Positions 1 through 41,161 of a DNA stretch of 41,161 bases are shown one piece after another (the first letter of the stretch is position 1; each line of letters starts with the position of its first letter). The translations under genes and the position numbers were made by a program. Source of the stretch: Aquabacterium sp. (GTDB taxonomy: Bacteria > Pseudomonadota > Gammaproteobacteria > Burkholderiales > Burkholderiaceae_C); contig NZ_JACMNS010000004.1 of assembly GCF_014378415.1 (NCBI RefSeq), forward strand, positions 1 to 41,161, written 5' to 3'. The notes under the pieces were generated by a model. It made no database searches. It was not told the DNA's origin and saw only the letters and a program-made list of their open reading frames with translations.

Positions 1-237
1 CTGCGCCACGGCCTGATGCTGGACGGGCGCGAGCTCAAGCCCGCCAAGGTGTCGTGGCAGAACGAGCAGCAACTGCGCTTCGTGTTGGGTGAGTGCAGCA
101 AGCGACAGGTCCGCCGCATGTGCGAACAGGTCGGGCTGAAGGTGGTGGGCCTCAAGCGCGTGCGCATCGGCAGCGTCGTGCTGGGCAACCTGCCGCTGGG
201 CCAATGGCGCTTCCTGCAGCCTGATGAGCGATTCTGA
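1..237 (+). CDS. rluF: Pseudouridine synthase, C-terminal part (RluF/RsuA-type)
   Basis: The reading frame is open from the first base of the window, so the gene is truncated on its 5' side and only about 78 residues are visible. The stretch with [20 protein letters not shown] followed by [18 protein letters not shown] is the typical C-terminal end of RluF/RsuA/RluB-type enzymes, which isomerise uridine to pseudouridine in rRNA or tRNA. The catalytic Asp and the S4 RNA-binding domain lie outside the window. RluF is the likeliest member of the family, but RluB or RluE cannot be excluded from the tail alone. miaA follows 27 nt later on the same strand, so the two RNA-modification genes may be co-transcribed. 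Confidence 0.75.
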
Positions 238-264
238 GTCGATGGCCCACGTGCCTGCCCATGC

Positions 265-1224
265 ATGAGCACCGACACGCCCACCACCCTGATCCTGGCC
301 GGCCCCACCGCCAGCGGCAAGACGGCCATCGCTCTGGGCCTGGCCGCGCACGCCCCCATCGAGATCATCAGCGTGGACTCGGCCCTGGTCTACCGGGGCA
401 TGGACATCGGCACCGCCAAGCCCACGCCGGATGAGCTGGCCGCCGTGCCGCACCACCTGATCGACATCATTGATCCGCTGGAAAGCTACAACGCCGCGCG
501 CTTCGTGCGCGACACGCAGTGCCTGATGGCTGAGATCCGCGCGCGGGGCCACCACCCTGTGCTGGTGGGCGGGACCATGCTTTACATCAAGTCCCTGCTG
601 GATGGGCTGGACGACATGCCACCGGCCGACCCAGACGTGCGCACCATGCTGGATGCCCGCGCTCAAGCCGAGGGCTGGCCCGCGCTGCATGCTGAGCTGG
701 CCCAGGTCGATCCAGTGACCGCCGCGCGCTTACCGCCTGGCGACACCCAACGCATCCAGCGCGCGCTCGAGGTCTGGCACAGCACGGGCAAGCCGCTGTC
801 CAGCTTCCACCTGCGCGCGCCATCGCATGGAGCGCAAGGCCCGGCCAACACGGTGCTGGTCTCATTGGAACCTACTGAGCGCCCCTGGCTGCACCAACGC
901 ATCGCCCTGCGTTTTGAACAGATGATGCAAGCGGGCTTCGTCGACGAGGTGCAGGCCCTGCGCCAGCGCGGCGACCTGCACCTGGACCTGTCCTCCATGC
1001 GCTGTGTGGGCTACCGACAGGTGTGGGAAGCGCTGGACGAAGGCCTGGACCTGGGCGATGCCAAACACTTGGCCGCCGTGACCGAACGTGGCACCGCCGC
1101 CACCCGGCAATTGGCCAAGCGCCAGTTGACCTGGTTGCGCGGCATGCCTTGGCGACAAGTGGTCGCGGCCGATGCGCCGGATGCCATCGAACAAGCACAG
1201 GCTTTGCTGAAGCCGCACTGCTGA
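265..1224 (+). CDS. miaA: tRNA dimethylallyltransferase MiaA
   Basis: MiaA transfers a dimethylallyl group to N6 of adenosine 37 in tRNAs that read UNN codons, in the cytoplasm. The 319-residue length is normal for the family. The P-loop GPTASGKT lies near residues 13-20, followed by the substrate-binding stretch [19 protein letters not shown] (about 35-53), PHHLID (about 62-67) and [16 protein letters not shown] (about 100-115). The family signature [10 protein letters not shown] is near 243-252, and the tail [12 protein letters not shown] is also typical. The ATG at 265 is the only start that keeps the full P-loop with a normal N-terminus; another ATG at 261 is out of frame. The gene ends 4 nt before the end of the convergent marR-type gene. 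Confidence 0.97.
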
Positions 1225-1228
1225 CGGC

Positions 1229-1765
1229 TCAATTTTGAGGATGGTGGATGTCGTTGACGCCGCCACTGGCCTCGCGGACCAGTTCGGCGTTGTGGGCCAT
1301 GCGGCGCAAAAAATCGAGCAAGGTCTGCCACTCGTCGTGGCTGAAGCCGCCCAGGAAGGCGTTGAGCGTTTCGCACAGCACCTTGGGCACGTGGGCCGAG
1401 GCGGCCAGGCCTTCGTCAGTCAGCGCCAGGTGCACCACTCGCCGGTCTTGCGTTGAGCGTTCGCGCGTGCACAGGCCTTTGGCCTCCAGGCGGTCCAGCG
1501 TGCGCGTCAGGGCGCCCGCGTCAAGCTGCAGCTCGCGGGACAGTTCTGCCAGGGTGTTGACGCGCCCTTGCCGCAGCAGGAACAAAGGCGCCCACTGTGC
1601 GTGCGTCAGGCCAGGGGCCTCCAACTGGCGATCGACATCGGTCACCAAGGCCAGCATGACGCGCTTCATCAGGAAACCCACGCTGTCGTTGCTGGGAAAT
1701 TGCTCCGGCTTGTAAAAATCCGGGCCCTGGATGGCAGACACCGGCTCGGGTTTCTTATTCGTCAT
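1229..1765 (-). CDS. MarR-family transcriptional regulator
   Basis: A 178-residue winged-helix regulator. The N-terminal 30 residues are a family-variable extension (EQFPSNDSVGFLMKR). The dimerisation and wHTH core is clear: LTHAQWAPLFLLRQGRVNTL (helices 2-3), ELSRELQLDAGALTRTLDRL (recognition helix, about residues 77-97) and KGLCTRERSTQDRRVVHLALT (the wing). The gene is divergent from an ABC exporter, and an inverted repeat with TTGC-N4-GCAA arms lies in the gap (1776-1793). MarR proteins normally repress themselves and the divergent neighbour until a small phenolic or antibiotic ligand binds, so it is inferred to control the exporter. No clear Shine-Dalgarno precedes the ATG at 1765. Confidence 0.92.
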   Translation of the reverse strand: MTNKKPEPVSAIQGPDFYKPEQFPSNDSVGFLMKRVMLALVTDVDRQLEAPGLTHAQWAPLFLLRQGRVNTLAELSRELQLDAGALTRTLDRLEAKGLCTRERSTQDRRVVHLALTDEGLAASAHVPKVLCETLNAFLGGFSHDEWQTLLDFLRRMAHNAELVREASGGVNDIHHPQN

Positions 1766-1775
1766 GGGAAGAATT

Positions 1776-1793
1776 TAGTTGCCTGAGCAAATA
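1776..1793. promoter_or_regulatory. Candidate MarR operator
   Basis: The sequence TAGTTGCCTGAGCAAATA is an imperfect palindrome: six of nine positions pair, with TTGC and GCAA as the core arms. It lies in the 76-bp divergent gap between the MarR gene (start 1765) and the ABC exporter (start 1842). Length and placement fit MarR-family operators. Binding by this protein is inferred. Confidence 0.55.
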
Positions 1794-1841
1794 TTGTCAA
1801 GGCACCATAATCACACCCTCCCTGTCCATGCTTCGCACTCC

Positions 1842-3638
1842 ATGCCCGATTCAGCATCACCTCTGGCCGCACCCAGCGCATCGCCCCAGTCCTTGAAAGG
1901 GCTGGCGCCGTTCCTGCGTCCGCACCGAGGCCGCATCTTCCTGGCGATGCTGTTCCTGACGCTGGCCGCGGTCACCACGCTGGTGCTGCCCCTCGCTTTG
2001 CGCGCGCTGATCGACAACGGCTTCATGCCCGGCGACCCGGATCAGCGCGTGATGGCGCTGCGTGGCCATTTCCTGGCCTTGTTTGGCGTGGGCCTGGCGC
2101 TGGGGGTGTTTTCGGCCTTGCGCTATTACTCGGTGACCTGGCTGGGCGAGCGCATCACCACCGACCTCAAACGCGCGGTCTACAGCCACGTGCTGCGCCA
2201 AAGCCCTGAATTCTTTGAACGCACGCAAACGGGCGAGGTGCTGTCCCGCCTGACCGGCGACACCACCCTGATCCAGACCGTGGTGGGCTCCAGCCTGTCG
2301 ATGGGCCTGCGCAACGTGATCATGGGCCTGGGCGCCCTGGTGATGCTGGTCATCACCAATCCTTATGTGATGGCGCAGGTGCTGGGCATCCTGGTGCTGG
2401 TGGTGCTGCCGGCCACCGTCTACGGGCGCCGGGTGCGCAAGCTGTCGCGCAACAGCCAGGACCGCCTGGCCGACGCCAGCGCCATCGCCGCTGAAGTGCT
2501 CAATGCCATCCCCGTGGTGCAAAGCCACACCGCCGAAGGCCGCGAAGCCACGCGTTTTGGCAACTCGGCCGAAGACGCGTTCAGCACCGGCGTGCGCCGC
2601 ATCCGCGCCCGCGCCGTGCTGGTCGCCTTCATCATCAGCGCCACGGCGGGCGCCCTGCTGTTTGGCCTGTACCAAGGCACCCAATCGGTCATTGAAGGCC
2701 GCATCACCGCCGGTCACATGAGCCAGACCGTCGTCTACGTGATCCTGCTGATCACCTCGGTCGCAGCCTTGTCCGAGGTCTATGGCGAGGTGCTGCGCGC
2801 CGCCGGGGCCACCGAACGCCTGATGGAGCTGCTGTCCACCAAATCTGTCATCCAGGCCCCAGCCATTGCCCGCACCCTGCCCGCCCGCCAAGGCGGCGCC
2901 AGCGTCAAGCTGGACCACATTGGCTTCAACTACCCATCGCGCCCCAACCAGGCCGCGCTGCGAGATGTGAGCCTCACCGTCAACCCCGGCGAGACCGTGG
3001 CCCTGGTCGGCCCCAGCGGCGCTGGCAAAACCACCGTCTTCCAATTGCTGCTGCGCTTTTACGACGTGCAATCAGGCCGCATCGAGCTGGATGGCGTCTC
3101 CATCCAGGACCTGAGCCTGGACAGCTTGCGCGACCGCATCGGCATCGTCCCGCAGGACAGCACGGTGTTCTCGTCCAGCGCCATGGACAACATCCGCTAC
3201 GGCCGCCCCGAGGCCACCGACGACGAGGTGATGGCCGCCGCCAAGGCCGCCCACGCCCACGACTTCATCAGCCAATTGCCCGAGGGCTACCAGACCTTCT
3301 TGGGCGAACGCGGCGTGCGCCTGTCTGGCGGCCAACGCCAGCGCATCAGCATTGCCCGTGCCATCCTGAAAGATGCGCCTTTGCTGCTGCTGGACGAGGC
3401 CACCAGCGCCCTGGACACCGAGAGCGAACGCGCCGTGCAGGCCGCCCTGCAAGCCGCCATGCAGCACCGCACCACCCTGGTCATCGCCCACAGGCTGAGC
3501 ACGGTCATCAACGCCGACCGCATCGCCGTCATGGACAAGGGCCATTTGATCGACGTGGGCACGCACGCTCAGTTGATGGCACGCTGTGCTCTTTATGCTC
3601 GACTTGCTTCGGCCCAGTTCGACGACCAGGCCGCCTGA
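1842..3638 (+). CDS. ABC exporter half-transporter (MsbA/BmrA-like), fused permease and ATPase
   Basis: A 598-residue half-transporter expected to work as a homodimer in the inner membrane, exporting lipids or drugs. The type IV ABC exporter membrane domain covers about residues 25-310, including YSHVLRQSPEFFERTQTGEV (first coupling helix) and LSRLTGDTTLIQ. The nucleotide-binding domain covers about 345-590: Walker A GPSGAGKT, Q-loop IVPQDSTVFS, signature LSGGQRQR, Walker B LLLLDEATSALD and H-loop VIAHRLST. The frame can be extended to a TTG at 1779, but that would place the start inside the putative MarR operator. The ATG at 1842 gives a normal N-terminus, so it was chosen. The substrate is unknown; control by the divergent MarR protein is inferred. 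Confidence 0.93.
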   Translation: MPDSASPLAAPSASPQSLKGLAPFLRPHRGRIFLAMLFLTLAAVTTLVLPLALRALIDNGFMPGDPDQRVMALRGHFLALFGVGLALGVFSALRYYSVTWLGERITTDLKRAVYSHVLRQSPEFFERTQTGEVLSRLTGDTTLIQTVVGSSLSMGLRNVIMGLGALVMLVITNPYVMAQVLGILVLVVLPATVYGRRVRKLSRNSQDRLADASAIAAEVLNAIPVVQSHTAEGREATRFGNSAEDAFSTGVRRIRARAVLVAFIISATAGALLFGLYQGTQSVIEGRITAGHMSQTVVYVILLITSVAALSEVYGEVLRAAGATERLMELLSTKSVIQAPAIARTLPARQGGASVKLDHIGFNYPSRPNQAALRDVSLTVNPGETVALVGPSGAGKTTVFQLLLRFYDVQSGRIELDGVSIQDLSLDSLRDRIGIVPQDSTVFSSSAMDNIRYGRPEATDDEVMAAAKAAHAHDFISQLPEGYQTFLGERGVRLSGGQRQRISIARAILKDAPLLLLDEATSALDTESERAVQAALQAAMQHRTTLVIAHRLSTVINADRIAVMDKGHLIDVGTHAQLMARCALYARLASAQFDDQAA

Positions 3639-3653
3639 AATAAAATCTCTGCC

Positions 3654-4505
3654 ATGAGCACGACGCACACGCCCCACAGCCGCCCCATACGCAGTCAGTA
3701 CGAAGACTTCATGCGCCACGTCTTTACACAAGGCGTGAGCAAGACCGACCGCACCGGCACCGGCACGCGCAGCGTGTTTGGCCACCAAATGCGCTTTGAT
3801 TTGAGCGAAGGCTTCCCGCTGGTCACCACCAAGAAGGTGCACCTCAAATCCATCATCGTTGAGCTGCTGTGGTTTCTGCGGGGCGACGACAACGTCAAGT
3901 ACCTCAAGGACCACGGCGTCACCATCTGGGACGAGTGGGCGCGCGAAGACGGCTCGCTGGGCCCGGTCTATGGCGTGCAATGGCGCAACTGGCCCAAGCC
4001 CGATGGCGGCCATGTTGACCAGATCAGTGAAGTGGTCAAGCAGCTCAAGACCAGCCCCGATTCGCGCCGCATCATCGTCAGCGCCTGGAACGTGGGCCTG
4101 ATCGAGCAGATGGCCTTGCCACCTTGCCATGCCTTCTTCCAGTTCTACGTGGCGCCGCCCACGGTGGCCGGCGCCAAGGGCAAACTCAGCTGCCAGCTGT
4201 ACCAGCGCAGTGCCGACATCTTTTTGGGCGTGCCCTTCAACATCGCCAGCTACGCGCTGCTGACCCACATGCTGGCCCAGCAATGCGACCTGGACGTGGG
4301 TGATTTTGTGTGGACCGGCGGCGATTGCCACATCTACAGCAACCACACCGAACAGGTCGAGCTGCAACTGAGCCGCCTGCCGCATCCCTATCCGCTGCTC
4401 AACATCAAGCGCAAGCCGGCGTCGATTTTCGACTACGAGTACGAGGATTTTGAAGTGCTGGAGTACCAGCATCACCCGGCCATCAAAGGCGCCGTGGCTG
4501 TATGA
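3654..4505 (+). CDS. thyA: Thymidylate synthase
   Basis: ThyA methylates dUMP to dTMP using 5,10-methylenetetrahydrofolate. The 283-residue length is close to the family norm of about 264-280. Visible motifs are [18 protein letters not shown] near the N-terminus, [20 protein letters not shown], the catalytic region [12 protein letters not shown] (nucleophile Cys158), and [20 protein letters not shown] for dUMP binding, followed by DCHIYSNH. The stop overlaps the start of folA by 4 nt (ATGA). This couples the enzyme that oxidises tetrahydrofolate to dihydrofolate with the one that regenerates it. Confidence 0.98.
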
Positions 4506-4993
4506 AGCTCTCATTGATCGCTGCCGTGGCCCGCAATGGCGCCATCGGCCGGGACAACGCCCTGCTGTGGCACCTGCCCGGCGACCTGCCCCGCTTCAAG
4601 CAGCTCACCATGGGCTCGCCGCTCATCATGGGCCGCAAGACCTACGACTCGATCGGACGGCCCTTGCCGGGTCGGCGCAACATCGTCATCACCCGCAACG
4701 CGGATTGGTCGGTGCCCGGCGTGGAGGTGGCGCGTTCACTGGACGAGGCCCTGGCCCTGGTGGCCGAAGCACCCCAGGCCTTCGTGATGGGCGGTGGCCA
4801 GATCTACGCGCAAGCCCTGCCACACGCCCATGAACTGGTGCTGACCGAAGTGGACCAGGACGTGCCGGACGCCGACACCTTCTTCCCCGACTGGCCCCGC
4901 GCGGACTTTGAAGAGACCGCGCGCGAGGCTCGCCAGGTGAGCGAGCCCCAGCCCCTGGCGTTTGCCTACGTCACCTACCAGCGCCGTCACTGA
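4502..4993 (+). CDS. folA: Dihydrofolate reductase
   Basis: FolA reduces dihydrofolate to tetrahydrofolate with NADPH. At 163 residues it matches chromosomal DHFRs. Motifs: [20 protein letters not shown] at the N-terminus, [20 protein letters not shown] with the catalytic acidic residue (Asp in PGDLPRFK), [19 protein letters not shown], and FVMGGGQIY for the cofactor. The ATGA overlap with thyA indicates translational coupling. Its last 7 nt overlap the 3' end of the convergent PhlG-like gene. Confidence 0.97.
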
Positions 4994-6186
4994 TTCAGGT
5001 ACTCGCGCTTGTAAAGGCGCGGCAAGAAGTACGGCAGCATCTGGAACTCGCGCAGTGCGTGCGAGCCCAGGTCGTCAAAGAAGGTCGCATTGAGCACGCG
5101 GGCCAGCACGGTGTTCACAAAGGTGCTGGTCAGGATCACGCCATCGCCGCTGGCATTGGGGCGCCACTGGTGCGTCAGCGAATTGCTGGGCAAGATGCCC
5201 GCCAACAAGGTCAGGTCGGTCTTGGCGTAGAAGAAGCCGGGATCGGTCAAAGGCACGGGTGGCGGCAGCACATGGGGGTCGGCACCGGTGATGTTGAGCG
5301 TCAAGGCCGTCTTGCCGATGTACTCCTTGGCCTTTTGCACCGCGCCCACGTCGTACTGCAGATCCGGGCTGTTGGGCGGCACCGTCCACTCGAAGGACAC
5401 GTGATCGATCGGCTGCCACAGGCGGTAGCGCTCGGTCGAACCAATGTGGTCCCACCACCAGGCCAGCATCTCGGGCGTGATGCCTTTGATCTCCTGCACG
5501 ATGGTCAGCGTCACGTTCCAGTTCTTGTCCACCGGGCCAAAAGCGTAGTGACCACGCGTCTTGAGCACGGCGTTGAAGTAGCGCTCATTGAGCGCGTCCG
5601 TCAGGGCGGGCTTGAGCCCGCACAAGGTTTTGCGCAGGTGGTCCACATAAGCCTGGGCCAGGCGTGGATCGGCGGCCAGCGTGGCCTGGATGCGGAACTG
5701 GCTGTCGCTGAAAGTGCTGCCCGTGGGCGTGTATTGGATCAGCACCGTGAAAGGCGGCTTGCCATCCACCGACACGCTCTGCGCCACGAAGCTGTAGGGC
5801 TTGCTGCCCAGGAAATTGTCGGAGGCCACGAGGCCATGCATGGTGGCCGGGTCCAGGTAGCTGACGTCCACGGTGTGCCTGGCGCCGCCAAAGGTGCTGG
5901 TGGCCTGGTAGCGGGCCCCGGCCGAGTAGCCCAGGTGCTGCGGGCTGGTCGGCGCCTGCGTCCAGCGGAAGGCGGTGTTGTCTCGGTTGGCCCCGGTGAA
6001 CAGGCCTTGGTCCACGTTGTCCCAATACCAGCTGAAGGCTTCGGGGCGCGTATCTGCCACCACGAACTGCGCCGAGGCGCTGACCACCTGGGCCTGGGCG
6101 GCACCGGGCAAGCCCTGCCCGAAGTAGGCCGGTTGAATCAGGCTGATGGCGCACGCTAAGATGAATGAACGCAGGGGTTGTGACAC
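4987..6186 (-). CDS. Exported protein with two DAPG-hydrolase (PhlG)-like repeats
   Basis: A 399-residue protein with an apparent Sec signal peptide: a basic start, hydrophobic FILACAISLIQPAYF, and a probable cleavage after AQA near residue 33. Two related segments are visible, RPEAFSWYWDNVDQGLFTG (about 48-66) and ITPEMLAWWWDHIGSTERY (about 237-255), the latter followed by RLWQPIDHVSFEW. The WWW-x-H plus RY-x-LW-x-P-x-DH pattern is typical of the 2,4-diacetylphloroglucinol hydrolase PhlG family, a Zn-dependent C-C bond hydrolase. The first repeat has lost several of these residues, so probably only the second is catalytic. GTG at 6186 is chosen because GGAGG lies 6 nt upstream. It is divergent from a TetR gene with two operator-like repeats between them. 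The true substrate is unknown. Confidence 0.7.
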   Translation of the reverse strand: MSQPLRSFILACAISLIQPAYFGQGLPGAAQAQVVSASAQFVVADTRPEAFSWYWDNVDQGLFTGANRDNTAFRWTQAPTSPQHLGYSAGARYQATSTFGGARHTVDVSYLDPATMHGLVASDNFLGSKPYSFVAQSVSVDGKPPFTVLIQYTPTGSTFSDSQFRIQATLAADPRLAQAYVDHLRKTLCGLKPALTDALNERYFNAVLKTRGHYAFGPVDKNWNVTLTIVQEIKGITPEMLAWWWDHIGSTERYRLWQPIDHVSFEWTVPPNSPDLQYDVGAVQKAKEYIGKTALTLNITGADPHVLPPPVPLTDPGFFYAKTDLTLLAGILPSNSLTHQWRPNASGDGVILTSTFVNTVLARVLNATFFDDLGSHALREFQMLPYFLPRLYKREYLNQ

Positions 6187-6192
6187 GATCGA

Positions 6193-6197
6193 CCTCC
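6193..6197 (-). promoter_or_regulatory. Shine-Dalgarno that sets the GTG start of the PhlG-like gene
   Basis: On the minus strand GGAGG is followed by 6 nt and then GTG at 6186. This strong site supports the non-ATG start and therefore the signal peptide at the N-terminus. Confidence 0.7.
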
Positions 6198-6203
6198 AAT
6201 GGA

Positions 6204-6223
6204 TTATCTACAGATGTAAAGAA
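6204..6223. promoter_or_regulatory. Second, degenerate TetR operator candidate
   Basis: TTATCTACAGATGTAAAGAA has the same layout as the stronger site at 6231-6250 (TCTAC-N4-GTA-x-A), with six of eight arm positions pairing. Its centre is 27 bp from that of the stronger site. It is probably a second binding site for the divergent TetR protein. Confidence 0.45.
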
Positions 6224-6230
6224 TACCTCA

Positions 6231-6250
6231 AACTCTACTGATGTAGAGTT
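6231..6250. promoter_or_regulatory. TetR operator candidate, 8-bp perfect arms
   Basis: AACTCTACTGATGTAGAGTT has two perfect 8-bp arms (AACTCTAC / GTAGAGTT) around a 4-nt centre. It sits in the 109-bp gap between the PhlG-like gene (start 6186) and the tetR gene (start 6296), where a repressor would control both. Confidence 0.65.
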
Positions 6251-6295
6251 GATACCGACCTGCCGTCATCCCTCAGCCTGTTTGTCATTGCCCCG

Positions 6296-6865
6296 ATGGA
6301 AAAAGAAGACCGCAAAACCTTGATCGCCGATGCCGCCATTGAACTGCTGGGCACGGTGGGCGCGCGTGGCTTGACCCACCGCGCGGTGGACACGCAGGCC
6401 GAGATGCCCGCCGGGTCCACCTCGTTTTACTGCCGCACCCGGCTTGATCTGCTGACCCTGACCTTGCGGCGGCATGCCGCGCTGGACCTGGCCGACCTGG
6501 AGGTCGATGCGCAGCGCATGGGCGCCAAAACCTCGCTGTCGGTGGATGGCCTGGTCGACCTGCTGGTCGCGCGGGTGGCGGATTGGCTGTCGGCGCCCAA
6601 GCGCGCTCGCCTGGTGGCCCGCTTCGAGCTGTTCCTGATGGCCTCCCGAGAGCCTGACCTGGCCGAGATCATCACGCAGCAACGCGAGTATTTTCTGGAA
6701 GCCACCGAAGCCGCCTTGGCGCACGCCGGGGTGTCTAAGCCCCGCATGCTGGCCCCTGTGCTGGTGGTGCTGGTGGATGGCATGCTGCTGGACCAGGTGC
6801 GCGCCAATGGGCCGGTGACCACGGTGGCGCAGCAAAAGGCGGCGTTCAAGAAGCTGTTGGGGTGA
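6296..6865 (+). CDS. TetR-family regulator of the PhlG-like gene
   Basis: A 189-residue regulator. The N-terminal HTH runs over about residues 5-52: LIADAAIELLGTVGARGLTH, then RAVDTQAEMPAGSTSFYCRT, which contains the recognition helix. The C-terminal ligand-binding domain ends with ALAHAGVSKPRMLAPVLVVL and a short helix. The recognition-helix sequence (AGSTSFYCRTRLDLL) resembles the AcrR/PhlH type. PhlH/PhlF TetR proteins regulate phloroglucinol genes in pseudomonads, which agrees with the PhlG-like neighbour, though the link is inferred. It overlaps the convergent MBL-fold gene by 20 nt. Confidence 0.9.
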   Translation: MEKEDRKTLIADAAIELLGTVGARGLTHRAVDTQAEMPAGSTSFYCRTRLDLLTLTLRRHAALDLADLEVDAQRMGAKTSLSVDGLVDLLVARVADWLSAPKRARLVARFELFLMASREPDLAEIITQQREYFLEATEAALAHAGVSKPRMLAPVLVVLVDGMLLDQVRANGPVTTVAQQKAAFKKLLG

Positions 6866-7952
6866 TCCGGAATCGGTGCATGACCTGGGGTGTGGCCTGC
6901 GGTAATTCGAATGCCAGCATGGCTTGCTGGCGCAACTGATCCATCACGCCCAGTTTGCCTGGCAGTCGTCCAGGCCGGGCGCCCCAACCGCGGTACAGGG
7001 TGCAAGCGCTGGTCAGCAATCGCTCGGGCGAGTCCCACTGCAAAAAGCCCTGCGCCGCGAAGGCCGGGCTGAACATCAGGTCCCTGGCCGCCTGGAAAGC
7101 CGACATGCCTTGGCGAAAACGCAGGTGCACGCCTTCCTGCACCTGCTCCCAATAGTCGATCAGCCGCTGCACATCGTGCGGCGAAGCCAGCGGCCCATGG
7201 CCCGGCACGATCACGTCTGCCTTCAACGCCAGCAAACGCCTGAGCGCCGCCACGATGTTGTCCACCGGCCCCGACCAGGCCACCGGCGTCACGCCCACGA
7301 ACACGATGTCGCCGGCATAGGCCACCCGCTGGTCGGGCACGTGCACGATGCAATCGCCATCGGTGTGTCCAGGGCCCACCTCGGTGATCACGATGTCCAG
7401 GCCATTGACCGTCAGCGTGCGCTGCACCGAGAAGCCTTCGGTGGGATCGGTGATCACCACTTGGTCAAAGCCATAAGGCTTGAACATGTGGTGCATGTAG
7501 TGCCCGAACTGGTCGATGCCCGCCCAAGGCACGTGGCGCAGCCACTGCCCACCCACCTTCAAAGCCTGCAACTGCCGAGGATGCTGGTGGTGCATCTGGT
7601 GCATGCAGGCGTGCGTGGCGATGATGGGTTTGTCTCGGAACAGCTGATTGCCCCAGCAATGATCACCATCGGCATGCGTGTTGATGACGTGCTCGATGGG
7701 CGACCGCTTCAAGATGTCGGCGGCAAAATCCAAGGCCTCTTGCGTGAAGCGTACATCCCAGCAGGTGTCCACCAGCACGCTTTGGCCGCCACAGTCGATC
7801 AGGCCAAGGTTGGTCTCGCCCCACGAGCCATTGGGCACCATCCAGGCATGGGTGCGCGTGCCCAAGCGGTACAGCCCCTCCTTGAAGCGAGCGGGCTCGC
7901 CAAAGCGCGTGAAGGTGCGCTGAGGCCCACCCAGCCAGGTCGCGTTCATCAT
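6846..7952 (-). CDS. Metallo-beta-lactamase-fold hydrolase with an HxDxDH metal motif
   Basis: A 368-residue MBL-fold protein. The core metal motif is NTHADGDHCWGN (about residues 91-102), that is HxDxDH rather than the standard HxHxDH; relatives with HxNxDH are known. Other ligands are visible in EVGPGHTDGD (His), AYAGDIVFVG (Asp) and VIVPGHGPL (His). The long C-terminal helical part (about 240-368) suggests a subgroup of unknown substrate rather than a glyoxalase II. The frame extends to a TTG at 7961, but ATG at 7952 is preferred. It lies about 20 nt downstream of the FAH-family gene on the same strand, so the two probably form an operon acting on one substrate, for example successive ring-cleavage or ester hydrolysis steps. 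That pathway is inferred. Confidence 0.85.
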   Translation of the reverse strand: MMNATWLGGPQRTFTRFGEPARFKEGLYRLGTRTHAWMVPNGSWGETNLGLIDCGGQSVLVDTCWDVRFTQEALDFAADILKRSPIEHVINTHADGDHCWGNQLFRDKPIIATHACMHQMHHQHPRQLQALKVGGQWLRHVPWAGIDQFGHYMHHMFKPYGFDQVVITDPTEGFSVQRTLTVNGLDIVITEVGPGHTDGDCIVHVPDQRVAYAGDIVFVGVTPVAWSGPVDNIVAALRRLLALKADVIVPGHGPLASPHDVQRLIDYWEQVQEGVHLRFRQGMSAFQAARDLMFSPAFAAQGFLQWDSPERLLTSACTLYRGWGARPGRLPGKLGVMDQLRQQAMLAFELPQATPQVMHRFRITPTAS

Positions 7953-7972
7953 GGTGATCAATGGCTTTCGAG

Positions 7973-8848
7973 TCAGCGGATCGGGTGGACGATGTCGCCC
8001 ACGAGATCAATGCCCACACGCAGCACATCGCCAGGCTTGACCCAATGGCCGTTTTCCATGCCGCAGCCACTGGGCAGGGTGCCGGTGGCGATCAACTCGC
8101 CGGGGTGAAGGTGTTCGTCTTTCGACAAGTGCGCGAGCAAATCGCCCAGGCTGAACAGCATGTCTTGCGTGGACGTGCGCGACACCACCTGGCCATTGAT
8201 TTCAACGAATGCCGACAGGGCATCAATGTGCGGCAAGACCTCGTCGGCGGTGACCAAGGTCTGAGACATCGAGCTGAGGAAGTGTTTGGATTTCTGCGGC
8301 CCCATGCCGCTTTGCATCTCGGGCCGCTGCACATCCCTGGCCGTCCAATCGTTGACCACGACGAAACCGCCAATGGCACCCAAGGCCTCGCCGGGTGTGG
8401 CGTTGAACAGGGGCTTTGACAACACCAGGCCCAACTCCAGCTCATAGTCCAGCGCCTTGGAGTAGGACGGCGCACTCACCGGTGTGCCGCTGGGCACAAA
8501 GGTCAAATGGTTGCCAAAGTAGTAGATGGGCTGGCGGCGTGCCAAGGCATGCGGCCGAAATGCCGGAAACGGGCGGCCCGTCAACACCTCGCACCCACGT
8601 GCCAGGCGGTAAGCCATGGGCATGAAGCGGCGGGCATAGCCCCGCGACGATTGGATCCAGTGCCGCTCGAACAGCATGCAATCCCTGAAAGAGCGGGGGC
8701 TCACTGGCAAAGGCTCAGCACCTGCATCGGGCCCCAGCGGCAACAGCCAGGCCAGGGAAGCCCGCCCCGGGTCGGGCATCTCGCTCAGTGCCCGCCATTG
8801 GCCGCCCTGCTCCACCTCCAGCCCAGCCGCGCAACGACGTACTTTCAT
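7973..8848 (-). CDS. Fumarylacetoacetate hydrolase (FAH) family protein
   Basis: A 291-residue enzyme of the FAH superfamily, whose members hydrolyse or decarboxylate C-C bonds of beta-diketo and ring-cleavage products using Mg2+ or Ca2+. The metal-binding E-x-E is in DYELELGLVL (about residues 132-141). The third acidic ligand is in GFVVVNDWTARDVQR (about 159-173). The C-terminal signature is GELIATGTLPSGCGME (about 247-262). GNHLTFVPSGTPV in the middle is also family-like. AAGGG lies 5 nt upstream of ATG 8848 on the minus strand. It is divergent from a TetR gene across a 90-bp gap holding a perfect 16-bp palindrome, and heads a two-gene unit with the MBL-fold hydrolase. Its substrate cannot be deduced. 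Confidence 0.92.
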   Translation of the reverse strand: MKVRRCAAGLEVEQGGQWRALSEMPDPGRASLAWLLPLGPDAGAEPLPVSPRSFRDCMLFERHWIQSSRGYARRFMPMAYRLARGCEVLTGRPFPAFRPHALARRQPIYYFGNHLTFVPSGTPVSAPSYSKALDYELELGLVLSKPLFNATPGEALGAIGGFVVVNDWTARDVQRPEMQSGMGPQKSKHFLSSMSQTLVTADEVLPHIDALSAFVEINGQVVSRTSTQDMLFSLGDLLAHLSKDEHLHPGELIATGTLPSGCGMENGHWVKPGDVLRVGIDLVGDIVHPIR

Positions 8849-8865
8849 GCCAGCCCTTCCAAATA

Positions 8866-8903
8866 AAAGTATCCAACCGGCTGCAATGTATCCATATGGA
8901 TAC
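8866..8903. promoter_or_regulatory. TetR operator: perfect 16-bp palindrome plus half-site
   Basis: GTATCCATATGGATAC (8888-8903) is a perfect 16-bp palindrome. A further half-site AAAGTATCC occurs at 8866-8874 and matches the right arm of the palindrome read from the other strand (AAAGTATCC). Both lie in the divergent gap between the FAH gene and the tetR gene. Binding by that TetR protein is inferred. Confidence 0.65.
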
Positions 8904-8938
8904 TTTGTGTCAACACCACACGGTCAAAAATCTGGGCC

Positions 8939-9577
8939 ATGATCGAGGCCATGAGCAAGACCGCCCCCTCCGCCCCATCTCAACCGCGCATGGCGCAGGG
9001 CAAACGCCTGCTGATGGACACCGCCACCAGGTTGCTTGCGCGGCAATCCTTGCAGAGCACACTGGCCTTGCGTGAACTGGCAAGAGAAGCCGGCCTCAAC
9101 CACAACACCTTCTACCGGCACTTCAGCAGCCTGGAAGAGATGCAGGCAGCCATCATTGAAGAGTTCGTTTCGAGCCTGCGCTCCGGCCTGACCGAGGCCC
9201 GCCAGCAAATTCCACCCGGGCAGTCGGTTTCGCACATGGTGATTGGCTCGGTCTTTGACTTCGCCCGGCAGAACAGCGATCCCTTCATCCTGGCTTACCG
9301 CGTCTGGCACGGCCCGCCTTCTGAAAGCCGCGATCTCGTCCAGAAGGCGATGGACCAGTTGTGCGACGACATGTTCCGAGACCTGCAAGCGCTGGGCATC
9401 CTTCCCAAGCTGGATGAAGCCCGGCTGCGGCGGCTGCTGGCCATCGACATCCAGCAGGTCTTCAGGCTGTGCATCGCCTTCCTGGAATCGCCACGGTCGC
9501 GCGCGCGCTTACTTGATGCCGGGGACGAGTTGCTCAAAACACTCATCGCCGGGGCCGCGGTACTTCAAAGCCCATAG
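8939..9577 (+). CDS. TetR-family regulator of the FAH/MBL unit
   Basis: A 212-residue regulator with an HTH over about residues 20-68 (KRLLMDTATRLLARQSLQST, then LRELAREAGLNHNTFYRHFS). The recognition motif HNTFYRHF and the segment LEEMQAAIIEEF resemble the FabR-like branch of TetR proteins, and the C-terminal domain is helical. ATG 8939 or ATG 8951 (MSKTAPSAP) could be the start; neither has a convincing Shine-Dalgarno. It is divergent from the FAH gene with a strong palindrome between them, and convergent with the next TetR gene (28-nt gap). Confidence 0.9.
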   Translation: MIEAMSKTAPSAPSQPRMAQGKRLLMDTATRLLARQSLQSTLALRELAREAGLNHNTFYRHFSSLEEMQAAIIEEFVSSLRSGLTEARQQIPPGQSVSHMVIGSVFDFARQNSDPFILAYRVWHGPPSESRDLVQKAMDQLCDDMFRDLQALGILPKLDEARLRRLLAIDIQQVFRLCIAFLESPRSRARLLDAGDELLKTLIAGAAVLQSP

Positions 9578-9605
9578 CCACCCGCCAAGGACAGCACACG
9601 CCCGC

Positions 9606-10226
9606 TCAGGAGCCGCGCGATTCCTGCGGCACCGACAGCGCCACGATCATGCGGTTCAGCACCTGCTTGATTCCAACCATCGTCGCCTCAGGCTCGGGCG
9701 AGGACGCGATGATTTGCGCCGACTCCACGAACACGGCCAGCAGCATCTTGGACAAGGCATCAATGCCCGTGCTGGCCAGCAAATCAGGCGCCACCTGGCT
9801 CTCGATCAGGCGGTTCAGCAAACCCAGCGAATAGCGCGTGTCGATGGCGCGGCATTCGGCCGCGCCCAACACCATCGGCCCATCGGTGAACAAGACCCGC
9901 AGGCAAGCTGGTTGGCCCGCGTGAACCAGGAAAGCATGCAAAGCCACCTCGCCAGGTGATCCCGCCAAGCCCGGAGAGGCCGCGATGGCTGCGATTAACT
10001 CCTGCGAGACCTCTTCGTAGACCGCGCGGAACAGGGCCTTCTTGTCCTTGAAGTGGTGGTAGACGGCGCCCTTGGTGGTGCCTGCGTCGCCCGCCACGTC
10101 GTCCAGGCTGGTGCCCGCGAAACCCATCTGCGAAAAGCGCTGACGCGCCGCGGCCAACAGCGCGGCGCGTGTGGCCTCGGCATGGACATCCCGCAGCCGT
10201 TTGACAGCATTCTTTGGAATTGACAT
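9606..10226 (-). CDS. TetR-family regulator of the GMC oxidoreductase
   Basis: A regulator of 206 residues from ATG 10226, or 208 from the GTG at 10232. The HTH is highly typical: RAALLAAARQRFSQMGFAGT, then LDDVAGDAGTTKGAVYHHFK and KKALFRAVYEE (about residues 18-68). The C-terminal domain begins around VALHAFLVHAGQPA and has the TFTDGP-like turn (LFTDGPMVLG) found in AcrR-type proteins. The start is only 34 bp from the divergent GMC gene, so one bound dimer could block both promoters. An imperfect palindrome (10225-10239) overlaps the start codons. Confidence 0.92.
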   Translation of the reverse strand: MSIPKNAVKRLRDVHAEATRAALLAAARQRFSQMGFAGTSLDDVAGDAGTTKGAVYHHFKDKKALFRAVYEEVSQELIAAIAASPGLAGSPGEVALHAFLVHAGQPACLRVLFTDGPMVLGAAECRAIDTRYSLGLLNRLIESQVAPDLLASTGIDALSKMLLAVFVESAQIIASSPEPEATMVGIKQVLNRMIVALSVPQESRGS

Positions 10227-10239
10227 ACTCACAGTGTAT
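10225..10239. promoter_or_regulatory. Weak TetR operator candidate
   Basis: ATACTCACAGTGTAT has arms ATAC/GTAT plus an inner C/G pair around the centre, overlapping the tetR start. A separate ACATAC/GTATGT pair (10223-10228 and 10252-10257) brackets the gap. Either could be the operator; the call is tentative. Confidence 0.3.
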
Positions 10240-10260
10240 TAAATTTCATTGGTATGTAAA

Positions 10261-11904
10261 ATGGCGCGACAGCCCGAGACAAAGTGGGTTGACTACATCG
10301 TGGTGGGCGGGGGATCCGCCGGCTGCGTGCTGGCCAACCGCCTCAGCGAAGACGCCAGGGTGACAGTTTGCCTGCTAGAAGCGGGGCCACCCGACACCAA
10401 CCCCACCATCCACGTGCCCGCGGGCATGTTGTGGCTGATGCACAGCAAAGTGCTGAACTGGCAGTTCAACACCGAAGCCGAACCGCAATTGGCCGGGCGG
10501 CAGCTGTTCTGGCCGCGCGGCCGCATGCTGGGCGGCAGCAGTTCGATGAACGCCATGTGTTACACCCGCGGCCACCCGAACGACTATGACGGCTGGGCTG
10601 CCCAAGGCAATGATGGCTGGGGCTTTGACGACGTGCTGCCTTATTTCAAGCGGTCCGAAGACCAAGCCCGCGGCGCCTCGACCTACCACGGTGCAGGCGG
10701 CCCGCTGCACGTGTCGGACTTCCGGGCACCCTCGCCTCTGACACGCACCTACGTCGAAGCGGGCGTGCAAGCCGGCTTTCCGCAGAACGATGACTTCAAT
10801 GATGGCGTGAACCAGGAGGGTGTCGGCTACTTCCAGGTCACGCAAAAGAATGGTCTGCGCTGGAGCACCGCCAAAGGCTACCTCGATCCCGTCCGCCACC
10901 GCCCCAACCTGCACATCATCACTGCCGCGATGGCGCACCGCGTTCTGCTCGAACCCCATGGTGATGGGCCCCGCGCCGTCGGCATCGAATACCAACACAA
11001 AGGCAAGCTGCACACGGTCAAGGCACGCCTCGAAGTCATCCTGTCGGCTGGGGCGCTGCAAAGCCCGCAGTTGCTGATGCTGTCGGGCATCGGCCCCGGC
11101 CAGCACCTGCAATCGCGCGGCATCGCCACGCAGGTCGATCTGCCCGGCGTAGGCCAAAACCTGCAGGACCACCTGGACGTGATGGTGATCCACCAAGGCA
11201 AACGCGCGCTGTCGCGGGGCCTCACACCGCGCAACATCGCGGGCGGCCCGTGGGCCTTCTACCAGTTGATGGCTCACGGGCAGGGCATGTTCACCAGCAA
11301 TGGCGCCGAAGGCTGCGGCTTCATCAAGAGCAGCCCGTCCGAGCCCATCCCCGACCTGCAACTGCACTTCATGCCGGCGCGCATGCGCAACCACGGCCGC
11401 GACCTGCGCTTCCTGATGGGCCAGGGTTTCTCAATGCACGTCTGCGACCTGCACCCCAAGAGCCGGGGCCAAATCACCCTGACAGACCAGAACCCCGCCA
11501 GCCGCCCGATCATCCAGGCCAACTACCTGTCGCACCCTGATGATCTGGCCAAGATGGTGCTGGGCATCAAGCAAGTGCGCCGAATCTTTGCCGCCCCCGC
11601 CTTCAACGACGACCGGGGCGATGAACTGGCGCCTGGCCAGGCCGTGTCGACCGATGAGCAACTGGCCGACTACATCCGCCAGCACGCCGAGACCATCTAC
11701 CACCCGGTGGGCACCTGCAAAATGGGCAGCTTCGCGAAAGACCGGATGGCCGTGGTGGACGACCAGCTGCGGGTGCGTGGCGTTCAGGGCCTGCGCGTGG
11801 TCGATGCGTCCATCATGCCTTCCTTGGTCGGCGGCAACACGAATGCGCCCACCGTCATGATTGCCGAGAAAGCCTCGGACCTGATCAAAGCGGCCAGAAC
11901 CTGA
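10261..11904 (+). CDS. GMC-family FAD oxidoreductase (choline/alcohol dehydrogenase-like)
   Basis: A 547-residue FAD enzyme of the glucose-methanol-choline family, oxidising alcohols to aldehydes or ketones. The Rossmann motif is VDYIVVGGGSAGCVLANRLS (about residues 10-29). GMC signature 1 is FWPRGRMLGGSSSMNAMCYT (about 80-99). Signature 2 is GALQSPQLLMLSGIGP (about 265-280). The catalytic His is in YHPVGTCKMG, and the FAD-binding tail is VVDASIMPSLVGGNTNAPTV. Residues resemble AlkJ/BetA-type dehydrogenases; the substrate is not predictable. ATG 10261 is preferred over a TTG at 10249, although no clear Shine-Dalgarno is seen. It is divergent from a TetR gene and ends 157 nt before the convergent nasR. 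Confidence 0.94.
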   Translation: MARQPETKWVDYIVVGGGSAGCVLANRLSEDARVTVCLLEAGPPDTNPTIHVPAGMLWLMHSKVLNWQFNTEAEPQLAGRQLFWPRGRMLGGSSSMNAMCYTRGHPNDYDGWAAQGNDGWGFDDVLPYFKRSEDQARGASTYHGAGGPLHVSDFRAPSPLTRTYVEAGVQAGFPQNDDFNDGVNQEGVGYFQVTQKNGLRWSTAKGYLDPVRHRPNLHIITAAMAHRVLLEPHGDGPRAVGIEYQHKGKLHTVKARLEVILSAGALQSPQLLMLSGIGPGQHLQSRGIATQVDLPGVGQNLQDHLDVMVIHQGKRALSRGLTPRNIAGGPWAFYQLMAHGQGMFTSNGAEGCGFIKSSPSEPIPDLQLHFMPARMRNHGRDLRFLMGQGFSMHVCDLHPKSRGQITLTDQNPASRPIIQANYLSHPDDLAKMVLGIKQVRRIFAAPAFNDDRGDELAPGQAVSTDEQLADYIRQHAETIYHPVGTCKMGSFAKDRMAVVDDQLRVRGVQGLRVVDASIMPSLVGGNTNAPTVMIAEKASDLIKAART

Positions 11905-12007
11905 CCGAAGGCTGTGCCCTTCATGCCAGTGCTCAATGTCCAGTGAGCCTCCTGGCGTTTGCCAGCCTGAGGGTGCAATGCACGGCGCAGCACGGCATCA
12001 GGCCACG

Positions 12008-12033
12008 GCGGCAGATCAGCGGGCCGCATTTTT
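12008..12033 (+). terminator. Candidate intrinsic terminator after the GMC gene
   Basis: GCGGC and GCCGC form a 5-bp GC stem around a 10-nt loop (12008-12027). TTTTT follows at 12029-12033. It lies 104 nt after the GMC stop, in the convergent gap before nasR. The stem is short, so strength is uncertain. Confidence 0.45.
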
Positions 12034-12061
12034 CACGTCCGAAATTTGGGCTGCTTTTCCT

Positions 12062-13351
12062 TCAGGGCTTGGCGGCAAAGGCCAGGTCGGGCAAGGTCAG
12101 CGTGGCTTCGGCCACATCCAGCAGCTTGCGGTTGTGGTCCATGGACGCCTTCTGCAAGGCGCGGAAAGCGGCCTCCTCGGTGATCCCCAGGCGAGACATC
12201 AAGGCGCCCTTGGCCCGCTCGATGACCTTGCGCTCGTGCAGGGTCCGGCGCGCCGTGTCCAGCTCGACTTCCATGCTCGCAAGGCGCGCGGACTGGGTCT
12301 TCAGCAGCTCGACCAGCTCGGGCGACTTGGCGCCGTGGCTCGGGCCGTCCGACATCGCGGGCAGGATGGGGGCCGCCTCGGGCTGCTCGGCGGCGTTGTT
12401 GAAGAAGCGGCCCACCGCGTGGGTGTGCGGCGGCGGGTTGTCGCGCAATTGCTGGAGCAAGCCTTGCGAGTCCTGCAGGTCTTGCTGCATGGCCTGGCGC
12501 TGCGCCTCGCAGACCTGGCGCAGGCACTGCACCAGCTCGACCTGCACTTGCCACATCTCGGTGATGCGCTCGCTGGACACATTGAACCAGCGGTCGCTCA
12601 GGCCCGTGTCCAGGGCCGCGCCGGGCCGGGCTGTGCACAAGGTGCGGCGCAAGCGCTCCAGGAGGGCCACATTGGGGGTCAACTGGTGCTGCTGCCAGCG
12701 CGCGCGCAAAGCGGGCTCGGCAAACTCTTCGAACACGCGCAGGCTGCGCTCCTGGGCATCGATGAGGTGGATGATGCGTTGCTGCTCCGCGTCGTCGCTG
12801 GCACCAGAGGCAAAAAGCTGCGCACCCACCGCACGCTCCTGGCCCGCCGCCTCCTTGCCCTGCACCAGGTGAAGCAGGGCCACCAGCAGGCGCGAGATGC
12901 CCGGGTGCAAGGCCGCATCGGCCACATGGAAAATCAGCTCGACCAGGCCGGCGATCAGGCGGCTGAATGCGGCCACAGAATCATGCGCGGTCGGGGTGCG
13001 CTGCTCGATCTGCACGCGAAAATCAGCCAGGGTGTCCAGGTCGAGCAGCACCCACGCCATCAGCGACAGCATGCGCGCCGTGGCGCCTTGTGCGGGCTCC
13101 AACTGCACGGCAAAAAGCGCGCGCAATGCCGCCTCGATGGGACGGGCATCTTCCAGGGCGGACTGGCGCTCGGCCAGAAAACGCTGCCCGCTGGAGGCCA
13201 GGTAAATGCTGGTCGCGCCCCGCTCACGCTGCAGGGCGTGGATCAGTTGGCCGATGACGTCCGCGAATTCGACGCGGGCGGCAAGGTGCCGCACGGCGTC
13301 GATCTCCAGTTGCTTGGCACGCAGGACGAGCTGAGAGACGGACAGTGGCAT
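12062..13351 (-). CDS. nasR: NasR-like nitrate/nitrite-sensing ANTAR antiterminator
   Basis: A 429-residue two-domain protein. The N-terminal NIT (nitrate/nitrite sensing) domain spans about residues 30-290 and begins with LIHALQRERGATSIYLASSG, the usual NIT helix. The C-terminal ANTAR RNA-binding domain spans about 360-420: ERAKGALMSRLGITEEAAFR, then ALQKASMDHNRKLLDVAEAT. In Klebsiella, NasR binds nitrate or nitrite and prevents termination in the leader of the nas operon. Here the gene is the last of nirB-nirD-nasR, and the nirB leader carries two hairpins that fit ANTAR recognition, so the protein probably regulates its own operon. The gap to nirD is 75 nt and no good Shine-Dalgarno is seen. 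Confidence 0.88.
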   Translation of the reverse strand: MPLSVSQLVLRAKQLEIDAVRHLAARVEFADVIGQLIHALQRERGATSIYLASSGQRFLAERQSALEDARPIEAALRALFAVQLEPAQGATARMLSLMAWVLLDLDTLADFRVQIEQRTPTAHDSVAAFSRLIAGLVELIFHVADAALHPGISRLLVALLHLVQGKEAAGQERAVGAQLFASGASDDAEQQRIIHLIDAQERSLRVFEEFAEPALRARWQQHQLTPNVALLERLRRTLCTARPGAALDTGLSDRWFNVSSERITEMWQVQVELVQCLRQVCEAQRQAMQQDLQDSQGLLQQLRDNPPPHTHAVGRFFNNAAEQPEAAPILPAMSDGPSHGAKSPELVELLKTQSARLASMEVELDTARRTLHERKVIERAKGALMSRLGITEEAAFRALQKASMDHNRKLLDVAEATLTLPDLAFAAKP

Positions 13352-13426
13352 GGGATGGCGGAGGGTTCACGGGCAACGACGGCCTCGATTGTCCGCGATC
13401 TCACCGCCATTTGCTGCCCTGACTGA

Positions 13427-13765
13427 CTAGGCCGCGGCCACCAGAACCCGCCCGCTGTCGATGCGCACCTCGTGAGCACGCACCGACAGCTCGGGGGATT
13501 CAATGCATTCGCCATTTCGCAGGTCGAAATGATTTTTGTACAGCGGTGAAGCCACCACGGTGCGCTCGCCCAAGTTGCCCACCAGTCCGCGCGACAACAC
13601 GCTGGCGTTCGACTTGGGATCAACGTTGTCGATGGCAAAAAACTGGTCCTGCCCCACGCGGAAGATGGCCACGTGCTGGCCCGCGACGAGGGCGCACACG
13701 CCCGTGTTGGGCAGGATGTCATCGGCCGCGCACACAGCGGTCCAGTTCAGGGTATCGGTGGTCAT
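13427..13765 (-). CDS. nirD: Assimilatory nitrite reductase small subunit NirD
   Basis: A 112-residue protein with the Rieske-like beta fold of NirD. It begins WTAVCAADDILPNTGVCALV and contains QFFAIDNVDPKSNASVLSRG and VASPLYKNHFDLRNGECIE. As usual for NirD, the Cys and His ligands of a true Rieske cluster are absent (DNVDPKSNA replaces the CxH box), so it is a structural partner of NirB. NirBD reduces nitrite to ammonium with NADH in the cytoplasm. AGGAG lies 8 nt before ATG 13765, and nirB ends 23 nt upstream. Confidence 0.95.
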   Translation of the reverse strand: MTTDTLNWTAVCAADDILPNTGVCALVAGQHVAIFRVGQDQFFAIDNVDPKSNASVLSRGLVGNLGERTVVASPLYKNHFDLRNGECIESPELSVRAHEVRIDSGRVLVAAA

Positions 13766-13788
13766 GGTGAATTACTCCTGATGCAGGG

Positions 13789-16317
13789 TCAGACCAAGGA
13801 ATCGGACGAGGCGGTGGCGCGTTCTTCAGGTCGGGCGGGGCGGATCTGGCCACGCTCTTCTACGAAGATGATGTGCTCGTCCTTCTTGTCGCTGTTGACG
13901 AAAGAGCGGAAGCGCTGACGCACCTCAGGCGTGGTGACGGCGGTCTTCCACTCGCACTGGTAGGTGTCGGCCACATGCTGCATCTGGGCTTCCAGCTCGG
14001 CGTTCAGGCCCAGGCTGTCGTTCAGAATCACGTTCTTCAGGTAATCCAGCCCGCCTTCCATGTTGTCACGCCAGGTGCTGGTGCGTTGCAGGCGGTCGGC
14101 CGTGCGCACGTAGAACATCAGCACGCGGTCGATCAGGCGGATCAACTCTGCCTTGCTCAGATCAGAGGCGAAGAGTTCGGCATGGCGGGGCTTCATGCCG
14201 CCGTTGCCGCACACGTACAGGTTCCAGCCCTTCTCGGTGGCGATGATGCCGATGTCCTTGCCTTGGGCCTCGGCGCATTCACGCGTGCAGCCCGACACAC
14301 CGAACTTGATCTTGTGCGGCGCGCGCAGGCCCTTGTAGCGGTTCTCCAGCTCAACGGCCAGGCCGACGCTGTCGTCCACACCGTAGCGGCACCAGGTGGA
14401 GCCCACGCAGCTCTTGACGGTGCGCAGCGACTTGCCGTAGGCGTGGCCGGACTCGAAGCCGGCGGCAATCAGCTCTTCCCAGATCAAGGGCAACTGCTCA
14501 ACGCGCGCGCCGAACATGTCGACCCGGGCGCCGCCCGTCACCTTGGTGTACAGGCCATACTTCTTGGCCACGGTGCCCACGGCGATCAGGCCGTCGGGCG
14601 TGACCTCGCCACCGGGCATGCGGGGCACGACCGAGTAGCTGCCGTCTTTCTGGATGTTGCCCAGGTAGTAGTCATTGCTGTCTTGCAGGCTGGCCAGCTC
14701 CTTCTTGAGGACGAAGTCGTTCCACACCGAAGCGAGGATCGACGCGGCGGTGGGCTTGCAGATGTCGCAGCCCAAGCCCTTGCCGTGCTTGGCCAGCAGT
14801 TCGTCAAAAGTCTTGATCTGGCCAACGCGGATCAGGTGGTACATCTCCTGGCGCGAGTAGGCGAAGTGTTCGCAGAGGTGGTTGTTGACCTCCATGCCCT
14901 GCTTCTTCATCTCGAACTTCATGACCTGTGTGACCAGGGGCACGCAGCCGCCGCAGGTGGCACCGGCCTTGGTGCAGGCCTTGAGCTTGCCGATGTCGGT
15001 GGCGCCATCGCACACGGCAGCGCAAATCTGCCCCTTGGTAACGCTATTGCACGAGCAGATCTGGGCGCTGTCAGGCAGGGCATCGACGCCCAGGCCGGGC
15101 TTGGCCTGGCCATCGCTGGAGGGCAGGATCAGGAACTCGGGCGACTCGGGCAGCTCGATGCCATTGAGGGCCATCTGCAGCAGCGTGCCGTATTCATCGG
15201 CATTGCCCACCAGCACGGCGCCCAGCAAACGCTTGCGGTCTGCGCTGACCACGATCTTCTTGTAGGTCTGTTTGAGCTCGTCGGTGTACTGGAAGGAGCA
15301 GCTGCCCGGCGTGTTGCCATGGGCATCGCCGATGCTGGCCACGTCCACGCCCATCAGCTTGAGCTTGGTGCTCATGTCGGCGCCCACGAAAGCCATGTCA
15401 TCAACACCGCTCAAGTGGCGCGCGGCCACACGGGCCATGTCGTAGCCCGGGGCCACCAGGCCAAAAGTCTGGTCGTTCCAGGCGGCGCATTCACCGATCG
15501 CATAAATGTTGTGATCACTGGTGCGGCATGAACTGTCGATGGCAATGCCACCGCGCGAACCGATGGCCAGGCCATGGTTGCGGGCCAGCTCGTCGCGGGG
15601 GCGGATGCCGGCCGAGAACACGATCATGTCGGCTTCAAGGTGGGTGCCGTCGGTGAACACCATGCGGTGGCGGCCGGTAGCCCCATCGGTGATCTCGACA
15701 GTGTTGCGCTGAGTGTGCACCTGCACGCCCAAGGCCTCGATCTTGTGACGCAGCACGCGGCCGCCGCCTTCGTCCACCTGGACGGCCATCAACCGAGGCG
15801 CGAACTCCACCACGTGAGTCTGCAGGCCCATGTCGAGCAGGGCCTTGCCACACTCCAGGCCCAGCAGGCCACCGCCGACCACCACGCCGCTCTTGGAGCG
15901 GGCACCACTGGCCTTCATCGCCTCCAGGTCTTCAATGGTCCGGTAGACAAAGCAGTCGGGACGGTCGCGCCCGGGCACTGGGGGCACAAAGGGGTAAGAG
16001 CCGGTGGCCAGCACCAGCTTGTCGTAGGGGATGACCTCGCCACTGGTGGTGGTGACGGTGTGGCCCGAGCGGTCGATCGACCTGGCACGCGAAGCCAGGC
16101 GCAGAGTGAAGCCCGTGCGCTCGAAGAAGCCGGGCTCAACCACGGAGAGCTCATCGGCGGACTTGCCGGCGAAGAACTCGGACAGGTGCACGCGGTCATA
16201 GGCGGCGCGCGGTTCCTCGCACAGCACGGTCACTTCGGCTTGCTGCAAGCCGGCTTCGGCCAGGCTTTCCAGAAATTTGTGACCCACCATGCCATGGCCA
16301 ACGACGACGATCTTCAT
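13789..16317 (-). CDS. nirB: NADH-dependent nitrite reductase large subunit NirB
   Basis: An 842-residue enzyme of normal length. The FAD/NAD domain is at about residues 1-320, with VVVGHGMVGHKFLESLAEAG at the start and GVVVGGGLLGLECGKAL for the second nucleotide. A BFD-like [2Fe-2S] domain is near 415-480 (QICSCNSVTKGQ and CTKAGATCGGCVP). The sirohaem/[4Fe-4S] catalytic domain is near 550-790, with cluster cysteines in CVGSTWCRYG (about 634-643) and GCTRECAEAQGKD (about 670-682). AGGAG lies 10 nt before ATG 16317. The 5' region contains NtrC-like sites, a sigma-54 element and ANTAR-type hairpins. No nitrate reductase or nitrate transporter gene is in the window. Confidence 0.97.
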   Translation of the reverse strand: MKIVVVGHGMVGHKFLESLAEAGLQQAEVTVLCEEPRAAYDRVHLSEFFAGKSADELSVVEPGFFERTGFTLRLASRARSIDRSGHTVTTTSGEVIPYDKLVLATGSYPFVPPVPGRDRPDCFVYRTIEDLEAMKASGARSKSGVVVGGGLLGLECGKALLDMGLQTHVVEFAPRLMAVQVDEGGGRVLRHKIEALGVQVHTQRNTVEITDGATGRHRMVFTDGTHLEADMIVFSAGIRPRDELARNHGLAIGSRGGIAIDSSCRTSDHNIYAIGECAAWNDQTFGLVAPGYDMARVAARHLSGVDDMAFVGADMSTKLKLMGVDVASIGDAHGNTPGSCSFQYTDELKQTYKKIVVSADRKRLLGAVLVGNADEYGTLLQMALNGIELPESPEFLILPSSDGQAKPGLGVDALPDSAQICSCNSVTKGQICAAVCDGATDIGKLKACTKAGATCGGCVPLVTQVMKFEMKKQGMEVNNHLCEHFAYSRQEMYHLIRVGQIKTFDELLAKHGKGLGCDICKPTAASILASVWNDFVLKKELASLQDSNDYYLGNIQKDGSYSVVPRMPGGEVTPDGLIAVGTVAKKYGLYTKVTGGARVDMFGARVEQLPLIWEELIAAGFESGHAYGKSLRTVKSCVGSTWCRYGVDDSVGLAVELENRYKGLRAPHKIKFGVSGCTRECAEAQGKDIGIIATEKGWNLYVCGNGGMKPRHAELFASDLSKAELIRLIDRVLMFYVRTADRLQRTSTWRDNMEGGLDYLKNVILNDSLGLNAELEAQMQHVADTYQCEWKTAVTTPEVRQRFRSFVNSDKKDEHIIFVEERGQIRPARPEERATASSDSLV

Positions 16318-16457
16318 GTTTGCGTACTCCTGCGACGGTCAGAATGGGCAAGCCGCAGCGGACGAGCAAAGGCGCTCGAATCCGGTCGGATTGCCAGAAT
16401 CAATGGGGAATGAGCAGCGTGCGATGCCAACAGGAAGCGATGGCATGCAGCTGATTT

Positions 16458-16507
16458 CCGCCGTCGTTAGCGGAGAGCTTTGCATGTGCGCTGAGGCGAC
16501 GATACCT
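16458..16507 (-). ncRNA. ANTAR-type double hairpin in the nirB leader
   Basis: Read on the minus strand, hairpin 1 (16507-16494) is AGGU-AUCGUC-GCCU. Hairpin 2 (16474-16457 with its outer U-A pair) is UCCGCU-AACGAC-GGCGGA. Both have six-base loops with A at position 1 and G at position 4, the known ANTAR recognition pattern. The loops also share C3 and C6, and both are closed by a U-G wobble pair. A 20-nt linker separates them. Hairpin 1 would begin about 10 nt after the start predicted from the sigma-54 element, and the nirB ATG is about 140 nt further on. No stem with a following U-run was found downstream, so the exact termination step is unclear. The NasR-like protein encoded in the same cluster is the obvious ligand. 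Confidence 0.7.
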
Positions 16508-16526
16508 GCGGGCACGTCGATGGATA

Positions 16527-16542
16527 CGCAATATGCATGCCC
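16527..16542 (-). promoter_or_regulatory. Sigma-54 (RpoN) promoter of nirB
   Basis: On the minus strand GGGCATGCATATTGCG matches TGGCAC-N5-TTGCW. The GG and GC pairs have exact spacing and the TT before GC is present; T1, C6 and W16 differ. It predicts a start near 16516, giving a leader of about 200 nt before nirB. It also lies at the correct distance from the NtrC-like sites upstream. Confidence 0.6.
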
Positions 16543-16592
16543 GGCCCAAAAGCCGTCAAAACGGGCCTAACCGGTCCATGGTGATGCGGTAA

Positions 16593-16613
16593 GCGCACCA
16601 GATCAGGGGGCGC
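16593..16613. promoter_or_regulatory. Second NtrC-like site (half-site strong)
   Basis: The half-site CGCACC at 16594-16599 is identical to that at 16624-16629 and lies exactly 30 bp (about three helical turns) from it. The opposite arm is imperfect and spaced further away. Its centre is about 87 bp before the predicted nirB start. It may be a weaker second NtrC dimer site. Confidence 0.4.
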
Positions 16614-16623
16614 TCACCTGCAA

Positions 16624-16640
16624 CGCACCAATGTGGCGCA
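16624..16640. promoter_or_regulatory. NtrC enhancer site upstream of nirB
   Basis: On the minus strand TGCGCCACATTGGTGCG matches the NtrC consensus TGCACC-N5-GGTGCA at all but two positions (A4 and A17 are G). The centre lies about 116 bp before the predicted sigma-54 start, a normal enhancer distance. It implies nirB is induced by nitrogen limitation. Confidence 0.6.
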
Positions 16641-16692
16641 TGGCTTGAACTCACCAAGCAGGCAAGCCCAAGCGATGACCGACATCAATCAA

Positions 16693-19600
16693 TCAGGCTT
16701 CGGCCTCGGCCGGGTTGGTGGCCTTGGCAGCGCCCCTGCGCCGGTGCAGCCACTCCTTGCTGCGCCGGATCAAGCCATCCACCAGCGTGAACACCACCGG
16801 GATCACCAGCAGGCTCAAGAAGGTGGATGTGATCAAGCCACCAATCACCACGATGGCCATCGGCGCCCGAAAGCTCGGGTCCACGCCAATGCCCAAGGCA
16901 ATCGGCAACATGCCCGCCCCCATCGCGATCGTGGTCATGATGATGGGCTGGGCCCGCTTGCGGCACGCGTCCACCACCGCCTCCCAGCGCGACAAGCCAT
17001 GCTCGTTGCGCGCGATCAGCACGTAGTCCACCAGCAGGATCGAGTTCTTGGTGGCAATGCCCATCAGCATGATCAAGCCGATCATGGAGGGCATCGACAA
17101 GGCCGTCTGCGTGATGTACAGGGCCACAAAAGCACCCGGGATGGACAGCACCAGCGCCATCAGGATGGTGACCGGCTGCACAAAGTCCTTGAACAATAGC
17201 ACCAGCACCACGTAGATGCACAGCACGCCCGTGAGCATGGCCAGGCCAAAGCTGGCGAACAACTCGGCCATGGCTTCGGCATCGCCCACCGTGGTCTGCG
17301 TGATGCCGGGCGGCAGGTTCTGCAGGCTGGGCAAGGCCAGCGCTTTCTTCTCGACATCACCCAGCGGTTGCTGGTTCAGCTCGATCTCGAAGTTGATGTT
17401 GCGCTGGCGGTCGTAGCGGTCGATCTGGGCGGGGCCGCTGGCCATGGTCAGCGTGGCCACATTGCCCAAGGGCACGGGGCCACGCGCACCGGGCACGGGC
17501 AAGCGTGAGATCAGGTCCAGGTTGGTCTTGGCCTCGTCCGGCAGGCGCACCACCACGGGCACTTGCCGTTGCGACAGGTTCAGTTTGGGCAGGCCCTGCT
17601 CATAGTCGCCCAGGGTGGCAATGCGCAAGGTGTCGGCGATGGCGGTGGTGCTCACGCCCAGGTCGGCGGCCTTGGCGGCGTCGGGCCGCACGATCAACTC
17701 AGGCCGCACCAGGCTGGAAGTGGATGTGACATTGCCGATGCCGGGGATGGTGCGCAACTGGCGCTCGACCAGCGACGCATGCTCGGACAAGGCGCGGCCA
17801 TCTTCACCGGCCAGCACCAGCACGTACTTCTCGGCCGAACCACCAAAGCCCACGTTCACACGCGCGCCCGGCAAAGCTTCCAGAGACGCGCGCAGTTGCT
17901 GCTCGATGTCCTGCTTGCTGATGCCGGGCCGATCCTGGCGGCGCGTCATGTTGATGGTGAGCGTGGCCTTGCGCACCTCGGCCGCGCCTTGCGGTGCGAA
18001 GGGATCACTGCCCGACGCGCCGCCACCAATGGCCGTGTAGACCAGCTTGACGTGCTCGTTCTTGATCACGATTTTGCGCGCCTCTTCGGCCAGCTTGTAG
18101 GTCTGCTCGAAGTTGCTGCCCGGCGGCAACGACAGCGACACCTGCGTTTGAGACAGGTCATCGGGCGGGATGAAGCCGGTGGGCAAACGCCCTGCCAGCA
18201 TGAACGATCCCACCATGAAAACGGCCACCACCAGCAAGGTCAGGACGCGGTGCTTCAGGCACCAGCGCGCCCAGCCCAGGTACATGGTCATCCACTTGGG
18301 TTCGTGGTGATCGCCTTTGGGCGCCTTCAAAAAGTAGGCGGCCATCATGGGGGTCAGCATGCGCGCCACCACCAATGAGAAGAACACGGCAATCGCCGCC
18401 GTCCAGCCAAACTGCACGAAGAACTTGCCGGGCACGCCGCCCATGAAGGCCGTGGGCAGGAACACCGCGATCAGCGTGAAGGTGGTGGCGATCACGGCCA
18501 TGCCGATCTCATCGGCGGCTTCGGTGGCCGCCTGCAAAGGCGTCTTGCCCATGCGCAGGTGGCGCATGATGTTCTCGATCTCGACGATGGCGTCGTCCAC
18601 CAGGATGCCCACCACCAGCGACAGCGACAGCAGCGACACGGTGTTGACGCTGAAGCCCAGCAAGTTCATCACGCCGAAGGCCGGGATCACCGACAGAGGC
18701 AAGGCGGTGGCGGCCACCAAGGTGGCACGCCAATCGCGCAAAAACAGGAACACCACGATCACGGCCAGGATGGCGCCTTCGTACAGCAGCAGCATCGAGC
18801 CGTGGTAGTTCTCTTCCACCGGATCGACAAAGTTGAAGGCTTCGGTGATGACGATGTCGGGGTGCTTGGCTTTGACTTCTTCCAGCGCCGCACGGATGCC
18901 TTGCGCCACCTCCACTTCGCCCGCCTTGAGCGCACGCGTGAGCTCGAAGCCCACCACACGCTCGCCATTGAGCAGGGCCGCCGAGCGTTGCTCGGCCGTG
19001 GTATCGCTCACCTTGGCAATCTGGTCCAGGCGCACACGGCGGCCATCGGACAAGCTGATGTCCATGGCGGCCAGCTCGGTCGCCGATTGCACCGTGGCCA
19101 CGGTGCGCACCGATTGCTCGGCGCCGCCCACGTCCACGCGACCGCCCGAGGCTTCTTGCTGGATGCTGCGCAACTGGCGCGACACATCGGCGGCGGACAC
19201 GTTCAAAGCCAGCAGGCGAGCCGGGTCCAGCTCAACGCGCACCTCGCGGGTCACGCCGCCCACGCGCGCCACCGCGCCCACGCCCTTGACGGCCAGCATG
19301 CGTTTGGTCACGTCGTTGTCCACGAACCAGGACAGGGCCTCGTCGTCCATGCGCTTGGAGGCGACGGTGTAGGTCAGGATCGGCGCGCCCGACAGGTTCA
19401 TCTTGGAGATGACCGGGTCGCGCAGATCACCGGGCAGGTCGGAGCGCACGCGCGAGACGGCATCGCGCACATCGTCCACGGCTTCCTGCGTGGGTTTTTC
19501 AAGGCGGAACTCGACCGTGATGATCACGCTGCCGTCTTGCACCTTGGTGTAGATGTGCTTGATGCCTTGCAAGGTGGCAATCGAATTCTCAAGCTTGCGC

Positions 19601-19791
19601 GCGACCTCGGTTTCCAACTGCGCAGGCGCCGCGCCCGGCAGGGACGCCGTCACCGTGACGGTGGGCAGGTCGATGTCGGGAAAGCTCTGAATCTTCATCC
19701 CCGAAAAGCCCATCAGGCCCACCACGGTGAGCATGATGAACAGCAGGATCGCGGGGATGGGGTTGCGGATCGACCAAGTTGAAACGTTCAT
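16693..19791 (-). CDS. RND multidrug efflux pump, inner-membrane subunit (AcrB/MexB-like)
   Basis: A 1032-residue RND transporter, full length for the HAE1-type family. It begins NVSTWSIRNPIPAILLFIML (TM1). The periplasmic porter domains have FPDIDLPTVTVTASLPGAAP and ELETEVARKLEN-like sequence. TM4 carries the proton-relay pair in GILVDDAIVEIENIMRH (about residues 393-409). The second half repeats the pattern, ending in GIATKNSILLVDYVLIARNE (about 925-944) and PIIMTTIAMGAGMLPIALG. It works as a proton-driven trimer with a membrane fusion protein and an outer-membrane channel. The fusion protein gene overlaps it by 4 nt; no channel gene is present, so one encoded elsewhere must serve. Its position next to the biosynthetic genes is compatible with product export but does not prove it. 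Confidence 0.96.
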   Translation of the reverse strand: MNVSTWSIRNPIPAILLFIMLTVVGLMGFSGMKIQSFPDIDLPTVTVTASLPGAAPAQLETEVARKLENSIATLQGIKHIYTKVQDGSVIITVEFRLEKPTQEAVDDVRDAVSRVRSDLPGDLRDPVISKMNLSGAPILTYTVASKRMDDEALSWFVDNDVTKRMLAVKGVGAVARVGGVTREVRVELDPARLLALNVSAADVSRQLRSIQQEASGGRVDVGGAEQSVRTVATVQSATELAAMDISLSDGRRVRLDQIAKVSDTTAEQRSAALLNGERVVGFELTRALKAGEVEVAQGIRAALEEVKAKHPDIVITEAFNFVDPVEENYHGSMLLLYEGAILAVIVVFLFLRDWRATLVAATALPLSVIPAFGVMNLLGFSVNTVSLLSLSLVVGILVDDAIVEIENIMRHLRMGKTPLQAATEAADEIGMAVIATTFTLIAVFLPTAFMGGVPGKFFVQFGWTAAIAVFFSLVVARMLTPMMAAYFLKAPKGDHHEPKWMTMYLGWARWCLKHRVLTLLVVAVFMVGSFMLAGRLPTGFIPPDDLSQTQVSLSLPPGSNFEQTYKLAEEARKIVIKNEHVKLVYTAIGGGASGSDPFAPQGAAEVRKATLTINMTRRQDRPGISKQDIEQQLRASLEALPGARVNVGFGGSAEKYVLVLAGEDGRALSEHASLVERQLRTIPGIGNVTSTSSLVRPELIVRPDAAKAADLGVSTTAIADTLRIATLGDYEQGLPKLNLSQRQVPVVVRLPDEAKTNLDLISRLPVPGARGPVPLGNVATLTMASGPAQIDRYDRQRNINFEIELNQQPLGDVEKKALALPSLQNLPPGITQTTVGDAEAMAELFASFGLAMLTGVLCIYVVLVLLFKDFVQPVTILMALVLSIPGAFVALYITQTALSMPSMIGLIMLMGIATKNSILLVDYVLIARNEHGLSRWEAVVDACRKRAQPIIMTTIAMGAGMLPIALGIGVDPSFRAPMAIVVIGGLITSTFLSLLVIPVVFTLVDGLIRRSKEWLHRRRGAAKATNPAEAEA

Positions 19792-20915
19792 GGCTGGCCT
19801 TTCACGACGCGCACGGTGTCACCGTCGGTCAGGAAACCCACGCCAGAGGCCACGACTTGCGTGTCGGCCTTCAGGCCTTGCGTGATCTCGATGCGGTCGG
19901 CCTGGCGGCGGCCCACGCTGACCTTGACCTGGCTGACCACGCCCTGCGCGTTCACCGTGAAAACGTAGCTGAAGCCATCGCGCAGCAAGACAGCGCTTTG
20001 CGGCAGCGACAAGCCGGTGGCCTGGCCGGTTTCAAAGCGCCCATTGGCGAACATGCCGGCGCGCGCGCCAGCGTTGACGGCGCTGGCAGGCAGGTCCACA
20101 TAGACCAGGCCGTTGCGGGTGTTCGCATCCACGGTGGGCGCGACCATGCGCACCACGCCTTGCACGGTCGAGCCACCAGGTGGCGTGGCCCAGGCCGGCA
20201 TGCCGGGCTTGATCTGCGACAGATCAGCCGAAGGCAGTTCAGCGCGCCACTCCAGGCGGCCTTGGCGAATCAGGCGGAACAGTTCAGCACCGGGTTGGGC
20301 CACCGAACCCACGGAGGCCACACGGGCCGAGATCACGCCGTCGTCGGGCGCCACCACATTGGTCTGGCGCAGGCGCAGCTCATCGGCGGCCAGGCGGGCT
20401 TTGAGTGATTCCATGCGGGCTTGCGCGGTGGCTTCGGCGGTGAGGTCGCGCTGCGCTTCTTGCGCACTGATGGCGCCGCTGCCACGCAGTGACCGCGAGC
20501 GGTCGGCGTTGCTCTTGGCCTCGGCCAGCAAGGCTTGCGCCTCGGCCAGGTTGGCGCGCGCCGTGTTGGCATCGGCCACCATCGCTTCACTTTGCAAGGT
20601 GGCCAGGCTCTGACCACGCTTGACGCGGTCGCCCACATTGACCAATACCGTGGCCACGCGCAGGCCCGACAGCTCGGCGCCGATGATGGCTTCCTGCCAG
20701 GCTGCGATCGAGCCATTGGCCGTGAGGGTGGAAGGCCATTGCGCCGATAGAGGCGAGACCACTTGCACGCTCAGGGCCGGCTTGACATGCTTGGACGCGG
20801 CCTTGTTGGCCTCGCCAGCAGGTGCATCAGCCTTGAAATGCCACCAAAGCCCGCCCGCCACCACCACGGCCGCAACCGCCACCCACTTGCCGTTATTTGC
20901 CAACCAGTTCGACAT
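19788..20915 (-). CDS. RND efflux membrane fusion protein (AcrA/HlyD-like)
   Basis: A 375-residue periplasmic adaptor anchored by one N-terminal membrane segment (KWVAVAAVVVAGGLWWHF, about residues 10-27); there is no lipobox. The lipoyl halves are VSPLSAQWPSTLTANGSIAA with GLRVATVLVNVGDRVKRGQS (about 80-100) and NVVAPDDGVISARVASVGSV (about 190-210). A coiled-coil hairpin lies between them (ANLAEAQALLAEAKSNADRS). The C-terminal part has QSAVLLRDGFSYVFTVNA. AGGAA precedes ATG 20915. It sits between the tetR gene (22 nt) and the RND gene (4-nt overlap) in one operon. Confidence 0.95.
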   Translation of the reverse strand: MSNWLANNGKWVAVAAVVVAGGLWWHFKADAPAGEANKAASKHVKPALSVQVVSPLSAQWPSTLTANGSIAAWQEAIIGAELSGLRVATVLVNVGDRVKRGQSLATLQSEAMVADANTARANLAEAQALLAEAKSNADRSRSLRGSGAISAQEAQRDLTAEATAQARMESLKARLAADELRLRQTNVVAPDDGVISARVASVGSVAQPGAELFRLIRQGRLEWRAELPSADLSQIKPGMPAWATPPGGSTVQGVVRMVAPTVDANTRNGLVYVDLPASAVNAGARAGMFANGRFETGQATGLSLPQSAVLLRDGFSYVFTVNAQGVVSQVKVSVGRRQADRIEITQGLKADTQVVASGVGFLTDGDTVRVVKGQP

Positions 20916-20937
20916 GCTTTTTCCTCTATTTTTTTAA

Positions 20938-21627
20938 TCAGCTGGCCGCGGCGCGCACACCACGCTCGTGACCAACCAGGGCAACACCATAGCCCACCAG
21001 ACGGCTCAAGACTTGGCGCACCGCCTCGTCACCATCCAGAAGGGCGGGCGCCAACACATTCATGAATTCACGCGACAAGCTGTAGTCGTGCACCATGGCC
21101 AACAATGCAAAGGCCAGGTGATGCAAGGCATCGTCGGGCCCGGTGGCCCCCACGTGCCGTGCCAGCAGCATCACCACCCGCTGGTGGTGCGGCTGGATGT
21201 ACTGCGCAATGACTTCCTTGTAGGCCGCGCTGGGCTCCACCATCTCGCGCAGGTGCAACTTCATGCCGCGTTCGGCATGTTCATCAGCCACGCCATCCAC
21301 CTTCATCGGGCACAAAAATGCCGTCATCAGTCGGCGCAAGGCTTCTTCCAAAGGCAAAGCCGGATCGTCGAAATGGGTCAACTCCGACGTCAAGGCCTCA
21401 ATGGGGCGCAGCAGTACCGCCCGGTACAAACCGGCCTTGCCGCCAAAGTAATAGTGGATGGAGGCCACGTTGGCACCCGCCGCCTGGCAGATCTCACGGG
21501 TGGAGGCCTTGGCAAAACCTTTGTCGGCAAAGATGCGCAGGGCCTCCTGCAACAGGCGTTCGCGGGCCGGGGCACCGCGTTCCGGCACCCCCAGTTCACC
21601 AGAATCAAGCGCTTGATTGATTTTCAT
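20938..21627 (-). CDS. TetR-family regulator, CecR-like, of the RND operon
   Basis: A 229-residue regulator with an N-terminal extension of about 20 residues. The HTH is RERLLQEALRIFADKGFAKA, then TREICQAAGANVASIHYYFG and KAGLYRAVLLRPIE (about residues 22-73). The C-terminal domain (FLCPMKVDGVADEHAERGMK, LHLREMVEPSAAYKEVIAQY) looks like the CecR/DUF1956 type, which often sits with efflux or membrane-fusion genes. It heads the operon with the fusion protein and the pump, so autoregulation of efflux is likely. A perfect 16-bp palindrome lies inside its first codons (21603-21618). A GTG at 21588 is an alternative start that would place this palindrome upstream of the gene. No convincing Shine-Dalgarno is seen for either start. 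Confidence 0.93.
   Translation of the reverse strand: MKINQALDSGELGVPERGAPARERLLQEALRIFADKGFAKASTREICQAAGANVASIHYYFGGKAGLYRAVLLRPIEALTSELTHFDDPALPLEEALRRLMTAFLCPMKVDGVADEHAERGMKLHLREMVEPSAAYKEVIAQYIQPHHQRVVMLLARHVGATGPDDALHHLAFALLAMVHDYSLSREFMNVLAPALLDGDEAVRQVLSRLVGYGVALVGHERGVRAAAS
21603..21618. promoter_or_regulatory. Perfect palindrome at the tetR start, operator candidate
   Basis: AATCAAGCGCTTGATT is a perfect 16-bp palindrome overlapping codons 4-8 of the tetR gene as annotated. It lies 55 bp before the divergent alpha/beta hydrolase gene, near where its promoter would be expected. Repression of both genes by the CecR-like protein is inferred. Confidence 0.55.
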
Positions 21628-21673
21628 GCGAGCATGCTAACCCATCACGCTCACTCCAATTTCTCAGGTCCAC

Positions 21674-22567
21674 ATGCAGTTGATTCCTTGGGTTTACACC
21701 GGTCGGGAAGGGTTTGCTTTGCGAGGGTGGCACACGCCCCCCACGGGCAAACCGCTGTTGCACTTCATCCACGGCAACGGTTTTTGCGGCAGGGTGTACG
21801 AGCCCCTGCTGACCCTGCTGGCGCCCGAATTCGACCTGTGGCTGAGCGATGCGCAAGGCCACGGCGACAGCGACCCAGGCGGGCGCTTCGTGGGCTGGAA
21901 CCGCAGTGCGGAGCTGGCCGTCGAGGCCTTCAAAGCACATCTATCCTTGTTCGAAGGCGTGCCCCGCCATGCGGTGGGCCACAGTTTTGGCGGCGTGCTG
22001 ACCAGCCTGGCGGTGGCACAGCATCCTGGCTTGTTTGACCGCGCGGTGCTGTTGGACCCGGTGATCCTGCATCCCCAAGTGCTGTGGGCCGCGCAGATGG
22101 CCCAATGGACCGGGCTGGCCGGCCACAACGAGCTGGCACGCAAGGCCAGGGCCCGGAGAAGCCACTGGCCAGACCGCGACACCGCGCGCGAAGCGCTGGA
22201 AGGCCGGGGCGTGTATAAAAACTGGGCGGCGCCCGCCCTGCAGGCCTTCGTCGACCATGCCTTGCGCCCCTCGGCCGATGGCGGCGTTGAACTGAAATGC
22301 TCACCCGACCGGGAATCCGAGGTTTTCAGCTCGGTGGCTCATGGCCTGTGGACAGCCCTTAACCGGATCGAAACCCCGGTTCAGGTGATTCATGCCGAGC
22401 AAACGTTCCCATTCATCGCGGCGTCCGTGCAACAGTGGAAATCCATCAATCCACATGTCAGCGACATTCAAACGCCGGGCGGGCACTGCTTCATGCAGGA
22501 AACACCGGTTCAAACCGCCCAAATGTTGAAAAGATACTTGATCACACAGTTTCAGGGGATGGCCTGA
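21674..22567 (+). CDS. Alpha/beta hydrolase upstream of the megasynthase
   Basis: A 297-residue alpha/beta hydrolase with an intact active site. HFIHGNGFCGRVYEPLL (about residues 34-50) forms the oxyanion-hole loop. The nucleophile elbow is VGHSFGGVL (Ser about residue 104). A candidate acid follows in LLDPVILHPQ, and the catalytic His is in PGGHCFMQETP near the C-terminus. The enzyme could be an esterase, lipase or type II thioesterase. It is divergent from the CecR-like tetR gene and ends 61 nt before the NRPS-PKS gene on the same strand. Of the three hydrolases around that synthase it is the only one with a normal Ser nucleophile. A role in product release or editing is therefore plausible but unproven. 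Confidence 0.88.
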   Translation: MQLIPWVYTGREGFALRGWHTPPTGKPLLHFIHGNGFCGRVYEPLLTLLAPEFDLWLSDAQGHGDSDPGGRFVGWNRSAELAVEAFKAHLSLFEGVPRHAVGHSFGGVLTSLAVAQHPGLFDRAVLLDPVILHPQVLWAAQMAQWTGLAGHNELARKARARRSHWPDRDTAREALEGRGVYKNWAAPALQAFVDHALRPSADGGVELKCSPDRESEVFSSVAHGLWTALNRIETPVQVIHAEQTFPFIAASVQQWKSINPHVSDIQTPGGHCFMQETPVQTAQMLKRYLITQFQGMA

Positions 22568-22581
22568 ATAATCCCGACTGT

Positions 22582-22601
22582 CGTATCATTTTCAAGATAC
22601 G
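22582..22601. repeat. Inverted repeat followed by a C9 tract before the NRPS-PKS gene
   Basis: CGTATC and GATACG form a perfect 6-bp inverted repeat around 8 nt. A run of nine C residues follows at 22602-22610. Both lie in the 61-nt gap before the synthase. There is no T-run, so it is not a standard terminator; it could be an operator or an RNA hairpin affecting translation. Confidence 0.4.
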
Positions 22602-22628
22602 CCCCCCCCCTCGCGCCCATTGGGTCGA

Positions 22629-25600
22629 ATGACGACGGTGCCCATGGCCACACAAGAAATACCCAGCAGCAGGAATGTCACGACCCCACCGGCCTTGAGC
22701 CACTGGTTGCGCGCCGCCTCTGACAAAAACCCCGACGGCATCGCCCTGGAGTATTCGGAAACTCGGCTGAGTTACGCGGTCTTGTCAAACAAGGTTCATC
22801 AGCAGGCTCAATTACTGCTCGCAGCCGGGCTGGTGCCCGGTGACCGCATCGCCATCGCCGCCACCCGGTCCGCCGACACCGTGATCGCCATCCTGGCCGC
22901 CGTTGAGGCGGGCGTGGCCTATGTGCCTTTGGACCTGAGCTACCCGGCCGACCGCTTGCAGGCCATGTTGACGGATGCGCAACCCCGGGTGGTGGTAGGT
23001 GAACCTGGCGCCTTGTCAGCCCTGCAAGCATTGGTCGGCCCCATGCCCAGCCTGCATGCAGTCGCGGCCCCACAGGGCATGCCCTACGCCGCCGCCAGTG
23101 ACCTGGCTTACGTGCTGTTCACCTCGGGTTCCACCGGTCGGCCCAAAGGCGTGGCCATGGGCGACCTGCCCTTGCGCCACTTGATCCAGTGGCATGCGCA
23201 GCATCCCCGCCTGGGTCAAACAGCTCGCACCCTGCAGTTCGCGCCCTTGTCCTTCGATGTGCATTTTCAGGAGATCTTCTCGACCCTGGCGTGCGGCGGC
23301 ACGCTGGTCTTGATACCCGACAGCCACCGGCGTGATCCGGCCTTGTTGCGCCAGGCCCTGCAAACGCAAGGCGTTGAGCGCATCTTTTTGCCCTATGTGG
23401 CCTTGCAGATGCTGGCCCAGGCCGATGAAGAGGCCCACGCAGAAGGCAAGCCACCGTTGGTCCTGCGCGAGGTGGTGAGTGCGGGCGAGCAATTGCAAGT
23501 CACCCCCACCATCCGAGCCCTGTTCGAGCGCCTGCCACAGGCGGCACTGCACAACCACTATGGCCCGACCGAAAGCCATGTGGTCACCGCCTTCGAGTTG
23601 ACCGGCCCGCCGGCCTCCTGGCCCGGCATCCCGCCCATCGGCACGGCCTTGCCGCATGTCTTGGTGGCCTTGCGCGATCCCGAGACCGGCCTGCTCAGCG
23701 TGGGCGACACCGGCGAACTGCTGCTGGGTGGCGAAACATTGGCCCACGGCTATTTGGGCCAGGCCCAATTGAGTGCCGACCGCTTTCTGGACGGCCCCGC
23801 CGATCTGCCCGGCCGCTGGTACGCCACGGGCGACCTGGTCAGCCGCCATGGCGAGGGTGTGCTGACCTACCAAGGCCGCATTGACCAACAGCTCAAGGTG
23901 GACGGCTTCCGCATCGAACCCGGCGACATCGAGTTGGCCCTGATGGCCCACGAGTCCGTTCAAGACGCCGCCGTGACCGCACCCAACGTGCCCGGCTCGG
24001 GCCGCCAGTTGGTGGCCCACGTGGTGTTGCGCCCTGGCAGCCCGGCGCTGGCGCACATGCTGGGGCCGTGGCGGCAATGGCTGCGCGAGCGCCTGCCGGA
24101 CTACATGATCCCCGTGCGCTTCATCGCGCTGGACAAGCTGCCCACCACGCCCAGCGGCAAGATCGACCGGCGCAGCCTGCCCTTGCCCGCCATCGAGCCG
24201 TCAGCCAGCGCTGACTTGTCCAGCTTGCCCGTGATCGACCGGCTGCGCAGCGTCTGGCAAGAACTGCTGGGCTTGAGCGACCTGGCCGACGACGCCAATG
24301 TGTTCGATGCTGGCGCCCGGTCGCTGCTGGTGATGCGCTTCGTGGGCCGCCTCAAGCAACTCGGTTTGAACCTGTCGGTGGCCGAGGTGTACGACCGACC
24401 CACCATCGCCGGCATGCGCGACAGCCTCGAAGGCGCGGCCGCACCGGTTCGGCGCCATGGGCCCACCAGCCCGCAAGACCACGACGGCATCGCCATCATC
24501 GGCATGTCGGTGCGGGCTGACAACGCCCATGACCTGGACACCTTCTGGGACAACCTGCTGGCCGACCGAGAAGGCATCCGCCGTTTCGCGCCGCACGAGT
24601 TGGACCCGTCGGTGCCGCAAGATCTGCGCAATCGCCCCAACTTCGTGGCCGCTCGTGGTGTGCTGGAAGACGCCGACCGCTTTGACGCGGCCTTCTTCGG
24701 CATCTCGGCGCGCGAAGCCACCGTGCTCGACCCCCAGCAGCGCCTGTTCCTGGAGCTGTGCTGGTCCGCACTTGAAAACGCCGCCATCGACCCGAGCCGA
24801 GGTCAGGACCGCATTGGCGTGTACGCGGGCAGTGCCAACAACACCTACCTGCCCGCCATGCGGCAGGAAGACCCCGAGCTGATCCAGCGCCACGGCGAGT
24901 TCGCCACCATGCTGGCCAGCGAGAAGGACTACGTGGCCACCCGCGCGGCCAACCGCCTCAACCTGCGCGGCCCGGCGGTGTCCATCCACACGGCGTGCTC
25001 GACATCGCTGGTGGCCATCACACAGGCCTGGCATGCCTTGGCGCAAGGCCAATGCGATGTGGCGCTGGCCGGTGGCGTGACCCTGGTCGTGCCGCAGATC
25101 AGCGGCTACCTGCACGTCGAAGGCAGCATGGAATCGGCCGATGGCCGCTGCCGCCCTTTCGATGCCGAAGCTTCGGGCACCGTGTTCGCCAGTGGCGGCG
25201 GCGTGGTCGTGCTCAAACGCCTGAAGCAGGCCCTGGCCGATGGCGACACGGTCTATGGCGTGATCAAGGGCGTCGGCCTGAACAACGATGGCGGCGACAA
25301 GGCCAGCTTCACCGCGCCCAGCGTCAGCGGTCAGGCCGAGGCCATCGCCATGGCGCTGGACCACGCGGGCGTCAATGCCCGCAGCATCGGCTACGTCGAG
25401 GCGCATGGCACCGGCACCTCGCTGGGCGACCCCATCGAGATCGCCGCCCTGAGCCGGGCCTGGTCCCGCGATACCGCTGACAAGCAGTTCTGCCAGCTCG
25501 GTTCCATCAAAGGCCACTTGGGCCACACGGTGGCGGCCGCTGGTGTGTTGGGCCTGATCAAGGCCACACTGTCGATGCACCGCGAAATCATCCCGGGCAC

Positions 25601-28600
25601 GCTGCACTACCGCCAGCCCAACCCGCAGCTCGACCTGGCCAACACGCCCTTCAAGGTCCAGGCCGAGGCACGTGCCTGGCCGCGTGGCCCGCAGGTGCGT
25701 CGCGCGGCGGTCAGCTCGTTTGGCGTGGGCGGCACCAATGCCCACGTGGTGCTGGAAGAAGCGCCCGTGCAGGCGGTGACCGAAGACGAAGTGGCTGGCC
25801 GCTTGCACCTGCTGCCCTTGTCGGCCCGATCACCCCAGGCCGCGCTGCAGCGGGCCCAAGACCTGGCCAGCCACCTGGAGCGCCACCCGACCACACCCCT
25901 GTCCAGCCTGGTCGCCACCTTGACTCGTGGTCGCCAGCCCATGGCCCACCGCGTGGCCGTGGTGGCCAGCGATGCCGCCTCGGCCGTGGCCGCCCTGCGC
26001 GACCTGAAAGCCGCCAGCGCCGTCCCCAAGGCCAAACCCCGGGTGGTCTTCCTGTTCCCGGGCCAGGGCTCGCAGCATCCGGGCATGGCCCGTCAGTTGA
26101 TGGATCAGGCCCCGGCCTTCCGCGAAGCCTTTGAACAATGCCTGGCCGTGGCACCAGCCGATCTGGCCGCCCAGCTGCGCACCTGGCTGGTCGAGGCCGA
26201 ACCCAGTGATGCCGTGGCCGCCGCCAGCCTGGCCGAAACCCGGCACGCCCAGCCTGCGCTGTTCGCGGTGTCGTACTCATTGGCCGTTTGGCTGGACAGC
26301 TTGGGGATCAAGCCGCAGGCCATGATTGGCCACAGCATTGGCGAATACGCAGCGGCTTGCCATGCTGGCGTTTTGTCGCTGGCCGATGCCATGCGCGCCG
26401 TCATCGCCCGTGGCCAAGCCATGTTCGAGCAGCCGCCGGGCGCGATGCTGGCCGTGCGTGCCAGTGGCGATGTGGTCGGCCGCTTGCTGCCGGCGGGGGT
26501 CGAGCTGGCCGCCGCCAATGCCTCAACCTTGACGGTGGTGGCCGGTGGCTTTGATGACATCACCGCCTTCGCCACCCAGCTGGAAGCCCAGGACATCGGC
26601 ACCACGCGCTTGAAGGTCTCGCACGCCTTCCACAGCGCCAGCATGGACGGCGCCTTGCCGCAGGTGGCGCAAGCGCTGGCCCGTGCCACCCTGAGCGCGC
26701 CCAGCATCCCGGTGTATTCGTGCATCAGCGGCGCGCCCGTGCTGGCCAGTGAAGCCACCGACCCGGCCTATTGGGCCCGGCAGGTGCGCGCCACCGTGCA
26801 GTTCAGCCGCGCGGTGCAAGCCGAGCTTGCCCAAGGTGACACGGTGTTTGTCGAGGTCGGCCCCAGTCAGGCCTTGACCGCTTTGCTGCGCCAACACCGC
26901 ACGGCCGACAACACCGTGCCCCGCATCGTGGCCTTGCTGGGCCCCGCGCAAGACCCGGGCGCGCCCGCCACGCGTGCCTTGCAAGGCATCGGTGCCTTGT
27001 GGTGCGCGGGCGTCGACGTGGCCTGGCCCGTCTCTCGCCACGCCCGCCGGTGGCCCTTGCCCGCCTACCCCTTCCGGGGCGAGGTGCATTGGTTCAAACG
27101 CCGCACCGTGGCGCCTGTGGTGGCCACCGACACCCCCGTTCTTCTTCCTGCTTCGCCCGTTCCAGAGGATGTCCCGCCCATGAGCCGCCTACCCCGCCTT
27201 GAACAGGAACTCACCCGCATCCTCATGGAGGTCTCGGGCATCCCCGCCGAGTCCGTGCACCGCGACGCCACCTTTGTCGACCAGGGGCTGGATTCGCTGT
27301 CACTGACCCAGGCCACGCTGGAACTGGAGCGCGTGTTCGGCGTCAAGCTGCGCTTTCGCCGCCTGCTGGAAGACCTGGACACCGTGGCCAAGCTGGGCGA
27401 GTTTCTCGATGCCCAACTGCCTGCCGACAAATTTGCGTCGGCGCCCGTGGCCGCGCCGGTGGCGGCCGCGCAGCCCATGGTCCAGGCGGTGTTCGCCAAC
27501 ACCTTCGCGCCAGTCCAGGGCGATGCCGTCCATCAACTGATCCAGCAGCAGATGCAGTTGATGGCCCAGCAACTGGCCCTGCTGTCTGGTCAAGGCGTGA
27601 TGAGCGCGCCTGTGCTGGTTCAGACCAGTGCACCTGCACCGGCGGCCGCTTTGACCGCGCTGGACCAGCCCTCCAAAACATCCCTGCTTGAAAAGCCCTT
27701 TGGCGCCTCGGCCCGCATCACGCTGAACGCGCAGACCGACTTCACGCCCGCCCAGCGCCAATGGCTGGACGACTTCATCACACGCTACAACGCCCGCACT
27801 GGCCAGTCCAAGGCCTTCAGCCAGAAGCACCGCAAGGTCATGGCCGACCCGCGCGTGGTCACCGGCTTCAACACGCTGTGGAAAGACCTGGTCTACCCCA
27901 TCGTGGCCGACCGCTCCAAGGGCGCTCGCGTGTGGGACATCGATGGCAACGAGTACATCGACCTGCTGTCTTGCTTTGGCGCCAACCTGCTGGGCTACCA
28001 ACCCGACAGCGTGATTCAGGCCATGAAAGACCAGTTGGACCTGGGCATCGAAGTCGGGCCGCAACACCCCATGGCGGCCGAGGTGGCCGAGCTGATCTCC
28101 GAGTTCACGGGCATGGAGCGGGTGGCCTTTTGCAATACCGGCTCGGAAGCCGTGATGGGCGCCATGCGCATCGCACGCACGGTGACGGGCCGCAAGACGA
28201 TCGCCATCTTCACCAACTCGTACCACGGCATCTTTGACGAAGTCATCGTGCGCGGCACCAAGCAACTGCGTTCGCTGTCGGCCGCGCCGGGCATCCTGGC
28301 CAACGCTGTCGAAAACATCCTGGTGCTGGACTACGACAGTGAAGACTCGCTGAAAGTTTTGCGCGATCGCGGCCATGAACTGGCCGCGATCATGATCGAG
28401 CCCATCCAGAACAAGTACCCCACCTTGCAACCGCGCGCCTTCGTGCAATCGCTGCGACAGATCGCCGACAAGGCCGGTTGCGCGCTGATCTTCGACGAGG
28501 TCGTCACCGGCTTCAGGCTGGCCCCCGGCGGCGCACAAGAGTTCTACGGCGTGCGCTCCGACATCTCCACCTACGGCAAGATCATCGGCGGCGGCCTGCC

Positions 28601-31600
28601 CTTTGCCGCCATCGCGGGCGGGTCGGCCTGGCTGGACGCGCTGGACGGTGGCCACTGGCAATACGGCGATGACTCCTACCCCGAAGCGGGCGTCACCTAC
28701 TTCGCAGGCACCTTTGTGCGCCACCCGCTGGCCCTGGCCGCCGCGCGCGCTTCACTGCTGCACCTCAAGCAGGGCGGACGCCAGCTGTACGCCACGCTCA
28801 ACGGCCGCACGCAGAGTTTGGTCGATCGATTGAACAGCGCGTTTGCGTCTCGCGGCGCGCCGGTCAAGGCCGTGCACTGCGCCTCGCTGTGGCGCCTGAC
28901 CTGGGACGACAACCAGAAGTACGTCAGCCTGTTTTACTACCTGCTGCGCTTTCATGGCCTGCACCTGTACGAGCAGTTCGGCCACTTCGTCACCGAGGCC
29001 ATGGGCGATGCCGAGCTGGACCGCATCTTCACCGTGTTCACCCAATCGCTTGATGAGTTGATGGCCCTGGGCTTCATCGCGCCGCGCGAGGGCAGCACGC
29101 CACCGCCCGAGCGCGCAGCCCTGCCCAACCCCGCCCCCTTGACGCCCGGCCAGACCGAGCGTTGGCTGGCCGCCAGCTTCGACGCCAACGCGCGCATCGC
29201 GCTCAACGAATCCTTCTGCCTGAGCCTGCAAGGCGATGTCCACGAAACCGCGCTGGAAGCCGCCTTGCAAGACGTGCTGCAACGCCACGAAGCCTTCCGC
29301 ATCCACTTCGATGCGACCGAGCCGCTGCAGATCCTGGACGAACGCCACCAGCCCAGCATTGCCCGCGTCGACCTGCGCGGCCAAGCCGATGCGGCCCAAG
29401 CGCTGGACGCTTTCTGCGAGCAAGCCAGCCGCCAGGATCTCGCCCTGAGCGAAGCGCCTTTGGCCCGCGTGAGCCTGCTGCACTTGAGCGATGGCCGCGT
29501 GGTCGTGCACCTCGTGGCCAGCCACCTGGTGTTTGACGGCTGGGCCTCCAGCGTGATGCTGGCCGACCTGGCCACCGCCTACCGCGCCCGCAGCCTGGGC
29601 CTGAGCCCCACCTGGCCCGTCGCCGCCGAATCGCCGCGCCGCTTTGCCATCGACGAGCAAGCCCGTTGGGAGGGCCCCCAAGGTCAGGAAGATCTGGCCT
29701 TCTGGCGCCAGGCTTTGAGCCACGCCCCCCAGCCCATGAGCCTGGGCGACCGCACACCCCCAACGCCACGCCGCTTTGACGGCGACACCCTCCGGGCTCA
29801 AATCGATGGCCCGGTGTTGGCCGCGCTGCAAGCCAAGGCCCGCCATAACAAAGCCACCTTGTTCCAGGTCATGCTGGCCGCCGTGAGCATGCTGATCCAG
29901 CGGCGCAGCGGGCAAGATGACTTCGTGGTGTCCATCCCCTATGCCAGCCAAAGCCTGGCACGCCACGCGCCCCTGATCGCCGACGGCGTGCTCGACCTGC
30001 CCTTGCGTTTGCAATGCCAGGCGGGCCAAAGCTTCGAGGCCGTTCTCGGCCACGCCCGCAACAGTTTGATGGACGCGCTGGAACACCCCTTGGCCACCCA
30101 AGGCAGCGTGGCCCGCGCCATTGGCCGGCCCAGCATTGGCAGCCGCCCACCGCTGACCGGCGTGTTCTTCAACCTGAACCCGCGCGTGGACCTGAGCGGC
30201 TTTGCGCCTTTGCAAGCGCAGATGCACGAAGGGCGCAAGCTGGGCCTGCTCAGCGAAGTCATCTTCAACTTCTATGAGACACCGCAGGCCCTGACGCTGG
30301 ACCTGCACCACAGCACCGAGTTCTTCAGCCCGCAACGGGCCGCCGAACTTGTCGCCGACCTGCAAGCACTGTTGAGCGAGATCACGCAAACAAGTGGCGC
30401 ACCGGCAACCGCGTCACCCGCCGCCTCGCTCAGCCCCCAAGACCTGGCGCGCCTGCAAGCCTTCAACGCCACCAACACCGCCTATGAGACCGGCCTGCGC
30501 CTGGGCGACCTCATCAGCCGCAGCGCCCAACAGCACCCCCACGCCATCGCCGTTCGCTTTGAAGGCCAGGACATCAGCTACGCCCAGCTCAACCAGCAAG
30601 CCTGGGCCCTGGCCCACCGCCTGCGCGCTCAAGGCGTGGTGCCCGGCACCCTGGTTGGCGTCTGCCTGGAGCGCAGCATCGAACTGGTCGCCGCCCTGGT
30701 CGGCGTGGTCTACAGCGGCGGCGCCTACGTGCCGCTCGATCCGGCCTACCCCAACGAGCGCCTGGCCCACATGTGCGAAGACGCGTCCATGAACGTCATC
30801 GTCACGCGCCAGGCCGAATGGGCCAAGGCGGGCTCGGCCTTCCCGGCCTCGGCCTACATCCTGCGCGTGGACGAACCCGCACAAAGCACCACGCACGACA
30901 TCGCAACAACAGGCCCGCTGGTCGGCACACCACAAGACCCGGCCTACGTCATCTTCACCTCGGGCTCGACAGGCCGGCCCAAGGGCGCCATGAACGCGCA
31001 CCAGGGCATCGTCAACCGGCTGCAATGGATGCAGCAGGAATACCAACTCACCGAGCAAGACCGCGTCATCCAGAAAACGCCCTACAGCTTCGATGTGTCG
31101 GTCTGGGAGTTCTTTTGGCCACTGATGACCGGCGCCACCGTGGTCGTGGCCAAGCCCGATGGGCACCGCGACGCCAGCTACTTGGCCGGCCTGATCCGCC
31201 AGGAGCGGGTCACCGTGCTGCACTTCGTGCCCTCCATGCTGCACCTCTTTTTGGAAGAACCCGGCTTGGACCAGTGCACCTCGGTGCGGCAAGTGCTGTG
31301 CTCGGGCGAAGCCCTGCCCATCGATGCCGTCGATCGCTTCTTCGAGTGCCTGCCGCACGCCCAGTTGGGCAACCTGTATGGCCCGACCGAGGCCGCCGTT
31401 GACGTGACCTGGTGGGCTTGCCGCCCCAACGATCCGCGCCGCATCGTGCCGATTGGCCGCCCCATCGCCAACACGCGCATGCACGTGCTGGACGAGCAAC
31501 TGCGCCTGCTGCCGGTGGGCGCCGAAGGCGAGCTCTACATCGGCGGCGTCCAGGTCGGCATGGGCTACGTGGCCCGCCCCGACCTCACCGCCGAGCGCTT

Positions 31601-34600
31601 CCTGCCCGACCCCTTCAACCCCGGTGGCCGCCTGTACAAAACGGGCGACGTGGGCCGCTGGCTGGATGACGGCGCCATCGAGTACCTGGGCCGGGCCGAC
31701 CACCAGGTCAAGGTCCGCGGCAACCGCATTGAGCTGGGCGAAATCGAAACGCAACTGGCCAGCCACGCCCAAGTCAAGCGCTGCGTGGTCGTGGCCCGCG
31801 AGTTCGGGCCCGGCGATGTGCGCCTGGTCGCCTACATCGTGCCCCAAGGCACGCCGCCCGATGCGGCCCAGGTCAAGGCCCACCTGTCGGCCCAATTGCC
31901 GGAGTACATGCTGCCGCAGCACACGGTCATCCTGGACACGATCCCGCTGCTGCCCAACGGCAAGATCGACCGCAAGGCCCTGCCCGCACCCGCCGAAACC
32001 AAGGCCACGCTCAGCGCGCTGGCCCAAGCCCCGCGCAACGAGCTGGAGCAGGCCATCGCCCAGGCCATGCAGACCATGCTCAAAGTGCCCCAAGTCAGCA
32101 TTGACGACGACTTCTTCGCGCTGGGTGGCCACTCACTGCTGGCCGCCCGCGTGATCGGGCAACTCAACAAGCAACTGGGCTTGCAGCTGACTTTGCGCAG
32201 TTTGTTCGAAGCGCCCACGGTCGCCAAGCTGGCCAGCGCCATCGAGCAACAAAGCGGCGCAGCCAACCCCGCCGCCCAACGCGCGCCCATCGTGCACCGA
32301 GCCCAGCAAGGCACGGCACCCTTGACCCTGATGCAAGAGCGCATCCGCTTCATTGAAGAGTTGCAACCCGGCCGCGTGGTCTACAACGCGCCCTCGGCCC
32401 ACCGCCTCACTGGCCCCATGGACCTGGCCGCCTTCGACCGCGCCTTTCAAGAGATGGTGCGCCGACAACCGGCCTTGCGCACCTCCATCGTGCGCGAAGG
32501 CGACCACCACATCCAGAGGACCTTTGATCACATCGATGTCAGCCTGCTGCCGCTGGAAGACTTGAGCCACCTGAGTGGCGCCGCGCAAGAGGCGTTGCTG
32601 GCCCAGCGCCTGGACGCGCTCACCGCCGAGACCTTCGACCTCGGCCAGGCGCCCTTGCTCAAGATGCGCCTGTTCAAGCTGAGCGATCAGCAGCACGCCT
32701 TGTTCTTCATGACCCACCACGTGCTGTGGGATGGCTGGTCTTTCGACATCCTTTACACCGAGATTTCGGCGCTGTACGAGGCCTTCCTCAAAGGCGAAAC
32801 CCCCTCGCTGCCCGCGCCCACCATCACCTACGGCGACTATGCCCAATGGCACACCGAGTGGCTGCAAAGCCAGGAGCTCTCAGACCAGGTCGCCTACTGG
32901 ACCAAGCAGTTCGCCACCGGCCCCTTGCCCAAGGCGCCCGTGGGCGACGTGCCCCGGCAACTGGCCACCAGTGGCCTGGGCTCGACCGAGTGGATGCACA
33001 TGGACAGCACCCTCGTCGAGCAAGTCCGCGAGGTCGCCAAGCAAACCGGCAGCACGGTCAGCATCGTCATGCTCTCGGTTTACGCGGCCTTGATGTCGCA
33101 ATGGCTGGGCGACAGCCACCCGGCCATCGGCATGCCCGTGCGCGGGCGCACCGCCGCCGAGCTCGAAGGCCTCATGGGCTTCTTCAACAACATGCTGCCC
33201 ATCCGCCTGGCGGTCAACACCACCCTGAGCTGCACCGACTGGATCAAGTCCGTGCGCCAGACCATGGTCGACGCCTTTGCCAGCCAGGACGCACCGTTCG
33301 AAGTGCTCGCGCGCGACCTAGATGGTCAGCGCGCCGGTGCGGCCACGCGCCTGTACCAGGTCATGTTCTCCTTCCAGGATGCCCGCCAGCGCCAGACCCA
33401 TTGGGGCCCGCTGGCCCACGAGCGCATCCCGCTGCTGCAAAAGGGCGCCACCGAAGACCTGAACCTGTGGATGGTTGAGATCCCCGGCGGCATCGAAGGC
33501 GGCCTGCAGTACAACGCCGAGCTCTTCCAGCCCGCCACCGTGGCCGCACTGCGCGACCGCTTCCTGCGCCTGCTGAGTGAGCTCGCCAGCGATCCACGCC
33601 AGCCCGTTCGCCAGTTGCTGGCCACCAGCCCGACCGATCAGGATCAGCTCAAGCGCTTGAGCCAGGCGGCCTTGCCCAGGCAGGACGCCGCGCCTGACAT
33701 CGTCGAGGCGCTGATCGCCCACATCAAGGCCCAACCAGGCCGACCCGCGTTGCGCCTGGGTGATCAAAGCCTGAGCCTGGGCGAGTTGGGTCTGCGCCTG
33801 GATCAACTCGAAGGGCTGCTGCGCCCTCACCTGACTGGCGCACGCGACACCGTGGTGGTCCACACCACCGACCCCTTGATCAGGCTGCTGGCGGGCGTGG
33901 CAGCGCTGCGTTGCGAAGCGCAAGTGCTGCTGGGCGCGCCCCTGCCCAGCCATGCCAACCACGCCGTGTTCGTCAGCGACCAGCGACCGCCCCCTGGCAC
34001 GGCACCCTGGGTGGACACGAACACCTTGCCCGGCGCGCACATCAACGCCAGCCCCACGGAAGTAACCACACCCACCATCGCCGTGAACAAGGCGACCTTG
34101 TCCAGCCTGTGCGCCGCCCTGGCCGGCCACACGCAGGTGTTGCCCTCCGACCAAGTCATGGTGCTGGACGACCCGGCCACCGCGCCCTCCATGCTGCTCC
34201 AGGCCCTGCAAACCTGGGCGGCCCAAGCCTGCCTGGTCGTCGTGCCTGCGCCCCAGGCCCAGGACGGCCTGCACCTCATCAAGCTCATCAAGACGCAATC
34301 CATCGGCCAACTGGAAGCACCCGCCAACACCTGGCGGCGCATCCTGGCCGCCCGCCAAGGCGCCACGCTCTCGCTGACCGCCTGGCTGCAAGCCACCGAA
34401 TCGACGCCCGACTTGGTCAAGGCCTTGCTCGAGGCGGGCTGCACCGTGCTGTCCTGCCACCGCCCTGCCCCCTTGGGCCTGCCGGTCACCGCCGACCTGC
34501 TGACCGGCCGACGCGATTCTGGTGTGATGGGCCGCCCCTTGCTCGACGGCGTCCTGTCCATCGTGGACGAACAACATCAAACCCTGCTGCCGGTTGGCGC

Positions 34601-35057
34601 CGCCGGCCACCTGCAACTGACGCTGGGCAAGGCGGTGATCCACACCGGCGTTCCGGCACGCTGGCGCAACGACGGCCGACTGCAAAGCCTGGACGAGCAG
34701 ATCGAACCCACGGGCACCCGCCGCGCGGCCTCGGCCAACCCGGGCACCCCCACCGAGCAACTCATCGCCAAGGTCTGGGAAGACATCCTGGGTTTGAAGA
34801 ACATCAGCCTTCACGACAACTTCTTTGACCTGGGCGGCACCTCATTGCAAGTCATGCAAGCCGTTCAAAAAATAGAACAAGCCCTGGGCAAACGCATCTC
34901 TCCGCAGCGCTATGTGTTTGACACCCTGTCCCAACTGGCCATGGTCTACAACGCTGACGCGGACCAGGCGGCCCACCACACCACCGCCGCGCCGCCTGCC
35001 ACGGCCACCTCAGGCAGCCTGATGCAACGCATCGTCGGACTGGTCAGGCGCGCATGA
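22629..35057 (+). CDS. Hybrid NRPS-PKS megasynthase A-T-KS-AT-ACP-AMT-C-A-T-C-(A)-T
   Basis: A 4142-residue assembly-line enzyme (numbering from ATG 22629; TTG 22620 and ATG 22644 are alternatives, none with a clear Shine-Dalgarno).
A1, about 20-515, has LFTSGSTGRPKG and pocket residues DVQFVAHVV, the proline pattern.
T1 has phosphopantetheine Ser565.
KS, about 620-1047, has Cys790 (TACSTS), His926 (HGTGT) and His966.
AT, about 1138-1470, has Ser1236 in GHSIGEY and HAFHS, indicating malonyl-CoA.
ACP has Ser1556 (GLDSL).
A class III PLP aminotransferase, about 1690-2150, has Lys1984 (YGKIIGGG).
C1 has SHLVFDG (His2299).
A2, about 2620-3115, has pocket DVWHLSLVD, the serine pattern.
T2 has Ser3169.
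C2 has HHVLWDG (3363-3369).
An adenylation remnant lies at about 3685-4030.
T3 has Ser4072.
There is no KR, DH, ER, epimerisation or thioesterase domain. Predicted steps: prolyl loading, one malonate extension, amination of the beta-keto group, then condensation with serine. The order parallels MycA/ItuA. The stop overlaps the next start by 4 nt. Confidence 0.95.
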   Translation: MTTVPMATQEIPSSRNVTTPPALSHWLRAASDKNPDGIALEYSETRLSYAVLSNKVHQQAQLLLAAGLVPGDRIAIAATRSADTVIAILAAVEAGVAYVPLDLSYPADRLQAMLTDAQPRVVVGEPGALSALQALVGPMPSLHAVAAPQGMPYAAASDLAYVLFTSGSTGRPKGVAMGDLPLRHLIQWHAQHPRLGQTARTLQFAPLSFDVHFQEIFSTLACGGTLVLIPDSHRRDPALLRQALQTQGVERIFLPYVALQMLAQADEEAHAEGKPPLVLREVVSAGEQLQVTPTIRALFERLPQAALHNHYGPTESHVVTAFELTGPPASWPGIPPIGTALPHVLVALRDPETGLLSVGDTGELLLGGETLAHGYLGQAQLSADRFLDGPADLPGRWYATGDLVSRHGEGVLTYQGRIDQQLKVDGFRIEPGDIELALMAHESVQDAAVTAPNVPGSGRQLVAHVVLRPGSPALAHMLGPWRQWLRERLPDYMIPVRFIALDKLPTTPSGKIDRRSLPLPAIEPSASADLSSLPVIDRLRSVWQELLGLSDLADDANVFDAGARSLLVMRFVGRLKQLGLNLSVAEVYDRPTIAGMRDSLEGAAAPVRRHGPTSPQDHDGIAIIGMSVRADNAHDLDTFWDNLLADREGIRRFAPHELDPSVPQDLRNRPNFVAARGVLEDADRFDAAFFGISAREATVLDPQQRLFLELCWSALENAAIDPSRGQDRIGVYAGSANNTYLPAMRQEDPELIQRHGEFATMLASEKDYVATRAANRLNLRGPAVSIHTACSTSLVAITQAWHALAQGQCDVALAGGVTLVVPQISGYLHVEGSMESADGRCRPFDAEASGTVFASGGGVVVLKRLKQALADGDTVYGVIKGVGLNNDGGDKASFTAPSVSGQAEAIAMALDHAGVNARSIGYVEAHGTGTSLGDPIEIAALSRAWSRDTADKQFCQLGSIKGHLGHTVAAAGVLGLIKATLSMHREIIPGTLHYRQPNPQLDLANTPFKVQAEARAWPRGPQVRRAAVSSFGVGGTNAHVVLEEAPVQAVTEDEVAGRLHLLPLSARSPQAALQRAQDLASHLERHPTTPLSSLVATLTRGRQPMAHRVAVVASDAASAVAALRDLKAASAVPKAKPRVVFLFPGQGSQHPGMARQLMDQAPAFREAFEQCLAVAPADLAAQLRTWLVEAEPSDAVAAASLAETRHAQPALFAVSYSLAVWLDSLGIKPQAMIGHSIGEYAAACHAGVLSLADAMRAVIARGQAMFEQPPGAMLAVRASGDVVGRLLPAGVELAAANASTLTVVAGGFDDITAFATQLEAQDIGTTRLKVSHAFHSASMDGALPQVAQALARATLSAPSIPVYSCISGAPVLASEATDPAYWARQVRATVQFSRAVQAELAQGDTVFVEVGPSQALTALLRQHRTADNTVPRIVALLGPAQDPGAPATRALQGIGALWCAGVDVAWPVSRHARRWPLPAYPFRGEVHWFKRRTVAPVVATDTPVLLPASPVPEDVPPMSRLPRLEQELTRILMEVSGIPAESVHRDATFVDQGLDSLSLTQATLELERVFGVKLRFRRLLEDLDTVAKLGEFLDAQLPADKFASAPVAAPVAAAQPMVQAVFANTFAPVQGDAVHQLIQQQMQLMAQQLALLSGQGVMSAPVLVQTSAPAPAAALTALDQPSKTSLLEKPFGASARITLNAQTDFTPAQRQWLDDFITRYNARTGQSKAFSQKHRKVMADPRVVTGFNTLWKDLVYPIVADRSKGARVWDIDGNEYIDLLSCFGANLLGYQPDSVIQAMKDQLDLGIEVGPQHPMAAEVAELISEFTGMERVAFCNTGSEAVMGAMRIARTVTGRKTIAIFTNSYHGIFDEVIVRGTKQLRSLSAAPGILANAVENILVLDYDSEDSLKVLRDRGHELAAIMIEPIQNKYPTLQPRAFVQSLRQIADKAGCALIFDEVVTGFRLAPGGAQEFYGVRSDISTYGKIIGGGLPFAAIAGGSAWLDALDGGHWQYGDDSYPEAGVTYFAGTFVRHPLALAAARASLLHLKQGGRQLYATLNGRTQSLVDRLNSAFASRGAPVKAVHCASLWRLTWDDNQKYVSLFYYLLRFHGLHLYEQFGHFVTEAMGDAELDRIFTVFTQSLDELMALGFIAPREGSTPPPERAALPNPAPLTPGQTERWLAASFDANARIALNESFCLSLQGDVHETALEAALQDVLQRHEAFRIHFDATEPLQILDERHQPSIARVDLRGQADAAQALDAFCEQASRQDLALSEAPLARVSLLHLSDGRVVVHLVASHLVFDGWASSVMLADLATAYRARSLGLSPTWPVAAESPRRFAIDEQARWEGPQGQEDLAFWRQALSHAPQPMSLGDRTPPTPRRFDGDTLRAQIDGPVLAALQAKARHNKATLFQVMLAAVSMLIQRRSGQDDFVVSIPYASQSLARHAPLIADGVLDLPLRLQCQAGQSFEAVLGHARNSLMDALEHPLATQGSVARAIGRPSIGSRPPLTGVFFNLNPRVDLSGFAPLQAQMHEGRKLGLLSEVIFNFYETPQALTLDLHHSTEFFSPQRAAELVADLQALLSEITQTSGAPATASPAASLSPQDLARLQAFNATNTAYETGLRLGDLISRSAQQHPHAIAVRFEGQDISYAQLNQQAWALAHRLRAQGVVPGTLVGVCLERSIELVAALVGVVYSGGAYVPLDPAYPNERLAHMCEDASMNVIVTRQAEWAKAGSAFPASAYILRVDEPAQSTTHDIATTGPLVGTPQDPAYVIFTSGSTGRPKGAMNAHQGIVNRLQWMQQEYQLTEQDRVIQKTPYSFDVSVWEFFWPLMTGATVVVAKPDGHRDASYLAGLIRQERVTVLHFVPSMLHLFLEEPGLDQCTSVRQVLCSGEALPIDAVDRFFECLPHAQLGNLYGPTEAAVDVTWWACRPNDPRRIVPIGRPIANTRMHVLDEQLRLLPVGAEGELYIGGVQVGMGYVARPDLTAERFLPDPFNPGGRLYKTGDVGRWLDDGAIEYLGRADHQVKVRGNRIELGEIETQLASHAQVKRCVVVAREFGPGDVRLVAYIVPQGTPPDAAQVKAHLSAQLPEYMLPQHTVILDTIPLLPNGKIDRKALPAPAETKATLSALAQAPRNELEQAIAQAMQTMLKVPQVSIDDDFFALGGHSLLAARVIGQLNKQLGLQLTLRSLFEAPTVAKLASAIEQQSGAANPAAQRAPIVHRAQQGTAPLTLMQERIRFIEELQPGRVVYNAPSAHRLTGPMDLAAFDRAFQEMVRRQPALRTSIVREGDHHIQRTFDHIDVSLLPLEDLSHLSGAAQEALLAQRLDALTAETFDLGQAPLLKMRLFKLSDQQHALFFMTHHVLWDGWSFDILYTEISALYEAFLKGETPSLPAPTITYGDYAQWHTEWLQSQELSDQVAYWTKQFATGPLPKAPVGDVPRQLATSGLGSTEWMHMDSTLVEQVREVAKQTGSTVSIVMLSVYAALMSQWLGDSHPAIGMPVRGRTAAELEGLMGFFNNMLPIRLAVNTTLSCTDWIKSVRQTMVDAFASQDAPFEVLARDLDGQRAGAATRLYQVMFSFQDARQRQTHWGPLAHERIPLLQKGATEDLNLWMVEIPGGIEGGLQYNAELFQPATVAALRDRFLRLLSELASDPRQPVRQLLATSPTDQDQLKRLSQAALPRQDAAPDIVEALIAHIKAQPGRPALRLGDQSLSLGELGLRLDQLEGLLRPHLTGARDTVVVHTTDPLIRLLAGVAALRCEAQVLLGAPLPSHANHAVFVSDQRPPPGTAPWVDTNTLPGAHINASPTEVTTPTIAVNKATLSSLCAALAGHTQVLPSDQVMVLDDPATAPSMLLQALQTWAAQACLVVVPAPQAQDGLHLIKLIKTQSIGQLEAPANTWRRILAARQGATLSLTAWLQATESTPDLVKALLEAGCTVLSCHRPAPLGLPVTADLLTGRRDSGVMGRPLLDGVLSIVDEQHQTLLPVGAAGHLQLTLGKAVIHTGVPARWRNDGRLQSLDEQIEPTGTRRAASANPGTPTEQLIAKVWEDILGLKNISLHDNFFDLGGTSLQVMQAVQKIEQALGKRISPQRYVFDTLSQLAMVYNADADQAAHHTTAAPPATATSGSLMQRIVGLVRRA
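33690..34715 (+). other. Eroded adenylation domain inside the megasynthase
   Basis: Between C2 and the last carrier domain lie about 340 residues that still show traces of an adenylation fold: IVEALIAHIKAQPGRPALRL near the start, GRPLLDGVLSIVDEQHQTLL (A6-like) and VIHTGVPARWRNDGRL (A7-like). The ATP loop (SGSTGRPKG), YGPTE, TGD, GRxDxQ-K and the A10 lysine are all missing. The frame is intact and ordinary in codon use. It should not activate an amino acid, so the last carrier must be charged in another way or stay unused. Confidence 0.75.
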
Positions 35058-35875
35058 ACACCCAAGAAGGCATGAACATCTCGGTCAGCTCGTTCGGATC
35101 CCCCTCTCGCCTGTGCATGGGCGTGGTTCAGAAAGCCAGTGCCGAGGTCCCAAAACGCGGGGCCTTTGTGCTGTGCCGCCCGCTGGGCCAAGAGGCCACG
35201 CGCACCGCGGCCATGTACCGCGTGCTGTCAGAACGGCTGGCGCGCCAGGGCTGCGACGTGCTTCGCTTTGACTACCACGGCACCGCCGACTCGCCCGGCG
35301 AAGAGCAAGACCAATCCCTGAGCGACTGGGTCGAAGACACCCTCGCCGCGCACACGCAACTGCAGGCCAACAGCCCCGGCCCCATCCGCTGGTTCGGCAT
35401 GGGCCTGGGCGCCAACCTGGCCTTGCGAGCCTCGGCCCGCACCGACACCGTGCCCAGCCACCTGGTGCTGTGGGAGCCCATCATCGACGGGCTCGCCTAC
35501 CTCCAAAGCCTGTGCGACGGGCACCGCGCCGAGCTGTCGCGCGAGTTTGGCCACCCCTGGGATCAATTGCTGAGGCAAGGCCGCGTGACTGAACCCCAAG
35601 CGCCTGGCGATGTGCTGGGCTTTGCCATGGGCCCGCGCCTGGTGGCCGAGCTGACCGAGATCCGCGAGCTGCCCCTGGCGCCCGCCCTGCGCCGAGGCAT
35701 GACCCTGACCTGCGCGCTGCATGCCGAACAGCGCCAGGCCCTGCCGCCCATCAGCAGCGAGCGCCTGCACCTGCACACCGTCGAGACCCGCACCAACTGG
35801 CTGTCCAGCCAAGCCCTGGGCACGGCCATCGTGCCACCCGACGCCTTGCGCCTCATGCTGGCCGCACTTGACTGA
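35054..35875 (+). CDS. Alpha/beta-hydrolase-fold protein lacking the nucleophile Ser (Gly instead)
   Basis: A 273-residue protein that starts inside the stop of the megasynthase gene (ATGA overlap; a second ATG at 35072 is possible). The fold is recognisable from GAFVLCRPLGQEATRTAAMY, LARQGCDVLRFDYHGTADSP and DWVEDTLAAHTQLQ. It resembles the small hydrolases that accompany exosortase-type exopolysaccharide clusters. The expected G-x-S-x-G elbow reads WFGMGLGANLALRA, with Gly117 in the nucleophile position, so ordinary serine catalysis looks impossible. The tight coupling to the synthase and to the following related gene (3-nt gap) suggests a shared role, perhaps as a non-catalytic partner of that protein. 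Function is unknown. Confidence 0.85.
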   Translation: MNTQEGMNISVSSFGSPSRLCMGVVQKASAEVPKRGAFVLCRPLGQEATRTAAMYRVLSERLARQGCDVLRFDYHGTADSPGEEQDQSLSDWVEDTLAAHTQLQANSPGPIRWFGMGLGANLALRASARTDTVPSHLVLWEPIIDGLAYLQSLCDGHRAELSREFGHPWDQLLRQGRVTEPQAPGDVLGFAMGPRLVAELTEIRELPLAPALRRGMTLTCALHAEQRQALPPISSERLHLHTVETRTNWLSSQALGTAIVPPDALRLMLAALD

Positions 35876-35878
35876 GCC

Positions 35879-36754
35879 ATGACCGAAGAACACTCCCTGA
35901 TCCTGGGCGCCGAGCAACACATCGTCGCCACCCTGACCCAAGCTTCACCGGGCAGCCCGACGCAGAACTGGTGCGCCGTGCTGACCAACTCGGGCGTCAT
36001 CCCCCGCTCCGGCCCGCACCGCATGAACGTGCACCTGGCCAGGCACTTCGCTCGCATGGGCATCCCCAGCATCCGCTTCGACATGAGCGGCCTGGGCGAC
36101 AGCCGCCGCGCGACCGGCTCGCTGCCCATGGTCGAGCAATGGGTGGCCGACACGCGCGCCGCCATGGACGAGGCCCAAGCCCGCCTGGGCTGCGATCGCT
36201 TCTTCATGGTGGGCTTTTGCTCGGGCGCGGAGGTGGCCCACCTCACCGCCCTGGCCGATGCGCGCCTGCGCGGTGCCGTGCTGTGGGATTTCTATGCTTT
36301 CCCGACGCGGCTGTCCAAGCTCTACAAACTGGCGTATCGGCTGCGCCGTGCGGGTGTCAAAGGGATTGCGCGGCGGTTCATCGCAAAGGTCCGCCCACCA
36401 ACCACGGCCGCCAGCCATGGCGAGAGCAGCGCCCGCGCCCCCGTCAATGCCTACGAAAGCCTGACCTCGGCCCCCGTCACCTCGCGCGAGGAATACACAC
36501 AGCGCTTTCGCACATTGGTGGGCCAAGGCGTGGAGCTGTTCTTTTACTACAGCGGCGGCGAACCCGAGTGGTACGCCTACCGGGGCCAGTTCCACGACAT
36601 GTTCAAAGGCGAGGCCTTCGTGCAAGGCGTGGCCTTCGAGCAACTGGCCTTGAGCGACCACCTGCTCACCCGCCAGCCTGCCCAGCAAGCCTTCATCCAG
36701 GACGTTAACCGCTGGCTGAAAGAGCGCCTGCTCAGTCGAGGGCTGAAGCCCTAA
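35879..36754 (+). CDS. Alpha/beta-hydrolase-fold protein with Cys nucleophile, candidate release enzyme
   Basis: A 291-residue relative of the preceding protein. Visible fold elements are CAVLTNSGVIPRSGPHRMNV, LARHFARMGIPSIRFDMSGL with GDS, and VEQWVADTRAAMDEAQ. The nucleophile elbow is FMVGFCSGAEVAHL, placing Cys114 where Ser is usual. Cys-type thioesterases of this fold exist in some assembly lines and can favour cyclisation, so it could release the product from the last carrier domain. A conserved-looking His occurs near the C-terminus in LALSDHLLTR. It lies 3 nt after the Gly-variant gene, the third cistron of the synthase operon. Alternatives are a type II thioesterase or an acyltransferase. 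Confidence 0.85.
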   Translation: MTEEHSLILGAEQHIVATLTQASPGSPTQNWCAVLTNSGVIPRSGPHRMNVHLARHFARMGIPSIRFDMSGLGDSRRATGSLPMVEQWVADTRAAMDEAQARLGCDRFFMVGFCSGAEVAHLTALADARLRGAVLWDFYAFPTRLSKLYKLAYRLRRAGVKGIARRFIAKVRPPTTAASHGESSARAPVNAYESLTSAPVTSREEYTQRFRTLVGQGVELFFYYSGGEPEWYAYRGQFHDMFKGEAFVQGVAFEQLALSDHLLTRQPAQQAFIQDVNRWLKERLLSRGLKP

Positions 36755-37836
36755 ACCTGTTTGCCAATCGCCTTGGCAAACAGGGTGCGGTACCAGCCGC
36801 GCCGCTGCTCGCCGATCTGAGCCATGGCCCAGGTCGTGGCCAAAACTCCGGCCAGGATCAGGGCATAGACACCCCAACCCACGCTGCTGAAGCCCAAGGC
36901 CCGGGCCAACACCAGCAGCGTGAAGTGGATCAGGTAAAAAGTGAAGGTGTAGCCTGCCAGCTTGCGGATCACCAAGCCAGCCGCCTTGCCAAAGTCAAGC
37001 CGGCAACTGGCGCAGCCGATTAAGAAGACCGCGAAAAGCACCGCCACCACATAGTCCGACAACACATGAACGGTCGATCCACGGTTGAACGGCACAGGCA
37101 ACAGCGTGCTGAACATCGCGTACAGCCGCTGAGAGGCCTCGTCGGTGACGCCACGCCAGCCGCTGGTCAAAAACAGGCCATAGCCCACCAGCGCCAAAGC
37201 CATCAAGCCAAACGCGGCCCCTTGCCGAACACGCAGCCGATCCAACTGGCGGCACAACAAAACCCCAAGCCACCAGGTGGGCAACAGCAACCAAATGCGT
37301 GGCCCCATGACCATCAACACCAGCGCCGACACCACCCAACGCGTGCGCCCACTCAAAAACGTGACACAGCCAAACAACACGTAGTACCAGACCTCGTAGC
37401 CCAATGACCAATACGGCGCCACGGTGAACGGGTAGATGGCACCGAACCAGGTTTCACCCAGAAAGAGCCAATGCAAGGGCAGGTACAGCCACAGTTTGGG
37501 ATACTGCCAAGTCGGCTCGTACTGGCTGACATCGAAGTGCATGCCGACGTGGTCCACCGCGAGCGCGAATAAAACCGCCGGCAAGGCCACCGAGTAAACC
37601 CGAGACAGCCGGGCTATCGCGTATTGCCGCGCTGTGCCATTGCTGGACTGAGTCGTGTAAGCGATCACCAGCCCCGAGATCACGAAGAAGGCCGTGACCG
37701 CGTCGTCGGCCGAACGGTGCCACTGGATGATCACGTCAGCGGGCGCAACGCCCAAACCGGCCGAGTGGCCAATGAAAACCGCCAGAGCGGCCAGGATTCG
37801 GCTCAACTCCAGCCAAATGGACAAAGTCGGATTCAT
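36751..37836 (-). CDS. Integral membrane acyltransferase (acyltransferase 3, OafA-like)
   Basis: From ATG 37836 the protein has 361 residues, with about ten hydrophobic segments. It begins MNPTLSIWLELSRILAALAV, followed by FIGHSAG, whose His is the usual conserved residue of this family. Then come AVTAFFVISGLVIAYT, RQYAIARLSRVYSVALPAV (the R-x10-R-like region) and YWSLGYEVWYYVLFGC with the conserved E. The frame extends upstream to 37929, but that part overlaps the neighbouring gene and does not look like family sequence. These proteins move acyl groups, often acetyl, onto sugars or hydroxyls across the inner membrane. Here the serine hydroxyl or an amine of the product could be the target, by inference. 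It follows the JmjC-like gene after 10 nt and overlaps the end of the convergent hydrolase gene by 4 nt. Confidence 0.9.
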   Translation of the reverse strand: MNPTLSIWLELSRILAALAVFIGHSAGLGVAPADVIIQWHRSADDAVTAFFVISGLVIAYTTQSSNGTARQYAIARLSRVYSVALPAVLFALAVDHVGMHFDVSQYEPTWQYPKLWLYLPLHWLFLGETWFGAIYPFTVAPYWSLGYEVWYYVLFGCVTFLSGRTRWVVSALVLMVMGPRIWLLLPTWWLGVLLCRQLDRLRVRQGAAFGLMALALVGYGLFLTSGWRGVTDEASQRLYAMFSTLLPVPFNRGSTVHVLSDYVVAVLFAVFLIGCASCRLDFGKAAGLVIRKLAGYTFTFYLIHFTLLVLARALGFSSVGWGVYALILAGVLATTWAMAQIGEQRRGWYRTLFAKAIGKQV

Positions 37837-37846
37837 GGTCAGCCGA

Positions 37847-38785
37847 TCAATCCACCATGCCCAGCGAACGGCGAATGCGCGACCTCGCCCGCCAAATGTT
37901 CGACTTGGCCGAATCACGCCAATCCACACCGCCCACGGGTGTGGGCGACAGGCCCAAGGGCCGCATCAAACCGCGCCACTGGTGATTGAACTGCAAGGCA
38001 TTGAGCTGCCCGTAAGTGCGCGGCGTGTTGAAAATGATCGACATCGAGATCGACACGTCTTCGCTGCCATTGCGCACATAGTGCCCCGCCATGAACGGGA
38101 TGTGCAAGCCATTGCCCGGCCTGAAGTCAAAGCGCTGGGCATGGACATCCTTGTCGGGCGACCAGGGCAGCTTGGTGTTGACGTAAGCCGCGTAGGCCTC
38201 GCGGTCGGCATCGGCCACCACCTTGGGCTCCCACGATGGGAAGATCACCATCTCCTTGCTGCCTCGAAACTGCATCAGCATGGTCGAGTTGCGATCGATG
38301 TGAAACGGTGTGTGGCTGTTGGGCGAGGCGATGAACAGGTACAGCCTGGGCGCGATCAACAGGCCCGGCCGGTCGCCCATCTGCTGGCGCAGCAAAAATT
38401 CGACGTCTGCGCTCAGCTCGCGGAACAACGAGCCAAACGAATCGTGCACCTGCGGCGAGCGCACCATGATGTATGAATCTGACGTGCGGATCGACTCGAT
38501 GGTCTCCTCCAGAGACAGGCCATTGCGCTGCTGCACCGAGGCATTCTCAAAGTCGTCCCCGTTTTTGAGCAGCCCCTTGGAGTACTTGACATGGTCAGAA
38601 GGCAAGGCGGGGATGGCAACACGCAGGTTCTCCATGCTCAAGGCCGGGTGGCCGACCAGTTTGTGCTGGAACATGAACGGCTGAGTGTCCATCAAGGATG
38701 CATCACAGGATTCGTCGAAACATTTCAACACTGAGTTGCTCTTTCTGCCGATGCCACCAAGGGGCCAATCATAGCGTTCGGCCAT
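37847..38785 (-). CDS. JmjC/cupin-8-like Fe(II)/2-oxoglutarate oxygenase candidate
   Basis: A protein of up to 312 residues from ATG 38785 (GTG 38815 and ATG 38692 are alternatives). Codon use upstream of 38692 is much less GC-rich at third positions, so the true start may be 38692, leaving a 128-bp divergent promoter region. The double-stranded beta-helix is visible as APRLYLFIASPNSHTPFHID (HxD metal ligands), TMLMQFRGSKEMVIFP, and GNGLHIPFMAGHYVRNG with the distal His, followed by ISMSIIFN. These are features of cupin-8/JmjC oxygenases that hydroxylate amino acids or peptides. Such a gene beside an NRPS-PKS suggests hydroxylation of the prolyl or seryl unit, but this is inference. It forms a unit with the acyltransferase and diverges from the phosphopantetheinyl transferase gene. 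Confidence 0.82.
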   Translation of the reverse strand: MAERYDWPLGGIGRKSNSVLKCFDESCDASLMDTQPFMFQHKLVGHPALSMENLRVAIPALPSDHVKYSKGLLKNGDDFENASVQQRNGLSLEETIESIRTSDSYIMVRSPQVHDSFGSLFRELSADVEFLLRQQMGDRPGLLIAPRLYLFIASPNSHTPFHIDRNSTMLMQFRGSKEMVIFPSWEPKVVADADREAYAAYVNTKLPWSPDKDVHAQRFDFRPGNGLHIPFMAGHYVRNGSEDVSISMSIIFNTPRTYGQLNALQFNHQWRGLMRPLGLSPTPVGGVDWRDSAKSNIWRARSRIRRSLGMVD

Positions 38786-38820
38786 CAAGTGCAACTCACC
38801 AGTTTTCGGGGCCACGCGCC

Positions 38821-39555
38821 ATGCTTAGGCCGGCTCCGATTACCATCCACGCCATGGTAGTCGCCCCCAGCATTGTCTCCCTGCCATCGCCAAACCACGC
38901 CGACATCGCCCTTTGGCTCATCGACCTGGATGCCCATCCAGAGTGGTGTGATGCGCCCTGGCTCAGCATCAGCGAGCAGGATCGGGCCAGTCGTTTTCGC
39001 TTTGACCTGCATGCCCGGCGCTACCGAGCCAGCCACGCTGCACTGCGCCTGATCCTGGGACAGGCCATGGGCCTTGATCCCAGCACCCTTGAATTCACCG
39101 AGGGCACGCACGGCAAACCACGGTTGTTGAACATCAACGCCCCTTGCTTCAACATGAGCCACAGCGCAGGCTGGGCCTTGGTGGGCCTGTGCCCGAATCA
39201 CCCCATCGGGGTCGATATTGAACTCATCGCACCGATGGCTGATGCGCCCCTGCTGGCTCAGAAGAACTTCAGCGCCAGTGAGTACGCGGTTTTCCTGGCC
39301 ACCCCACCTGATCAGCAGTTGCAAGCATTTTTCCGATGCTGGACCCGCAAAGAGGCCTGCCTGAAAGCCCTGGGCAGCGGCCTGTCCATTGAGCCCCATG
39401 AGTTCGAGGCTGGACTGGGCAGCTTGCTCCAGCGCACTTTCATCGCCATCGACGGCCAGGCCTGCGCCATGACGGTCAGCAGCATCGATCTGCCCATCCC
39501 GGCCATGGCGGCTTTCGCCAAATTGGCGGACGCCAACAGCCCTTTGGCAATGTGA
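38821..39555 (+). CDS. Sfp-type 4'-phosphopantetheinyl transferase
   Basis: A 244-residue enzyme from ATG 38821 (ATG 38854 also possible); the frame upstream of that overlaps the divergent gene and is not family-like. Motifs: RYRASHAALRLILGQAMG in the N-terminal half, GTHGKPRL, CFNMSHSAGWALVGLC, the Mg-binding HPIGVDIELI, and FFRCWTRKEACLKALGSGLS with the catalytic W-x-x-KEA. Sfp-type enzymes move phosphopantetheine from CoA to the Ser of carrier domains. The nearby synthase has four carrier domains (Ser565, 1556, 3169, 4072), so this is its probable activator. It is divergent from the JmjC-like gene and followed by a structured 127-nt gap. Confidence 0.93.
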   Translation: MLRPAPITIHAMVVAPSIVSLPSPNHADIALWLIDLDAHPEWCDAPWLSISEQDRASRFRFDLHARRYRASHAALRLILGQAMGLDPSTLEFTEGTHGKPRLLNINAPCFNMSHSAGWALVGLCPNHPIGVDIELIAPMADAPLLAQKNFSASEYAVFLATPPDQQLQAFFRCWTRKEACLKALGSGLSIEPHEFEAGLGSLLQRTFIAIDGQACAMTVSSIDLPIPAMAAFAKLADANSPLAM

Positions 39556-39573
39556 CAGACCTGCTGCGGGCGG

Positions 39574-39632
39574 AAAAAAGCCTGTAGGATTTCACGCCGC
39601 GCGGATCGCGGTGAATTCCGACGGAACAGGCT
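39574..39632 (-). terminator. Minus-strand intrinsic terminator in the gap after the PPTase gene
   Basis: Outer arms AGCCTGT (39579-39585) and ACAGGCT (39626-39632) pair perfectly. They enclose a second helix (39587-39594 with 39612-39619, one mismatch) and a 5-bp GC helix (39597-39601 with 39607-39611) with loop CGGAT. Read on the minus strand the stem is followed at once by a run of six U, a complete intrinsic terminator. On the plus strand there is no U-run. No minus-strand gene is known to the right, so it may end an unannotated small RNA or an antisense transcript. Confidence 0.55.
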
Positions 39633-39649
39633 GCGCTGACTGCCGATAC

Positions 39650-39668
39650 TGATGGCCTACAGCCATCA
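39650..39668. repeat. 7-bp perfect hairpin upstream of the NAD(P)H oxidoreductase gene
   Basis: TGATGGC-CTACA-GCCATCA forms a perfect 7-bp stem with a 5-nt loop, ending 14 nt before ATG 39683. CCTACAG at 39656-39662 could instead pair with CTGTAGG at 39582-39588, so two folds exclude each other. It could be a leader structure on the plus strand or the 5' hairpin of a minus-strand small RNA. Confidence 0.45.
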
Positions 39669-39682
39669 CCGGGGTTCTCACC

Positions 39683-40753
39683 ATGATCAATATCCGCAAA
39701 GGCCAGACCGGCGAACCCCTGACACGCGAAGTCTTCCACGAGCGATTCATGGTGCGCTACATGGACCCGGCCTACGGCACTGAGCTGGAGGCCATCGCCC
39801 GGCTTGAGGACATCGCGTGGGAATCCTACACAGAGGGCCGAAAAGAGCCCATCACACGCCCCGCTGGCCCCGGTTTTGCCGACCCAAGTTACGAGGTGTC
39901 GGTGCAATGGCTGGACACCCGCCAGAAGCTGAAAGACGCCCAAGCACAATGGGGCGATCCGGCCAACCCATCCCGCGTGCTGGTCATCGCGGGTGGTGCG
40001 CGCAACGACGGCACCTGCCCGGGAGAAATGTCCAAAACCTGGCGCATGACCAACTGGGTCCGCGAAATCGTGCAGGCCGCAGGTGCCCATGCCGACGTGC
40101 TGGACCTGAGCCTGATCACCAGCGAATACGGCCGAGCCATCCATCCCTGCAAAGGCTGTGTCGGCACCGCCATGCCCTTGTGCCATTGGCCCTGTAGCTG
40201 CTACCCCAATCACGCGCTGGACCAGGCCGAAGACTGGATGGCGGAAATCTACGAGCGCTGGGTGTCCGCGCATGGCGTCATCATCCTGACCCCCACCTAT
40301 TGGTACCAATCGCCCAGCCCGCTCAAATTGATGATCGACCGCCTGGTGTGCGCGGACGGCGGCAACCCCGACCCTTCTAGCACTCACGGCAAGAAGGTCG
40401 CCGAGGCCAAGCAGATTGAAAAAGACGGCTGGGATTTCCCCAAGCACTTGTCCGGCCGCGTTTACGGCTTGGTGGTGCATGGGGATGTGGCCGGCATCGA
40501 ATCGCAGCGCCGCAACCTGGGCGACTGGCTGGATTGGATGGGCCTGATCGACGCCGGCAAGCAGTCCACGCTGGACCGCTACGTGGGCTACTACGAGCCG
40601 TACTGGAACAGCCACGACGCCCTGGACAAGGACACAGCGCTGCAAGAGGAAGTTCGCAACGTGGCCCGTGCGGTTTTGAATGCCGTGGGTGAGTTGCGCG
40701 CCGGGCGCCTGAGCCAGCCCGACCATGCGCTGAACACGCCCAGGGCGAAATAG
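39683..40753 (+). CDS. Flavodoxin-fold NAD(P)H-dependent oxidoreductase
   Basis: A 356-residue protein with an FMN-binding flavodoxin-like core. RVLVIAGGARNDGTCPGEMS (about residues 98-117) is the phosphate-binding loop. LTPTYWYQSPSPLKLMIDRL (about 206-225) is the typical active-site segment of multimeric FMN reductases of the WrbA/ArsH/NADPH-dependent FMN reductase type. A Cys-rich segment, HPCKGCVGTAMPLCHWPCSC (about 153-172), is a subgroup feature of unknown role, perhaps metal or redox. About 95 residues precede the core. It should use NAD(P)H to reduce quinones, nitro compounds or flavin. The OsmC gene follows after 43 nt, suggesting a stress-related unit. Confidence 0.88.
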   Translation: MINIRKGQTGEPLTREVFHERFMVRYMDPAYGTELEAIARLEDIAWESYTEGRKEPITRPAGPGFADPSYEVSVQWLDTRQKLKDAQAQWGDPANPSRVLVIAGGARNDGTCPGEMSKTWRMTNWVREIVQAAGAHADVLDLSLITSEYGRAIHPCKGCVGTAMPLCHWPCSCYPNHALDQAEDWMAEIYERWVSAHGVIILTPTYWYQSPSPLKLMIDRLVCADGGNPDPSSTHGKKVAEAKQIEKDGWDFPKHLSGRVYGLVVHGDVAGIESQRRNLGDWLDWMGLIDAGKQSTLDRYVGYYEPYWNSHDALDKDTALQEEVRNVARAVLNAVGELRAGRLSQPDHALNTPRAK

Positions 40754-40796
40754 ATAGACTTGCCCGACCTCATCCACCACTCACAGGAGAGACGCC

Positions 40797-41161
40797 ATGA
40801 CCGACAAGACCGCCAACGTTCATTGGGAAGGCCGGGGCAAGGAAGGCCTGGGCCAGATCAGCACCCCGCAGACCCAGGCCTTGACCGACTACCCCTACGG
40901 CTTTGCCAGCCGGTTTGGTGACGACCGCAGTGGCACCAACCCGGAAGAACTGCTGGGCGCCGCCCACGCTGCCTGCTTCACCATGGCGTTCTCATTCGCC
41001 TGCGACAAGGCCGGATTTGCCACGGCCAAGGTCGACACCCAGGCCAACGTTCACCTCAAAGCCCAGGGTGACGGCTTCCTGATCGACCGCATTGCCTTGC
41101 AGTTGACCGCGGTGGTGCCAGGGCTGGATGAAGAGGCCTTCCAGAAAATTGCACAAGCGGC
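40797..41161 (+). CDS. osmC: OsmC-family peroxiredoxin, 5' part
   Basis: The first 121 codons are present; the window ends inside the gene. It begins MTDKTANVHWEGRGKEGLGQ, followed by TNPEELLGAAHAACFTMAFS (about residues 48-67), which holds the conserved Glu and the peroxidatic Cys of OsmC. The resolving Cys would lie beyond the window end. OsmC/Ohr proteins reduce organic hydroperoxides in the cytoplasm. AGGAGA lies 6 nt before ATG 40797. The subtype is more OsmC than Ohr from the Cys-containing helix, though the missing C-terminus limits certainty. Confidence 0.93.
   Translation, partial: MTDKTANVHWEGRGKEGLGQISTPQTQALTDYPYGFASRFGDDRSGTNPEELLGAAHAACFTMAFSFACDKAGFATAKVDTQANVHLKAQGDGFLIDRIALQLTAVVPGLDEEAFQKIAQA

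What the first reader, a model, noticed from the sequence alone, without database searches (positions are those of the whole stretch)
22629..35057. NRPS-PKS predicted to make a proline-derived beta-amino acid joined to serine
The order A-T-KS-AT-ACP-AMT-C-A-T-C follows the first subunit of iturin/mycosubtilin synthases. The starter here is an NRPS adenylation domain with proline-like pocket residues (DVQFVAHVV) instead of a fatty-acyl ligase. A malonyl AT and no reductive domains leave a beta-keto group that the PLP aminotransferase (Lys1984) can aminate, giving a 3-amino-3-(pyrrolidin-2-yl)propanoyl thioester. C1 then joins it to serine (A2 pocket DVWHLSLVD). I know of no described product with this core, but I could not search.
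Basis: partly seen in the sequence, partly recalled or inferred. Interest (0 to 1): 0.88.

Follow-up and report, generated by a model that had tools for sequence, protein, structure and literature searches.

The report
Proline-diamine peptide synthetase with dead domain
An environmental bacterium related to Aquabacterium carries one giant enzyme that probably turns proline into an unusual neighbouring-diamine building block and joins it to serine; it belongs to a large, little-studied enzyme family whose product is not known to us, and close relatives show its last part being reshuffled and losing a piece while the rest stays under selection.

Summary
The ORF is real (22629-35057, 4142 aa) and the residues quoted are right, but the domain list stops short: after C2 come a degenerate adenylation domain (A*) and an intact carrier domain, T3. 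Full order: A1(Pro)-T-KS-AT(malonyl)-ACP-AMT-C1-A2(Ser)-T-C2-A*-T3, then two alpha/beta hydrolases. Best reading: proline is extended by malonate and aminated to a vicinal 3,4-diamino acid (3-amino-3-(pyrrolidin-2-yl)propanoyl), joined to serine, and passed to a third residue on T3 that A* cannot load. The module order is not new: A-CP-KS-AT-CP-PLP1 was tabulated for Pedobacter heparinus in 2013. The AMT falls in a 49-row clade of a 65-row tree that excludes the bacillomycin (iturin-type) AMT. Congeners keep the Pro-type starter (17 of 17 readable) but vary downstream. A* is under weaker constraint (omega about 0.22) than C2 (0.03-0.08) and T3 (0.05-0.15). In 12 of 41 relatives' genomes or records the synthetase lies within 35 kb of a polysaccharide-export gene (1.8 expected), but not in this window. 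Product and role are untested; I found no description of this core in the searches made.

The parts
21674..22567 (+). alpha/beta hydrolase hyd0 (297 aa), Ser nucleophile motif GHSFG; possible type II thioesterase (inferred)
   Evidence: Pfam Abhydrolase_6 5e-15; 89% identical homologue next to the synthetase of L030
22629..35057 (+). NRPS-PKS, 4142 aa: A1-T1-KS-AT-ACP-AMT-C1-A2-T2-C2-A*-T3
22710..24182 (+). A1, predicted proline (code DVQFVAHVV, A10 Lys present)
24225..24443 (+). T1 (PCP), GARSL
24480..25784 (+). KS, Cys-His-His motifs complete
26040..26948 (+). AT, GHSIGE and HAFHS (malonyl type; meaning of the motif recalled)
27192..27416 (+). ACP, GLDSL
27831..29123 (+). class-III PLP aminotransferase (AMT), Lys1984
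   Evidence: Pfam Aminotran_3 2.9e-46; motifs; tree
29130..30428 (+). C1, SHLVFDG (second His kept; the same S-for-H in all congeners)
30501..31988 (+). A2, predicted serine (DVWHLSLVD)
32040..32252 (+). T2, GGHSL
32298..33656 (+). C2, HHVLWDG intact
33690..34694 (+). A*: degenerate adenylation domain without the A3, A5, A8 and A10 motifs; weaker constraint
   Evidence: 24% over 191 aa to an A domain, E 8e-7; omega
34734..34946 (+). T3, GGTSL intact
35054..35875 (+). hydA: alpha/beta hydrolase fold without a nucleophile (GMGLG), related to TIGR03101 (below its cut-off)
35879..36754 (+). hydB: alpha/beta hydrolase with Cys at the nucleophile position (GFCSG, Cys114), related to TIGR03100 (below its cut-off)
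36751..37836 (-). acyltransferase-3 family membrane protein; start at the Met after the GTG ORF start is inferred
   Evidence: Pfam Acyl_transf_3 6.6e-21; a homologue also lies beside the synthetase in congeners L199, L202, L203
37850..38785 (-). Cupin_8/JmjC-like protein with an HxD (HID); likely tailoring oxygenase (inferred); start inferred
   Evidence: Pfam Cupin_8 3.4e-8; 51% to L030 homologue
38854..39555 (+). Sfp-type phosphopantetheinyl transferase (start chosen by comparison with the homologue in L115)
   Evidence: Pfam ACPS 3.4e-16; 59% to the L115 homologue

Best explanation
An assembly line of a distinct 'amino-acid-starter AMT' NRPS-PKS family. A1 loads L-proline on T1; KS and malonyl AT extend it to 3-oxo-3-(pyrrolidin-2-yl)propanoyl-ACP; the AMT converts the keto group to an amine, giving a vicinal 3,4-diamino acid, the amino counterpart of the reduced proline-malonate unit of detoxin-like compounds. 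C1 joins it to serine (A2). C2 and T3 form a working last module whose own A domain is dead, so T3 is most likely charged by A2 or another A domain in trans, giving a diamino-acyl-Ser-X thioester. The hydA/hydB pair (a hydrolase fold without nucleophile plus a Cys hydrolase) releases or transfers the chain; cupin and acyltransferase-3 genes tailor it; the Sfp enzyme primes the carriers. Shown: domain anatomy, motifs, codes, conservation, dead A* beside constrained C2 and T3. Inferred: substrates, amination, trans loading, release, tailoring.
For: Anatomy and motifs. Starter code DVQ[FY][VI]AHVV in 17 of 17 congeneric synthetases with readable A1, of 19 holders (own genome counted) among 42 genomes of the genus. 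Ser code of A2 kept in two congeners. AMT motifs and clade. Omega of A*, C2, T3, A2: window-L197 0.217, 0.077, 0.057, 0.076; window-L198 0.216, 0.083, 0.077, 0.068; L197-L198 0.217, 0.042, 0.046, 0.035; L030-L201 0.228, 0.034, 0.151, 0.078. Three congeners (L210, L211, L213) carry an intact Gly-type A3 at that place; 9 of 9 with A* or no A in that place keep the T3 serine. hydA and hydB lie beside the synthetase in 17 of 17 congeners whose downstream stretch is held, hydB with its Cys in 17 of 17, and in Variovorax VAI-C, Xylophilus, Xenophilus and others.
Against: No product, expression or enzyme data. Pocket codes do not separate proline from close analogues, and no solved Pro-activating A domain was compared residue by residue. 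A* may keep a structural role (omega well below 1). The intact A3 domains of congeners read Gly while the window's A2 reads Ser, so what T3 carries is unclear. No TE domain; release by hydA/hydB rests on gene order, and neither is seen in the stretches held of two family members of another genus with this AMT (L214, L215), where more NRPS modules follow. C2 of L030 and L201 reads HHxxxDA, as do the middle modules of L204-L208 and the intact ones of L211 and L213.
Confidence: 0.6

Rival explanations
1. The peptide is not a free metabolite but an ornament: the diamino-acyl peptide is passed by the hydA/hydB pair from T3 to an exopolysaccharide or other surface glycan, as the related hydrolases of exosortase-A polysaccharide loci may do with carrier-bound groups of their own.
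For: hydA and hydB are nearest to TIGR03101 and TIGR03100, families named for exosortase-A systems. A Poly_export gene lies within 35 kb in 12 of 41 relatives' genomes or records against 1.77 expected, in several lineages. Around L031 (Pro-type code, AMT 65-66%) NCBIfam finds the XrtA export, chain-length and glycosyltransferase proteins above cut-off. In Variovorax VAI-C the order is NRPS-PKS, NRPS, PPTase, hydA, hydB, then export, tyrosine-kinase and sugar-transferase genes.
Against: 29 of the 41 show no such gene within 35 kb (some on short contigs, where it could be missed), among them the nearest relative G399; the window has none, and the own genome's Poly_export genes lie on other contigs. 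The 35-kb limit was set after seeing the distances, relatives are not independent, and the 41 were picked by me from the loci in hand. hydA and hydB score below the family cut-offs.
Confidence: 0.2
2. C2 does not use T3 as an amino-acid carrier: the A-less C-T end is a transfer or docking device, C2 joining the chain to a free amine and T3 being vestigial or a parking site.
For: A-less C-T ends recur in 14 of 21 loci (window, L030, L031 and the 18-row sister group of Pseudomonadota and one unnamed MAG; sorted by hand; 5 have an intact A3, one has C without T, one no third module), with very different second-module codes, which fits uniform self-loading by A2 less well.
Against: T3 serine is kept in 14 of those 14 and T3 is constrained (omega 0.046-0.077 in three comparisons, 0.151 in the fourth); intact Gly-type A3 versions exist at the same place.
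Confidence: 0.25
3. An iturin/mycosubtilin-like lipopeptide first subunit.
For: Same run of KS, ACP, AMT, C, A, T, C.
Against: Starter is an amino-acid A domain, AT is built in, no further NRPS subunit lies in the window, BamA AMT is outside the clade.
Confidence: 0.03

Closest known systems
A-CP-KS-AT-CP-PLP1 proteins, e.g. Pedobacter heparinus C6XWU5 (PMC3870968, section 7 with Table 2 read)
   Same: Same loading-to-AMT order; other Pedobacter loci found here (L035, L036, L037, L070) group in the same AMT clade
   Different: In these Pedobacter loci split from the next NRPS gene; the table gives only a predicted product string; other starter and second-module codes
Iturin-type bacillomycin D synthase BamA (L158)
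   Same: KS, ACP, AMT, C, A, T order, beta-amino acid logic
   Different: Fatty-acyl start (recalled), malonyl transacylase in a separate gene, AMT 44% identical and outside the clade
Microcystin McyE and puwainaphycin-type subunits (recalled); L157 Planktothrix NRPS-PKS next to a fatty acyl-AMP ligase
   Same: KS-AT-ACP-AMT in one chain
   Different: Start from aryl or fatty acids (recalled); L157 AMT outside the clade
Detoxin/rimosamide-like compounds (PMC12828459, passages seen)
   Same: Hybrid NRPS-PKS with a C-terminal proline; the synthesis there makes the unit from proline and a malonate (passages)
   Different: Hybrid carries a ketoreductase, giving a hydroxyl; here an aminotransferase and no KR
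Exosortase-A (XrtA) hydrolases TIGR03100 and TIGR03101
   Same: hydB and hydA are nearest to them, E 1.1e-15 and 2e-24
   Different: Scores 57.7 and 86.5 bits lie below cut-offs 168.45 and 202.75

Membership tests
Amino-acid-starter AMT NRPS-PKS (A-T-KS-AT-ACP-AMT) | A-T loading pair, KS, AT, ACP and class-III AMT in this order | tested here: met
Amino-acid-starter AMT NRPS-PKS (A-T-KS-AT-ACP-AMT) | AMT falls with the AMTs of those systems, apart from fatty-acyl ones | tested here: met
   49-row clade, support 100/99, of a 65-row tree; BamA and the Planktothrix protein outside. Some rows inside are split or cut genes whose starter was not in the same ORF
Iturin/mycosubtilin first subunit | fatty-acyl-AMP ligase start | tested here: not met
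   A1 is an NRPS A domain with a Pro-type code
Iturin/mycosubtilin first subunit | malonyl transacylase supplied in trans | tested here: not met
   AT at 1138-1440 inside the protein; BamD separate in L158
Detoxin/rimosamide hybrid | ketoreductase acting on the proline-malonate unit | tested here: not met
   no KR hit in P0001
Detoxin/rimosamide hybrid | proline plus malonate | tested here: inconclusive
   codes and motifs only
TIGR03100/TIGR03101 exosortase-A hydrolases | score above the curated cut-off | tested here: not met
   57.7 of 168.45 and 86.5 of 202.75 bits
Functional last NRPS module | C catalytic motif and T serine present and under purifying selection | tested here: met
Functional last NRPS module | own active A domain | tested here: not met
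   no core motifs between C2 and T3
beta-Amino acid formation by AMT | amination of the ACP-bound beta-keto acid | not testable with these tools
   needs an enzyme assay

The most novel reading that the evidence does not exclude
A family of assembly lines spread over Pseudomonadota, Bacteroidota, Cyanobacteriota, Planctomycetota and others makes vicinal 3,4-diamino acids from proline, valine or other amino acids plus malonate, couples them to Gly or Ser, in many members through a last module that works without its own adenylation domain, and in some lineages hands them through a pseudo-hydrolase/Cys-hydrolase pair to an extracellular polysaccharide: a peptide decoration of surface glycans made by an NRPS-PKS.
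Probability: 0.17. Interest if true: 0.8.

Novelty: new variant of a known kind. Interest (0 to 1): 0.52.

Why it matters
If the reading holds, the family would supply vicinal 3,4-diamino acids, a unit for which the paper searches made here showed no biosynthetic report. The genus offers a natural series at the same step: intact third A domain, degenerate A*, no A at all, an added A-less C-T module, and Gly-to-Ser exchange in module 2. That makes the question of how an NRPS module is charged after losing its A domain directly testable in vitro. The link of related assembly lines to polysaccharide loci in other lineages points to a role that usual metabolite screens would miss.

Tried and rejected
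Assembly chimera: rejected, because the left flank (TetR 94%, MFP 95%, RND 97-98%) and the right flank (OsmC-like, 97.5%) of the window both match the stretch around L030 in G399, and the whole domain order recurs in L197 and L198.

Single crossover inside C1 between the window and L030: the identity drop is stepwise (KS 93%, AMT 84%, C1 61%, then 13-62% by 60-residue block), so I call it replacement of the 3' half, not a mapped breakpoint.

A search for the nine-letter A1 code in papers gave 0 papers. A search for five codes (two further Pro-type codes, the A2 code, a Gly code and one more) gave one paper, which held only the A2 code; its passages support Ser, Gly (DILQLGMIWK), Val (DALWIGGTFK) and the Val236/Gln239 rule for Pro. 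Paper searches for NRPS with exosortase or exopolysaccharide showed nothing on point in the listings (listings only). led to PMC13252402, of which I saw passages: its three start types are alpha-keto acid, aromatic acid and fatty acyl. Structure predictions of hydB and hydA (mean pLDDT 82 and 83) gave only general esterase and lipase folds, so they do not settle the function. The P0004 search of the own genome found no second copy.

L063, L064 and L066-L073 were scanned but, L066 and L070 apart, not counted as family. The hydrolase alignments hold 10 and 11 rows picked from the hits. Gene calls are crude and cover 24 neighbourhoods. The count 14 of 21 and the residue labels were sorted by hand; meanings of the AT, C, A and AMT motifs and the Thr-like label of L040 are recalled. 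Distances were typed by hand (one is off by 3 bases).

Full report
WHAT IS THERE. The ORF at 22629-35057 encodes 4142 aa without interruption. Pfam gives two AMP-binding, two condensation, KS, AT, one class-III aminotransferase and four carrier stretches, and no KR, DH, ER, MT or TE. Motifs and chosen boundaries place A1 28-518, T1 533-605, KS 618-1052, AT 1138-1440 (HAFHS, malonyl type), ACP 1522-1596, AMT 1735-2165 (Lys1984), C1 2168-2600, A2 2625-3120, T2 3138-3208, C2 3224-3676, then a degenerate A domain (A*, 3688-4022) and T3 (4036-4106). The pocket residues it quoted are right.

SURROUNDINGS. Downstream on the same strand follow hydA and hydB, two alpha/beta hydrolases. hydA has no nucleophile (GMGLG; in the alignment of 11 the other 10 have Arg there); hydB has Cys at the nucleophile place, invariant in the 10 aligned sequences and present in 17 of 17 congeners. 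On the other strand lie an acyltransferase-3 gene and a cupin/JmjC-like gene, then an Sfp-type PPTase on the + strand. Upstream are another hydrolase (hyd0) and, divergent, TetR and an RND pump. The window is one whole contig, C143 of a 3.83-Mb, 92.5% complete assembly.

PRODUCT LOGIC. A 2025 survey reports codes with Val236 and Gln239 for 59 of 71 Pro-activating domains and names DVWHLSLVDK for Ser (PMC12283262, section 11 read and passages). The exact A1 code was in no paper of the library. It is a vicinal 3,4-diamino acid, the amino counterpart of the proline-malonate unit of detoxin-like compounds, whose hybrid has a ketoreductase (PMC12828459, passages). All this is inference from codes and motifs.

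THE FAMILY. AMT searches at E 1e-60 gave 12 of 399 genomes of the order, 24 of 399 of the family and 19 of 42 of the genus, the own genome counted in each; not every match is of this family (one search includes other AMT systems, see the tree). Many show A-T-KS-AT-ACP-AMT followed, often in a second gene, by C-A-T and a further C-(A)-T. In a 65-row AMT tree a 49-row clade (100/99) holds the window and excludes BamA of bacillomycin D and the Planktothrix protein. Starter codes are Pro-type in the window, L030, L031, L032 and L042; DALWxGGTF and DAFWxGGTF types (Val by the survey's DALWIGGTFK) are frequent elsewhere, and the second code is most often of the Gly type DILQLG. The order A-CP-KS-AT-CP-PLP1 was tabulated for Pedobacter heparinus in 2013, with related orders in Thiorhodococcus and Salinisphaera; the table gives predicted product strings only (PMC3870968, section 7). 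So the module order is not new.

THE GENUS AS A NATURAL SERIES. The nearest named relative is L030, an Aquabacterium MAG (Sphaerotilaceae), whose genome is among the window's congeners (same coordinates as G462). Both flanks match (TetR 94%, RND 97-98%; OsmC-like 97.5%); A1 is 92% and KS 93% identical, AMT 84%, C1 61%, the rest of the synthetase 13-62% by 60-residue block, hydA and hydB 33%. Of 19 congeneric synthetases 17 have a readable A1, all DVQ[FY][VI]AHVV; L200 and L209 are cut by contig ends. Of 18 with a readable module 2, three read Ser (window, L197, L198), one has two A domains in tandem (Ser then Gly, L200), 12 read Gly and two DMPQMGLVY. After C2, three have an intact Gly-type A domain (L210, L211, L213); nine have A* or no A before T3 (window, L030, L197-L203: 0 of 9 show any of the four core motifs, 9 of 9 keep the T serine); five have an A-less C-T followed by a full Gly module (L204-L208); L212 is cut.

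THE DEAD A DOMAIN. Nei-Gojobori omega for A*, C2, T3, A2: window-L197 0.217, 0.077, 0.057, 0.076; window-L198 0.216, 0.083, 0.077, 0.068; L197-L198 0.217, 0.042, 0.046, 0.035; L030-L201 0.228, 0.034, 0.151, 0.078 (8 domains compared in the last pair, 12 in the others). A* is the highest in three of the four; in L197-L198 the short T1 gives 0.428. C2 and T3 are therefore in use, and A* is under weaker constraint, though not free. The C2 motif reads HHxxxDG in the window, L197-L200, L202 and L203, but HHxxxDA in L030, L201, the A-less modules of L204-L208 and also the intact modules of L211 and L213, so DA alone is no sign of decay. Trans charging by A2 is my favoured reading and is untested.

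POLYSACCHARIDE LINK. In 12 of 41 genomes or records chosen from the loci in hand, a Poly_export gene lies within 35 kb of the AMT; 1.77 expected from genome size and gene number, and none of 200,000 draws reached 12. The limit was set afterwards and relatives are not independent (Lysobacteraceae and kin, Comamonadaceae, rhizobia and Novosphingobium, and L031). Around L031 the exosortase-A export, chain-length and glycosyltransferase proteins score above cut-off. Against this: 29 of 41 show no such gene in range, including G399, and the window has none.

VERDICT. What is worth attention is the widespread family without a known product, the vicinal diamine it should make, and the graded loss of the third A domain within one genus.

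Noticed in passing
L200 (G460:C154), ORF 5842-13878, - strand: Two adenylation domains in tandem, Ser-type then Gly-type, before one carrier domain: looks like a recombination intermediate at the module-2 position.
   Followed up: partly
L036, L039, L043 second gene: The A domain is split by roughly 400 residues before its last part; in L036 and L043 the code is DILQLGMIW, which the 2025 survey ties to Gly domains with a monooxygenase insert.
   Followed up: partly
L016:6884-7657, L018:20513-22235, L115:9418-10212: TIGR04325-family methyltransferase genes sit near several of these synthetases (5 of the 24 neighbourhoods) but none was found in the window.
   Followed up: partly
window 37850-38785 and L030:18818-19684: Cupin_8 gene conserved near the synthetase in congeners and in 6 of the 24 neighbourhoods, whose crude gene call missed the window's copy.
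   Followed up: partly
window 12062-13351 and 13789-16317, - strand: NIT-ANTAR nitrate/nitrite sensor near a NirB-like nitrite reductase: an ordinary nitrate regulation pair.
   Followed up: no
L204-L208: Synthetases of 4933-5032 aa with an extra A-less C-T module between module 2 and a Gly module.
   Followed up: partly
L214, L215: Two family members of another genus with the same Pro-type start (AMT 85-86%) continue into further NRPS modules with codes DAWQIGFDD and DAWQVGFDD, and no hydA/hydB in the stretch held: a longer product line.
   Followed up: no
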